In this document: piece by piece, positions 1 to 46,090 of the stretch
Layout of the letters: each line of letters opens with the position of its first letter
Position numbering within the stretch: the first letter of the stretch is position 1
From: a virus
Strand: one strand, 5' to 3'
DNA: 46,090 nt
IMG/VR virus record: IMGVR_UViG_3300045051_000281
Span: 1-46,090 of that record
Notes under the pieces: generated by a model
What the model saw: only the letters and a program-made list of their open reading frames with translations
Told to the model about the DNA's origin: nothing
Databases searched by the model: none
Program-made: the position numbers and the translations under genes

Positions 1-127
1 GGATTTGCTCTATCTGCCCATCGACCGAAGGTCCCCCGCCGATAATCACCGCCTGCTTGCCGGTTTCTCGACCACGCAATAGGCTAAAATCACGGGACGA
101 GGTACCTAAGACGGCTTGCACATTGGC
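1..127. repeat. Terminal direct repeat, left copy (circular contig overlap)
   Basis: Identical to bases 45964-46090. The two copies lie in one reading frame that is uninterrupted across the join, so the window is a closed circle cut at an arbitrary point. A 127-base overlap is a common assembler k-mer length. It is therefore more likely an assembly overlap of a circularly permuted or circular molecule than a biological terminal repeat. Confidence 0.95.
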
Positions 128-1048
128 GCGTTGCAGCTTGACGGGGAATTTGTTGTGTGTTTTCAGGTCAGGAATGCGCTGTGGATTGGCCCCGAGGACA
201 TCAAGGACGGTCTGTGCGGCGCGGGGAATATAGTGCGTGCGATCCATCCGATGCGCCGAGGGTTTCCAAAACGAGACAATCTGCTCCGTGAGCATGACCG
301 CTTGCCAGCCTTCGCATTGCATCACATAGTCGAGTGTGTCTGCCGTGAAGTGATAGGGGTGTGCCAGTTGAAACATCCCCGCAAGGGGCGTGCGATGAAT
401 CCCAGGCACGGCGACAAATAGCACTCCGTTCGGGGTGAGGAGTTGCCGCATCTGTGCCAGGAATGCAGGCAAATCCAGCGCATGTTCTAATACGTGATTG
501 AGGATCACCAAATCTGCGGTGATGCCTCGCTGAATCAAGGTATCCGGCGTGCCGACTTCAACCGGCAACCCGTGATCACGTCCCCATTGCACCGCTGTTG
601 GATCATGGTCCACGCCATAACAGCGCAGGCCTTGCTCGACAAACGGCGTCAGCAGAGCCCCTTTGCCGCAGCCAATATCAATCACCGAGGACGGCATCAC
701 GTCATAAAACTCGCAACAGGTCAGAATATCCTTCCCATCCTGCACGGCGTGGGACGGATCATGGTCGTCATCCGTGCGGTAGATGCGCCGATACTCATGC
801 TCGTAGAAGGACTGGTAGGACTCGGCGGTCATGCGGGGGCTGATATAGACCACCCCGCACAACGGGCACAGGTTTGTGGTGCAGGGCACGCCGTACCGAT
901 CCACGTCAGACACGATCTCCGGAGATGATGCCCCGCAATAGCAGGGCACCACCTCCTGAGGGTACGTTCCCGCGTCCTGTTTATCCCGCAGTTCGGCCAT
1001 CGCCATCAGGCTTTCGACCGTCTCTGCGTTCAGTTCACGGATGGCCAT
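1..1048 (-). CDS. Methyltransferase-DUF115 fusion protein, N-terminal part (continues at 45963)
   Basis: This is the first 349 codons of a 566-aa protein; the rest is at 45311-45963. The start ATG at 1048 overlaps the stop of the preceding gene (TAATG). Residues 36-64 hold a cysteine cluster (C36, C38, C56, C61, C64) like the zinc-binding segment found in front of some class I methyltransferases. A SAM-binding motif I (VIDIGCGKG) lies at 122-130, with an acidic strand end (YGVDHD) near 144 and NHVLEH at 184-189, typical of the Methyltransf_11/23 group. Near residue 333 the chain passes into a second Rossmann-type domain starting with VIIGGGPS. What is seen: both domains in one frame. Inference: it modifies a sugar or protein during virion assembly, since it sits between head and tail genes. 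The substrate is unknown. Confidence 0.85.
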   Translation of the reverse strand, partial: MAIRELNAETVESLMAMAELRDKQDAGTYPQEVVPCYCGASSPEIVSDVDRYGVPCTTNLCPLCGVVYISPRMTAESYQSFYEHEYRRIYRTDDDHDPSHAVQDGKDILTCCEFYDVMPSSVIDIGCGKGALLTPFVEQGLRCYGVDHDPTAVQWGRDHGLPVEVGTPDTLIQRGITADLVILNHVLEHALDLPAFLAQMRQLLTPNGVLFVAVPGIHRTPLAGMFQLAHPYHFTADTLDYVMQCEGWQAVMLTEQIVSFWKPSAHRMDRTHYIPRAAQTVLDVLGANPQRIPDLKTHNKFPVKLQRANVQAVLGTSSRDFSLLRGRETGKQAVIIGGGPSVDGQIEQI

Positions 1049-1773
1049 TAGGGTGCCAAGATCCGATCGTATTCGAGGATAATGAACCCTTGCGCCGGTG
1101 CCGCCGTGCCTCCTGATGCCGTCGCGTTCTGGAAGACAATCGGCAAGCCAGATGTGGCATTGGCGGCCACATAGTACTTGCGCACGTTGGTATTCGTGGC
1201 CGTCAGCGCCAACGATGAGCCCAGGATGCTCACCGCTGAGATGCTTTCATCCAGCGAGACCTTCATCCCGGTGGTGGCAGCCGTCACGCCTAGCGCAAAG
1301 CCTGCCGCCGCCGAACTGACGCCGCAATCGACGGTGGCCGTGGCATCGGCGGTATTGACGCGGATTTTGCAATCCTTGATGATCATGCTCTGGGAGAGCG
1401 AGAACCCCGTGCCATACACCACGCCGGAGAGCGAGGTCGTAAACGGCACATACAGCCGCTGAGGAATCTGCTCAGGATCAATCCTGATATTCTGATTGCT
1501 GGGCGTGATCGCCCGCAGATAGCGCGCCTGTCCCGTGGCGGACAAGACGATGAAATCCACGGAGGTGATGCTCGAATCGGTGAAGAACCGCGCCACACCA
1601 TTGCTCAGCGTGGCCGGCAGAGTTAACGCCGTGCCGTTCGCATCGCTGTAACAGGTGGCCGCCGTCGAAGTGCCCGCCGTCAGCACGGTAAACTTCCCTG
1701 TGCTATCGGAAATAGGCCGGTTCAGCCGCGCATCGATCAGATTGACTTGCCATTCTTGATAGTTACTCGCCAT
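1048..1773 (-). CDS. Virion-associated protein, 241 aa
   Basis: No family recognised. It starts at ATG 1773 behind AAGGAG, downstream of the capsid gene in the head operon. It is rich in Ala, Thr, Ser and Val with few charges, a beta-rich composition usual for tail or decoration proteins. The C-terminal half (SLDESISAVSILGSSLALTATNTNVRKYYVAANAT region) looks like a beta-sandwich. Inference from position and composition: a minor structural, decoration or adaptor protein. It is translationally coupled to the downstream methyltransferase-DUF115 gene through TAATG, so the two products may work together. Confidence 0.7.
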   Translation of the reverse strand: MASNYQEWQVNLIDARLNRPISDSTGKFTVLTAGTSTAATCYSDANGTALTLPATLSNGVARFFTDSSITSVDFIVLSATGQARYLRAITPSNQNIRIDPEQIPQRLYVPFTTSLSGVVYGTGFSLSQSMIIKDCKIRVNTADATATVDCGVSSAAAGFALGVTAATTGMKVSLDESISAVSILGSSLALTATNTNVRKYYVAANATSGLPIVFQNATASGGTAAPAQGFIILEYDRILAP

Positions 1774-1843
1774 CGTGCGATCTCCTTATAATTGGACGGT
1801 TTCAGGGGGTCAGGCCATCCCGACCCCCGTCCGTTCCAGTCCG

Positions 1844-2110
1844 TTAAATGCCCCCTTTGACGTGCGCGTTGTACCAAAACAGGTCGTTGCTCGCGGTGGT
1901 CACCGTGAACGTCGCGCCTGAAATGGTCGCGCAATAGGCTCCCGTTGCACTGGTGCAACTGCCGCACTGCACGCCGGTAATCACCGCACCCGCAGGAATC
2001 GGCAGCGTAATGACCGTGCTGGTGCCCGATCCGCCGCCAATCCCCGCGATGAGATGCGTGGTTTCTCCGGTTACTTTGACCCTCACGGGTCCGTAGGCTG
2101 TTTGTGCCAT
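1844..2110 (-). CDS. Small protein downstream of capsid, possible head decoration protein
   Basis: 88 aa, start ATG 2110 behind GAGGGG. It lies 14 bp after the capsid stop. It is beta-rich and almost free of charge, with three cysteines in the middle (CGSCTS then YCATI). Small proteins directly after the major capsid gene are often capsid decoration proteins; that role is inferred only from place, size and composition. Confidence 0.65.
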   Translation of the reverse strand: MAQTAYGPVRVKVTGETTHLIAGIGGGSGTSTVITLPIPAGAVITGVQCGSCTSATGAYCATISGATFTVTTASNDLFWYNAHVKGGI

Positions 2111-2124
2111 CGGTTACCCCTCTC

Positions 2125-3189
2125 TTAGTCCGCCACCGCAGCCGAGAACACATGAACGATGCCGTTGTCTTCATCGGAGAGCGATGAATCAATGGCGTTC
2201 CGTCCATAGACCAGCTTGGCGGTATTGCGGATTTCATGGACTTCATACGTGACCGTATGGCCCAAATCCTGTTCCTGTTCGTTGAACTTCGGCATCTGCC
2301 CCCAGACCACCGTGGCCGCCTGTGCCCCCATGAAGAGGTTATGCGCACACTGGATGGTGCTGGACACCAACTGCACGCGGTCGTACTCGTAAATCAGTAC
2401 GCCGTCATAGGATCCACGGAACGAATTGCCGGTAAACAACGAGGAATCGCGGTTGCCGTTCGGCGGCAGCAAGAGCTGCGCGTTGCGGTAGGCCGCATCG
2501 TTGTCCACCATGTCGCGCACCGCATAGGGATGCGCCACGAACACAAACCACTGCTCGAAATTCATCCCGACTTTGACGTTCATCGGGCGAATGCGCGACA
2601 CGGCATTGACCGGAATCAAGGCCTTGCGCTTGGCGATGCGGATCATGTTCGTGGTGAGCTGATCGGCGGTGTTATCCACGTTCAGCAACGCCGATGTATG
2701 GGTGGCGTTCCAGTTGGAATCGAGCGCCCCATAGAGGTAGCGTCCGCGTACACGCCCGGTGGAGGTGCCGGAGAGTGCGCCGATAATGTCCTCATCCAAC
2801 CGGATTCGGGCTTTCTCGACCAAGGCTTCGCGGCCCTGGTTGAGCAAATCCCATCCAACACGCTTCTGGGACATGGGCACATCGTCAAACCGGACCAAAT
2901 GCCGGATATTGTCGATGGTGATGCGCTGGTTGTAGAACTCAACGCGGCCTTCGTTCCCCAGTCCGAAGGTGTTGCCACTCACGTAGCCACCCTTCAACTG
3001 CGAGCGAATCCCGACGTTGATCGCATCGCCTGGCATCTTCGCCAGGTCTTGCTTCACCTGAATGACGGCATCCGTGGACGGACCCATGAGGTTCTTCATC
3101 CACAACTGCCCGATATATTCGGCGGCAATCCGATCCTCCCATGCGGAGACGGTGACGCCGTGACTCGTAAGGACTTCTGTATAGGCCAT
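2125..3189 (-). CDS. Major capsid protein (N4 gp56/DUF4043-like)
   Basis: 354 aa. The pattern of an N-terminal strand (MAYTEVLTSHGVTVSAWED), an early IQVKQDLAKMPGDAI stretch, the GRVEFYNQRITIDNIRH segment and a central GRYLYGALDSNWNATHTS resembles the N4-gp56/DUF4043 group of HK97-fold capsid proteins. The protein is not close to P22 gp5 by eye, although the surrounding gene order is P22-like. It follows the scaffold gene by 13 bp, with a GAAAGG ribosome site. It forms the icosahedral shell. No cleaved prodomain is evident, consistent with a separate scaffold protein. Confidence 0.85.
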   Translation of the reverse strand: MAYTEVLTSHGVTVSAWEDRIAAEYIGQLWMKNLMGPSTDAVIQVKQDLAKMPGDAINVGIRSQLKGGYVSGNTFGLGNEGRVEFYNQRITIDNIRHLVRFDDVPMSQKRVGWDLLNQGREALVEKARIRLDEDIIGALSGTSTGRVRGRYLYGALDSNWNATHTSALLNVDNTADQLTTNMIRIAKRKALIPVNAVSRIRPMNVKVGMNFEQWFVFVAHPYAVRDMVDNDAAYRNAQLLLPPNGNRDSSLFTGNSFRGSYDGVLIYEYDRVQLVSSTIQCAHNLFMGAQAATVVWGQMPKFNEQEQDLGHTVTYEVHEIRNTAKLVYGRNAIDSSLSDEDNGIVHVFSAAVAD

Positions 3190-3202
3190 CGCCTAAACCT
3201 TT

Positions 3203-4093
3203 CTAGCTCGCGGTCTTGCTAAATCCAGGGAACAGGCTGTCGAACACGAGTCGCGGTTTCTCATCGGGGGTGCCTGGTGTGACACTGGCCACCCCTCCAA
3301 GACCCTTGATCGTGTCCAGGGCCACGCCCTTGGACTTAAATTCTTTCAAGACTTTTTCGCGAACTTCTTTTTCCAGATTGGTGCGCAACTCCGTTTCAAT
3401 GGCCTTTCGCATGGCGTCCGGATCAGACCCGTACTTCGCCTTCGTCTCGGCTTCCTTGACGACTTTAATGGCTTCCAGAAGCGGCAATTTCGCGTTAAAG
3501 ACCCGCGCCTGCACGGCGGGATCGCCGTCAAATTGACGAAAGGGCGCATCGTCCGCCCATATCGTCTTCATGACGTACTCTTCGCCATATTGCTCGACCG
3601 CTGCCCAATGGGACGCGGCTACCCGTTCCGACTTCTTTGCCTCATCGACCAGGACCTCCGCCGGCATGACCTTCGGGCCGTCCTTCTGCTCGTCATACGT
3701 GCCATCGAACTTCTTGCCCAACGTCTCAATCTGTTTGGTAAGAGTGTCGATTTTACGTTGCGTTTCCACATTGACTTGACGCTCGCGGGTGTACGCATCG
3801 CGCGTATCCTTGAGCTGCTTATTCAGGCGCGTCAGCTCTTTTTGAGTGTTGGCCGTATCTGATTCAGTCGCTTTCGCCTCTGCGGGAGTGGCTGATTCTT
3901 TGGCAACTTCTGCTTTGGGCTCAGGCGCAGCCTCAACAACAGGCGCAACCACAGGTTCAACAGTTTGGCTCGCAGGGACATGGCCGACCTCCTCAGGGGT
4001 GACGGATGGCGCACTATTCCCTAGTCCTAACGCGGTCAGGACTGATGGGGTCGTGCTGGACTCAGACTGCGGTGCTGTCGCGCTCGTACTCAT
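3203..4093 (-). CDS. Scaffolding protein
   Basis: 296 aa from ATG 4093, chosen because GGAGG lies six bases upstream; a GTG one codon earlier is too close. The N-terminal third is Pro/Ala/Glu-rich and disordered (EPVVAPVVEAAPEPKAEVAKE). It is followed by a predicted coiled coil (about 85-130: TQKELTRLNKQLKDTRDAY onward) and a charged helical C-terminus. This composition and the position directly before the capsid gene are those of a phage scaffold that nucleates procapsid assembly and leaves before DNA packaging. Function is inferred from these features. Confidence 0.8.
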   Translation of the reverse strand: MSTSATAPQSESSTTPSVLTALGLGNSAPSVTPEEVGHVPASQTVEPVVAPVVEAAPEPKAEVAKESATPAEAKATESDTANTQKELTRLNKQLKDTRDAYTRERQVNVETQRKIDTLTKQIETLGKKFDGTYDEQKDGPKVMPAEVLVDEAKKSERVAASHWAAVEQYGEEYVMKTIWADDAPFRQFDGDPAVQARVFNAKLPLLEAIKVVKEAETKAKYGSDPDAMRKAIETELRTNLEKEVREKVLKEFKSKGVALDTIKGLGGVASVTPGTPDEKPRLVFDSLFPGFSKTAS

Positions 4094-4571
4094 CACTTAC
4101 CTCCTCAAGCCCTTCCGCTTGCGCGGGGATGGGCGGTTCAACAGACTCGGCGTGCCCTACCTTGACATCAGCCAAGGCGATGGGAACGCACTCCCAATGG
4201 ATCACTTTGTCACCAATTTGCAGCTTCTTCAGGCCGAGATCATTGGTCAGGTTGTGGCGTTTCAAAAACGCTTGCGCCTGCCATTTCCCAGGCTTGCCGC
4301 GGAACTTCTTGCCGATGGTCGCCTCGACGCGCTCGACATGCCGCTTGGCCTTTTCGTCGTCGCTGATCGGCGCGAACTTATTGATGGGCTTGTCGGCTTG
4401 GAAAAAGAACTCGCCGCATTCATCCAGCAAGAACTTGGCCCAGTCCTCGTTGGGAACCTCACATTGAGGCGTGAATTCCAGTTGCCCTTCCCGTTCGCTG
4501 CGAGAGACAAACGGAATCGGCGTATTGAGGCGATAGGGCAACGGTTTCGGGCCGCGATATTCCAGCAACAT
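4062..4571 (-). CDS. Hypothetical head-operon protein, 169 aa
   Basis: Not recognised. It begins three bases after the stop of the small upstream gene and its 3' end overlaps the scaffold start by 32 bp. It has a lysine-rich central part (IGKKFRGKPGKWQAQAF) and an acidic, Pro/Glu-rich tail that may be disordered. Its place between portal and scaffold suggests a role in head assembly, but no domain supports a specific one. Confidence 0.7.
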   Translation of the reverse strand: MLLEYRGPKPLPYRLNTPIPFVSRSEREGQLEFTPQCEVPNEDWAKFLLDECGEFFFQADKPINKFAPISDDEKAKRHVERVEATIGKKFRGKPGKWQAQAFLKRHNLTNDLGLKKLQIGDKVIHWECVPIALADVKVGHAESVEPPIPAQAEGLEEVSDEYERDSTAV

Positions 4572-4573
4572 GC

Positions 4574-4768
4574 TCAGCCTTTCGAGTAGAAATATTTTGT
4601 GTTCTTCACTGTCAAAATCCGCTCCCCGCGCTTAAAGTCGTCGTCCATCTTCTCGACTTCATGCACATGGAGGTTGAGGTCCTGCCCCTGAAACGCCCGT
4701 TCCGTTTCGACGGTCGTCGCGTGCGGGTCACTCAGCCGATTGTGTTTGATTCTGATTTCTCGACTCAC
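4574..4768 (-). CDS. Small hypothetical protein after portal
   Basis: 64 aa. GTG 4768 is preferred over TTG 4774 because the GAGG upstream is seven bases from GTG but only two from TTG. It overlaps the portal 3' end by 41 bp. It is charged, with no membrane segment or cysteine. No function is assignable. Confidence 0.6.
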   Translation of the reverse strand: MSREIRIKHNRLSDPHATTVETERAFQGQDLNLHVHEVEKMDDDFKRGERILTVKNTKYFYSKG

Positions 4769-6746
4769 TGGCAATCCTCGCAGTGTGAATAGCGGCCACG
4801 TTCTTCATGGCGTTGGTTTCAAGTTCGACACGCTGGCCGTGATGCGTGGACACGGCGGCAATCCTGGCGCGCTCCACATCGGCGTCGGTCTTCATCTTCA
4901 TCTTGAGAATTTCGGCCTTGTTCTGTAGCGTGCTGGCCGCGTCCGTCCCGCCAAGCCCTTGCATTTCGGCTTGTGCCAGCATGTCCCACTGAAACTGCTT
5001 CGCCATAATCGCCTTCTCGGCTGGCGTGAGTTCGTTCCATTGAAAGGCCACGGAGACTTTCGGCTGAATGGGTGGGGCCTGGCTCATGCCATCCACAATT
5101 TGCAACAGGCCCTCTTTATTCCGGAGATCGCTCATGGAGATGAACAGCTTGGCCCAGGCGGGGCCGAACTGAAGCACTTGCGGGAGCGTGGTCGCTAAGG
5201 TTTCAAACTGTTCGGCCTGTGAGGTCGTATGATCGACGGTATCGACGGCGATCAGGTCGTAGATTTCTTCGCGTAAGGTGTCGAAATGTTCCGCCGACAG
5301 GCGCACGGTGCGGACCAAGCCGGGATCTTCCGAGATTTGAAAGACGACTTCATCGGTGTAGAACTGTTTGATCAATTCCAGCGTCAGCACGGCTTTCATG
5401 CGGCGTGATCGCCGGATGTTGTCATAGATCGGCATCACGCCGGCCTGATGAATCATCTGTAGCCGCTGAATGCCTACGCCAGAGCGCACTTCAGGGGCAG
5501 GATTCAACTGATCCTCTCCGCTGATGCGCCGCATCGCCATCTTGGCTTCCTGCAACATGGTCAGGTTGCCTTGCGAAATGTCGGCGTTTTCCTTAATCAC
5601 AAAGCGGTCGAACTTGCCGTTTTCGACTTCGATTTGCCCGTCCATGCGGGCCAGTTCGTTGGCCAGTTCGTTCTTGTCGCGGATGGCGTTGCGTTCGTAG
5701 ATGGTCTGGCGGTTATTGAGGGACCAGAGGGCTTTCGAGCGCCGCGCATTGATTTCGCGCTGTGGGTCGATCAGGCCGGACACATAGCCTTGCGGCTCAC
5801 CGTCGATCTTGCGGTAGCAGTAGTAGGGAATGAACGGGAAGAGGTTGCAGCGATAGGGCGAGGGCTTCGGGCCATCCAAAAATAGCCCGCCGCAATAGAC
5901 CGCGACCCACATGCGGTCTACCGACCGCTCCGTGATGATGGAGCCAGGCAGTTCGGCAAGGGCGTCCTTGAGCGAGGATTTCGTGACGCCGCGCTCTTTA
6001 TAGATCGCTTTCGTTTCGCCAGTGGGGAGTTCGATCAAATACTGCGTGGCGCGTTTCTTGTACCAGATTTCGACTGGCCGGAAGCGCCGATTCTTGACAT
6101 CGTAATAGCGGCCAATCTCCCAATTCCGGAGCTTGAGCGCATCGGGATCAATGTTGCTGAGATTGGCGAGTGAGGGTTGCGAGGTGCCGAGCACCTGCTG
6201 AATCAGCGCGGCTTTCTCCTCGCCCCAGAGTTCGACGGCGATATCTTCATCAAACCACTTGGCGCGGCACACATACCGTGCTTCGATATTGATATCGTAG
6301 GACCGGCAAAACGGGTCCACAAACATGGTAAAAGGATCTTCATGCCGGTAGCGGACTTGCTGTTCACCCAGTTCGTTGCGATGAACAATCGCCTCGATCC
6401 AGCCGAGTCCGCCGATGAGCTGATCCTTGATCGCTTCGCCTTCGACGAATTCAAACTGGTTCACATAGTCGATATGCTTCAGGAGGTCGGAATAGCCCGC
6501 CGCCTTCTGTTCATCCGACTGATTGCGGCCCATGAACTTAATGTTGGTACGCTGGCGGCGGAACTGCCCTTGCAGACGTTCAATGGTGGGGCGGATTTCG
6601 TTCTCAACAATGACGGGCTGATTACGGTCCTTGAGGATGGACTTTTCTTCCGTGGTCCACTGATCGCCATGCTCAAAGCGGTAGCAGGTATCGGCGTTGA
6701 AGCGCCATTGCGTGACGATGGGATGATCGGCGGCAAGACGAAACAT
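4728..6746 (-). CDS. Portal protein (P22 gp1-like)
   Basis: 672 aa. It forms the dodecameric ring at the packaging vertex. The N-terminal part (WRFNADTCYRFEHGDQW, then NEIRPTIERLQGQFRRQR) and the central WKRCNLFPFIPYYCYRKIDGEPQGYVSGLIDPQREINARRS-type segment fit the P22-like portal group. The length is close to P22 gp1 (725 aa) and larger than siphovirus portals. The first in-frame ATG is used, but the same frame is open for 30 codons further back to the TAA that ends the preceding small gene, so a short N-terminal piece may be missing from this call. The C-terminal 100 residues are helical and charged, consistent with a barrel region. Confidence 0.9.
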   Translation of the reverse strand: MFRLAADHPIVTQWRFNADTCYRFEHGDQWTTEEKSILKDRNQPVIVENEIRPTIERLQGQFRRQRTNIKFMGRNQSDEQKAAGYSDLLKHIDYVNQFEFVEGEAIKDQLIGGLGWIEAIVHRNELGEQQVRYRHEDPFTMFVDPFCRSYDINIEARYVCRAKWFDEDIAVELWGEEKAALIQQVLGTSQPSLANLSNIDPDALKLRNWEIGRYYDVKNRRFRPVEIWYKKRATQYLIELPTGETKAIYKERGVTKSSLKDALAELPGSIITERSVDRMWVAVYCGGLFLDGPKPSPYRCNLFPFIPYYCYRKIDGEPQGYVSGLIDPQREINARRSKALWSLNNRQTIYERNAIRDKNELANELARMDGQIEVENGKFDRFVIKENADISQGNLTMLQEAKMAMRRISGEDQLNPAPEVRSGVGIQRLQMIHQAGVMPIYDNIRRSRRMKAVLTLELIKQFYTDEVVFQISEDPGLVRTVRLSAEHFDTLREEIYDLIAVDTVDHTTSQAEQFETLATTLPQVLQFGPAWAKLFISMSDLRNKEGLLQIVDGMSQAPPIQPKVSVAFQWNELTPAEKAIMAKQFQWDMLAQAEMQGLGGTDAASTLQNKAEILKMKMKTDADVERARIAAVSTHHGQRVELETNAMKNVAAIHTARIASESRNQNQTQSAE

Positions 6747-6836
6747 CCGATCCAGTTGGATCAGTTCGTCTTTTTCGGCGGGGTTGTTGCCGTAGTACTG
6801 AAAATCGTCCAGGGAAGCTGCACCGCGGCGAGGCCG

Positions 6837-7019
6837 TTACCGGCGAGGCGGCGTAGAGGACGTATAGCTATCCACTCGCATAGCACGTTCAACACGTTCT
6901 GTCAACTCCTCAGGGGGATACAGCACCGTTTCGAGCATCCGCACGCACTCCGCCGTCGGTTTCAAGTGCCGATAGAGCTGCATCAAGAGATCTCGGCTCA
7001 CCATCACGGGCTGATCCAT
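6837..7019 (-). CDS. Small hypothetical protein between terminase and portal
   Basis: 60 aa. The ATG at 7019 overlaps the large terminase stop (TAATG), so it is probably translated by re-initiation. The sequence is helical in its first 50 residues (LLMQLYRHLKPTAECVRMLE), then Ser/Thr/Pro. It lies in the same frame as the portal gene, separated by one TAA and 30 codons. No family is recognised. Confidence 0.65.
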   Translation of the reverse strand: MDQPVMVSRDLLMQLYRHLKPTAECVRMLETVLYPPEELTERVERAMRVDSYTSSTPPRR

Positions 7020-8518
7020 TAGCCTACCCATGCGGAGACGTTACGGCGGAAGGTCTTGGGCACCATCCGCCTCGGTGATACGAATCGCGCGGCGAATTCA
7101 CTCAAACAGAGCGAATCGGCCTTGTTGGGAGAGGACAACCCACGGTCCCGTAATTCCTGTTTACTCTCAATTTTGATCTTTTCCTTCGCCGTTTTGCTGA
7201 AATTGTACTTGATGGTCGAGAGTTCCCCGATTAATTCCTCATCGTGCGGGATGCTGATGGTCCCAGCTTGGAAGCGTTCGCGCAAATTCCACCATAACTC
7301 ATCGCGCAAGCGCATAAAGCGTTCTGGATCGCCGGCGGATTCGGCTACGTTGATGGGCAAAATGGGAATCGGCGTCAAATCCTTGAGCATGTCATAGGTC
7401 CCGGCTCCCCAGCCTATGACATCAATAGCCGCCACCTGTGCATTCGTCTCGGTAATCTCTTTGAGGCACCAATAGCCCAATTCCTGCGTATTCACCCCGC
7501 TATAGGTATCGAGTCCACGGATAATCGGGCCTTGACGGCGTAAAATCACCGATTGATCGCCGCCCAATTCGCGTCCCACATCAATCCCCAGCACCACGGG
7601 GCAGCCATCTTCGACGATCAATTCACGCCCCACGGCTTTCATGACCCAATCCCAGGGAATCAGCGTATCCGGCGCGGCCAATGGCGGGAGGCCCAGCACA
7701 CGAATGCGGTAGGCGTTGCTGTCCTTCCCATATTTGCGTTCCATGCGCTCAATATGGGTCCGGTCTACCAGTTCGCTTTCTTCCGCGTTCCAGTGGCAGA
7801 CCATCCAATCGGCGCGGTTCTTCGTGAAGGATTCGTAGAAGAATCCATGCGACTGCGTAGGGTTCCCGATTTGCAGAACGAGGTTGCAAGGGCCCGTCAA
7901 TGAGCCTTCCAGCGGACGAAACACCGGATCAGGTACGCCAGAGCTTTCATCGACCACCACCAACAAATTATCGGCGTGGATACCCGCCAGCGTTTCGGCC
8001 TGTTCTTCCGGCGAGGCTTTGACGTTCACGGTACGCGGAATCGCAAACCATTCCCGCCCCGCTTCTTCTTTCCAATAGATCTTTTCCGCTTGCCACTTGA
8101 TGAGGTCTTGGAGGAACGACGACCGCCGCAGCCACAAATGCACTTCCGGCCAGAGGTTCGTCTTGAGCTGCGTCCCGACTGGGGCAATACAGGGGATCTT
8201 ACAAAAGGGCCGGCAGACCATGAAATGCAAGATGATCCATGAGGCCGTGGACGTTTTGCCGGTACCGTGTCCGCTATGGATACAGAGGCCGATCTTCTTC
8301 GCGTCAGCCTTTTCCTCTTGCGTCATCGGCACGCCCCGCGCCAGCTTGAGCTTGGCCGTGAGGAGCCGCCTATAGCACTCGAGGCCTTCCCGCTGCTGTT
8401 CGCTGATGCGCTTCCCTGGCGTGCCATCCAGGTCAAACACTTCACGGACAAACAATAGCGGGTCCAGCGTCCATGCGCGGATCTTATTGGAGGCCTGTTG
8501 CGAGGCAGACGCGGCCAC
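7019..8518 (-). CDS. terL: Terminase large subunit
   Basis: 499 aa. The DNA-packaging motor ATPase and headful or site-specific nuclease. It has Walker A GHGTGKTS at 83-90 and Walker B LLVVVDE at 185-191 with the catalytic Glu. In the C-terminal RNase H-like nuclease, the first Asp is in GIDVGRE (about 313), a second is in AAIDVIGWG (about 366), and a late acidic site is in NKADSLCLSEF (about 475). It begins with GTG directly after the stop of the upstream 56-aa gene. Together with the P22-like order, this suggests headful packaging, which would give circularly permuted ends and explain the circular assembly. Confidence 0.93.
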   Translation of the reverse strand: MAASASQQASNKIRAWTLDPLLFVREVFDLDGTPGKRISEQQREGLECYRRLLTAKLKLARGVPMTQEEKADAKKIGLCIHSGHGTGKTSTASWIILHFMVCRPFCKIPCIAPVGTQLKTNLWPEVHLWLRRSSFLQDLIKWQAEKIYWKEEAGREWFAIPRTVNVKASPEEQAETLAGIHADNLLVVVDESSGVPDPVFRPLEGSLTGPCNLVLQIGNPTQSHGFFYESFTKNRADWMVCHWNAEESELVDRTHIERMERKYGKDSNAYRIRVLGLPPLAAPDTLIPWDWVMKAVGRELIVEDGCPVVLGIDVGRELGGDQSVILRRQGPIIRGLDTYSGVNTQELGYWCLKEITETNAQVAAIDVIGWGAGTYDMLKDLTPIPILPINVAESAGDPERFMRLRDELWWNLRERFQAGTISIPHDEELIGELSTIKYNFSKTAKEKIKIESKQELRDRGLSSPNKADSLCLSEFAARFVSPRRMVPKTFRRNVSAWVG

Positions 8519-8689
8519 CTATTTCTCGGTCTTCCCTACGCCTTCATGCACGGCAATGGTGCCGTAGTGTTCAACCCCCGCGGTCGGCATGGTGAGGTGC
8601 ATACCGTCACCAGTGGAGAGGTGCGGATCATTGACGCTGGTGCTGCCGTTCGTTTCGACTTGCGTTTCGGCGCGTTCATCGGATTTCAT
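8519..8689 (-). CDS. Small hypothetical protein before terL
   Basis: 56 aa, hydrophilic and rich in Glu, Thr, Gly and His. The start overlaps the stop of the nucleotidyltransferase gene (ATGA) and its own stop abuts the GTG of terL. It has no membrane segment or recognised domain. It links the metabolic cassette to the packaging genes in one transcript. Confidence 0.6.
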   Translation of the reverse strand: MKSDERAETQVETNGSTSVNDPHLSTGDGMHLTMPTAGVEHYGTIAVHEGVGKTEK

Positions 8690-9375
8690 GCCATGACTCC
8701 TTGCGTAGTGAGATGCTGCACAACTTGCTGCGTGGTGAATTGGTTGTTGCCAAAATGGTCGTAAATGCCTTTAATGAAGGCATAATCGGCCTGCGTGTTG
8801 ACATCGAGGCGATAGTCCGCCTGCGGGAGTTGCAACAGTCCGCACTCTTCAAAGTATCGGTGAGGATGCTCACGCCAGACGGCATTCCCCTGCGTGCGTT
8901 CATCCAACCAGCGCAAGCGGCTCATGGAGAAGACTTCTGCGCCGATCCCATCAATCATCTTGCCGTCGCACTCAGCGGTGGTATTGGAATAGTAGATGAA
9001 GGGATCGCGGAGATAGTCGTCTACCGCCGCGTCGATATAGGCCGGATCAATGCAGGGATTGTCGCAGGGGATGCGGACGATGAGATCAGCCTCGGACCAT
9101 TTAGCGGCATCTAGATAGCGTCCGACCAAATCGTTCTCATCGGTCTTACCATATTCATTGCCCCATTCAATCGGCTGCGCATAGCATCTATTGACAAGAC
9201 GTTTAATGCGTTCATCTTTCACAGGATAAGTCACATACACGGCATCTAGAGTCTTCGCACGCTTCACCCGATCGATAATGTTCTGAAGCATCGGCTTGCC
9301 CGATAACGGCATCATGACTTTTCCCGGTAACCGTGTACTGCCCAGGCGAGCCTGCAAAATCGCGACGACGCGCAT
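8686..9375 (-). CDS. SpsF-like sugar nucleotidyltransferase (cytidylyltransferase family)
   Basis: 229 aa. The N-terminus has the nucleotide-binding signature of the acylneuraminate cytidylyltransferase/SpsF superfamily: ILQARLGSTRLPGKV, then LSGKPMLQ. Asp-rich sites follow (RIPCDNPCIDP near 125), as does the YRLDVNTQADYAFIK segment near 195, typical of CMP-sugar synthetases. Known family role: transfer of CMP or a similar nucleotide to an acidic sugar. With a NeuB-like synthase four kilobases upstream in the same operon, the likely substrate is a nonulosonic or related keto-sugar acid, but the exact sugar cannot be told. It may supply a donor for the DUF115 fusion protein. Confidence 0.83.
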   Translation of the reverse strand: MRVVAILQARLGSTRLPGKVMMPLSGKPMLQNIIDRVKRAKTLDAVYVTYPVKDERIKRLVNRCYAQPIEWGNEYGKTDENDLVGRYLDAAKWSEADLIVRIPCDNPCIDPAYIDAAVDDYLRDPFIYYSNTTAECDGKMIDGIGAEVFSMSRLRWLDERTQGNAVWREHPHRYFEECGLLQLPQADYRLDVNTQADYAFIKGIYDHFGNNQFTTQQVVQHLTTQGVMA

Positions 9376-9732
9376 TTATAGGTTCCCCTCAGACCCGTGC
9401 TTGTCCATGCCTGTCTGCGTGCTGTTGGTGGTGATGATCCTGGTGGCCTTGACATAGCGCAGCGTCGCGTTCTTGAGTGACGCGCCGGTGATATCCGCGC
9501 CATGCAAGAGCGAGCCGGTGAGATTCACGCCGTCCATTTTGGCATTGGTGAAAGTGCCGCCAGACAGATTCAATTCCGTGGGATCGCCGTTCTTGCCGAG
9601 TGCCTGCAAATCCGCATTGGCCAGACTGCGGCCTGCTCGGACTTCCGCTTCCACCGCCCTCGAAAACGAATCTCCGGTCATGGTGCGAATGAACACCCCT
9701 GTATTTGCATTGTTCAGATTGAATGTCGCCAT
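9376..9732 (-). CDS. Pentapeptide-repeat protein
   Basis: 118 aa. Residues about 50-95 show A(D/N)LXX-type repeats (LSGGTFTNAKMDGVNLTGS, then LLHGADITGASLKNATL), enough for one to two turns of a right-handed quadrilateral helix. The N-terminal 50 residues are not repeats. Pentapeptide proteins bind partners such as gyrase, but this short one gives no clue to its target. It abuts the nucleotidyltransferase gene. Confidence 0.72.
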   Translation of the reverse strand: MATFNLNNANTGVFIRTMTGDSFSRAVEAEVRAGRSLANADLQALGKNGDPTELNLSGGTFTNAKMDGVNLTGSLLHGADITGASLKNATLRYVKATRIITTNSTQTGMDKHGSEGNL

Positions 9733-9756
9733 GGTGCCCTCCTACTGCGTGGGTTC

Positions 9757-9918
9757 TTACTCCCATGCTCCCATCTTGATAAATTTCCCTGACTCATCAA
9801 ATTCAAACGAGGTGAAGAACCCAATATAGCCCCCCGCCACATCAATGGATGTCTCCGTGACTTCATAGGTCACGCCCCATTTTGTGAGCAAGGCCATCAA
9901 TTCTTCTTTATCTGTCAT
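9757..9918 (-). CDS. Small conserved-type phage protein
   Basis: 53 aa. The ATG at 9918 overlaps the TGA of the radical SAM gene (ATGA), which fixes the start. It is beta-rich with an ending (FEFDESGKFIKMGAWE) of a kind often seen in small phage proteins of unknown role. Translation is coupled to the radical SAM enzyme, so a functional link is possible but not shown. Confidence 0.65.
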   Translation of the reverse strand: MTDKEELMALLTKWGVTYEVTETSIDVAGGYIGFFTSFEFDESGKFIKMGAWE

Positions 9919-10694
9919 GATGCGGGCACTCCGTAATAAGTACACGACGCACAGCGCGGCGAGGCCAGATCCCGCCGCCCCTGCACATGCGCGTCCATCC
10001 AGTTCCGGCGCGTCTCCCCGTTCCAAATTTCATCCAACGTGTGCTCATAGAGACTCCCCAGATAGCCCGCGTCCGTGTCATCGAACCGCACGCACTGGTA
10101 CACCTTCCCATCCCAGGCAATCGCCGGTTTCGAGAGAAAATCCGTACAGACGCCATGCTCCGGCATCATCGGCACCGACCGCACATATTTCCCATTCGTG
10201 GCGGTATGGAGCCGACGGCGCAAGATCGGCAGGCCCAACGCCTCATAACGGGAGACATTGCACTCGCCCACGACTTTAATCAGCACCCGTGGCAGCGCAT
10301 CACCCTTCTCCGCCAGAAATTCTCTGACCGCCTGAAACTGTATCTCGGCATCAGGGTCCGGCGAGAACACGGAGACGGTGATGGTTTCACAGCGTTCGAT
10401 CAAATCCTCGGCCTGCTCCATCAGCGTTTCGCCATGGGTCACGATGGACCGTAGACAGCCGTCAAACACATCCAACGCTTCACGCAACTGGGGATAGGCC
10501 AGCGGATCGCCGTCACGGTGGAACTGCACCACAATCCCGTCGGGAATCTGATGACGGATATCCTTGACCAGCGCCAATGGCATATCGCCCATTTTCAGAT
10601 CAGGACTCGCCTGGTGAAAACAGAAGGCGCACAGCGTCTTGCGGTGACAGCGTGAGGTGAGTTCGACGTTCAGTTGGCTAAGACCGTGGAGCAT
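9915..10694 (-). CDS. Radical SAM/SPASM-type protein with CX5CX2C motif
   Basis: 259 aa. An N-terminal strand (LNVELTSRC) leads into C16, C22 and C25, a CX5CX2C cluster where the usual radical SAM spacing is CX3CX2C. The middle has FHRDGDPLAYPQL and SVFSPD segments that fit the partial TIM barrel. The C-terminus has a SPASM-like set of cysteines: one near residue 183 (GVCTDF), one in KVYQCVRF, then CASC at the end, after the typical LGSLYEHTLDEIWNGE linker. Known role of such proteins: radical modification of peptides or small molecules using an auxiliary Fe-S cluster. The substrate is unknown; the adjacent sugar genes make a sugar derivative or a partner peptide possible. Confidence 0.8.
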   Translation of the reverse strand: MLHGLSQLNVELTSRCHRKTLCAFCFHQASPDLKMGDMPLALVKDIRHQIPDGIVVQFHRDGDPLAYPQLREALDVFDGCLRSIVTHGETLMEQAEDLIERCETITVSVFSPDPDAEIQFQAVREFLAEKGDALPRVLIKVVGECNVSRYEALGLPILRRRLHTATNGKYVRSVPMMPEHGVCTDFLSKPAIAWDGKVYQCVRFDDTDAGYLGSLYEHTLDEIWNGETRRNWMDAHVQGRRDLASPRCASCTYYGVPAS

Positions 10695-10839
10695 ATCTTT
10701 TCTGGATGGTTTGTATTAGTTGCTCTGTTTCCCACTCGTCGAACTTCTCAAGAATATTTGCCAGCATTTTTTCACGATCTCGCTTGGCCTTATCAAAATG
10801 CAGAACTTTCGGAATTATGCTCACGCCAAATTTATTCAT
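10678..10839 (-). CDS. Small charged helical protein
   Basis: 53 aa from ATG 10839, which lies within the last codons of the aminotransferase gene; it ends 17 bp inside the radical SAM gene. It is strongly helical and charged (DKAKRDREKMLANILEKFDE). It could be a partner or substrate of the radical SAM enzyme, or simply a small regulator. Nothing in the sequence decides this. Confidence 0.6.
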   Translation of the reverse strand: MNKFGVSIIPKVLHFDKAKRDREKMLANILEKFDEWETEQLIQTIQKRYAPRS

Positions 10840-11743
10840 GCTGCGAGTCCCATTGGGCAATCTGTCCTTGGATATCTACGCCGACCATTGCTGACCATTT
10901 CGCTAATGTCTGCTTGAACACGGGGCCTGGGGTGCCGTCGCCTATCGGCTTGCCGTCCAGTGAGACGACCGGGACCATGCAGAAGGGTGTGCCGGTGAGC
11001 CACATCTCTTCAATCTGTGAATGATCTGGCGAATAGACACCAAGTGAGCATTGTTCAGAATTGATTAATTCTTTGACAGTCTCCATTGAAATCCCTGGCA
11101 AACAATTCTCCTCAATGCTCATAATCCGGCTGTTCCATTTCCACTTGAACAGAATGTTCGCGCCAGGGGCTTCGGTATAACACTCATAATCATCATTTCC
11201 ATCCGTCATCAGCGGCCACGTTCCAGCCGGGGCTTGCATCTGCGCTAAGTGAAAATGCAGGCGGCTGCGATGCTTGGCGGACGACGGGATGCACGCATCC
11301 GGCACTTGATGCACCTTCGATGTGACGCAGTGCACGCCATCGGTGAAATACTTACTGAATCCCTTGACGGTATAGCGGAGCGGGAAGTCGGCAATGTAGA
11401 GAAACGGGTGCGGGATGACGCCGGCGAGATCCTTGTACATGGGCGCACAGCCGGGACTAGCCACGATCAGAAGACGATGCTCCTCCCCGTCTCCGTGGTC
11501 GTTCATATTTGACACGAGTTCACAGATCGTTTCGATTTCGGCAATCGTCTGCTCGCAAGGAATCTGAAGCGACTGGCACGAATCCATGAGCCGCATGAGA
11601 TGTTCCCGCAGCTTGAAATGATCGCCGTTAAAGCTGCGAGTCATCTCAAACGCTGCCGCCGCTTGCATGATCGATAGGTCGTAGATTGATAGCTTGGCCT
11701 CAGCCTCGGGCACGAATTGGCCGTTTAAATAGACGGTTCTCAT
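10832..11743 (-). CDS. Class IV PLP-dependent aminotransferase
   Basis: 303 aa. The start at 11743 is set by an ATGA overlap with the 38-aa membrane protein gene. The N-terminus (VYLNGQFVPEAEAKLSIYDL) is the typical opening of branched-chain or D-amino-acid aminotransferases. The PLP-linking lysine is probably K157 in IPSSAKHRSRL. The ECYTEAPGANILFKWK segment matches the usual E-xx-xxN element after it, and LTGTPFCMVPV matches the late cofactor loop. Family role: transfer of an amino group between amino and keto acids. In this cassette it could aminate a keto-sugar or keto acid intermediate; this is inference. Confidence 0.82.
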   Translation of the reverse strand: MRTVYLNGQFVPEAEAKLSIYDLSIMQAAAAFEMTRSFNGDHFKLREHLMRLMDSCQSLQIPCEQTIAEIETICELVSNMNDHGDGEEHRLLIVASPGCAPMYKDLAGVIPHPFLYIADFPLRYTVKGFSKYFTDGVHCVTSKVHQVPDACIPSSAKHRSRLHFHLAQMQAPAGTWPLMTDGNDDYECYTEAPGANILFKWKWNSRIMSIEENCLPGISMETVKELINSEQCSLGVYSPDHSQIEEMWLTGTPFCMVPVVSLDGKPIGDGTPGPVFKQTLAKWSAMVGVDIQGQIAQWDSQHE

Positions 11744-11856
11744 TTCTTTCGACTCCGTGAATGCGGAGAACTCAGTCCGATCAACAAGAACATCGTGAAT
11801 GCGTAGGTCGCTCCCACCGTGAGAACAATGACCATCACCCATTCCAACACGCTCAT
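11740..11856 (-). CDS. Single-span membrane peptide, 38 aa
   Basis: This short ORF has ATGA overlaps at both ends, with the NeuB-like gene before it and the aminotransferase after it, which strongly supports translation. One hydrophobic segment (VMVIVLTVGATYAFTMFLLIG) is followed by a basic tail (SRSRKK), predicting an N-out, C-in orientation. It may anchor the sugar enzymes at the membrane; that is inference. Confidence 0.72.
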   Translation of the reverse strand: MSVLEWVMVIVLTVGATYAFTMFLLIGLSSPHSRSRKK

Positions 11857-12686
11857 GCCGTCACCTTCCGCAGCTTCGCCTTCGCCACCTCTTCCGACGG
11901 CCAGACGCGCTTCACCCCATCGCCCTTGGCCCGTTCAAACGTGCGAATCTCCTCGACCAGTTTCCCAAACGCCGCGGGTTCCAACGAGGCCGCTTGATCG
12001 CTGCCCCACATCGCCCGATCTAAGGTCAGATGCGCTTCCACCACTTCGGCGCCGTAGCACACCGCCATCAGGCAGGGCCAGGGCGAGACGGTATGCGAGG
12101 AATAGCCGACCGGCAGGTCATAGCGGTCCTTGAACGACTGAATGCACGCCAGGTTCAATTCATCCAGCGGCGAAGGGTAGCTCGAATGACAATGTAGCAC
12201 CGCCGCAATCTTCTCCGGCCACAGCGTCTCGACCGCCGCATCACATTCCTCCAACGTACTCATGCCGGTTGAGAGATAAATCGGGATGCCCGTGTTGCGG
12301 TAGGCCCGCAGCACTTCATGATCCGTCACTAACGCCGACGGCACCTTCAACCAGGGCACGCCAAACGACGCCAGAAAATGCACACTCGCCACATCCCACG
12401 CCGACCCGCTCCACGCGATCCCCACCGACCGGCAGTAGCGATCAATCTCCGTATAGTCATCAAACGAGAATTCCAGCCCGCGCTTGAGATCCCCATTCGT
12501 GCCCCCAAACACCGACTCCCGCGGCTTCGCTAATTCCTCGGCGCTGTACACCGTCTCCACCGTGCGCTTCTGAAACTTCACCGCGTCCGCCCCGCAGGCC
12601 TTCGCCGCATCAATCAACCGCTTCGCCACTTCCAGACTGCCCTGATGATTGATCCCGATCTCCGCGATGATGTAGACTGCTTTCAT
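11853..12686 (-). CDS. NeuB-like nonulosonic acid (sialic acid) synthase without SAF domain
   Basis: 277 aa, start ATG 12686 behind GGAGG. Family motifs appear in order: IAEIGINHQG at the N-terminus, ADAVKFQ, LKVPSA, YLSTGMSTLEE, CHSSYPSP, GYSSHTV, and AHLTLDRAMWGSDQAASLEP. These are the PEP/sugar and metal-binding elements of NeuB/LegI/PseI barrels, which condense PEP with an N-acyl hexosamine to make a nine-carbon acid. Usual family members are about 340-350 aa and end in an SAF (antifreeze-like) domain that completes the partner active site. Here the chain stops after the barrel, so that domain is absent. It heads the metabolic cassette. Confidence 0.88.
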   Translation of the reverse strand: MKAVYIIAEIGINHQGSLEVAKRLIDAAKACGADAVKFQKRTVETVYSAEELAKPRESVFGGTNGDLKRGLEFSFDDYTEIDRYCRSVGIAWSGSAWDVASVHFLASFGVPWLKVPSALVTDHEVLRAYRNTGIPIYLSTGMSTLEECDAAVETLWPEKIAAVLHCHSSYPSPLDELNLACIQSFKDRYDLPVGYSSHTVSPWPCLMAVCYGAEVVEAHLTLDRAMWGSDQAASLEPAAFGKLVEEIRTFERAKGDGVKRVWPSEEVAKAKLRKVTA

Positions 12687-12702
12687 GCGCCTCCTTTAGT
12701 GA

Positions 12703-13350
12703 TTAGAGTAACCGTCCCGCAAATTCCATCGGCGTCTTGGCCCCCTTCTTCAAATTGCAGGACGGACAGGCGAAACAGATATTCTCCGGCCCGTTCGATC
12801 CCCCGAGTGCTAAGGGCCAGATATGATCCCGATGCGGGTGCGCCCCATACGCTTGCTGGCACCAATAGCATTTCCCCTTCTGCCGCTGCTTCACGATGGA
12901 CAAAATCTGATGCGCTCGCGAATTCGGCTTATGGGAACGGCCCTTCATCCTCCTCTGATGATTCTGTAACTTGACCGCTTCAGGATTCCTTAACTTCCAC
13001 ATCCGACGATAGATCGCATCCCGATTCGGTAACGCCAGCTTCCAGCCCTTCAACCGCTTCACGAGACTCCGAACGGCCTTGCGTGCGTCACTCACCATTC
13101 GTTTCGCATCGGCTCTTATCTTGCGTTCTTGAATCTTTGGACTGTTCAGATACGATCGCTTGGAACGCTCTTTCGTTTTCCTCTTCTGTTCTTCTTCCGA
13201 TACGGCAATGGCTGACAAATATTCTTCCCTTGGCCTGATCCCCTGGCTACGAGCCCGATCAATTGCCTGCTGTCGCAATCGGTCAGCATGACGCTCCCTA
13301 AAGCGTCTACTCGCCTCTCTATTGCGTATTCGCCTTTCGTCGGTACTCAT
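12703..13350 (-). CDS. HNH endonuclease (homing type)
   Basis: 215 aa. Two CxxC pairs (CYWC and CPSC) frame the HNH core, in which HRDHIWPLALGGSNGPENICFA supplies the metal-binding His and Asn. The N-terminal 140 residues are very basic with repeated Arg/Lys helices, suitable for DNA binding. Free-standing HNH genes of this kind beside terminase genes are either homing endonucleases or packaging cofactors that cut cos DNA. With a P22-like scheme, homing is the more likely reading. Confidence 0.85.
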   Translation of the reverse strand: MSTDERRIRNREASRRFRERHADRLRQQAIDRARSQGIRPREEYLSAIAVSEEEQKRKTKERSKRSYLNSPKIQERKIRADAKRMVSDARKAVRSLVKRLKGWKLALPNRDAIYRRMWKLRNPEAVKLQNHQRRMKGRSHKPNSRAHQILSIVKQRQKGKCYWCQQAYGAHPHRDHIWPLALGGSNGPENICFACPSCNLKKGAKTPMEFAGRLL

Positions 13351-13410
13351 GCCCTTTTATCCCAATATGGCAGATGTATGACCTACGGACTCGTACAGAT
13401 CAGGAATTCC

Positions 13411-13436
13411 CCCCTACCCCCGGCCTAGGGGTGGGG
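13411..13436. other. G+C-rich hairpin in the 222-bp gap after terS
   Basis: CCCCTACCCC at 13411-13420 pairs with GGGGTGGGG at 13428-13436 (one bulged base). No T-run follows on either strand, so it is not a normal intrinsic terminator. The gap 13351-13572 holds no gene. Its place beside the small terminase gene makes it a candidate pac/cos-related site or an RNA processing hairpin. Confidence 0.5.
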
Positions 13437-13572
13437 TCGAATATTCTGAAACCGTTTCCCCACCACTGATTTGTAAGTCATTGATAATTATAGAAGTGGT
13501 CGTAGTCTGATAAGAACCATTATGTAAACTCGCGCCTCTTTCTGACCCTGTTCTGACATATTAATCAACAGG

Positions 13573-14001
13573 TTACGAGGCACTTCCACTCTTGTCCTTC
13601 TTGAACAGTTCTGCATCGGCTTGCTGCACGATCTTCCCTAACACACTGATATTGCTAGTAGATTGTCCTGTTTCAAGCCGGCGTTTATCGACAATAATGC
13701 CGTAACTGACCGCACGATCCCGGTAATTCATCTTTTGAATGGCTGTATCGTCAGCGAGTGAAGCGAGCAACTTAAACTCGACGGCATCGATCAGGCCGGC
13801 TCTGTTGTGTTGGAAGGTCGGCAGGTCATCGGCTTCGCTGGTGAGGTCGTGGAAACGCTGAAGGGCTTGCTGGACGCCTTGTTTACAAAACGGCTGCTCT
13901 GGATCGAGCAGCACCCCGATCTGTTCATAGGTGCAGCCTTTGAGGCGAAGTTCAAGAGCTTTCTTGAGGTCTATGGAGCGGGCTAGTGCCGTCTCAGCCA
14001 T
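13573..14001 (-). CDS. terS: Terminase small subunit candidate
   Basis: 142 aa. The N-terminal helix-turn-helix (LELRLKGCTYEQIGVLLDPE, then CKQGVQQALQRFHDL) is followed by a helical middle and the segment NYRDRAVSYGIIVDKRRLETGQST. That segment resembles the RDxxxxxGILxDKxxLxxG stretch common in phage small terminases. In P22 TerS precedes TerL; here about 5 kb of cassette lies between them. It would recognise the packaging site and feed DNA to TerL. The assignment rests on the HTH, the motif and position. Confidence 0.68.
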   Translation of the reverse strand: MAETALARSIDLKKALELRLKGCTYEQIGVLLDPEQPFCKQGVQQALQRFHDLTSEADDLPTFQHNRAGLIDAVEFKLLASLADDTAIQKMNYRDRAVSYGIIVDKRRLETGQSTSNISVLGKIVQQADAELFKKDKSGSAS

Positions 14002-14009
14002 GGAGATAG

Positions 14010-14038
14010 TCTGTAGTACGAATGTATCACGTTGTCAA
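14010..14038 (-). promoter_or_regulatory. Promoter for the packaging/late operon
   Basis: On the minus strand, TTGACA at 14038-14033 and TACAGA at 14015-14010 are separated by 17 bp. The expected start of transcription is near 14003, almost at the terS ATG (14001). No Shine-Dalgarno sequence lies before that ATG, so the transcript could be leaderless. It may drive terS, and possibly the whole late operon if read-through occurs. Confidence 0.5.
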
Positions 14039-14088
14039 GAGGCGTGGAGAGGAGAGACCGGATAACGCCGATGGCTAGGCATCCCTAC

Positions 14089-14118
14089 GAGGTTGTCTCT
14101 TCGCTACGCTACAACCTC
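14089..14118. other. Hairpin in the 14002-14306 intergenic region
   Basis: GAGGTTGT (14089-14096) pairs perfectly with ACAACCTC (14111-14118) around a 14-base loop. A second TTGACA on the minus strand occurs near 14187 with no clear -10. No coding sequence was found in this 305-bp gap, which separates the replication genes from terS. Confidence 0.4.
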
Positions 14119-14306
14119 TTCGGGAGCAGGAGAACTCCCCCTAATTCCTAACTCCCCCTCTTCTGAATGCACGAAAGTTTGTCTGTTGTCAAGAACTATT
14201 TTTGTGATGCGTTTGTATTCGCTATGTTATGACTTGACGTAGCGGTCTGTGAAGAGTGGGGATTGTGAGGTTTACGCGCCGTTGTATTCGCCATAATGCA
14301 AGTCCT

Positions 14307-14504
14307 TCATGGCGTTCCTTTCCATAACGTCATCAGCGCCCCCATCGTGGACGGGTCGAGCCACACAAACTCCTCTCCGTCAATGGTCACATGCGCCGTA
14401 TCGCTGGCCCCTTGATACGCCATCCTCATCGTATGCCCAGGACAGCCGCTCATCTGACAATCATTGAAACAGTTATACGTGATCTCGCGTGTCCATTCGC
14501 TCAT
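14307..14504 (-). CDS. Small hypothetical protein with Cys cluster
   Basis: 65 aa. C12, C16 and C21 in the N-terminal half (NCFNDCQMSGCPGH) with a following His could bind a metal. The C-terminus (HVTIDGEEFVWLDPSTMGAL) is beta-rich. It is the last gene of the replication block before the terS gap. No family is recognised. Confidence 0.6.
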   Translation of the reverse strand: MSEWTREITYNCFNDCQMSGCPGHTMRMAYQGASDTAHVTIDGEEFVWLDPSTMGALMTLWKGTP

Positions 14505-14544
14505 GTGCAGACCATTGTATGAGATACCATCCTGCCTCCTTCGC

Positions 14545-14898
14545 TTAGACGCGCACGGATTGGGCCAATGATTTCAGCCGTAACGCCAGCACAAACCGCT
14601 TTGTTGCACGGGTTGATGGCAATGCACTGATAACCTTGCCGGTATTGCATGGGGAACAGGCCAAGGCGAGATTCTTAGGATTAGATTTCCCGCCATTGGA
14701 GAGGGGTTTGATATGTTCCAGCGTCAACCGCCGAAGCGTGAACAATTTACGACAGTACACGCATGGCGTTAAGCGCATCCCGCCGATTAGGACAATGCCT
14801 TGCCGCTGTTGCAATAAGGCCCGCATCTTCCTGCGAAGTCCAGGCGTTGCAAGCCCGCCACGGCGACGAATGAATAACCTGCGGGTGTTCTTATTCAC
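14545..14898 (-). CDS. HNH endonuclease
   Basis: 117 aa, GTG start at 14898 overlapping the upstream TGA. The core is CVYC, then LEHIKPLSNGGKSNPKNLAL, then CSPC: the HNH His/Asn/His and two zinc-binding CxxC pairs in the normal order. The N-terminus is basic. It is shorter than the HNH protein at 12703 and unrelated to it in the flanks. A role in recombination, packaging or homing is possible. Confidence 0.82.
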   Translation of the reverse strand: MNKNTRRLFIRRRGGLATPGLRRKMRALLQQRQGIVLIGGMRLTPCVYCRKLFTLRRLTLEHIKPLSNGGKSNPKNLALACSPCNTGKVISALPSTRATKRFVLALRLKSLAQSVRV

Positions 14899-15059
14899 TT
14901 CGTTTCCTTGGCGATATAGGGCTCATTATGCTGTCTGCACGCCTTGCAGCTCCGCACATGCAGCGGCAGGCAGGCCAGGTGGATGTCTAGGCGGCACCAG
15001 CCAGTCGCGAGCCCTTTGATATCGTCAAACCCTTTCTTGCACTGAGGGCAGATGTTCAT
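14895..15059 (-). CDS. Zinc-ribbon-like small protein
   Basis: 54 aa. Overlaps at both ends (ATGA with the gene before, GTGA with the HNH gene after) support it. The first pair is CPQC near the N-terminus. Two single cysteines follow, then a second pair CKAC with a nearby His, a typical four-cysteine zinc site. Its function is unknown; it may cooperate with the HNH protein. Confidence 0.65.
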   Translation of the reverse strand: MNICPQCKKGFDDIKGLATGWCRLDIHLACLPLHVRSCKACRQHNEPYIAKETK

Positions 15060-15538
15060 AAATTCACCACATCGGGATAGCGCCCTAGAATCGCTTGCTG
15101 CTCCTCTTCGGTCAGATCATCGAACTGATGGGTTAAGTGCGCTCTCAGCTCAATCTTGTGCGATTCAGAGGCATGTCTGAGCATGCTCACCGTCTTGATC
15201 GTCTCAAACAGATTCAGCCCAAACTCTTCTTTCGTCATCCAGCCGTCTTGATGGATCTCAATGACCGGCACATTCGGTTTGGCCTTGGCATGCCGTAATG
15301 CCTCTTTACACTCCGTAATGCTGGGCCACTTATCCCCAGCCGCTAACAACTCAGCGACTTCCAGCCATGCCGGGACGTAGGCATAGGCGAGCGCCTTGTA
15401 ATACAGCTCGCATTGAATCTTGGCCGGTGACGGTTCAGGGTTCAGTGGGTTCGTATTCTCGGTGCGATACGTCCGCCCCCAAGGCTGCGCCGTCAGTAAA
15501 AGCCACCCCCTCAAAAACTCCGGTCGATTCATCATCAT
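15056..15538 (-). CDS. Replication-module protein, possible helicase-loader partner
   Basis: 160 aa. The N-terminus (FLRGWLLLTAQPWGRTYR) and the helical middle (YYKALAYAYVPAWLEVAELL) are not assigned to a family. It overlaps the replisome-organiser-like gene by 104 bp in another frame. In many phages an initiator gene is followed by a loader gene, so position suggests a lambda-P-like role; no ATPase motif is seen. This is inference from order only. Confidence 0.55.
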   Translation of the reverse strand: MMMNRPEFLRGWLLLTAQPWGRTYRTENTNPLNPEPSPAKIQCELYYKALAYAYVPAWLEVAELLAAGDKWPSITECKEALRHAKAKPNVPVIEIHQDGWMTKEEFGLNLFETIKTVSMLRHASESHKIELRAHLTHQFDDLTEEEQQAILGRYPDVVNL

Positions 15539-16214
15539 GTGCTCCTCTCGCTAAGAACTCTTGAAACACGCTGGGCTGTGCCGCCACTGCCACATCAGCC
15601 CATTGGCCTCGATTCAGCCAGGTCGCAGGGTGGGGAATGAATTGCCCGTTGTCTTTGAGCCACTGAGGGGACAAGGTTTGTATCCGTAGGGCAGCTAATA
15701 GATCGTCGATCCTGGGGCGATCTTGTGCGTTCTGGAAGGCTTTGTGAGCAGCCTTCTTGCCGACACGCCGAGGATAGTTTTTCCAAAAGGTTTCAAACTC
15801 CCCTTCTTCACTCTTCTTCCCCTCTTCGGATTTAGGATAAGAAAGAGAAGAGGAGATTAGAGGAGAGGAGAGAAGAGAGACGTTTTGTACTGGTGCATTC
15901 GTATAGTCTTTGTCTAGACGAGGACTAGACGTATCGTAAGCATACAATAAACCACACGAAAGTAGACGAGAAAGATCAGGAGCGCGATCCAAACGCATTA
16001 CTTTTTTGAGATAAGTAGGGTCAGATGGAATTTTGTTGTTAGTACGACTCGCTAACACGAGGCAGGTCATGTATCGGCAGCGGTCTACTTCGTCCAAAAA
16101 GATGAAGGCTTCATCATCCAAAATGGAGTAATAGAGCTTAATCCATTTCGGGTCACGGTCTTTGTAATGCTGGTATTTTTCGAGATTCTTCACACCTAGA
16201 TACGTCATAGACAT
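15435..16214 (-). CDS. Replication initiator / replisome organiser
   Basis: 259 aa. The N-terminal 100 residues (YLGVKNLEKYQHYKDRDPKWIKLYYSILDD) look like the winged-helix DNA-binding part of phage replisome organisers. After a Ser-rich linker comes the typical C-terminal motif FWKNYPRRVGKKAAHKAF and, later, FIPHPATWLNRGQW, which is found in phage O-type replication proteins and helicase-loading partners. It would bind the origin and recruit the host helicase. The replication origin may lie in the Ser-rich linker DNA (about 15830-15930), which is A/G-strand biased, as in lambda O. Confidence 0.78.
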   Translation of the reverse strand: MSMTYLGVKNLEKYQHYKDRDPKWIKLYYSILDDEAFIFLDEVDRCRYMTCLVLASRTNNKIPSDPTYLKKVMRLDRAPDLSRLLSCGLLYAYDTSSPRLDKDYTNAPVQNVSLLSSPLISSSLSYPKSEEGKKSEEGEFETFWKNYPRRVGKKAAHKAFQNAQDRPRIDDLLAALRIQTLSPQWLKDNGQFIPHPATWLNRGQWADVAVAAQPSVFQEFLARGAHDDESTGVFEGVAFTDGAALGADVSHREYEPTEP

Positions 16215-16217
16215 CCC

Positions 16218-16595
16218 CTAAAATGAATAGCGCGCAATCTTGGACGGCTTGATTACTGCTGGTTTCTTGACAATTTTAGGGGGTTGAGGTGGGGGAATAG
16301 GCAGTTTGGCGCGCGCCTTCCTTTCGGCGCGTTCCTGAAGCAAACGGGCGGCTTCTTCGCGGCATTCCTGCTTTGGTTCAAAGGCTGGATCGAGGGATAA
16401 GGTGAGATATTTCGTGCGCCGAAAGAGACACAGTGAAAAGGCTCGTTTGGCGCGAAGATGATCGAATCCGGCTAACTTTTCGAGCCGCCTGACATCCTCG
16501 GCTGTACAATGTCGATAGGTGAGAATGGATGGATCGTGTCCAGCAAGAATCTGAAAGTCATGCTGTGCGGTGTGTTCAAACTTGAGCTTCGCCAT
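16218..16595 (-). CDS. Hypothetical protein at the head of the replication module
   Basis: 125 aa, start ATG 16595 behind GAGG. The N-terminal 90 residues are mixed helix, with a helical Arg/Glu segment (EEAARLLQERAERKARAK). The tail is Pro/Lys-rich (PIPPPQPPKIVKKPAV) and probably disordered. It is the first gene after the terminator-like hairpin at 16607-16646, so its expression depends on read-through. No family is recognised. Confidence 0.7.
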   Translation of the reverse strand: MAKLKFEHTAQHDFQILAGHDPSILTYRHCTAEDVRRLEKLAGFDHLRAKRAFSLCLFRRTKYLTLSLDPAFEPKQECREEAARLLQERAERKARAKLPIPPPQPPKIVKKPAVIKPSKIARYSF

Positions 16596-16606
16596 GTAGA
16601 CCTCAC

Positions 16607-16646
16607 AAAAGAAAGGCCCCCAGCGTGGTCTAGTACGCTGAGGGCC
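16607..16646 (-). terminator. Intrinsic terminator/attenuator before the replication genes
   Basis: On the minus strand, GGCCCTCAGCGT pairs with ACGCTGGGGGCC (one mismatch) around an 8-base loop, followed directly by TTTCTTTT. It lies only 12 bases before the start codon of the gene at 16595. There is thus no room for a promoter between them, and that gene must be reached by read-through. Confidence 0.8.
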
Positions 16647-16698
16647 TTCTATGATCTAGTTCGCCAACGTGGAGGATGTGGGGAACCGGATACATCAT
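16630..16698 (-). CDS. Possible leader peptide, 22 aa
   Basis: ATG 16698 opens a 22-codon frame ending with TAG at 16630-16632, inside the loop of the terminator hairpin. The 3' part of the frame forms the first arm of that hairpin. GAGG lies about 12 bases upstream of the ATG. This is the layout of an attenuator leader, where a ribosome on the ORF would block the terminator. Coding is inferred from layout only. Confidence 0.4.
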   Translation of the reverse strand: MMYPVPHILHVGELDHRRPSAY

Positions 16699-16736
16699 AA
16701 AGTTGCTAGACCTCAACTCTTAAATATGTCTGCTGT

Positions 16737-16765
16737 TCTGTATCACACAACGCTCTACAGCGCAA
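16737..16765 (-). promoter_or_regulatory. Candidate promoter of the replication module
   Basis: On the minus strand, TTGCGC (16765-16760), a 17-bp spacer, then TACAGA (16742-16737) preceded by TGA (extended -10). Just upstream, the 10-mer ATGTAATACA (minus strand, 16782-16773) also occurs in the spacer of the regulator promoter at 26584-26612 and may be an operator. Confidence 0.45.
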
Positions 16766-16799
16766 TGACAAATGTATTACATGCCAGGCAAAAGGGGGG

Positions 16800-16877
16800 C
16801 TAGAGGCGTGTAATCCCCCAAATCACGGCAATGTTCAGCGCGACAATCGTTAGCATAATCATGGTTAAATCGCTCAT
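16800..16877 (-). CDS. 25-aa membrane peptide
   Basis: Start ATG 16877 behind AAAGGA. It is nearly all hydrophobic (TMIMLTIVALNIAVIWGI), a single membrane span with a final Arg-Leu. It is one of several one-helix membrane peptides in the early region. Function unknown. Confidence 0.55.
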   Translation of the reverse strand: MSDLTMIMLTIVALNIAVIWGITRL

Positions 16878-16888
16878 CGTTCATCCTT

Positions 16889-17071
16889 TCAATCAGGGTC
16901 TTTCACAGGTTGCCATTCGCCGGTCAATGTATCGACATCACTCAGCCCGTCATATCCGCACCTCCAGATGTCAGAGGGAGCGCAATACTGAACGATTTCA
17001 GGCACCGAATCAGCAGACTCTCGATACCAATACCATCCAGACTCTTTAGGCTTCTCATGTGTCCACATCAT
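16889..17071 (-). CDS. Small early protein, 60 aa
   Basis: Start ATG 17071 behind GGAGG. Trp- and Tyr-rich start (THEKPKESGWYWYRES), with a WQPV near the end. The beginning P-x-x-x-G-W-Y-W-Y is common in small phage and plasmid proteins of unknown role (DUF551-like pattern). No function assigned. Confidence 0.65.
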   Translation of the reverse strand: MMWTHEKPKESGWYWYRESADSVPEIVQYCAPSDIWRCGYDGLSDVDTLTGEWQPVKDPD

Positions 17072-17106
17072 TCCCCCTCCTCCCGTGCCCCCTGTGCCCC
17101 GCGTGC

Positions 17107-17277
17107 TTACTCTTGCGTCGCCGTTTGTGGATAATACCCTTCAATAATAATCGAGTACCCTTCTGTGGCTGTCCGGGGGTGGATCACCCCGATATTCCTG
17201 ACGGACTTCCCTTGCTTGCCGAGTTCATTGGCTCGCTTCACGAGGGCCAGCCATGCCTCTTGTTCTGTAAACATCAT
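17107..17277 (-). CDS. Small early protein, 56 aa
   Basis: Starts at ATG 17277 (GGAG upstream), overlapping the TGA of the previous gene. Helical N-terminus (TEQEAWLALVKRANELGKQG) and beta-type C-terminus (GYSIIIEGYYP). It is soluble, with no cysteines and no recognised family. Confidence 0.6.
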   Translation of the reverse strand: MMFTEQEAWLALVKRANELGKQGKSVRNIGVIHPRTATEGYSIIIEGYYPQTATQE

Positions 17278-17450
17278 TCACACTCCTGTATCGGCCCCTG
17301 TTTCTGTTCACTGAGCAGCACCACATTCCGCTGGTGGCAATCCCGCTCGTGCTGGGTGAGAAACACGGTGAACAACTCGCCGCTAAAGGCCAAGGTGAGC
17401 ACGGTGATGAGCAACCATGTCGCGGTCACGGGATCGATGCGGAGGATCAT
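17274..17450 (-). CDS. Small membrane protein, 58 aa
   Basis: One hydrophobic segment (TATWLLITVLTLAFSGELF) near the N-terminus, then a charged tail with two cysteines. It overlaps the next gene by four bases. It may be an early exclusion or membrane-modifying peptide; no sequence evidence beyond the membrane span. Confidence 0.6.
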   Translation of the reverse strand: MILRIDPVTATWLLITVLTLAFSGELFTVFLTQHERDCHQRNVVLLSEQKQGPIQECE

Positions 17451-17453
17451 GGG

Positions 17454-17618
17454 TTACCCCTTCCTCTGTTGCGCTTTTCTTGCCATCTTATCCCTGTGCA
17501 AAATCATCATGTATTCTAGGGATTCACGTAATTCACCTTCCACCCAATCGGGCAGATTGGCGTCATCAATCCAGGCAATCAGTCTGTCGGTTGCTTGTTG
17601 CGTTCTATCTTCCATCAT
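17454..17618 (-). CDS. Small early protein, 54 aa
   Basis: ATG 17618 overlaps the stop of the coiled-coil gene (ATGA). Acidic and helical (DRLIAWIDDANLPDWVEGEL) with a basic end (KMARKAQQRKG). Function unknown. Confidence 0.6.
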   Translation of the reverse strand: MMEDRTQQATDRLIAWIDDANLPDWVEGELRESLEYMMILHRDKMARKAQQRKG

Positions 17619-18208
17619 GCCTCCCCCTCCAACTCTTTTACCCGTGCCTCCGCCTGCTCCGCTCGTTGCACGGCGGCATCACGTTCGGCTTTCCGGTCGT
17701 CATGTTGCTGACCCACAATCTTGAAGCTGTGCCGATAACCTCTGATCGTGGCTTCCTGTCGTGCGATGACCGCCTCCCGCGCCGCGAGGGTGGCCTGAAG
17801 CTGGGCATCGGCGGCAACCTGCTTGGCATCGACAATGCGCTGACGATCCGCCAGCCATTCCTCAATCGTATGCTCTGGGGTCCAATGGGCATATTTGTCG
17901 AGCCGATCTTTCATTGACTCGATTTCCTGCGCCTGCTGCGTGATGGCGAGGCGAAGGGCGGCGTCGTGAGCCAATAAATTCTCTTCTAGCCCATGCAATT
18001 CGGCATCATAGGCAAACTGACGATCAAGCGTCTTTGAGGTTTCGCGGTATCGCTGCCGAGCAATGGACGCCTCCTGATGCCTATACATCCATTCTTTTAC
18101 TTGTTCCCTGGTCAACGGGCTGGGCGTGGGCTGTCGCATAGCAGGACACGCGCAACCGTCATCTGTAACGACGTCTCCACAGTTCAGGCATCGTTCTATG
18201 TCACTCAT
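17615..18208 (-). CDS. Coiled-coil protein with N-terminal zinc-binding cysteines
   Basis: 197 aa from ATG 18208 (GGGAGG upstream; an earlier frame start lacks a ribosome site). The first 30 residues hold CLNC and CACP pairs, a small zinc site. The rest is a long helix with heptad-like repeats (about 45-197: AERDAAVQRAEQAEARVKEL at the end), predicting an extended coiled coil. Such proteins occur in many early phage regions; the role is not known. Confidence 0.65.
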   Translation of the reverse strand: MSDIERCLNCGDVVTDDGCACPAMRQPTPSPLTREQVKEWMYRHQEASIARQRYRETSKTLDRQFAYDAELHGLEENLLAHDAALRLAITQQAQEIESMKDRLDKYAHWTPEHTIEEWLADRQRIVDAKQVAADAQLQATLAAREAVIARQEATIRGYRHSFKIVGQQHDDRKAERDAAVQRAEQAEARVKELEGEA

Positions 18209-18473
18209 CTCCCCCTCCCTTCGTGTGGCCCTTTGGCAGCGTTTCATTCAGCCATGCCAGGTCAAAGGCGGTCGCGGCTTCTGCCGGGGTATTCCCGAAC
18301 CCACACACCCCCTCTTGCAGGTTAGACCCCAGCAGCGCACACCATTGGTCACCGTCAGGATAGAGTTTTGGCCGGAGAAGCATAAACGGACGCTTCTTCT
18401 CCAACTCAACAGACTCCGCGATCAGCGCATTATTAAATTGCTGATTCAGAATGCCTTGCTCAGTTGCATACAT
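18201..18473 (-). CDS. Hypothetical protein, 90 aa
   Basis: Mixed alpha/beta, with a central GDQWCALLGSNLQEGVCGFG followed by helix TPAEAATAFDLAWLNETL. This strand-strand-helix with 'G...P..A..DF...W' is a frequent small phage family of unknown function. It overlaps both neighbours by one to eight bases. Confidence 0.68.
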   Translation of the reverse strand: MYATEQGILNQQFNNALIAESVELEKKRPFMLLRPKLYPDGDQWCALLGSNLQEGVCGFGNTPAEAATAFDLAWLNETLPKGHTKGGGDE

Positions 18474-18718
18474 TAGCTGCCTCCCTTCGTGTGGCCCTCA
18501 AGCTGGGTGAGGAGGCGTTGAGCTTCCTTATATGACTCCCAATGCTCATTGAAATCTGACGCCATACAATCATTCACTAGAGCCTTCAACCCCTCCACCA
18601 CCTCCGTCAGCGCGGCGAGTTCGATGACGGGGATAGCCTTGGACGTACCTGGAAAACTCGCAGCCATAATGTCGCTCTCGCACAGATAGCTTCCCTTAAC
18701 CCATTTCACCGGGATCAT
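18473..18718 (-). CDS. Hypothetical protein, 81 aa
   Basis: Start ATG 18718 behind GGAGG. The N-terminal strand is followed by two helices (VIELAALTEVVEGLKALVND, then YKEAQRLLTQLEGHTKGG). The end EGHTKGG is nearly the same as the KGHTKGGGD end of the next gene, suggesting a short local duplication. Function unknown. Confidence 0.62.
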   Translation of the reverse strand: MIPVKWVKGSYLCESDIMAASFPGTSKAIPVIELAALTEVVEGLKALVNDCMASDFNEHWESYKEAQRLLTQLEGHTKGGS

Positions 18719-18915
18719 GGCTTGGCCTCCTTGCATCCGCACATCGGCTCACTTGTGAATTGGTGCAACGTCATTCTGTGACAGACAGGGCATTGTCCAG
18801 CCCCAGGACCCGCTTGTTCTTCTGGCGTACAAGGGGTGCGCTGCCGACTGTCCCGCACTTCAAAGTAGTTCTCTCGCTGGCGCGAATCAGCCCAGCACTT
18901 TTCACAAGCACTCAT
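18715..18915 (-). CDS. Zinc-ribbon-like early protein, 66 aa
   Basis: Start ATG 18915 behind GGAGG; ATGA overlap with the following gene. Cysteine pairs CEKC (N-terminus) and CPVC with later MCGC give four or more zinc ligands, a rubredoxin/zinc-ribbon layout. Probably a small DNA- or protein-binding factor. Confidence 0.65.
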   Translation of the reverse strand: MSACEKCWADSRQRENYFEVRDSRQRTPCTPEEQAGPGAGQCPVCHRMTLHQFTSEPMCGCKEAKP

Positions 18916-18949
18916 CGCACTCCTCCTTGTGGGGGCCTGCCCCGTGTGG

Positions 18950-19066
18950 TTACTCTTGCTGAATCGCAGCAATCACCCCAATAATCAAGAACCCTAGCCC
19001 TGGATGAATCATAAAGCCCCCGACGACACAGAGCAGGAGGCCGATCATATTGACGTAGGCGATCAT
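18950..19066 (-). CDS. 38-aa membrane peptide
   Basis: Start ATG 19066 overlapping the TGA of the gene before. Two short hydrophobic stretches (MIGLLLCVVGGFMIH and GLGFLIIGVIAAIQ) form either one long or two short membrane spans. Function unknown. Confidence 0.55.
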   Translation of the reverse strand: MIAYVNMIGLLLCVVGGFMIHPGLGFLIIGVIAAIQQE

Positions 19067-19281
19067 TGTTTCCTCTTCCCCAGCGCGGCGAGGAGGTCGT
19101 CACAGGCGTACCGACAACCGAGCTGGATGTTCAGCTCGTCACCGCTCCCGCATTTCTTAGCGTTTGCATTTCGTCGATACAGCTTCACCAGCCGCACAAA
19201 CGCCGCGTGCTGCCTCCGCAACAGTTTCACTGCCTGCTTCCCGTCATCCTCGTTGTGCCACAGGTACGTTTCGCCTTTCAT
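19063..19281 (-). CDS. Small basic early protein, 72 aa
   Basis: Helical and basic (KQAVKLLRRQHAAFVRLVKL), ending in KRKQ, with two cysteines. It could bind nucleic acid. Start ATG 19281 lies two bases before the stop of the next upstream gene. Confidence 0.6.
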   Translation of the reverse strand: MKGETYLWHNEDDGKQAVKLLRRQHAAFVRLVKLYRRNANAKKCGSGDELNIQLGCRYACDDLLAALGKRKQ

Positions 19282-19282
19282 A

Positions 19283-19423
19283 TTATGGCCTCCTCCACTT
19301 CCTGACCATCCACAGGCTGAGCCCCACGCTCAGCACCAAACAGCCCACCACCGCCACCAACGGCACCCAATCCGGCTGCGAAAACTGATGCGAGAGCACC
19401 GCACTGATCGTATTGAAGTCCAT
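19283..19423 (-). CDS. 46-aa membrane peptide
   Basis: One hydrophobic span (VPLVAVVGCLVLSVGLSLWM) followed by a basic end (RKWRRP). ATG 19423 has no strong ribosome site, so this is a moderate call. It is another of the early one-helix membrane peptides. Confidence 0.5.
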   Translation of the reverse strand: MDFNTISAVLSHQFSQPDWVPLVAVVGCLVLSVGLSLWMVRKWRRP

Positions 19424-19439
19424 GATAAAGCCTCCCGTG

Positions 19440-19811
19440 TTACACGCACTCCTGTTCGCCCGCTAAATGGGCAAGATCATTGCCAGTCACGATATGCCGC
19501 TTCAGTTCGTACTTCTTTCGGGTTCCTTTTTTACCACGGATTGCCCACCCCCACACCTCTATTTTGTTGCCGGTCGTGATCCATTTCCAGGCTGTTGGGA
19601 GCGCATGAATCTTCTGTATGCGTGACTTCATGTTGCCGGTGGTCGTGGTCTGAATCAGCACCAGCACATGCCCCTCCTTCATGCAGAGCAAGTCCCCGAA
19701 CCCGAACAAGTCCTGGCGTATCTTCGCCCACGGATTCCACTTCTCGACTATTGCCACCTGATACCCCATCGACTCCGCATGGGCCTTGCTGCGCTGCGTT
19801 GGACTGCTCAT
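19440..19811 (-). CDS. Candidate PD-(D/E)XK-type nuclease
   Basis: 123 aa from ATG 19811 (GGAG upstream). The pattern RSKAHAESMGYQVAIVEKWN, FGFGDLL, then VLVLIQTTT and KSRIQKI resembles small restriction-fold (VRR-NUC or resolvase-like) proteins: an N-terminal helix with a Glu, an Asp in GD, a strand ending in Q instead of ExK, and a later Lys. It lies about 0.6 kb downstream of the Bet annealase and could be its partner nuclease or a resolvase. The catalytic assignment is tentative. Confidence 0.55.
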   Translation of the reverse strand: MSSPTQRSKAHAESMGYQVAIVEKWNPWAKIRQDLFGFGDLLCMKEGHVLVLIQTTTTGNMKSRIQKIHALPTAWKWITTGNKIEVWGWAIRGKKGTRKKYELKRHIVTGNDLAHLAGEQECV

Positions 19812-20082
19812 TCCGTTGCTCCTTTTCTTTGGCTCGCCTGACCCGTTGATAGCCACGCTGCCTGTCCCGGTAGCGTTTGCTGCGTTCCTGATCGCTCAGT
19901 TCTGAGCGCTTGCGGCTGTGCCAACAGGACAGGCAATAGCCGTTGAACTCAGGCAGCATGCGACAATCGGCGGTGCTGCACTTGACGGTGATGAGGACTA
20001 AATGAGGGTCCCAGGAACAGTTGATACATGACCATTGCCCATGTTGTTCAATGACTAGGCCTTGACAGCGGGAACAGCGCAT
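19531..20082 (-). CDS. Zinc-finger/basic protein overlapping the nuclease gene
   Basis: 183 aa. TGGAGG precedes ATG 20082. The first 60 residues carry CSRC, CINC, CSTADC and CLSC cysteines (two zinc sites), followed by a basic helix (DQERSKRYRDRQRGYQRVRR). The last 90 residues lie over the nuclease gene in another frame and have a low-complexity Gly/Asp/Val composition expected of shadow translation. The functional part is therefore probably the first 90 residues, and the long 3' overlap may be due to a lost stop. Confidence 0.55.
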   Translation of the reverse strand: MRCSRCQGLVIEQHGQWSCINCSWDPHLVLITVKCSTADCRMLPEFNGYCLSCWHSRKRSELSDQERSKRYRDRQRGYQRVRRAKEKEQRNEQSNAAQQGPCGVDGVSGGNSREVESVGEDTPGLVRVRGLALHEGGACAGADSDHDHRQHEVTHTEDSCAPNSLEMDHDRQQNRGVGVGNPW

Positions 20083-20095
20083 AAGTCCTCCATTT

Positions 20096-20371
20096 TGGAG
20101 CCGGTGGGCAACCTCGTTGCCGAGCTTCTGGATTTACTCTATTGACCAGTCTCACCGGCACTTACCCTGTCAGGCGGGGGCTACCTCTAACCCCCGCCCC
20201 GTCACCTGCTTCGTGCAGACAGGCAACACCCCGCTGGTTTCAATGGTTCACCAGCAACCAGAATGGTGGATCAGGACCGGAATCGAACCGGCGTACAAGC
20301 GCATCCTCACAGATGTTTGGCCTGTCACGAGATCCATCTTCCCGCTGTGAGACGGGTTTCTCGCCTGATCC
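20096..20371 (-). ncRNA. Structured RNA region between bet and the zinc-finger gene
   Basis: A 276-bp stretch with no ORF on the coding strand and dense inverted repeats. Minus-strand order: a tRNA-like element (20371-20264), a hairpin with arms GCTGGT/ACCAGC, a stem CCTGTC/GACAGG that encloses hairpins CTGC-ACGAA-GCAG and GGCGGGGG/CCCCCGCC, then a 64-nt three-way junction at 20159-20096. That junction has a 7-bp closing stem (GCCGGTG/CACCGGC), a CTGG/CCAG hairpin, a CTCG-GCAA-CGAG tetraloop and a terminal T-CCA. It may be one composite RNA or several decayed tRNAs. The role is unknown. Confidence 0.55.
20264..20371 (-). ncRNA. tRNA-like element with encoded CCA
   Basis: Acceptor-like ends GGATCAGG and CCTGATCC pair over 8 bp, followed by an A discriminator and an encoded CCA. 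The T-arm is canonical, with CCGG stems around TTCGATT. The body is not canonical: a GCGAGA/TCTCGT stem holds a 28-base loop with its own CCCG/CGGG hairpin. The anticodon-like arm ACAGG/TCTGT has loop CCAAACA, lacking U33. At 108 nt it is longer than normal tRNAs. It is therefore called tRNA-like and not given an amino acid. Confidence 0.55.
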
Positions 20372-20376
20372 ATTCG

Positions 20377-21336
20377 TTACTTCTGTTCCTCAAATGCCAT
20401 TACGTCCTGCTTTTGTCTGCGGTCTATCTCATTGATAGCAGCCATCCTATAATCATCTCGGCTGATGTTGGTGCAAGCCCACGATAAATACTCTAGGGGG
20501 ATCTCCTCAATTGGCGTCCCCTTCCACTTACTCCCCATATTCCAGATGAACGGCTTGACATCATCGGTAGGCGGCTGCATGCGCGCCAACTGACTCTTGC
20601 CAAGCAACTGCTCAAGTCCATCACCTTCCTCTTCCTGCCGCGCTGGTTCCTGCATCTCCTGCACTTTCTTTGAAGCGGTAAGAATCTCAGCTTGTGAGAA
20701 TCCCATTGGCCCCTGCATCTCCTTGGCGAGTTCGGCAATCTTCGCCTGGGCTACTTGCTTGAATTGTGGGTTTTGCCGTACTTGTATCTGCGGTTCATTG
20801 TCCGCCTGCATCATTTCTTCATGCGTGTACACGCCGCTCAGTTCAGCCGGGAAGGCTTTACGCAAGGCCAACGCTTCAGCACACTTGCCGAGCATGAGGA
20901 ATGGCATCTTGAGCCACATGCTCGTCGGTTGGTTCTGCCGGTTCTTCTGCACGTATTCCCCCCACCGTGCCGAGGCTGAGAACTTACACGGCACCCCGTC
21001 AACCATCTTCGTCACAGTCACGCTGGCAACTTCCGGCAACCCGTCAGCACTCACCATGAAAGACGGCTCATCGCTTCCCGCGTACTTGCCGGTGCGATCC
21101 GCAATCAGCCGATAGCCGTCAATGCCGGTCTGAAAGCTCATCACCTCACGGTTGTCGGTATTGCTCCATCGCTTAATCGCGTAGACCTGCTTCATTAGGG
21201 GGTCTAGTCCTGTCCGTTTGCAGGCATGTAAGAACAACTCCAATTCAAGATCCGTCGCCCCCTTCGCCACCGTCTGCTTAATGAGTTCAATCTTTTCCCT
21301 GCTCAAATCTGTTGCTACTGCGACTTCTGTTGACAT
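20377..21336 (-). CDS. bet: Phage recombination protein Bet (single-strand annealase) with C-terminal DUF3820-like domain
   Basis: 319 aa. Residues 1-200 match the Bet/RecT-Redbeta type: an ELELFLHACKRTGLDPLMKQ helix, then SFQTGIDGYRLIADRTGKYAGSD, then SMWLKMPFLMLGKCAEALALRKAFP. This protein anneals complementary single strands for recombination-dependent replication. Residues about 265-310 (WNMGSKWKGTPIEEIPLEYLSWA) resemble the small DUF3820 fold, an unusual extension for a Bet protein. No adjacent lambda exo-like gene is seen; the nuclease candidate at 19440 is the only possible partner. Confidence 0.9.
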   Translation of the reverse strand: MSTEVAVATDLSREKIELIKQTVAKGATDLELELFLHACKRTGLDPLMKQVYAIKRWSNTDNREVMSFQTGIDGYRLIADRTGKYAGSDEPSFMVSADGLPEVASVTVTKMVDGVPCKFSASARWGEYVQKNRQNQPTSMWLKMPFLMLGKCAEALALRKAFPAELSGVYTHEEMMQADNEPQIQVRQNPQFKQVAQAKIAELAKEMQGPMGFSQAEILTASKKVQEMQEPARQEEEGDGLEQLLGKSQLARMQPPTDDVKPFIWNMGSKWKGTPIEEIPLEYLSWACTNISRDDYRMAAINEIDRRQKQDVMAFEEQK

Positions 21337-21554
21337 GCAATTCTCCTTTTCGGCACCAGCCGATAGACAAACGGTTCAGTACGATAGCAGTCCACACACA
21401 GCTCCACGGTCATATACTCATCCAGAATCTTGCCGCACTTCCGGCAGGGGGTTTCCGCTCGGCAATGCCAGCACAGCCCCGACCAATGCCACGGCATCTC
21501 CACCGAACACATCGAGCAGTCGCTAGAACCTCGTATGCAGGGGTAAATCGCCAT
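21315..21554 (-). CDS. Zinc-ribbon early protein, 79 aa
   Basis: Start ATG 21554 behind GGAGG. Cysteines are spaced as three CxxC pairs (CSMC, CWHC, CRKC) plus CVDC, enough for two zinc sites. It overlaps the bet start by 22 bp, so both are in one transcript. Probably a nucleic-acid-binding accessory protein; no family named. Confidence 0.65.
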   Translation of the reverse strand: MAIYPCIRGSSDCSMCSVEMPWHWSGLCWHCRAETPCRKCGKILDEYMTVELCVDCYRTEPFVYRLVPKRRIACQQKSQ

Positions 21555-21555
21555 G

Positions 21556-21714
21556 TTAAATATCCTCCACTTCTCCACGAAGCTTAGAATCAGCTCGCCA
21601 TTCGGCATAAGCACTGGCACGCGATGTATCTTCCTCGTTTGCACATACTGGGCATTCATCATATTTATCCGAGTCCCAAGGATGTCCATGCAGGTCACAT
21701 CGCTCCATACTCAT
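21556..21714 (-). CDS. Small early protein with Cys/His cluster, 52 aa
   Basis: Start ATG 21714 overlaps the TGA of the gene before (ATGA). C6, H9 and H11 and CPVC could form a zinc site (RCDLHGHPWDSDKYDECPVC). The C-terminus is acidic. Function unknown. Confidence 0.58.
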   Translation of the reverse strand: MSMERCDLHGHPWDSDKYDECPVCANEEDTSRASAYAEWRADSKLRGEVEDI

Positions 21715-21986
21715 CAGCACCCTCCCCGTGTCGCTACGTCCGCCTTCCATTCCTGATAATCCATGCCAGCCTCTTTACAGGCCTTCACATCCTTCAACAC
21801 CATCGCGCTCGCAATCTCGCCTTTGTAGGCGTCGATCAGCGCAGCCCGTAAGTCCCTTTCGAGGAATAGGTAGGTGAACACATCGACCCAGCTATAATGA
21901 TTCAACACCGCCGACAGCTTAGAAAAGCCGCACTCCTCATCGGCTCGTTTAGCCAGGACTTCAATCATCTCTTCATCAGTGAGCAT
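21714..21986 (-). CDS. Hypothetical early protein, 90 aa
   Basis: Helical and acidic (LTDEEMIEVLAKRADEECG; YLFLERDLRAALIDAYKGE). Soluble, with no membrane segment. It has clear overlap coupling with the next gene. No family recognised. Confidence 0.65.
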   Translation of the reverse strand: MLTDEEMIEVLAKRADEECGFSKLSAVLNHYSWVDVFTYLFLERDLRAALIDAYKGEIASAMVLKDVKACKEAGMDYQEWKADVATRGGC

Positions 21987-22000
21987 CGCTACCTCTCAAA

Positions 22001-22372
22001 TTAAATCTGAACACAGCTTCGCTTTCTCTTCCCTCCTGGTAGCTCCCAGCGGGATCCAATTCTTGCCAGTGTGGGCGGGGTGGAGAGAAAGTCTCGCGGG
22101 CTCAAAACCGCAAGCGAAAGCTCCAGGAATCCCCTTGGCACAGCGTTCATATTGCGGAACGCTCGCACTTCGGTTTCTATAGACAGGATCGGCGCTGCGG
22201 GCGAGAGAGAAGCGGTTAGAACTGCCCCAACATATCGGCCTAAAATGGAAAGCCGCCGACCAAGTGATTCGGGCACCTGATCAGCGGCCTTCATTTCCGC
22301 GAATGTGACTAAGGCCACATCCGAGGTCCGGCTCACTTTTCTGCCCGAATCAGAAAGTGATATGTTATGCAC
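22001..22372 (-). CDS. Hypothetical protein next to the transposon insertion, 123 aa
   Basis: GTG 22372 has GGAGG eight bases upstream. The TTGACT hexamer overlapping the transposon target site lies about 26 bp before it. The sequence is Ser/Arg/Leu-rich with an odd composition (LSPAAPILSIETEVRAFRNMN), so coding is less certain than for its neighbours. If real, the transposon sits just upstream of its promoter. Confidence 0.4.
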   Translation of the reverse strand: MHNISLSDSGRKVSRTSDVALVTFAEMKAADQVPESLGRRLSILGRYVGAVLTASLSPAAPILSIETEVRAFRNMNAVPRGFLELSLAVLSPRDFLSTPPTLARIGSRWELPGGKRKRSCVQI

Positions 22373-22397
22373 TTGTAATACCTCCGTCACACAGAAA

Positions 22398-22405
22398 AAG
22401 TCAAC
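22398..22405. repeat. Target-site duplication, left copy (AAGTCAAC)
   Basis: The same eight bases follow the right end of the transposon at 25308-25315. An 8-bp duplication fits the IS1 family range. Confidence 0.9.
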
Positions 22406-22425
22406 GGTACTGGTAAAGTTTGAAT
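22406..22425 (+). repeat. Transposon inverted repeat, left end
   Basis: GGTACTGGTAAAGTTTGAAT, the exact reverse complement of 25288-25307. It starts with GGT as do the ends of IS1-family elements. Confidence 0.92.
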
Positions 22426-22460
22426 TCTTGCCTTCTTGAGTTTTTGAGATAGAGTGGAAT

Positions 22461-22502
22461 ATAAAAAGCCCAGGGGAACAGTTCGCGCTGTTTCCCCTGG
22501 GC
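22461..22502 (-). terminator. Intrinsic terminator inside the transposon
   Basis: On the minus strand, a stem GCCCAGGGGAAACAG/CTGTTCCCCTGGGC with loop CGCGAA region is followed by TTTTTATATT. It ends transcription of the DUF1508-like gene, and possibly of the transposase transcript, before it enters phage DNA. Confidence 0.85.
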
Positions 22503-22519
22503 GAATTGTGAAGTATCGC

Positions 22520-22690
22520 TTACACCTGGTAGACTGGTGCTTGCGAGGAGCCCTTCACTAGGTTAATACCTGAGACACAGTCAGACTGGTTCCAGTAGCC
22601 TTCAGCCGAATCCGCAATGATTCGGTTGTTGGCTGCTAGAAGTCTCCAGCGCCATTGACCGGTCCTGTCTTTGTAAACGTGATATTGCAT
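22520..22690 (-). CDS. DUF1508 (YegP-like) protein
   Basis: 56 aa from ATG 22690. The pattern YHVYKDRTGQWRWRLLAANN, then IIADSAEGYWNQSDC, is the single repeat of the DUF1508/YegP family (a beta-beta-alpha unit that usually occurs once or twice). The function of the family is not established. It is transposon cargo and starts back to back with the 78-aa gene on the other strand. Confidence 0.75.
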   Translation of the reverse strand: MQYHVYKDRTGQWRWRLLAANNRIIADSAEGYWNQSDCVSGINLVKGSSQAPVYQV

Positions 22691-22692
22691 AT

Positions 22693-22929
22693 ATGAGTTC
22701 ACCCCCTTCCATTGTGGATTATAAAACCTACCTCTTCACTTACAACTTTGATGGAGCAAGTTGGCAGCTTCCCATCAAAGCTAAGACGCCCGAAGAGGCA
22801 CGGGCGCGTCTCAGTACTGCGATCTATGCTGAATATACGGGAGAATTGGTTGCTTCCATTCCTCTTCCTTCTTCTATTCTCTCACGGGTTACACATTTTC
22901 TTATCAAGATTTTTCGTCTAAGGAATTAA
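22693..22929 (+). CDS. Transposon cargo protein, 78 aa
   Basis: The segment TYLFTYNFDGASWQLPIKAK, then TPEEARARLSTAIYAEYTGEL, resembles small proteins of proteobacteria with a strand-helix unit and unknown role. The start codon lies two bases from the DUF1508 start on the other strand, with no ribosome site visible. The start could therefore be an internal codon or the mRNA leaderless. The 3' end overlaps the transposase 3' end by 12 bp. Confidence 0.55.
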   Translation: MSSPPSIVDYKTYLFTYNFDGASWQLPIKAKTPEEARARLSTAIYAEYTGELVASIPLPSSILSRVTHFLIKIFRLRN

Positions 22930-23748
22930 CCCAACAATTTCTTCCAAGCTCCACACATGATCGGATACTCCTGCTTGCATGGCAGGTGTAACTCTCAATG
23001 TAGAATGAATCCGAGCGAAGTTGTAATACATAAAATAGAGCGCCAGCGCATGCCGGTGATTCTCGATCTTCTTGCTATGTGCGTTCGTCAGCCTAGTAAA
23101 ACGCCTCATATCCATCCGTATCTGTAAATTCATCCGCTCGGCATAACTGGTAGAGACGTGGGCGTTATCGGGGTTGCCCGTGATCTTGTTTTTCTTCGCG
23201 CCACAACATTGCGCAGGGCTGTAGCGAGTCGTCACGCCTTCTTGCGGAGGGGCCGCATAAATCTTTTCGAGCATGGCATAATCCACTTCAGATCCGAATG
23301 CCCCTTCAACTGCTCTCAAGTATGCCTTGTGCCCGTCCGTAGTGAGTTGCACGCGATGGAGTAACCGTGTGGCGAGATCGTCGATAAACTTCACGGCATA
23401 GGGCACGCTCCGCTCGCCTACGAGCCATGAGATCATCAGCTTGCTGTCCGCGCAAATCGCCGTCCAGGTCCAGACGCTACCAAAACCAAACTTGCCTTTC
23501 ATTTCCTCAGAGAGATTCTTATCCTTCGCAAAACAGAATGACCAAATCTCATCGGCCTGAACTCGCTTACATGGCAGATTTCGCAACTTCTCATCTTGAT
23601 ACTTCGCGCAAGCCGTACCGAGATCAGCAAGCAGCTTCAGGATCGTCGGCTTCGATACGCCAGTCATGCGAACTACGCTGTTGACGCTGGCACCTTCGAC
23701 CAGGGCCGCTACCACTTGAATCCGCTTCTGAGTCGTTAGTCTGTTCAT
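22918..23748 (-). CDS. IS1-family transposase (single ORF)
   Basis: 276 aa. N-terminal helix-turn-helix (VNSVVRMTGVSKPTILKLLA). The DDE site is D66 in QADEIW, D138 in LTTDGHKAYL and E204 in SYAERMNLQIR, followed by the FTRLTNAHSKKIENH helix common in IS1 InsB-type proteins. It is one continuous ORF, not the InsA-InsB frameshift of classical IS1, as in the single-ORF IS1 subgroups. It cuts and joins the 20-bp ends. Its promoter (TTGACA, 16 bp, TATAGT at 23826-23799) lies in the shared divergent region. Confidence 0.92.
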   Translation of the reverse strand: MNRLTTQKRIQVVAALVEGASVNSVVRMTGVSKPTILKLLADLGTACAKYQDEKLRNLPCKRVQADEIWSFCFAKDKNLSEEMKGKFGFGSVWTWTAICADSKLMISWLVGERSVPYAVKFIDDLATRLLHRVQLTTDGHKAYLRAVEGAFGSEVDYAMLEKIYAAPPQEGVTTRYSPAQCCGAKKNKITGNPDNAHVSTSYAERMNLQIRMDMRRFTRLTNAHSKKIENHRHALALYFMYYNFARIHSTLRVTPAMQAGVSDHVWSLEEIVGLIP

Positions 23749-23772
23749 GCATCACCTGTTTATCTAAACATG

Positions 23773-23845
23773 TTGACAGTTCATCTAACTGAGTGCATAC
23801 TATATCTAATTAGATGAACATGTCAATACATTAGATGAACTATTC
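23773..23845. promoter_or_regulatory. Divergent promoter/operator region of transposase and AAA genes
   Basis: Minus strand: TTGACA (23826-23821), 16 bp, TATAGT (23804-23799), facing the transposase. Plus strand: TTGACA at 23773-23778 with TACTAT 19 bp later. The ten-base motif TTAGATGAAC recurs three times (reverse complement at about 23779-23788, direct at about 23810-23819 and 23831-23840), with a looser copy near 23761. These overlap the promoters and look like operators of one regulator. Confidence 0.6.
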
Positions 23846-23870
23846 ATACGGTTAGACAATGGAGGTATAT

Positions 23871-25115
23871 ATGGATGCGGAATTGACAAAGGATGAACAG
23901 ATTAAATTGGGTATCAATGTTGGCTATGTATTTAGGCCTTCAGCGCCAATCAATGAAAAAGACTTATTTGCCGGCCGCACAGATCAAGTGCGCCGAGTGA
24001 TCGACGCAATTTTTCAAGAAGGTCAGCACGTAGTCTTGTACGGTGAAAGAGGGGTAGGGAAAACCTCACTCGCCAATGTGCTGTCAGATTACGTTGAAGA
24101 AGTTGGCAAGACGATCTTAGCCCCGCATGTTACGTGTGATCGAACCGATGATTTCTCAAAACTATGGAGAAAGATATTCGGGGAAATTTATGTAGTTAAA
24201 ACAGAACGAGTCCCAGGATTTATAGCCCCTGAAACTTCTACTACCGTCTCGATGGGACAAAATCTTCCTATTAATCTAACGCCAAACGATGTGCGCATTC
24301 ACTTAGCCAATCTGGGAAGGCAGTGTACCCTAATTATTATCATAGACGAATTTGATAGGTTGAAAGGGAAAGAGATTAGAGAGCTATTCGCTGACACCAT
24401 CAAGACTCTTTCTGACCACGCGGTACCAGTTACATTAATTCTTGTCGGTGTTGCAGAATCAGTCCACGAATTAATAGCGCATCATCAATCTATCGAACGC
24501 GCACTTATTCAGATTCATATGCCAAGGATGAAACCCCAAGAGCTTGAAGAAATCGTTACAAAAGGGCTTTCCAGAGTTGGGATGACTATAGACCAAGATG
24601 CTGTGAGAAGGCTGGCATCGCTCTCGAAAGGCTTACCACATTACACGCATCTAGTTGGGCTGCATTCGTCCAGAATAGCTATTGATGCTGGGAAAAGACA
24701 CATTTCTTTGGAGGATGTTTCTGCTGGTATCAAGCGCGCGCTAGATGATGCACAGCAAAGCATCCGAGAGGCTTATCATAAAGCCACCATGAGCACACGG
24801 AAGGAAAGTCTTTATCCTTCTGTTCTTCTGGCTTGCGCTATGGCAATACCTGATGAATTTGGATGTTTTGCGGCAGGAGATCTCCGGGAACCACTAAATG
24901 CGATTACCGGAAAGCCATATGCGATTCCGAATTATGCACGCCACCTAAAAGATCTTTGTGAGGACTCAAGAGGGCCTATATTGAAGATGAAAGGCACCAA
25001 GCACAGATTGCGCTTTCATTTTGTGGACCCATTAATGCAGCCGTTTATTTTGATGAAGGGATATGCTGGAAAAGAAATATCTTTTGATTTATTAGACCGC
25101 CCGACGCTTTACTGA
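23871..25115 (+). CDS. ORC/CDC6-type AAA ATPase (transposon cargo)
   Basis: 414 aa from ATG 23871, chosen because GGAGG lies five bases before it. Walker A is GERGVGKTS at 58-66 and Walker B LIIIIDEFD at 154-162. Other AAA features are the DLFAGRTDQV box before Walker A and an arginine-rich lid region near residue 210. The C-terminal 120 residues (after SIREAYHKATMSTRKESLYP) look like a winged-helix module, as in Orc1/Cdc6 and related single-protein ATPases. Its job is not known. Related genes occur as single-protein ATPases next to mobile elements and defence loci, so an anti-phage or transposition-control role is possible. A+T-richer than the phage genes. Confidence 0.8.
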   Translation: MDAELTKDEQIKLGINVGYVFRPSAPINEKDLFAGRTDQVRRVIDAIFQEGQHVVLYGERGVGKTSLANVLSDYVEEVGKTILAPHVTCDRTDDFSKLWRKIFGEIYVVKTERVPGFIAPETSTTVSMGQNLPINLTPNDVRIHLANLGRQCTLIIIIDEFDRLKGKEIRELFADTIKTLSDHAVPVTLILVGVAESVHELIAHHQSIERALIQIHMPRMKPQELEEIVTKGLSRVGMTIDQDAVRRLASLSKGLPHYTHLVGLHSSRIAIDAGKRHISLEDVSAGIKRALDDAQQSIREAYHKATMSTRKESLYPSVLLACAMAIPDEFGCFAAGDLREPLNAITGKPYAIPNYARHLKDLCEDSRGPILKMKGTKHRLRFHFVDPLMQPFILMKGYAGKEISFDLLDRPTLY

Positions 25116-25241
25116 TCTCTTGCGCGGCTTCTTCGGCGTGAGCGGTTCCCCGATGGCCGCTTCAACAATGGAGCGAGCGAGCAGATTGATGTCGGTGGGA
25201 TTCTTCTTGGTGTTCTTCTTCTTGGCTGTGGGCTTTGGCAT
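25092..25241 (-). CDS. Small basic protein at the transposon end, 49 aa
   Basis: Lys/Arg-rich ends (PKPTAKKKNTKKNPT and PKKPRKRSVKRRAV) around a short helix (DINLLARSIVEAAIGEP). Its 3' end overlaps the AAA gene by 24 bp in convergent orientation. The type is seen in many bacterial genomes as a histone-like or uncharacterised small protein. It lies 66 bp inside the right inverted end and has no clear ribosome site. Confidence 0.6.
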   Translation of the reverse strand: MPKPTAKKKNTKKNPTDINLLARSIVEAAIGEPLTPKKPRKRSVKRRAV

Positions 25242-25287
25242 GACGACATGATGCCAGAGCTCCGCGCCTTTCGCTAGTCCCTCGGGG

Positions 25288-25307
25288 ATTCAAACTTTAC
25301 CAGTACC
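25288..25307 (-). repeat. Transposon inverted repeat, right end
   Basis: Exact inverted copy of 22406-22425. The external flank AAGTCAAC at 25308-25315 repeats the left flank. Confidence 0.92.
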
Positions 25308-25315
25308 AAGTCAAC
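25308..25315. repeat. Target-site duplication, right copy (AAGTCAAC)
   Basis: Same eight bases as 22398-22405, directly outside the 20-bp inverted repeat. The duplicated site lies three bases from the end of the gene at 25319. Confidence 0.9.
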
Positions 25316-25318
25316 GTA

Positions 25319-25528
25319 CTATTCCGTATCTGCGTAGTCATCGCCTCGGCTGGTGTAATGGTGGGCAGGCATCGTCAGCCGCTTTTCTCGCCGCCGCTCT
25401 GAACACCAGTTGCCCACGATCTCACGCACCAGAATGGCTACCGTCGTACCCGGTTCATTGCGTATCAGGCTTTCTAGTATCGGAAGGTCTGCGGGATAGG
25501 GGGTAAAGGTCACTTTCTCGTGGGCCAT
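25319..25528 (-). CDS. Small early protein, possible ribbon-helix-helix, 69 aa
   Basis: Start ATG 25528 overlapping the preceding gene. An N-terminal strand (KVTFTPYPADLP) followed by helices (ILESLIRNEPGTTVAILVREIVGNWCSERR) fits a ribbon-helix-helix DNA-binding fold. The last 20 residues are polar. It is the first gene beyond the transposon in the early operon. Confidence 0.6.
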   Translation of the reverse strand: MAHEKVTFTPYPADLPILESLIRNEPGTTVAILVREIVGNWCSERRREKRLTMPAHHYTSRGDDYADTE

Positions 25529-25710
25529 AGCGTTCCCTCCTGTTCCTTCCTGTCCAACATCTTCCTCACCATATTCGTGCCGCCTGCGTTGATGCGCCCC
25601 AAGTGCTGCGACTTCTTGTTGATCGGCCAGCCGGACAACAGGATCTCCTTACGGTTCACCATCTCGCCTGACGTAAAGTAGATACGGTCCCTCGACACCT
25701 CGCCGCGCAT
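25510..25710 (-). CDS. Small early protein, 66 aa
   Basis: ATG 25710 overlaps the TAA of the gene before (TAATG). Charged, with beta N-terminus (DRIYFTSGEMVNRKEILLSG) and basic C-terminus. Function unknown. Confidence 0.58.
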   Translation of the reverse strand: MRGEVSRDRIYFTSGEMVNRKEILLSGWPINKKSQHLGRINAGGTNMVRKMLDRKEQEGTLWPTRK

Positions 25711-26012
25711 TAGGACACCTTCTTTTCGATGGAAAGAAAAGAACAGCTTGTCCACTTCCACCGATATCCTTGCGGGAGGACTGCTGTTTCAACTCCGCTA
25801 ATGTTTAGCTTCCCATCGCAAATAACGACAGCTACGTCCTTAATACAATCCCGCCACACCTCAGGCGGCGGACAGAGGCGGTATTCTGATTTGGGGAGGT
25901 AGTAGTCAGGGGATTTTTCTCCGGTTCTAACCAACCACACTTGGTCATAATCCCTAACTTCATATTTCTCCCCGATTCCGCTGATGTGCTGCACCCATTG
26001 CTTGTCCTTCAT
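25710..26012 (-). CDS. Small early protein, 100 aa
   Basis: ATG 26012 overlaps the stop of the membrane peptide gene (ATGA). Many aromatic residues and short strands (KYEVRDYDQVWLVRTGE; YRWKWTSCSFLSI), a small beta-barrel type composition. No family recognised. Confidence 0.6.
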   Translation of the reverse strand: MKDKQWVQHISGIGEKYEVRDYDQVWLVRTGEKSPDYYLPKSEYRLCPPPEVWRDCIKDVAVVICDGKLNISGVETAVLPQGYRWKWTSCSFLSIEKKVS

Positions 26013-26155
26013 GCCAGCACCCGCTTGATGAGGAAGTGTCCAATAGCCGTGATGATCCAGCCACTCAGCAACGCACTCACGGCGATCATCAACAGGCCGC
26101 TCACAGCCCACCAATCCACGCGGCTCAAGGTATGTAAGAACGGCTCAGTTCTCAT
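26009..26155 (-). CDS. 48-aa membrane peptide
   Basis: One long hydrophobic segment (WWAVSGLLMIAVSALLSGWI) and a second short one (ITAIGHFLI) ending in KRVLA. Coupled on both sides by short overlaps, which supports translation. Function unknown. Confidence 0.6.
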   Translation of the reverse strand: MRTEPFLHTLSRVDWWAVSGLLMIAVSALLSGWIITAIGHFLIKRVLA

Positions 26156-26396
26156 GAGCTGCCTCCTTGGTTAAGCTTCCCTTGCCTTCAATCCTGATTT
26201 GGTCCTGTGCGCGTATCCAGCCCACGCGGTAGTGATAGGCTTCGGTGATGTTCCATCGTGACTCGTCGTAGGGGTTGCCTTCGTACACATCCATGAGGGC
26301 CTGAAGCTCAATGCGGTAGTGGCGTTCCTCTGCCTGAGTTTTCTCCCCCCTCCCGATCATGTACCGCACTAGCTGAATCGACTCAGCGAGTTGCAT
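26145..26396 (-). CDS. Small early protein, 83 aa
   Basis: Start ATG 26396 with GGAG upstream. Helical (QLAESIQLVRYMIGRGEKTQ; EERHYRIELQALMDVYEG) with polar middle. It overlaps the regulator gene by 14 bp and so is the first effector gene of the early operon. Confidence 0.62.
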   Translation of the reverse strand: MQLAESIQLVRYMIGRGEKTQAEERHYRIELQALMDVYEGNPYDESRWNITEAYHYRVGWIRAQDQIRIEGKGSLTKEAAHEN

Positions 26397-26547
26397 GGCG
26401 CTGCTCCTTGGCTTCGGCCCACAGGTAGGCCCGCAACGCCATCCGTGCCACATCAGCCCGACTCAACCCCGTCCGCTTGACTTCCGCTTTCACGCGCTTA
26501 TCAAGGGCACTGTCGATGGGGAAGGATAAATTGAATTTCTTTTGCAT
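26383..26547 (-). CDS. Ribbon-helix-helix regulator, 54 aa
   Basis: Start ATG 26547 behind AGGAGG. Strand KKFNLSFPIDSALDKRVK followed by helices (AEVKRTGLSRADVARMALRAYL) is the Arc/CopG fold. First gene of the leftward early operon; the promoter directly upstream carries a palindrome in its spacer, so it may regulate itself. It faces the other ribbon-helix-helix gene across a 157-bp control region. Confidence 0.8.
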   Translation of the reverse strand: MQKKFNLSFPIDSALDKRVKAEVKRTGLSRADVARMALRAYLWAEAKEQRHATR

Positions 26548-26583
26548 GACACCTCCTATTGAATGCAGCTCATGTGTAGTCAC

Positions 26584-26612
26584 GTTGTACTGCAATGTAA
26601 TACACCTGTCAA
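26584..26612 (-). promoter_or_regulatory. Early leftward promoter with operator-like spacer
   Basis: On the minus strand, TTGACA (26612-26607), 17 bp, TACAAC (26589-26584). The spacer is an imperfect palindrome (TGTATTACATTGCAGTACA), well placed for repression. A second small inverted repeat, TGCG-TTTCA-CGCA, lies at 26622-26634. A TTGACA facing rightward at 26643-26648 has only a weak -10. Confidence 0.65.
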
Positions 26613-26704
26613 TAGGAAAAATGCGTTTCACGCAAAATAAATTTGACAAGGGTAATGGATGGGGAGTACGCTTTGGCCCAGGACAACCTTACAAGGAGGT
26701 GTTT

Positions 26705-26914
26705 ATGGCAGGAAGGCTAGAGAAAACGTTGATCGTGCGGATCTCAGACGCATTGGATCGCGAGCTAGTGAAGTGGGCGGTGAAGAATCACACGAAGCCG
26801 GGCAGCATGGCGCGGAGGATCTTAGATACCACGCTCGGCGTGGAAGAGGAACCGTGGCAGTTGCCCCCGACAATCAAACCGTCGAAGCCTGTTCAGGATT
26901 CCCCCAGGAAATAA
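26705..26914 (+). CDS. Ribbon-helix-helix regulator, 69 aa (rightward)
   Basis: Start ATG 26705 behind AAGGAGG. Strand KTLIVRISDALDRELVKWAV then helix-turn-helix (NHTKPGSMARRILDTTLGV) and a disordered Pro/Lys tail. Arc/MetJ-type fold. It sits opposite the other regulator and upstream of the integrase; the pair may form the lysis-lysogeny switch in place of cI/Cro. This is inference from layout. Confidence 0.75.
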   Translation: MAGRLEKTLIVRISDALDRELVKWAVKNHTKPGSMARRILDTTLGVEEEPWQLPPTIKPSKPVQDSPRK

Positions 26915-26947
26915 CCTGACCAGGACGCACAAGGGGGAGGGGTATTG

Positions 26948-27025
26948 ATGGAGTTCAGGATGACTTCACAGGAACCATACATTGTCCTTTCAGTAAACCA
27001 AGGGATAGCCCTTGGGGAAGGTTAA
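26948..27025 (+). CDS. Possible 25-aa peptide before the integrase
   Basis: A short frame from ATG 26948 with GGGAGGGG about seven bases upstream, ending at TAA 27025. Its end overlaps a perfect hairpin (CCAAGGG-ATAG-CCCTTGG at 26998-27015). Coding is doubtful; the 207-bp gap 26915-27121 may instead hold part of the attachment or regulatory site. Confidence 0.3.
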   Translation: MEFRMTSQEPYIVLSVNQGIALGEG

Positions 27026-27121
27026 GGGAGCCCTGACGGGGAATCTGCGTATGTAGTTGCCCTAGGTAGTATTTCGCACTCGCCATGACTATAGTTGCTC
27101 CATTATTTTCGTGGAGGATTT

Positions 27122-28042
27122 ATGTCACTGCACAGCACGCCCTGTATTACACCCCCAGTTACGATCAAGCATCTTGTCGATCTGTTCATGGGACTCCATG
27201 TGCCGCTGTTGAAGGACCCGCGTCCGCTGAAGTGCCGCATGTTGAAGTACTTCCCTCCTCTCTATGATCGCCCGATTGACCAACTGACCGTCATTGAAAT
27301 CACGCGATGGCGGAATAGTATCAAGGCGACTTCGGCGGTGCAAGCAATGGCGTCCTTAAAGGATTTGCGCCATCTCTACAACAAGGCGATTGAATGGGAC
27401 CTGTACGCGGGGGCGAACCTCGCCGCACGCATCAAGAATGAGCGGCCCCCCATGCGGAAAACGTACATTCGCGAACATGAGATGCCACAGGCCGTGCGGA
27501 CCATCTTTGCCCAACCGCTCCAAACGCGGCTGCATTTCTATGGTTCGTTGATCCTGGCGTGCCGCCCGATTGAGCTACAGAACCAGCACAAGGCCGATGT
27601 GCGGGTATGGCGAGAGGGGACCGCCTGGCAAGGCTTATGGACCAAGCCCAAAGGCACCACGAAAACCTCACGTGAGCACACCATCCCCTTGCCGCCGTTG
27701 CTCGCTGAGATGTATGCGCTGTACATCCCTACGCTGGCCCCTGATGAATTGTGGATGTTTCCAGGGCGCAACGGTCGCCCCCTGTCCAAAGAGTTCTGGT
27801 TTGCCAAGTGGGATAAGATACGCACTGAGGCCAATCTGCCGCATGTCTGGTGCTACGACTTGCGGCGGACTGGCAGCACTTGGGCCAACGATACGTCCGG
27901 CAATCTCTCGGCGGTGAGTAAGGGGATGCTGGACCACACCACCTACCAAGCCACCGATCATTATGTGCAGGTCATGGATGGGACGACACGGGCGATGTTA
28001 GGGAAGCATGAGCAGAGGATTATCAATTGCTCCACACATTAA
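27122..28042 (+). CDS. int: Tyrosine integrase
   Basis: 306 aa; ATG 27122 chosen because GGAGG lies five bases before it. A SAM-like N-terminal core-binding half is followed by the catalytic half: Arg in ACRPIEL (about 148), Lys in WTKPKGTTK (about 175), CYDLRRTGS (about 244-252, the usual H replaced by Y), H in LDHTTY (about 272) and nucleophile Tyr in TDHYVQ (about 281). The box I motif begins with C where G is usual. It integrates the phage DNA into the host chromosome. No excisionase is recognised; one of the small regulators could serve. Confidence 0.9.
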   Translation: MSLHSTPCITPPVTIKHLVDLFMGLHVPLLKDPRPLKCRMLKYFPPLYDRPIDQLTVIEITRWRNSIKATSAVQAMASLKDLRHLYNKAIEWDLYAGANLAARIKNERPPMRKTYIREHEMPQAVRTIFAQPLQTRLHFYGSLILACRPIELQNQHKADVRVWREGTAWQGLWTKPKGTTKTSREHTIPLPPLLAEMYALYIPTLAPDELWMFPGRNGRPLSKEFWFAKWDKIRTEANLPHVWCYDLRRTGSTWANDTSGNLSAVSKGMLDHTTYQATDHYVQVMDGTTRAMLGKHEQRIINCSTH

Positions 28043-28055
28043 CCAGGAGGATGCG

Positions 28056-28220
28056 ATGAAGGTACTGCGGCTTATCATCATGGGACTGGCGTTGGTTTGT
28101 CTGCCTGTGCTCGCTATGGCTGAGAATTGTACGTCGCAATATGTGACGATGCCAGGCGGGAAAACCATGCTCTGCACGAATTGCTGCTATAACGGCGTGT
28201 GTTCAACGAGATGCTGGTAG
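28056..28220 (+). CDS. Secreted cysteine-rich peptide, 54 aa
   Basis: ATG 28056 with AGGAGG five bases before it. A signal peptide (KVLRLIIMGLALVCLPVLAMA) ends with an AMA-E cleavage site. The mature part of about 32 residues has six cysteines (one near the new N-terminus, one LC, the pair CC, then two more), and ends in W. It lies 13 bp after the integrase gene, where lysogenic conversion genes are often found, so it may be expressed in the prophage. Six cysteines in a mature peptide of this size suggest three disulphides. Target unknown. Confidence 0.7.
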   Translation: MKVLRLIIMGLALVCLPVLAMAENCTSQYVTMPGGKTMLCTNCCYNGVCSTRCW

Positions 28221-28427
28221 CTATGGAAGGTCAATCACTTCAAGGCGCTTGGCCTCTTGCCCTATCGGCATCAACTCGCAGGAGCCGGTTTCAAACCCTC
28301 TGCGGTCCAAGTATTCGCGGACTGAGGCACATTCTGCCCATTCACTATAGGGACCAATCATCACCGGCCAGCCTTGAGACAGCACCATCACGGCGAAGTA
28401 GAACGCCATGATAGGCATCTCGATCAT
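28221..28427 (-). CDS. Small protein at the end of the lysis operon, 68 aa
   Basis: Coupled by ATGA to the o-spanin stop. Hydrophobic start (IMAFYFAVMVLSQGWPVMIG) and a polar C-terminus with two cysteines (WAECASVREYL, then GSCELMP). It may be membrane-associated. It ends back to back with the secreted peptide gene on the other strand. Confidence 0.6.
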   Translation of the reverse strand: MIEMPIMAFYFAVMVLSQGWPVMIGPYSEWAECASVREYLDRRGFETGSCELMPIGQEAKRLEVIDLP

Positions 28428-28624
28428 TTCGCCTCGGCGTAACAGGCCTTCTGCTTCTCCGTCATCGACTTGTAGCAGGTGCGATCCACGGCATAGACAT
28501 CAGGCCGCACTTGCCCTGCTTGGTCATACGCCACGGTCGGGGGGCAGAAGTACTGGTTTCCTGCCTGGTGGCTGCACCCCGTCAAGCTGCCGATCAACGT
28601 CAGCCATAGCCCGCTGTGTGTCAT
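28424..28624 (-). CDS. Outer-membrane spanin (Rz1-like lipoprotein)
   Basis: 66 aa from ATG 28624. Signal segment with lipobox (LWLTLIGSLTGC, cleavage before Cys) and a short mature part with several prolines and cysteines. It overlaps the inner-membrane spanin in another frame by 101 bp, the classical Rz/Rz1 embedded layout. It would anchor in the outer membrane and join the i-spanin to break the envelope at lysis. Confidence 0.8.
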   Translation of the reverse strand: MTHSGLWLTLIGSLTGCSHQAGNQYFCPPTVAYDQAGQVRPDVYAVDRTCYKSMTEKQKACYAEAK

Positions 28625-28751
28625 CCAGTTCAATCTTCGCCAACGCATTGCGCTTCTCCTTCTCGGCAGTGGTGCGCTTCTCGATCATCTTCAGGATTTG
28701 CGGCAAGGCCCCAATCAGCCCCGCCACAATGGCGAGAATGGCCGCGACCAT
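28524..28751 (-). CDS. Inner-membrane spanin (Rz-like)
   Basis: 75 aa. One N-terminal membrane span (VAAILAIVAGLIGALPQIL) then a coiled coil (MIEKRTTAEKEKRNALAKIE) and a Pro-rich end. Start codon overlaps the holin stop (TAATG). Together with the embedded lipoprotein it forms the spanin pair needed to lyse a Gram-negative host. Confidence 0.75.
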   Translation of the reverse strand: MVAAILAIVAGLIGALPQILKMIEKRTTAEKEKRNALAKIELDDTQRAMADVDRQLDGVQPPGRKPVLLPPDRGV

Positions 28752-28969
28752 TACTTCACCGCAGGATCAACCGGCGCGGCTGGCCCTGGATTCTGCGAGT
28801 TGCTGACGTTGGCATCCTTCGCGCCGATCCCGAGCGCGGCCAGGAACGCCGACACCATGACCACGCCCCAGCCCTTTGCATCAGCCGGCAGGTTCGGGCC
28901 GAGGTTCACGAGATAGTTCATCACCCCGCCGAGAATGCCGATCACTGTAGTTTTCCATGACCCTTGCAT
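28751..28969 (-). CDS. Holin candidate
   Basis: 72 aa, ATG 28969 behind AAGGAGG. Two hydrophobic segments (TVIGILGGVMNYLVNLG and GVVMVSAFLAALGIG) with a short charged start (QGSWKT) and a Pro/Ala-rich end. Two spans and this length fit class II/III small holins. It would open the membrane for the lysin at 29366. Confidence 0.65.
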   Translation of the reverse strand: MQGSWKTTVIGILGGVMNYLVNLGPNLPADAKGWGVVMVSAFLAALGIGAKDANVSNSQNPGPAAPVDPAVK

Positions 28970-28978
28970 ACTGCCTCC

Positions 28979-29263
28979 TTAATTACCGGTTGCCCACGCG
29001 GCTTTTCTCTTGCGTGCCAGCGAATCCGGCATGGTCAGATTAAGAGACTTCCGCTGTTCGTCTGTGAGTGACTGCACGTACACCATTTCATCGATACCTT
29101 GCTGAATCGTCACATGCTCATCATGGGAGACGCGAATATCGCTCCACAGCATGTAGCCCGTAGCGGCGAGTGAGAGCGATAGGATCAGAATATAGATCGA
29201 CTGGGAGCCTTGCAGCTTCGCCTTGAAATCTCCAAGGCCGCCTTCAAGTACATCGTCTGCCAC
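28979..29263 (-). CDS. Membrane protein in lysis operon, 94 aa
   Basis: GTG 29263 preceded by GGGAGG. One span (IYILILSLSLAATGYMLW) after a charged N-terminal 20 residues, and a soluble helical C-terminus. It may be a holin, antiholin or accessory membrane protein; the neighbouring gene at 28751 also qualifies, so the pair could be holin and antiholin. Confidence 0.6.
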   Translation of the reverse strand: MADDVLEGGLGDFKAKLQGSQSIYILILSLSLAATGYMLWSDIRVSHDEHVTIQQGIDEMVYVQSLTDEQRKSLNLTMPDSLARKRKAAWATGN

Positions 29264-29273
29264 GGATGCCTCC

Positions 29274-29369
29274 CTATCGCTTGTTCTTCTTCGGACACGT
29301 CAACCAGTGCTCTCGTGCGGTATTCTGATTGACCATCTTCCCGCAATACGGGCACTGTCCCTGCTTCAT
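29274..29369 (-). CDS. Tiny zinc-finger protein, 31 aa
   Basis: ATG 29369 overlaps the stop of the lysin gene (ATGA). CPYC followed by H and C (AREHWLTCPKK) gives a CCHC zinc-finger spacing. Basic end. Function unknown. Confidence 0.55.
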   Translation of the reverse strand: MKQGQCPYCGKMVNQNTAREHWLTCPKKNKR

Positions 29370-29833
29370 GCCTCTGACTCCTTCAGAACCACATGCGGAT
29401 CTTCTACGTCCGCATCCATGTTGTAGAAGTTCAGCCGGCCGATCTTCCCCACGAACCGCTCCGGATGCTCCCGCGCCCATTTCGGCCGGGCGTCCCCCTG
29501 CAACGAGTCGTCGTAGTAGCTGTCGATTCCCTTGAGCGGTGAGTTGTACATCCCGGTCACCACGCGCTCGGCAATGTTCAGGCATTCTTCAAATACATTG
29601 TCATCGGCCTTCGGCCAGGTTGTGAGCTGCTTATCGTTGGGATCGGTCAGACTGGAATACTGCCACTTCTTCGTGAGCACGCTGATCCAGTCATTCCCCC
29701 ACCAGCCCGGATGATCGAGGCGGTTCTTGACCGTATGTGCCACGGCAATCCTCGCCTCATAGGGCTCGCCCCGCGCTTCGCGCCAGAGCGTCAGCGCCAG
29801 GAGCGTGATTTCGTAATAGGTCCAAGCCTTCAT
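29366..29833 (-). CDS. Endolysin, SleB-type cell-wall hydrolase
   Basis: 155 aa; ATG 29833 overlaps the stop of the adhesin gene (TAATG). The segment LTLWREARGEPYEARIAVAHTVKNR is the hallmark of the Hydrolase_2/SleB family, whose catalytic Glu is in the RGE. Later a PERFVGKIGRLNFYN segment fits the family core. It has no signal peptide, so it relies on the holin. It cuts peptidoglycan for release of progeny. Confidence 0.85.
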   Translation of the reverse strand: MKAWTYYEITLLALTLWREARGEPYEARIAVAHTVKNRLDHPGWWGNDWISVLTKKWQYSSLTDPNDKQLTTWPKADDNVFEECLNIAERVVTGMYNSPLKGIDSYYDDSLQGDARPKWAREHPERFVGKIGRLNFYNMDADVEDPHVVLKESEA

Positions 29834-32800
29834 TAGTTCCTCGGGTTCCGTGGGGCGCTGAGACTGTTCCGGGTCACGCCAAACGGGAGCGCCCGTCGTG
29901 GTCGGTCTAGCCCGCTGGCCGCTGTCGTGAATGTCACTACGTTTGAATACGTACTTGATAGGTTGGTGCCGTCTGAGAAATTCCCGCGAACGCAATAGGT
30001 CGTACTCGGGGCAAGGTTCGTGACTAAGGCTTCCAGGGCCAGGTTGCTATACACAAAGACGTAGGCCGCGCAGCCAGCCGGGGAGAGTTCCAGTGTGGTC
30101 GTCACCGCCCCGCTGTCGTCGGTGCCATTGTCTGAGGTAAATAAGGCGCTGCCGGTATAGGCTTGGATCAACCGAAGATTCGTCATCGTAGACGGGTTGA
30201 CCGTATCGGCGGGTCCTCTCGTCGTCCCAGTGGCAATGTTGGACAGGGCCGCGCTGGGGTTGTTGGACGTATCGAACGCCTTCACCGCCCAATAGTAGGT
30301 GCTGCTGTAGTTCAACCCGAGGAACGTCGTCGTCGTGTTCCCGAGGGTTTGCTTGAGCACCGCATCGCTGCAATCACTCACCGCGCATTGATAGACGTAG
30401 TAGCCCGCCACATCGCCGCCCGTGGCTGCGGTCCAGATCAGTTCAACTTGGAGGCCCGTGACAGTCGCCGCCAGGCCTGAGACGGTTCCCGGAGCCGTCA
30501 CATCACCCGCTGCCGCCGCAATGCTGACACTCATGATAATGCTAGTGGTATCGCAGTTCGGCGTCGGTTCTGCGAGGTCGCAGGCCCGCCCGTAATAGAG
30601 GGTCGTCGTATTATTGGAGCGCCCCGTGACCGTTGCGGAACAGGTCGGGAAGGCCGATGTCATCGTGTTCGCCATCAACGCATAGGTCGTGTCCACGGTA
30701 TCGTATTTACAGGTGGACATTTCATCGACGGTAAACCCGATTGGTCCCCCGCCGCTTCCGGATGGATAGGAATTGAGCGGGATCGGGTTACTCAAGACCG
30801 GCGCAGTCATGTCCGCTTGTCCAGCCACACTCCACGCAATCGACGTATCGCTGGATGAGGCATTCCCTGAAGCGTCAATGCCCCGTACATAGTCCGTCAC
30901 ACTCAGGCCGTTGGTGAGGCCGCTGATGGTGGCCGTATGCGCTTGTTGTACCCCGTCGAAGGTGCCGGCCGTCATCGTGTTCGGCTGTGAGGCATAGGCG
31001 ACACTCGCCGTCGTCCCATACTTCAACGTGGCCGATTCGTTGCTAAAGCATTGGAGGGTCGCGCTGGTCGTGCCGATGGGCAAGATGCCGCCTGTGGTTT
31101 GCCCGGCAATCGTGCAACCAAAGATCGTCGGAGCCGTGGTATCCGCTGGCGTTGGCGTCAGCTTGAGGTACACAACCCGCATGGCTGAGGCCGTGAAGTT
31201 ACGCGAGGCTCCTCCTGCGACTGTGCCCCCACTCGTGGTCGTATCCGTCGCGGGATCGTTGTATTCCACATCGAAGGTTTTGCCCGTGCAGCTCGACAAA
31301 TCTATGGCATTCGTCGCGGCTGACGGCTGGAACATGAGGTATTCAGAGCAATCTTCCTTGAGCCCGTACCCCGTCGCAATGATCGTGGTATTGGCAACCG
31401 GCAGCATCCCCGCCAAGTGCATCACATCGGCATAGTGCTGAACCCGCGCCATCTGCGTTTCGATGAGGGTTTGTGTCCCCGCTGATTCACGCTCGCTGAC
31501 AAAGACCGGATAGTGCCCACGAGTAAAGACCTTCCAGGGCCAGCCTGATACCTCAGTGCCTTGGTGATCAGTGTCGCTGAAGACAACCTTGCTACCGTCA
31601 TTCACAGGTGGATCAAGCTCATAGTCCTCTGAACCGGAAATGAATATCGTCTTGCCGCCAGGCCCGACAATCTGTGATTTCGCGTTGCTAAACAGGTACG
31701 AGTTGTCCGCAGCCTTAACACTCCACCCTGCCGCGGTGCGCCAGATCGGGTGGACCTTGCGACCGTTCAGAGCCTCGTAGTTATGGATGGTGTCATATAC
31801 CCAGTCTTGCCACGTTTGGCTGGCGGTGGCTGAGTAGTCCTCTGAACTTATCTCCCACACGATACCGTCAATATCGTTTAGGTTATCTATGGATTTTTCG
31901 ATGTACGCTTTTTGCCGTGCTAGCAGCGCGGGGTACGTCGTGGTTTGAAGTTCAATACACTCCCCATCCACCACTTGCTCGCAATTCACTCCGTTGACGT
32001 TGTTGGACGAGTACAGGGGGTTTGCCCAGGCGATGTTCTCGTTATATTTTACGGTCCCGCCATTAAAGAGCATGATCGACGGCGTGAGGCCATAGCTCAA
32101 GGCTTTCAACGCATTGGTGCGAGCACGCGCAAAGAAAGCGGGATTCCACTGGTCCAGGTCGTACACGCCAACCGTGATCGCCGTCCCGCTCGTGCTGTCT
32201 GAACGGGTGCTGACCAACTTCCAGGGCATTTGATCGTAGGGGTGCAGTGCGTAGGTATTGGCCGCAAACTCAGCGACACTCCCTTGCGTCTGCTCAGAAT
32301 GATAGAACCTGACGAACTTCATTCCGATCGCTTGGAGCGCGGCGAACTTTACATCGGCATCAAAGACCGTTCCCCTGGCGATGTTCGCCACGTTGGTCCA
32401 GTCCTCCATGCAGTTGAAGCAGTTGGAGTTCCCGACCATAAACCGCGCATTGCCGCTGTCATCCGTCAGCCACGGGGTTGAGCCCAACTTTCTCAGCACA
32501 CCCGTTGCCGGGCCATGATCGACGGAGCCAGGCGTCACGGTATTACAGATCGGTTGCGGCGAGGTCGTGTTGACGGTGCCGGCTGAGTCAATGGCGTAGA
32601 GACAGGCAAATTGCGTATCCTGCGGCCAGGTGATCGTATAGGCCCCCGCGACAATGCTTGAGGCTCCAATAATGAGCACCGTGGGATTCGGGTTGCTGTT
32701 GCTCCCGTAGGTGAGCTTGTAGGACGTTGGTGTGCCGGTATCGGTTTCAGTGAACCCTGTTGAGCTGGTCGTGAGCGTCACAATCGCCGGGGGCGTTGGC

Positions 32801-34449
32801 GGGGTGCTATCAAAGCCGCCAATGATGATATTGTCATACTGTCCCGCCGTGAGCGGGTTGGCATAGCTGCTCAAGGCCACTTTCCCGCTCGCATACGAGG
32901 CGTCCGTCGTGCTCTGCATGAGGGTTTCGACACCCGCCCGCACGCGATAGAAACGAAGGGCCGTGCCTTGCGCTTCGCAGCGCATGGTATCGCCCTGTGC
33001 CCATACTGAAGTCGTGCCTGAGACAAGTGTCGATTGCGTGCCAGCGGTCAGCTTATAGATCGCGGTCGTCGTGCCTGGGGCCACCACACGGCAGGTATAG
33101 CCGCTCATCGTCGTACTATTGGCGTACCGGACTCCCACCCCAGGATAGCCCGTGGCTGGATCGTACACGGACAGATCCATTGACATGTACTGATCGTTCG
33201 GCGTGGTGATGCCGTTGTAGGTCATGAACGAATCGTTGGAGGTAGACTTACCTAAGCAACGATCCGAGACGATCTTAAAGTTATCCGCTACCACTGCCCC
33301 GACTTGGAGGTAGCCGCCGTCCCACAACGCCCCGTTGAGCGTGGACGAGTTATCAGGAGCGGGGCACCCATAGGTCGCCAGAACGGTACGATAGACGGAC
33401 CCTGAGGCGGTGGTGCCATAGACTGGGGTCGTCGCCGCCGAGAGATTGCCTGCAATGTCCTGGCTCCTGAGTGCCCAACCATAGATGGTCCCTGCGGTCA
33501 AGCCTGTGGCGGTGTAGGAGGCGGTTGGGCTCGAAATGGTGGTCACGGTATTGGTGGGGGTGCAGGAGGCTCCCGTGCAATTCAAGACAACCGTCCCAGC
33601 GAGTCCGCTGCCACCTGTATTATCGCTTCCGATGGTAAAGGTGATCGTTTCAGATACCCCTGAGACGGAGACGGCTGGGCTCGTGGGGGCTGAGGGCGGC
33701 GTGGTATCCCCAGGAGGCGGGGCCGCGCCACAGCCAATGCGGGTATCCCCTACGGCGTAGTTGTCAAAATACATCTGCCCGGAGCCGTATTGACGGAAGA
33801 GGCGGACATAGGAGAAAAGGCTGGTATCGTTCGCCATGCGCCAAATCGCATTGGTACGATGGGCCGATGCCGTTGAGGACCCATCGAGGTACAGCGTATA
33901 GACCCCGTTCGCCACCCCAGGCGTATTCAACTGTTGCTCGATTTCGACGCAATGAAAGGTTCCGTCATGGGGCAAGACCCCACCCCAAAAGGTATCAGCC
34001 GGGGTGGTTTGCGGGTCCATGGTCAACTGCCACTTGGTATCAGATGTGGTTTGGTTGTAGCCAATCACCAGCCATTCGCTGAACCCAGTTCCACCGGCCT
34101 TGGTAATCTTGGTTGATGGGGTCGCTACGGTAAATGTTGGACTCACCCAAATCCAAAACCTGCGCCAGAGCGTACTCGTGGGAGTAAATGTGGCATCGTA
34201 ATACCCACCGCAATCAATGAAAGCGGGATTCCCTGGCAGACACGATCCCGCTGAGGGGAAGTCGAAGTAGATGTACGCACTTTTGGACCCGGCGTACTTC
34301 TGTGTGGTTGAAAGCTGCACGGGGCCGGAATTATCCAGCAGGCCAAAGCGATTCCCCGCCCCAGTCGTCTCAAAGGTTTCTTCCCAGAACGTCGCGGCCT
34401 GTACAACCGACGGCAGCAACAACAAGCACAAAAGCAAGCGAAGCAGCAT
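29833..34449 (-). CDS. Large secreted adhesin/tailspike-like protein with glycosidase domain, 1538 aa
   Basis: ATG 34449 (GAGGGA six bases upstream) is preferred because the product then starts with a signal peptide (LLRLLLCLLLLPSVVQA). Domains by eye: lectin/laminin-G-like beta sandwich (about 20-235); fibronectin III-like unit (about 240-345); a second beta sandwich (about 350-560). A TIM-barrel glycosidase-like region follows (about 650-1060), with FVRFYHSE and VWEISSEDY (Glu near 866) like GH5/GH140-type sites. Several fibronectin III-like units close it (about 1110-1510). Probable role: receptor binding and polysaccharide cutting. An N-terminal export signal is unusual for a tail protein and may be real or a start error. 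Confidence 0.72.
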   Translation of the reverse strand: MLLRLLLCLLLLPSVVQAATFWEETFETTGAGNRFGLLDNSGPVQLSTTQKYAGSKSAYIYFDFPSAGSCLPGNPAFIDCGGYYDATFTPTSTLWRRFWIWVSPTFTVATPSTKITKAGGTGFSEWLVIGYNQTTSDTKWQLTMDPQTTPADTFWGGVLPHDGTFHCVEIEQQLNTPGVANGVYTLYLDGSSTASAHRTNAIWRMANDTSLFSYVRLFRQYGSGQMYFDNYAVGDTRIGCGAAPPPGDTTPPSAPTSPAVSVSGVSETITFTIGSDNTGGSGLAGTVVLNCTGASCTPTNTVTTISSPTASYTATGLTAGTIYGWALRSQDIAGNLSAATTPVYGTTASGSVYRTVLATYGCPAPDNSSTLNGALWDGGYLQVGAVVADNFKIVSDRCLGKSTSNDSFMTYNGITTPNDQYMSMDLSVYDPATGYPGVGVRYANSTTMSGYTCRVVAPGTTTAIYKLTAGTQSTLVSGTTSVWAQGDTMRCEAQGTALRFYRVRAGVETLMQSTTDASYASGKVALSSYANPLTAGQYDNIIIGGFDSTPPTPPAIVTLTTSSTGFTETDTGTPTSYKLTYGSNSNPNPTVLIIGASSIVAGAYTITWPQDTQFACLYAIDSAGTVNTTSPQPICNTVTPGSVDHGPATGVLRKLGSTPWLTDDSGNARFMVGNSNCFNCMEDWTNVANIARGTVFDADVKFAALQAIGMKFVRFYHSEQTQGSVAEFAANTYALHPYDQMPWKLVSTRSDSTSGTAITVGVYDLDQWNPAFFARARTNALKALSYGLTPSIMLFNGGTVKYNENIAWANPLYSSNNVNGVNCEQVVDGECIELQTTTYPALLARQKAYIEKSIDNLNDIDGIVWEISSEDYSATASQTWQDWVYDTIHNYEALNGRKVHPIWRTAAGWSVKAADNSYLFSNAKSQIVGPGGKTIFISGSEDYELDPPVNDGSKVVFSDTDHQGTEVSGWPWKVFTRGHYPVFVSERESAGTQTLIETQMARVQHYADVMHLAGMLPVANTTIIATGYGLKEDCSEYLMFQPSAATNAIDLSSCTGKTFDVEYNDPATDTTTSGGTVAGGASRNFTASAMRVVYLKLTPTPADTTAPTIFGCTIAGQTTGGILPIGTTSATLQCFSNESATLKYGTTASVAYASQPNTMTAGTFDGVQQAHTATISGLTNGLSVTDYVRGIDASGNASSSDTSIAWSVAGQADMTAPVLSNPIPLNSYPSGSGGGPIGFTVDEMSTCKYDTVDTTYALMANTMTSAFPTCSATVTGRSNNTTTLYYGRACDLAEPTPNCDTTSIIMSVSIAAAAGDVTAPGTVSGLAATVTGLQVELIWTAATGGDVAGYYVYQCAVSDCSDAVLKQTLGNTTTTFLGLNYSSTYYWAVKAFDTSNNPSAALSNIATGTTRGPADTVNPSTMTNLRLIQAYTGSALFTSDNGTDDSGAVTTTLELSPAGCAAYVFVYSNLALEALVTNLAPSTTYCVRGNFSDGTNLSSTYSNVVTFTTAASGLDRPRRALPFGVTRNSLSAPRNPRN

Positions 34450-34459
34450 AGATGTTCCC

Positions 34460-35158
34460 TCACGCATTGATAACATAGGTGACATATCCTTGAAGAACCA
34501 CGTTCCCACCGGTTGGAAAATCTGTAATTGCTAAGATGGCCTGAGGTTGACTCTCTCCTGTGGCGTAGAGGTATGAGACCAATGACCCGCCAGAGACGAT
34601 TGGCACCACGTTGGTATAGCCAGCTTTTGTCAGACCGCTAAACAGGATTGCTCCGCTGACCCACGGGCTCAATGACGATGATGAGGTAAAGGGTAAATTG
34701 TTGATCGTGATGAGTCCCGATGCCGTCGTATAGGTAAAGGAGGAGGTGATGATGGAAAACCACGCCGTTAAGGTATTGCCGGCCAAATCGTAATAGCCTG
34801 AATTGGAGGTATAGGACACGGCTAAATCGCCAGGCGTGGTACAGGAGATGGTGGGCGTCCATTGAGCAGGCGTGGAAGAAATGGGGTCGAGGAGTTGCAC
34901 CTGATCCCAGGTCGCCAACGTCGTCGCCCCGTCTGACGTTTTCACCACGATCTTGTACAGCCCATCGAAATAGGCTGAGGCAATCCCGTTAATGTCTGCC
35001 TGCAAAGGCTGTGCGGCCGTGGTGATTTTAGTGCGATCCGTCCAGCACGCTTTGGTGGTTGTGGTGCCGACGACATAGTGATAGATCAACGCGCTCGTGG
35101 CGAGACTGCCCCCATTGAAGAAGGGGCCAAATTCTTTGAAGAGTGCGGTAGCGGCCAT
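34460..35158 (-). CDS. Tail fibre-like protein with virion-attachment N-domain, 232 aa
   Basis: Residues 1-85 (FGPFFNGGSLATSALIYHYV, then DGLYKIVVKTSDGATTLATWDQV) match the N-domain of the 564-aa protein upstream. They are the part likely bound to the tail. The rest is Ser/Thr/Gly-rich beta. It may be a short fibre or a receptor-binding tip. It overlaps nothing; the ATG has no strong ribosome site. Confidence 0.72.
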   Translation of the reverse strand: MAATALFKEFGPFFNGGSLATSALIYHYVVGTTTTKACWTDRTKITTAAQPLQADINGIASAYFDGLYKIVVKTSDGATTLATWDQVQLLDPISSTPAQWTPTISCTTPGDLAVSYTSNSGYYDLAGNTLTAWFSIITSSFTYTTASGLITINNLPFTSSSSLSPWVSGAILFSGLTKAGYTNVVPIVSGGSLVSYLYATGESQPQAILAITDFPTGGNVVLQGYVTYVINA

Positions 35159-35167
35159 GCGACTCCG

Positions 35168-36862
35168 TTAGTTATAAATGTTGATTTGCTTCACGCCTGC
35201 GGCTCCCGCGCCGCCGTTGGAATTGGTGCCGGTATCCGTGCCGCCGCCCGTCTGCGTAAAGGTCGCGCCGCTGTCCGTATAGGAGCGTGTAATGATGTAG
35301 ATATTCCCCGCGCCGCCGCCGCCCGCGCCATAGTTCGCGCTATTTGGCGTCACGCCGCTGGTGTTCAAGACAGCGGTATTCGCTAAGACAATCGCGGGAG
35401 CCACTAAAACGATACTTCCTCCTCCCGCCCCGCCTGCCGTATCGTAGGACCCGCCGCCTCCCGCGCCGCCCATGGCTTCCCATGGATGCGCCAGCAGGCC
35501 TCCCATGTCGCTCGCCGTCAGTTGCGTGCCTGCTGTTCCATTACCAACCTGCCCTGAGCCACCAGATTGCAGCGTGATCCCATGGCGTAAGACTGCTCCG
35601 CCGTTGCCCCCCGTATTGGCAGCCGCATTGCCTCCCCCGCCTCCTCCAACCTGATCGGTGCCAGGATCGCCGTTGCCGCCATTCCCCACCCCTCCGCCGC
35701 TCGTTCCACCCGCCCCACCCGCTCCGCTTGCCGTGATTGTCCCGTTGATGGTGATGGTTCCCGTTGCCACGATCACGAGACGTTTCTTGCCAGCCGGAAC
35801 CGTGAGCGTATGCGCCGAATTCAACGTCACATCGCCGCTATAGAAGTGGATGCCGCTCAAATTGCCGGTCGCTGAGGTGAAGGTTTCCAGTGATCGGGTC
35901 GATCCCCCACCTATGAGCGTGGCCCCGTCATAGATTTGCCCCCCGCCTATCCCTGTAGACTTGTCGGGGAGGTAGTACGTATGGTCTGCGGTGTTGGAAT
36001 TCGTCACGGTACATTTGTAGGCACTCACTGAGGCAAACCGATAACAACAGGCCAGTGCAGCCCCGGCAAAGCGTAAGAAGATATCCAAATAGGTATCTTC
36101 TGATCCTGCCGAAATATCACTGGCCGCAAACTGAATGGCCCCAAAGTCTGACGGCGTTTCGTCGGCGCTCTGTGCCCGTAGCGTGATGCCTGTCCCGATG
36201 CCTGCCGCTGGCGTGTTCGTGGTCGTCGCGGTGATAATCAAGGGTGAGTTGACGGTATTGGTGCGCCCGTCACTGACTTTGACCGTCGTCGAAGTGCGAG
36301 TGACTAAGAGCGAATTGGCGATTTGCCCAGCCACCCGCCACACGCCCGCCCCGTCATTGAGCAAGAAGATCACATCGCCCGCCTGCACCCCGAGATTGAC
36401 GCTGCCAGGCGTGAGCAGATTGGCCGAATAGTTCAACGAGAGCGTGCCGTCAAAGCAGAGCCAGACAAACGGAATGCTGCCGGTGAGGGTGTTGATATCG
36501 ACGGAGCCGGTGATGTGAAAGAAGGATTCAGGACCCACCGCAATGGTGGACGCGGACGAAATGGCTGACCCTTCGGAGAAGCTAGGATTCAGGAAATCCT
36601 GAATCAATACGTTGTCCCAGGTGTACTTGACCACATCATTTGAATCGGCAATGACGATCTTGTAGAGGCCGTCGGCAAAGAAGGCGAACACGCCATTGGC
36701 ATCACTAACGAAGGGCTGGTTGAGCGTGGTGCTTTCGATACGATCCGACCAGATATTCTTGAGCGTGGTCGATCCCACCTCGTAGTGATAGAGCTTGGCC
36801 GAGGTCATGAGCGCCCCAGCATCAAAGAATGGGCCCAGCGTGATAAACTGCGCGTTACTCAC
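35168..36862 (-). CDS. Tail fibre protein with glycine-rich distal region, 564 aa
   Basis: GTG start coupled to the preceding stop. N-domain of about 90 residues (LGPFFDAGALMTSAKLYHYE, then DGLYKIVIADSNDVVKYTWD) is shared with the gene at 34460. A middle beta part is followed by a long Gly-rich region (about 375-540: GGAGGTSGGGVGNGGNG and similar). This resembles polyglycine adhesin tips of some phage fibres and may hold the receptor-binding loops. It sits after the ejection proteins, as in P22-like phages. Confidence 0.75.
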   Translation of the reverse strand: MSNAQFITLGPFFDAGALMTSAKLYHYEVGSTTLKNIWSDRIESTTLNQPFVSDANGVFAFFADGLYKIVIADSNDVVKYTWDNVLIQDFLNPSFSEGSAISSASTIAVGPESFFHITGSVDINTLTGSIPFVWLCFDGTLSLNYSANLLTPGSVNLGVQAGDVIFLLNDGAGVWRVAGQIANSLLVTRTSTTVKVSDGRTNTVNSPLIITATTTNTPAAGIGTGITLRAQSADETPSDFGAIQFAASDISAGSEDTYLDIFLRFAGAALACCYRFASVSAYKCTVTNSNTADHTYYLPDKSTGIGGGQIYDGATLIGGGSTRSLETFTSATGNLSGIHFYSGDVTLNSAHTLTVPAGKKRLVIVATGTITINGTITASGAGGAGGTSGGGVGNGGNGDPGTDQVGGGGGGNAAANTGGNGGAVLRHGITLQSGGSGQVGNGTAGTQLTASDMGGLLAHPWEAMGGAGGGGSYDTAGGAGGGSIVLVAPAIVLANTAVLNTSGVTPNSANYGAGGGGAGNIYIITRSYTDSGATFTQTGGGTDTGTNSNGGAGAAGVKQINIYN

Positions 36863-38361
36863 TTAAAGACCTCATCGTGATAATCCATGAGCGACTTCCC
36901 CACGAGTCCGCCACGAATAGCCGCTATGTTGTAGGTAGCTGGTTCGCGCAAGAGCCGATTCTGATAGGCATTGGAGAGCAAGCCTGATCGCATCGGCGCA
37001 CGAAGGAACGGACCGCCCGCCATCGCTGCGCCTGCCAGCATGCCAAGGATATTTCCTGAGGCTGCCGCCGCTGCCGCCGTGGTGAGTCCCGCACCAGCCA
37101 CCATCATGTTCGTCGCGCTGGATTCAGGTGGAGGAATCATGCGTTGATCCCTCGCCGCATAGGGGAAGGTCTTAGCAAACTTGCCAATGACTTTGAGTTC
37201 GCCGCTCAACGGCTTGCCGTTTTCCAGCATGCGGCCTAGGATCGACGCGGAGACGTTGCCATCTTCGAGCAGCGCCCGTTCCACATCGTAGGTCTTGGCA
37301 ATGAGCTTTCTGGAATCTCGAAACCGATCCATCAGATTAGTCCCAGGACTCACTCTGGACGCTTCCTTTTCAATCACCCGTTCATACAGATCGGCTTTGC
37401 GGTCTAGCGCCTTGGCCTTCTGAAGCACCGACGGATCAGCTGGTGAGAGCGGGCTGTAGTAGGATTTGAAATAGGCAGAGGCATCGGCCCGCGCCTGCTT
37501 CATGGCTTCTAACGCCGTTTTGGAGCGCGTGGATAGATCGGCCACTTCTTGATAGACCTGTGAGGCGGAGTCACGGACGGACTTCAACGAATCCGGTGTG
37601 ACGGCGGTTCCCTTCGGCAACCCTATCGCCTGTGCCGCTAGATCATTGGTCACTGGCTGATTCTTGAGCGCCGCTTCGTTTCTGATTGCACCAGACCCCG
37701 CCATCCATTCAGCCTTACTGGTGCCAAATGACGGTTTGGCAGAGGACGGCTGCACCACATACCCTGCATCTCGTGCGGCCTTCAGCGTGTCATCGCCTTC
37801 ATCGGTCAAGACCGACTTGGTGCCAGGCGCATAGGCTCGGCTGATCGCGAATGGCGTCGCCATGCCCACCGCTGTAGCTGCCAGATCGCTTCCCGTCAGT
37901 TCCTTGGTCAGACCTGCTGCGCCGCCGCTCACCAATCCCATTCCGGCATTCACCGCCACTTGGCCGAGTGAGGAGGCCGGAGCCAGCGCCGTATTCACGC
38001 CAGCCTGAATGGCGGTATCGAGAATGCGCTGCGGGCCGGTCTGCGGTTCGTTCTCTGTGCGAATGATGCCGACGTTTTCTAACGCCTTGCGTGCCAGATT
38101 GGGCCTGGCTGGCCGTTGCGCTTGGTCGAATGCCTGCTCGTTGCCGCGTAGATAGTTCACGCCAGCGGCTACGCCTTTCGCGACGGTGCCCAATGCACCA
38201 GCGCCAGGGCCTAACGCCACGTTCGTCCAGAAGTCAGGGATACTCGCCACGCCTTTAGCTGCGGCATTGCCCGCCACCGCGAGCATCGACGGCACGGGAG
38301 GCGCGGTCTGCGCTTCCGCTTCGGCGCGTGCCCTAAATTCAAATTCTTCCGGCTCGTTCAT
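36859..38361 (-). CDS. Ejection protein (P22 gp16-like position)
   Basis: 500 aa from ATG 38361, which overlaps the upstream stop (ATGA). Ala-rich, with hydrophobic helices (GSGLGQVAVNAGMGLVSGGAAG-type; LTTAAAAAASGNILGMLAGAAM near 450) that could insert into the host membrane. Length and place between the 652-aa protein and the fibre genes match gp16 of P22 (about 609 aa), but no direct homology is claimed. It would leave the virion with the DNA. Confidence 0.62.
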   Translation of the reverse strand: MNEPEEFEFRARAEAEAQTAPPVPSMLAVAGNAAAKGVASIPDFWTNVALGPGAGALGTVAKGVAAGVNYLRGNEQAFDQAQRPARPNLARKALENVGIIRTENEPQTGPQRILDTAIQAGVNTALAPASSLGQVAVNAGMGLVSGGAAGLTKELTGSDLAATAVGMATPFAISRAYAPGTKSVLTDEGDDTLKAARDAGYVVQPSSAKPSFGTSKAEWMAGSGAIRNEAALKNQPVTNDLAAQAIGLPKGTAVTPDSLKSVRDSASQVYQEVADLSTRSKTALEAMKQARADASAYFKSYYSPLSPADPSVLQKAKALDRKADLYERVIEKEASRVSPGTNLMDRFRDSRKLIAKTYDVERALLEDGNVSASILGRMLENGKPLSGELKVIGKFAKTFPYAARDQRMIPPPESSATNMMVAGAGLTTAAAAAASGNILGMLAGAAMAGGPFLRAPMRSGLLSNAYQNRLLREPATYNIAAIRGGLVGKSLMDYHDEVFK

Positions 38362-40316
38362 TTGCCTTGTGACCTCTTCCACTCCTGATAGCGGCGTTCC
38401 TTGTCAGGATCGCTATAGGGCAACACCGACGGCGAGGCCGATTCTTTCGGCATCACCTGTCCAGCAAAGAGCGGATGTGCATCGCTATAGGCTTGCAATT
38501 CGTCGTAGAAGCCTTCATCAAAATGGCCATGCTGCTTGCGATAGTCCCGCGCCATCTTGGCCACCACTTGACTGCGCTGATTCAACGCCTTCGCCGTCTT
38601 GATAATGAGCGCGTTGCCTTCGTTCGTCTTGCCGAGTCCTGGCGTCATGGAGGACAAGAACTCTCGGTCCTTGTCAGAGAGCGCCCCTGGCATCCCCGCC
38701 CCGCCAGCGGGATTGCGTAGCGTCAACGCGATTTCATTCGACATAGCCTCAAGCGCCTGCTTGGCCCCTAACGAGGGATCAACCTTGAAGCCTAGGGAGT
38801 CCCCTAGGGCCTGTATCTGTGTCATGGCCGGAGCGAGCTTGCCCGTCTGCACGCCTTGTAGCAGTTGCTCCATGCGGTCGAGCTTGGACAGTTGATTCGT
38901 GGCGGTAATGGCGGACTTTTGTAGATCGGCGTATTCGGTGCCGAACCCTTCGCCCACCTTCTGCGACTCCGCCGTTTCCTGCTTATTGTTGATCGTCACA
39001 AGGGACGGATTGAGTTCCTTGATGGATTCGTAGACGGTGCGAGGAGAGACGCCAGGCCCCGCTTCTCTCGCCAATCGTGCGGCCATGGCGGGGGTCTGCT
39101 GGGGTTTTGGCAAGGCCATGAACTTCGCCATGGCGTCATTCGTCGCTTGTTCTCCTGCCGTCTTTTGCGCGTCCTTGGATTGCGTATAGCTGAACTTCTG
39201 TTGCTGGAGGGATTCACTGGATCGCGTCAGATCGGTGCGCGTGCGGTCTACCGCCTTTTCCTTCTCTTGCCAGGCGTCATAGGTGCGCTTGATGGGGTTC
39301 TCCACGTAGGCCTTGCGGGCCTCTTCCCGTTCGCGCAAGAGTTCGAGCCCGCTGAGTTGCGAGGCCATGGCCTGCTGGTCCTGCGGCTTCGCAATGGACA
39401 TCTGTTGTTTGATCTTTTCAATGTCGGTCGAATAGCCGTCAATCCGTTGCGTCATCGGGGCGACCAAGGCCCCCATCCTGGCGCGTTCCTCCGGCGTAAT
39501 GTGTTGCTGATAGGCTTTATCGACACTGGGATAGCTGGTCTGCTCATCACCAGGAAGATTCGTCAGGCCGGACTTCTCCTGCATCCTCGCCATCACGTTG
39601 CGGTTGATTTGATCGAGCGGCCCCCGCAAGTTGGAATCGTGCTGCGTTTCCCGTTCCAACAAGTCGAACTTGCCTTTATTGAGGAAGAGTTCCTGATTGA
39701 TCTTGTCAATCTTGGCCTGCGTCAACGGGTTTTCAAGCGCGTGCTTGATCGTGGTGTTCAGGAGTTCCTTACTAGACCCCACTGCCTCACTGACCGCTGC
39801 CGCGTCCTGTGGCGAGGTGTTCTGATTGATGAGTCCGCTTTCTCGTGCGGCATAGGCTCCGGCGCGGGCTTGCGATTGCTGCTGGAACGTGGCGGACAGT
39901 TTCGCGGCATAATTGGGCGCGACCTGCATGAGCTTCTGCATACTGGCCTGCATGCCGTCGGTATCACCATCGTTCTTCTGCCTGACGGCTTCTTGCACTA
40001 CCCCCTTGGCCGTAATCCATTCATCCGGCCCCATTGACGGCAAACCCTGCATCTTCGCCAGTTCGTTGTTCGCGTTCCACGATTGGAACAGATCGCCGTG
40101 CTGCACCTGTTCAGAGAGAACCTTGATACGTTCCTCATTGGCGAAGTGCTTGCCTTGCTGATCGGTGCGCTGCTGGTCGATATCCAACGCCCGCTTATGC
40201 TGGTCCAAGGATTCCTGGTGCTGCGCCATTCCGGCCAGTTGCGCCATCGGCGCGACGGATTGCATGGGGTTCCAGACATCGGAGAGTTGCATCGGCTGCA
40301 CAGGTTCAATCGGCAT
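38358..40316 (-). CDS. Ejection/internal virion protein (P22 gp20-like position)
   Basis: 652 aa, long helical and Gln-rich (LDQHKRALDIDQQRTDQQGK; FSYTQSKDAQKTAGEQATND). Coiled-coil segments at about 40-150 and 260-400. A helical, low-hydrophobicity internal protein in this position matches gp20 of P22-like virions, which is ejected to form a conduit. Start ATG 40316 behind GAGGAA. Confidence 0.65.
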   Translation of the reverse strand: MPIEPVQPMQLSDVWNPMQSVAPMAQLAGMAQHQESLDQHKRALDIDQQRTDQQGKHFANEERIKVLSEQVQHGDLFQSWNANNELAKMQGLPSMGPDEWITAKGVVQEAVRQKNDGDTDGMQASMQKLMQVAPNYAAKLSATFQQQSQARAGAYAARESGLINQNTSPQDAAAVSEAVGSSKELLNTTIKHALENPLTQAKIDKINQELFLNKGKFDLLERETQHDSNLRGPLDQINRNVMARMQEKSGLTNLPGDEQTSYPSVDKAYQQHITPEERARMGALVAPMTQRIDGYSTDIEKIKQQMSIAKPQDQQAMASQLSGLELLREREEARKAYVENPIKRTYDAWQEKEKAVDRTRTDLTRSSESLQQQKFSYTQSKDAQKTAGEQATNDAMAKFMALPKPQQTPAMAARLAREAGPGVSPRTVYESIKELNPSLVTINNKQETAESQKVGEGFGTEYADLQKSAITATNQLSKLDRMEQLLQGVQTGKLAPAMTQIQALGDSLGFKVDPSLGAKQALEAMSNEIALTLRNPAGGAGMPGALSDKDREFLSSMTPGLGKTNEGNALIIKTAKALNQRSQVVAKMARDYRKQHGHFDEGFYDELQAYSDAHPLFAGQVMPKESASPSVLPYSDPDKERRYQEWKRSQGK

Positions 40317-40326
40317 CGGTTCCTCG

Positions 40327-41079
40327 TTATGATGTCGTGCCTAAGGCCCCAGGCGTATTCACTAAGAACGGGCTCCCGCCGCTACTAAACGCGGTCGTCT
40401 GCGGGGTGTTCCGCTGCATCATGCTCTGGAACATCTGCTGATACGTTTGTGCGTTCAGTTGGTTTTGATAGAGGCCGATGCCGCTATTAATGGAATTCGC
40501 TACGCCGGTCCCGATGTTGCCGTAGGCCACGCCTTGCTGAATTTGCGCGTTGCCAATCTGTTGCCCAGCCAGCGTATTCGACTGGGCGAGATTCTGGCCG
40601 GTTTGCAGCGCGTTATTCGCTTGCCGAGCAGCGGCGTTTTCCCCGAGCGAGACGGTGTTGTAGAGGTTGTTGAAGTAGCGTTGCGCGTTATCCCCTAAGA
40701 GCTGTGAATACCCGCGCCGGTTCAATTCCAGCCCGGCCCCTGAATTGGTCAACCCTTGCCTCGCCAGTTGCCGTTCGTTGAATCGCTGCAATTCTTCCGA
40801 CTGCCATTGGAAGGTAGGATCGTGGGAGAGCTGATCGGACACATTCGTCCTGCCCGTCATCAGGTCTTGCAGAATTGGCGCAGTCGCTCGACCGACTGCG
40901 GCGAACGGGTCCAGATCTTGTCGTGCTCTGGCATCCAGTGTGTAGAGCGTTTGCTGATTGATATTCGCGGCATCCCGCGCAGAGGAGGCGGCTCGTGAGG
41001 CTCCGCTGGCCCCTAACAGCCCGCTCCCAATCGCGCCCACGGCTCCTACGCCTGCGGCTCCTACGGCTACCCAGGTCAT
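40327..41079 (-). CDS. Ejection protein (P22 gp7-like position)
   Basis: 250 aa. A glycine- and alanine-rich hydrophobic start (VAVGAAGVGAVGAIGSGLLG) is typical of gp7-type DNA transfer proteins and similar membrane-active pilot proteins. The rest is helical, Gln/Asn-rich. Order gp7, gp20, gp16 is kept with the next two genes. Confidence 0.65.
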   Translation of the reverse strand: MTWVAVGAAGVGAVGAIGSGLLGASGASRAASSARDAANINQQTLYTLDARARQDLDPFAAVGRATAPILQDLMTGRTNVSDQLSHDPTFQWQSEELQRFNERQLARQGLTNSGAGLELNRRGYSQLLGDNAQRYFNNLYNTVSLGENAAARQANNALQTGQNLAQSNTLAGQQIGNAQIQQGVAYGNIGTGVANSINSGIGLYQNQLNAQTYQQMFQSMMQRNTPQTTAFSSGGSPFLVNTPGALGTTS

Positions 41080-41555
41080 CGCATTCCCTCCTGCTGCATC
41101 ACGGGCAGCAATTGTGCGACATCTGTATCACAGAGCGCATCAAAAAAAGCGTATGACGGCACAATGATCTCGTCTTCAATCTTGTGTAGATCCGTTTCGT
41201 TCGTCAGGTGGATCGTGGTCCAGACCGTATCGGTATGCGTGTAGACCACGCGTTTGGTCCCCGCTTTCGAGGTCATAATCTTGAGGGCTTCCAATTGCTG
41301 CGGCCCTTCTTCGGTCGCCAATGACACGCGGCCTGCCACTAACATATTGAGGTGCGCGTGCTTGTGAATCTTGCCGACCACCAGCGTATGCGCCGGGATA
41401 AAGATGGTACGGGCATAGGCCCCAGGCGCAAATTGGTGATGGAGCGGACAGTCCACTTCCTGCAACGTCTTATCGGCAATGGCTTGTTTCAACGCCGATT
41501 CAATCGCGCAAATCGACTCGCGCATGGTCTCGTCTTTGGTAATCATCTCGTTCAC
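41076..41555 (-). CDS. Cupin-fold protein in tail operon, 159 aa
   Basis: Residues about 55-125 (YARTIFIPAHTLVVGKIHKH, then LNMLVAGRVSLATEEG and HTDTVWTTIHLTNE) form the jelly-roll pattern of cupins, with His residues at the two motif positions. Phage copies of this fold are present in some tail regions, with no known enzyme role. GTG 41555 (overlap GTGA) is used, although ATG 41546 is possible. Confidence 0.65.
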   Translation of the reverse strand: MNEMITKDETMRESICAIESALKQAIADKTLQEVDCPLHHQFAPGAYARTIFIPAHTLVVGKIHKHAHLNMLVAGRVSLATEEGPQQLEALKIMTSKAGTKRVVYTHTDTVWTTIHLTNETDLHKIEDEIIVPSYAFFDALCDTDVAQLLPVMQQEGMR

Positions 41556-41902
41556 GGCATCACCCGCACGCCATAGGTGGCGCTGGGAGGATCAATGGCC
41601 CCGCCTGTCCGGTTGTACAGCACGACGGTCACGGTATCCTTGGCGCTCACATAGCCCCACGGCACGAGTCCGGTGTTGAAGGTGGACGGAACCGCCACTT
41701 GCACCGTCTGCTGCTGATCGGGCCGGGCGTCAGTGACCGTCACGGTAAAGGTCCCTATTGCGCCTGCGTTGATGTTCGCCACATCCACCGTAGTTGTCCC
41801 CACCAGGCCCAGCATGTGGGCAATGGCGTTGTTGAAATACTCATTGGCGCGGGGATCTTCCCGTTCCTTCACACTGGGAGAACTGCGTAACGGTTTCGCC
41901 AT
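41552..41902 (-). CDS. Small structural protein, 116 aa
   Basis: Beta-rich sequence with a typical Ig-like pattern (GAIGTFTVTVTDARPDQQQT; LVPWGYVSAKDTVTVVLYNR). ATG overlaps the gp10-like stop. Probably a tail decoration or adaptor protein. No family name is given. Confidence 0.65.
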   Translation of the reverse strand: MAKPLRSSPSVKEREDPRANEYFNNAIAHMLGLVGTTTVDVANINAGAIGTFTVTVTDARPDQQQTVQVAVPSTFNTGLVPWGYVSAKDTVTVVLYNRTGGAIDPPSATYGVRVMP

Positions 41903-43317
41903 TAGCGCCCCAACGCCTCCACATCCTCTTGTGCTGATATGAGGATAAAATCAGAATCATCACTATGGACAAATTCGTACTGCACGGTCTTGTAGATGCC
42001 GTTCCTGTACCAGTCAGCCGTTTGCTCATGCTGGCCGACTTGCCCCAACGAGGCCCAGCGTTCCGTTTCCCATTGCGCGGCATTATTCACGCGACGGCGC
42101 ATCGTCACTTGCGGATCGCTCACCGTGCTATTGCCCGCCCCGCGCTTCATCTTCACGCGGAGTCGATTCGACCGCTTCGTCACATCCAAGCCGTAGTTGA
42201 TATGGCCCGTGCGGACCAGCGTGCGAATGGGGTTCCCGTTATCGGTAAAGGCGGTGCGGTCGAACTTGTAGATGAGGCCATTCGCCCAGTCGCCGACGAG
42301 GTGCATGTTCCAATCGCGGGCGTAGCAGTAGGCGTTCCCTCGAAACCGGCCATAGCTGCCGGTCGTGGTGTTCCAATAGCCCCACTTGGACCATTTTTCG
42401 GTTTTGTAGTTATAGACCAGCGATTGTCCAGCCGTGGGAAAGTTCAACACATAGAGCGGATAGCCTTCCACGCTCACCACGTAGCCAATGGCGTCATCGA
42501 CGGAGGCGTAATGCTGAATCACCCGATCATAGGGCGTGGAGACGGCTTGCACGGCGCGGCCTTGCATCGTCACCAAGCGCCGTTCATGGTCCAGCCACAT
42601 CCAGGTATTGCCGACTTTCGCTAAGCTGTAGGGCGCGGAGCAGCCGAACGATTGGACTGATCCATCCAGCCGCGTGAATGGCGTGACGCCGTCATCAATC
42701 CAGAATTCGACCGACGTTCTGCCGAGCAAAATCACTTCCCTGAATCCGGTTTTCATCGCCACCACGCGGTCCGGTTCGCCATCGGCTGAGGCAAAATCCA
42801 GGGCGTTCCAGGCGGTCATATCGGTGGGGGAGCTAAAGAAGAACTTCGCCGTCCCCGCACTATTCGCCAAGAGATAGCCGTCCAGATAGGCCACATGCGT
42901 CACCGCCGTCGGCGCATCCACATCGGCCATGGTGGTGAGCGTAGACAGATCCGTATGGACGATGTTGGCCCCGTTCGCCATCGCGCACTTGGTGCCGTCC
43001 GTGGCAAAGGTGACAGGCGCACTCGGCAGCAATGCCGAGGAGCCGGTAATCTCCGTCATGGTGCCGGCGCTGTCGGTGATCTTCCACACGCGGCTATTCG
43101 ACACCGCTAAGGCGCAATGCTGTTCATCCCACCAGTACAAACCGTCAACAGGAAGGCTGGTGCCGGTATCCTTGAACGAGATCAGGCCAGGGCGCATCGG
43201 CACATGGTCGAACTCGTTGACATAGCCATCAATGACCGTGGAGGCCGTTTGATCGAGTTCGATTTCCTCGACCGATTCATACGGCTGTCCGAACAGTGGG
43301 GTCGGTTGCCAGGTCAT
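41902..43317 (-). CDS. Packaged-DNA stabilisation / tail hub protein (P22 gp10-like)
   Basis: 471 aa, same length as P22 gp10 (472 aa). It starts FGQPYESVEEIELDQTASTV, then has a run of blades (GLYWWDEQHCALAVSNSRVW; YLDGYLLANSAGTAKFFFSS; WMWLDHERRLVTMQG; YVLNFPTAGQSLVYNYKTEK), a beta-propeller pattern known for this family. It closes the tail hub below the portal and retains DNA. Follows the gp4-like gene as in P22. Confidence 0.82.
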   Translation of the reverse strand: MTWQPTPLFGQPYESVEEIELDQTASTVIDGYVNEFDHVPMRPGLISFKDTGTSLPVDGLYWWDEQHCALAVSNSRVWKITDSAGTMTEITGSSALLPSAPVTFATDGTKCAMANGANIVHTDLSTLTTMADVDAPTAVTHVAYLDGYLLANSAGTAKFFFSSPTDMTAWNALDFASADGEPDRVVAMKTGFREVILLGRTSVEFWIDDGVTPFTRLDGSVQSFGCSAPYSLAKVGNTWMWLDHERRLVTMQGRAVQAVSTPYDRVIQHYASVDDAIGYVVSVEGYPLYVLNFPTAGQSLVYNYKTEKWSKWGYWNTTTGSYGRFRGNAYCYARDWNMHLVGDWANGLIYKFDRTAFTDNGNPIRTLVRTGHINYGLDVTKRSNRLRVKMKRGAGNSTVSDPQVTMRRRVNNAAQWETERWASLGQVGQHEQTADWYRNGIYKTVQYEFVHSDDSDFILISAQEDVEALGR

Positions 43318-44189
43318 TAGAAGTACGACGCCTTCCCGTGATAGTTAGAGGTCACAGGTTTCATGCTCTTGTCGAAGATGTCCTGATAGGCCCCCTTGGC
43401 CTTCTGCACGAGGTATTCGCGCTCAGGCAGCGCAATGCCGTAGAGATCCGCCAAGTCGAACGCCAGCTTGTAGACCAACATACGCGGCCATTGCTGCGGG
43501 AAATCCGGCGTATCTGAGGCTGTATCGAAATCAAACAAGGGCCGTTGATAGAGCAAGCGAATCTGTTGCGGCGCGGTATAGCTGGTGTCCGTCGCCCACA
43601 CCGCTGGGCCCGACCCGCCCGCCGTCCAATACAGGAGATAATTCGCGCCGGTAATCGGCTTGTTCGTCGTATCGGCGGTATGGCCTCTGATGCACTTGTA
43701 GACAACCGCATCCGTCCCCGTGACCACTGATTGCGTGTTGACCGTCGAGAGCATGGGAGAGACATAGAGTGTCCGGCTCGAGCTGTCCCGATGATCGGTC
43801 AGATAGACTTTCTTGGGATCGCCGCTATCCGTCTTATTCTGAATGCCCTCGTATTCCATCGCCGTGACAATGGAGATGGGGTAATCCATGGCCAGCCCAT
43901 CGCGGTACGTCGCGGCATCAATCTTGGCGATATCGGTCGGCAGCCCGTTGCTGGTTGTATAAACAAACGTATTCGCCACCAATGTCAGGGATGACGCCGC
44001 CGCCCTGGTCCATTTCAGGTCTCCCGTTTCATCCACTTCCCGCACGATCAGATTGAGCAGCTTGATCGCGTCTTGTGACTGCGCGCCGTCGAGCGTCTGC
44101 CCAGGCGCGAGCACGCCGATCAGCTTGTGCGCCATCTCAATGAGCTGGTCGCGGGTCAGCGTGAAATCGTAGGTGGTCCCAACGGTCAT
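43317..44189 (-). CDS. Tail adaptor/accessory factor (P22 gp4-like position)
   Basis: 290 aa. N-terminal helix (TRDQLIEMAHKLIGVLAPGQ) then LLNLIVREVDETGDLKWTRA fit adaptor proteins that bind below the portal. The middle (VYLTDHRDSSSRTLYVSPML) and end (YKLAFDLADLYGIALPERE) are also of that type. In P22, gp4 precedes gp10, as here. P22 gp4 has lysozyme activity, but no catalytic motif is seen in this one. Confidence 0.72.
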   Translation of the reverse strand: MTVGTTYDFTLTRDQLIEMAHKLIGVLAPGQTLDGAQSQDAIKLLNLIVREVDETGDLKWTRAAASSLTLVANTFVYTTSNGLPTDIAKIDAATYRDGLAMDYPISIVTAMEYEGIQNKTDSGDPKKVYLTDHRDSSSRTLYVSPMLSTVNTQSVVTGTDAVVYKCIRGHTADTTNKPITGANYLLYWTAGGSGPAVWATDTSYTAPQQIRLLYQRPLFDFDTASDTPDFPQQWPRMLVYKLAFDLADLYGIALPEREYLVQKAKGAYQDIFDKSMKPVTSNYHGKASYF

Positions 44190-44728
44190 TAGTTCACCGT
44201 CGAATTAGCGGTCAACGGGCGATAGCGCATAATGTGCATCCAGGTGCCGGTGGTCGAACCCGTCCCAATGACCAACTTGATGGTGCCGTCCTTCACATCA
44301 ATGTAGTTCGCGACGTTCGTCCCCAACTGCACACCGCCGGCGGAGGCGGCGACAATGACCGGCGCGGTACTCAACGCGGTGGGAGCCAGGCGCACCGTCG
44401 TCCCTGCGGTCGCGCTCGCCAGTGAGGCGGAGGCTCCACTAAACGTCGTGGCGGTTCCTACCGTGGGGACGGATTGCCATTGCATCGTGGAGGCCGTGAC
44501 ATCGTTGGCCGTGACGCAAATCGAGACGAGATCAATAATCTGAATGGGTCCACCAGACACGGTGAACACGGTGTTCCCGTTCACCATCGTTGAGGTCGTG
44601 CTCTGAACGGCACGGTCACTGGCCATGAATGAGGCATCGCCAGCCGCCGAGGTGAGTGCGCCAGCCGCCCATGACCAGGACGGCGCGAGGAACACCATGA
44701 GCAAGGCCAGTATCTTAGTAGTGCACAT
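44189..44728 (-). CDS. Exported protein in tail operon, 179 aa
   Basis: ATG 44728 has AGGAG nine bases upstream, and the resulting start is a signal peptide (TKILALLMVFLAPSWSWAAG). An upstream in-frame ATG would give 53 unlikely residues. The mature part is beta-rich (VFTVSGGPIQIIDLVSICVT). It overlaps the previous gene by 14 bp. Role unknown; either a secreted protein within the virion operon or a structural protein with a hydrophobic start. Confidence 0.68.
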   Translation of the reverse strand: MCTTKILALLMVFLAPSWSWAAGALTSAAGDASFMASDRAVQSTTSTMVNGNTVFTVSGGPIQIIDLVSICVTANDVTASTMQWQSVPTVGTATTFSGASASLASATAGTTVRLAPTALSTAPVIVAASAGGVQLGTNVANYIDVKDGTIKLVIGTGSTTGTWMHIMRYRPLTANSTVN

Positions 44729-45314
44729 AGACGGCTCCTGTGGCTGAGGTTCCAGTCGTGTTGGTGGTGATGATGTAGTAGTACTTGTAGTTCGCGGTGA
44801 ACACCGGACAGGCATCTTGCGTGCGGGTGGTGCCGGAGAGCGTGATGGTACACAGCAAGATCCCGTTGGCCGCGTCGTTGTCCACATCGCCGTAGATCGC
44901 CTGCGTCTGTGTCACGGCTCCGGTTCCCGCGACTTGGCCATAGATACTCTTGCTGCCGGTCGGGAGCGCAAAGGCCGTTGTCGTGGCGTTGGCGGTTGCG
45001 GCTGAGCCCATCGTCACTGTGGCTTGACGCACCGCCCCGCCACTGGTTTGCAGCAGGCTATTCGTTTGATCTTCTCCACTAATCAACGTGGCCAGCGTCA
45101 CTTTTGCCGCGTCATTGGTTTCGTCCATGGCCGAATCACCGAGCGGTGTGACCAGCGAGGTCCATTGCGCCCCTGCCGTATTACAGACGTTCGGCACAGC
45201 CTGCCCGGCGATATAGACGGGAGCCGTGGTATAGACCTTACATTCCGCCTGCACGGTCTGCGGGGACCAGGCCCACAGCGCCAGGCATCCAATCAACAGG
45301 AGTCTCTTCATCAT
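44715..45314 (-). CDS. Exported protein in tail operon, 199 aa
   Basis: ATG 45314 overlaps the stop of the DUF115 fusion gene (ATGA). A clear signal peptide (KRLLLIGCLALWAWSPQTVQA) ends at A-E. The mature part is Thr/Ala-rich and beta (TVTMGSAATANATTTAFALP; KYYYIITTNTTGTSATGAVY) with four cysteines at the start and middle. With the next gene it forms a pair of exported proteins between the modification gene and the tail adaptor. Role unknown. Confidence 0.7.
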   Translation of the reverse strand: MMKRLLLIGCLALWAWSPQTVQAECKVYTTAPVYIAGQAVPNVCNTAGAQWTSLVTPLGDSAMDETNDAAKVTLATLISGEDQTNSLLQTSGGAVRQATVTMGSAATANATTTAFALPTGSKSIYGQVAGTGAVTQTQAIYGDVDNDAANGILLCTITLSGTTRTQDACPVFTANYKYYYIITTNTTGTSATGAVYVHY

Positions 45315-46090
45315 GGTCGTATCCCTTTCTCTGTCACGTTCAATCCCATCGCGGTGAGCCAGTCCGACCCCATAGCCATGACTAAACTATCGCCGTAGAT
45401 CGTCACGGCGTTGAGAAACCCCATCTGCTTGCCGGTGTCTATTAAAGGGAAGAATTGCTGAGCGAATGAGAGATACGGGCCGGTCGTCGTAAAGTCCTGC
45501 CCATCAACCTCAATCTCAAGGCATTGCGTCGCTTCCCCTACGCCCGTAATCCCCTTGGCGTAGTGCGCCCCCGTGATATGGCAATCGAACCCGAAGATAT
45601 GCAGCGCATCCATGCCCAGCGCCATCGCAATCGTCATGCAGGACAGCGTGACGCTGCCGCCCGCATTCAGGACCGTTTGCTTATCGGATACCGCTGATTG
45701 AAAGAGCGTTGGGAGATCCAGCGACCCTGACGGGCAGTTGTACGTATAGACCTGGGTATGCCCAGACAGCGCATCCATCACCGCCTGGCCGCATTGTGTG
45801 GCCGTGATGCAGACGGTTTCAGGATGCACATGATGGAGCGATGCTGGCACATCTTCAGAGGCGTCGAGGACCGAGAGATAGTCAGGGATAATCCCATGCG
45901 CATGACACCAGGACGCCATGCGCTCAATCGCCACCACGCGATGACCTTGGCCAATGAGATGATGGATTTGCTCTATCTGCCCATCGACCGAAGGTCCCCC
46001 GCCGATAATCACCGCCTGCTTGCCGGTTTCTCGACCACGCAATAGGCTAAAATCACGGGACGAGGTACCTAAGACGGCTTGCACATTGGC
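45311..46090 (-). CDS. Methyltransferase-DUF115 fusion protein, C-terminal part (continues at 1048)
   Basis: C-terminal part of the 566-aa protein that starts at 1048 on the other side of the join. The VIIGGGPSVDG motif, then YLSVLDASEDVPASL, ITATQCG, VTLSCMTIAMALGMDALHIF and GFDCHITGAHYAKG are the Rossmann-type core of DUF115/MptE-like proteins. That domain is the glycosyltransferase core of Maf proteins that attach nonulosonic acids to flagellin, and also the 6-hydroxymethylpterin kinase core of archaeal MptE. In a phage with NeuB- and SpsF-like genes, transfer of an activated sugar to a tail protein is a fair hypothesis, not shown. Confidence 0.82.
   Translation of the reverse strand, partial: ANVQAVLGTSSRDFSLLRGRETGKQAVIIGGGPSVDGQIEQIHHLIGQGHRVVAIERMASWCHAHGIIPDYLSVLDASEDVPASLHHVHPETVCITATQCGQAVMDALSGHTQVYTYNCPSGSLDLPTLFQSAVSDKQTVLNAGGSVTLSCMTIAMALGMDALHIFGFDCHITGAHYAKGITGVGEATQCLEIEVDGQDFTTTGPYLSFAQQFFPLIDTGKQMGFLNAVTIYGDSLVMAMGSDWLTAMGLNVTEKGIRP
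45964..46090. repeat. Terminal direct repeat, right copy (circular contig overlap)
   Basis: Same 127 bases as 1-127. The unique circle therefore ends at 45963. Confidence 0.95.

Follow-up and report, generated by a model that had tools for sequence, protein, structure and literature searches.

The 46,090-nucleotide viral stretch analysed here (the window) carries a tightly coupled operon on the minus strand, flanked by the genes for the small and large terminase subunits. Its four core enzymes are, in descending coordinates, a NeuB-family ulosonic-acid synthase of 277 aa that comprises the TIM barrel only (11853-12686; PF03102), a class IV (BCAT-fold) PLP aminotransferase of 303 aa (10832-11743; PF01063), a 259-aa radical SAM protein (9915-10694), probably an alcohol dehydrogenase, whose single auxiliary cluster is of the SPASM/twitch type, and a 229-aa SpsF-like CMP-sugar cytidylyltransferase (8686-9375; PF02348). 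Smaller genes on the same strand accompany them: an accessory 38-aa membrane peptide (11740-11856) that overlaps its neighbours by 4 nt on each side, two 53-aa ORFs with no assigned function (10678-10839, overlapping both neighbours, and 9757-9918), an accessory pentapeptide-repeat protein (9376-9732; PF00805, 6.9e-8), and a 56-aa ORF between SpsF and TerL (8519-8689). ATGA overlaps couple NeuB to the 38-aa peptide, the peptide to the aminotransferase, the radical SAM gene to the second 53-aa ORF, and SpsF to the 56-aa ORF, with 0-nt gaps between the pentapeptide gene and SpsF and between the last small ORF and TerL. A preliminary description of the locus had reported a gene set between the terminases with stop-start coupling at most junctions; every gene it named is in place and on the minus strand, and its account of the coupling holds, but it had overlooked the two 53-aa ORFs, each of which overlaps a neighbour.

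The insertion site is marked by the terminase large subunit on the minus strand (7019-8518; phrog_2 terminase, 6.2e-33; phrog_5902, 4.2e-43). On the opposite flank, a 142-aa minus-strand gene (13573-14001) had no match among PHROGs; a similar gene occupies the same position in four related contigs (L001-L003 and L005), so it is probably the terminase small subunit. The phage is temperate, and encodes an integrase (27095-28042; phrog_1, 3.8e-26). TerL relatives were found in 4/296 genomes of Nitrospirota, the one phylum surveyed, and one of these genomes holds a related prophage that does not carry the cassette, suggesting Nitrospirota as a possible host.

Roughly 18 other IMG/VR contigs also contain the four-gene core. 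It is conserved between TerS and TerL in L001-L005, with the same order in L002-L005, and elsewhere lies close to TerL in two other arrangements. Comparison with L002 gave dN/dS values of 0.06-0.16 for the four core genes (0.14 for NeuB), indicating purifying selection; the value for the pentapeptide gene, whose homologue was mis-framed, is left out of account. Kept order, low dN/dS and the many further contigs together point to more than chance. The 38-aa peptide, by contrast with this core, matched only the window's own copy and a contig almost identical to it (L001/L036), and the pentapeptide gene was found beyond the window phage only in L002; these two, which the preliminary description had counted as cassette parts, thus fall outside the conserved pathway. 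Together with an HNH gene they were rejected as pathway components, being absent from diverged relatives. Among the small ORFs, that at 10678-10839 was matched only in a near-identical contig and that at 8519-8689 is conserved in L001 and L002. A tblastn search of 50,697 phage records returned three matches to NeuB (28-43% identity) and no match to the radical SAM protein; the two larger of the matched records had neither the aminotransferase nor the radical SAM gene near NeuB. None of the four core proteins is matched significantly in PHROGs v4, and standard phage annotation therefore misses them; a literature search found no description of this gene set.

The NeuB match covers the whole profile (1-241; 1.3e-70). 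Six active-site positions checked against Neisseria meningitidis NeuB (E9, K37, K114, H198, H219 and D230) are conserved, and are invariant in 12 viral homologues; the catalytic and metal residues in the N. meningitidis numbering we take to be Glu25, Lys53, Lys129, His215, His236 and Asp247. A Pfam search found no SAF (antifreeze-like) domain in the 277-aa protein, whereas a cellular relative (L152) has one, and the protein scores below the NCBIfam equivalog cut-offs for N-acetylneuraminate synthase (NnaB; 249 vs 400 bits) and PseI (177 vs 340). Judged by its sequence, the enzyme is a member of the ulosonic-acid synthase family, and its product may or may not be the nine-carbon sugar acid that the preliminary description had in mind. 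The SpsF-like protein matches CTP_transf_3 (1.3e-18), has 6oew (9.9e-37) and then KdsB as nearest solved structures, and retains R10, R15 and K19 as invariant residues of its N-terminal nucleotide-binding region. Since both homologies hold in profile searches and the catalytic residues of the sugar genes are present, the preliminary assignment of these two genes stands. The same pair of NeuB-like synthase and SpsF-type cytidylyltransferase occurs as SpsE/SpsF in Bacillus spore-coat polysaccharide, although SpsE (1vli) has 385 aa, and the associations with aminotransferase, radical SAM and MptE genes are a feature of the phage that goes beyond what is known of SpsE/SpsF.

The aminotransferase matches Aminotran_4 (5.5e-23), its nearest solved structures are branched-chain transaminases (5cm0, 5e25, 5mqz; 4e-54), and its invariant K157 and E191 would, by family likeness, be the catalytic Lys and the PLP-N1 Glu. 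In cells, its gene is adjoined by NeuB, a cytidylyltransferase, short-chain dehydrogenases (SDRs), a KdsC-like phosphatase, a GmhA-like isomerase and a xylose-isomerase-like barrel, the last fused to NeuB in some loci. On the aminotransferase tree, the label 'other virus' requires 11 changes among cell sequences, implying that these genes moved repeatedly between cells and viruses.

The third core enzyme matches SPASM (1.4e-9), as the preliminary description had anticipated, and Radical_SAM weakly (0.015). BtrN is both its best solved profile match (1.2e-14) and the best Foldseek match of its AlphaFold model (pLDDT 87; 1.4e-10), with the SpeY dehydrogenase and the EpeE epimerase also among the fold matches. 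Seven cysteines are invariant in 28 sequences: C16, C22 and C25, which would bind the radical SAM [4Fe-4S] cluster, and C183, C201, C248 and C251, the four expected of a twitch auxiliary cluster. The fold and the single auxiliary twitch cluster are shared with BtrN and SpeY of aminocyclitol antibiotic pathways, where the alcohol-to-ketone step, predicted for the phage protein, likewise feeds an aminotransferase; identity in the structural alignment is about 18%, and the window clade has the cysteine motif CX5CX2C rather than CX3CX2C. Beside the aminotransferase gene, bacteria use an SDR. Radical SAM and SDR genes proved mutually exclusive in this position, both in viruses (0/32 vs 10/13, p=9e-8) and in cells (0/7 vs 53/73, p=2.8e-4). 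Because the radical SAM protein takes the place of the SDR, we predict from sequence and model that it is probably an alcohol dehydrogenase, converting an alcohol to a ketone. SPASM/twitch radical SAM proteins include epimerases too, which counts against a dehydrogenase.

Two features went beyond the preliminary description: this BtrN-like protein that excludes the SDR, and a Maf-domain fusion across the ends of the window. The window ends overlap by 127 bp (a terminal repeat), and one minus-strand gene spans the circular junction, encoding a methyltransferase-MptE/Maf-like fusion of 566 aa in all, with its N-terminal part at 1-1048 and its C-terminal MptE-like/Maf_flag10 domain at 45311-46090; the gene is intact in a near-identical contig (L283:1240-2940). 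The methyltransferase part matches PF13489 (2.3e-17, residues 118-249) and the MptE part PF01973 (4.5e-18 in the C-terminal piece, 1.5e-17 in the joined protein), ending at about residue 480. Against the Maf structure 5mu5, the MptE part gave E=1.7e-4 by sequence and 1e-12 by Foldseek. Fold matches of the Maf-like protein are headed by sugar C-methyltransferases and its solved relatives share at most about 14% identity, so it is the PF01973 domain and the gene association that speak for transfer activity. Among TerL-family contigs of at least 20 kb, the MptE domain was present in 14/15 with NeuB and 0/13 without (Fisher p=7.5e-7, with related and hence non-independent contigs included in the counts), and three related phages (L294-L296) encode the methyltransferase-MptE protein, NeuB and SpsF consecutively. 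No MptE gene was found near the aminotransferase in cell loci, indicating that cells use another transferase. Maf enzymes have a Rossmann-like N-terminal domain, are known for flagellin, and O-glycosylate Ser/Thr using CMP-ulosonates, including KDO and Neu5Ac (PMC11339370). The fusion is probably a CMP-ulosonate transferase acting on a protein. The phage thus carries what had been the missing piece, a candidate enzyme for transferring a sugar from a CMP-ulosonate, and its gene is statistically tied to NeuB; this supports the earlier proposal of a CMP-sugar altering the virion or the host surface.

Combining these results, we consider it very probable that the four enzymes synthesise an acidic amino-sugar of an unusual kind and convert it to an activated form, while we infer the substrates, step order, product and acceptor. 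The BtrN-like enzyme would take a sugar or sugar acid supplied by the host and oxidise one of its hydroxyls to a ketone, with SAM in place of NAD; the aminotransferase would turn this ketone into an amine; the SAF-less NeuB would join an aldose to PEP, giving a 3-deoxy-2-ulosonic acid, although these three steps may run in another order. SpsF would then link the ulosonic acid to CMP, and the Maf-like fusion, working in the cytoplasm, would transfer the sugar from its CMP carrier onto Ser/Thr residues of a protein, probably a virion protein from the surrounding late genes, and possibly methylate the sugar too. The Kdo8N pathway of Shewanella (KdnB/KdnA/KdsB), in which a hydroxyl is oxidised and transaminated and the 8-amino ulosonic acid is CMP-activated, follows the same logic with an iron-type alcohol dehydrogenase (KdnB) and a DegT-type aminotransferase (KdnA) instead of the radical SAM and class IV enzymes. 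The CMP-nonulosonic acid (sialic, legionaminic, pseudaminic)/Maf systems of Campylobacter and Clostridium likewise share the synthase, the cytidylyltransferase and the Maf_flag10/MptE transferase. There, the aminotransferases are of DegT type, whereas here the genes are phage-encoded, the SAF domain is missing from NeuB, the cassette shows neither a UDP-sugar front end nor LegB/PseB-type genes, a class IV aminotransferase and a radical SAM protein are used, the transferase is fused to a methyltransferase with a retained SAM motif, and the acceptor is, as far as known, not flagellin.

We assign a probability of roughly 0.55 to the reading that phage genes specify both a route to a CMP-activated ulosonic sugar and a transferase acting on a protein, most likely the virion's; observed beneath it are the identity of the gene families, the conservation of catalytic residues, synteny, the association statistics and purifying selection. 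The same sugar could instead end up on flagellin, pilin, S-layer or polysaccharide at the surface of the host, leading to receptor masking or lysogenic conversion. The integrase, the flagellin role of Maf enzymes (PMC11339370) and the related prophages in Nitrospirota speak for this less probable alternative; however, the genes are embedded and translationally coupled in a packaging/head operon, for which late expression is expected, no flippase or polysaccharide glycosyltransferase was found among the window proteins scanned, and a Nitrospirota relative prophage does without the cassette. The classical substrates of class IV aminotransferases are 2-keto acids, and the solved structures nearest to this one are branched-chain transaminases, so the amine could instead go to C2 of the NeuB product, yielding a long polyhydroxy amino acid or a precursor of some other compound and leaving the cytidylyltransferase to a different sugar. 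This we consider unlikely: an amine at C2 would block CMP linkage, and L294-L296 have NeuB, SpsF and MptE without the aminotransferase and radical SAM genes, which makes CMP activation of the NeuB product the shared core. Repeated movement of the aminotransferase genes would also suit auxiliary genes of host polysaccharide origin, carried along passively with no dedicated phage-protein target, an even less probable account given purifying selection on the core, its retention beside the terminase genes in diverged phages and the exclusive pairing with the MptE-like gene. DNA hypermodification is scarcely credible, since although the genes lie between terminase genes and some phage DNA modifications rely on PLP or radical SAM enzymes, the cassette has no nucleotide-modifying enzyme, the linked transferase is Maf-like and not a DNA glycosyltransferase, and the cellular homologues lie in sugar-biosynthesis clusters.

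Putative glycosyltransferases in some phages are thought to target the capsid, and the recurrence of the gene set suggests that phages of this kind coat a protein, most likely one of the virion, with sugar. More tentatively, it may represent a phage-borne glycosylation widespread in uncultured phages, in which a new amino-ulosonic sugar, made with a radical SAM protein replacing a nicotinamide enzyme, is placed on virion proteins by a methyltransferase-Maf fusion. If the virion is the target, its proteins should carry a specific, unusual mass, and the mutual exclusion of radical SAM and SDR genes yields a concrete enzymological prediction. Such a phage system would offer a testable function for the bacterial aminotransferase/NeuB sugar cluster, which occurs in many phyla and for which we found no described pathway, and a phage with apparent CMP-sugar synthesis and its own protein transferase would be nearly self-sufficient.

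The window spans 46,090 bp at 55.6% G+C and carries an exact 127-bp direct repeat at its two ends (1-127 and 45964-46090). Since these 127 bp are common to both ends, and a near-identical contig crosses their junction, the window is one complete phage genome, circularly closed or terminally redundant. Most genes lie on the minus strand; given an integrase on the plus strand (27095-28042; phrog_1, 3.8e-26), the phage is probably temperate. An AAA/STAND ATPase (phrog_6841; 23859-25115) also runs on the plus strand, opposite to most genes, and a 276-aa protein (22918-23748, minus) resembles an IS1-type transposase by eye, with no match in Pfam and PHROG searches.

After a probable small terminase subunit, TerS (13573-14001), and an HNH gene (12703-13350), the minus strand encodes NeuB (11853-12686), a 38-aa membrane peptide (11740-11856), a class IV aminotransferase (AT; 10832-11743), a radical SAM/SPASM protein (9915-10694), a pentapeptide protein (9376-9732), SpsF (8686-9375), a 56-aa ORF (8519-8689) and the large terminase subunit, TerL (7019-8518). 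This confirms the gene set of the preliminary description, whose families were each borne out by Pfam, and adds two 53-aa ORFs absent from its list (10678-10839 and 9757-9918, both minus). Cassette genes abut or overlap by 4-17 nt, except for gaps of 16 nt before NeuB and 24 nt before the pentapeptide gene.

The NeuB barrel is complete, with all six active-site residues checked present and no SAF domain; the protein's scores do not reach the thresholds set for N-acetylneuraminate synthase or for pseudaminic acid synthase. AT is closest to branched-chain transaminases and retains the catalytic Lys and PLP-binding Glu, while SpsF is closest to 6oew, then to KdsB. The radical SAM protein is closest to BtrN by both profile and fold, with SpeY also among the fold matches; BtrN and SpeY are sugar/cyclitol dehydrogenases. 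Its motif is CX5CX2C in the window's clade versus CX3CX2C in contigs L021 and L034.

In four related contigs (L002-L005), whose TerL is 80 to 45% identical to that of the window, the order NeuB-AT-radical SAM-SpsF is kept between TerS and TerL (L004 ends before TerS), with HNH, the 38-aa peptide, the 53-aa ORFs and the pentapeptide gene variably present. Other TerL-family contigs carry NeuB-SpsF-AT-radical SAM downstream of TerL (L076, L080-L082, L087, L089, L202) or NeuB-AT-radical SAM ahead of it (L099, L110). The four core genes show dN/dS of 0.06-0.16 against L002, and NeuB and AT are better kept than TerL against L003 and L005 (62-68% versus 46-47% identity).

The AT subfamily is spread over many bacterial and archaeal phyla, almost always no more than a few kb from NeuB and a cytidylyltransferase. 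Its neighbours usually include short-chain dehydrogenases (SDR) and a xylose-isomerase-like barrel, and often KdsC-like phosphatase and GmhA-like isomerase genes; one cellular locus (L152:4127-6082) encodes a 651-aa fusion of NeuB, SAF and this barrel, adjoining SpsF and AT. With profiles built from small sets, and TerL-family relatives making up many of the viral rows, SDR genes occurred beside AT in 0/32 viral loci with radical SAM versus 10/13 without, and in 0/7 versus 53/73 cellular loci, where the barrel followed suit (0/7 versus 50/73); viral barrel matches were sub-threshold (139-185 bits) and confined to loci without radical SAM. Read most simply, the radical SAM protein and the SDR stand in for one another: either would make a ketone, which AT would then aminate, in an order of steps that we infer.

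In a 566-aa protein reading across the junction, an MptE-like domain (PF01973, also Maf_flag10), encoded at 45311-46090 (minus), makes up the C-terminal half and is preceded by an N-terminal methyltransferase domain. This gene (MT-MptE), a putative CMP-ulosonate transferase, immediately follows the head genes, between these and the head-closure genes. The Maf structure has a sialyltransferase-like central domain (PMC11339370). Maf (5mu5) matches the phage protein at E=1.7e-4 by sequence and at 1e-12 with its AlphaFold model (pLDDT 87), which the sugar C-methyltransferases MtmC, KijD1 and TcaB9 match at similar values. TM-scores of the whole model are low, as would be expected if domain placement differs, and we take the predicted Maf likeness from the domain-level match.

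The search for PF01973 covered 49 records associated with the cassette or with NeuB, and 41 TerL-family records that have no cassette at TerL. Among the 41, it was above cut-off in four, exactly those with NeuB, and a fifth had a weak match below threshold at a contig end. Across TerL-family records 20 kb or longer, which are related to one another, PF01973 occurred in 14/15 with NeuB versus 0/13 without (p=7.5e-7). Since three of the four records (L294-L296) carry MT-MptE, NeuB and SpsF consecutively, with neither AT nor radical SAM nearby (the fourth ends at a contig edge), the minimal module is NeuB, SpsF and the Maf-like transferase, with AT and radical SAM as tailoring genes. This linkage speaks for the Maf-like transferase as the enzyme that uses the sugar.

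A Nitrospirota genome (L308, L309; 4.16-Mb contig) holds a related prophage with TerL, portal, major head protein and head closure, making Nitrospirota a possible host lineage. Because the cassette is absent from this prophage, it is accessory within the phage lineage. The prophage in L308 also encodes Ser/Thr-rich proteins with signal-peptide-like starts. In a quick, long-branched tree of 124 AT sequences, TerL-family phages formed two groups and other viral ATs were scattered among cells, a pattern that fits AT genes having passed between cells and phages more than once. The individual parts NeuB, CMP-sugar synthetase and Maf have been described before; our literature search found no account of a phage that uses them with a methyltransferase-Maf fusion, a BtrN-like radical SAM protein and a class IV AT.

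These results support and extend the earlier proposal that the phage makes a CMP-activated sugar, whose identity and acceptor we infer. Lysogenic conversion of the host surface is possible, the integrase being in its favour. The most economical acceptor is a virion protein, because translational coupling ties the cassette to the packaging operon, the gene for the transferase lies between those for the head and for head closure, and Maf enzymes modify protein in the cytoplasm. Candidate acceptors are three Ser/Thr-rich proteins with signal-peptide-like starts in the structural module, two of them downstream of the transferase (44715-45314 and 44189-44887, minus) and the third at 29833-34509 (minus).
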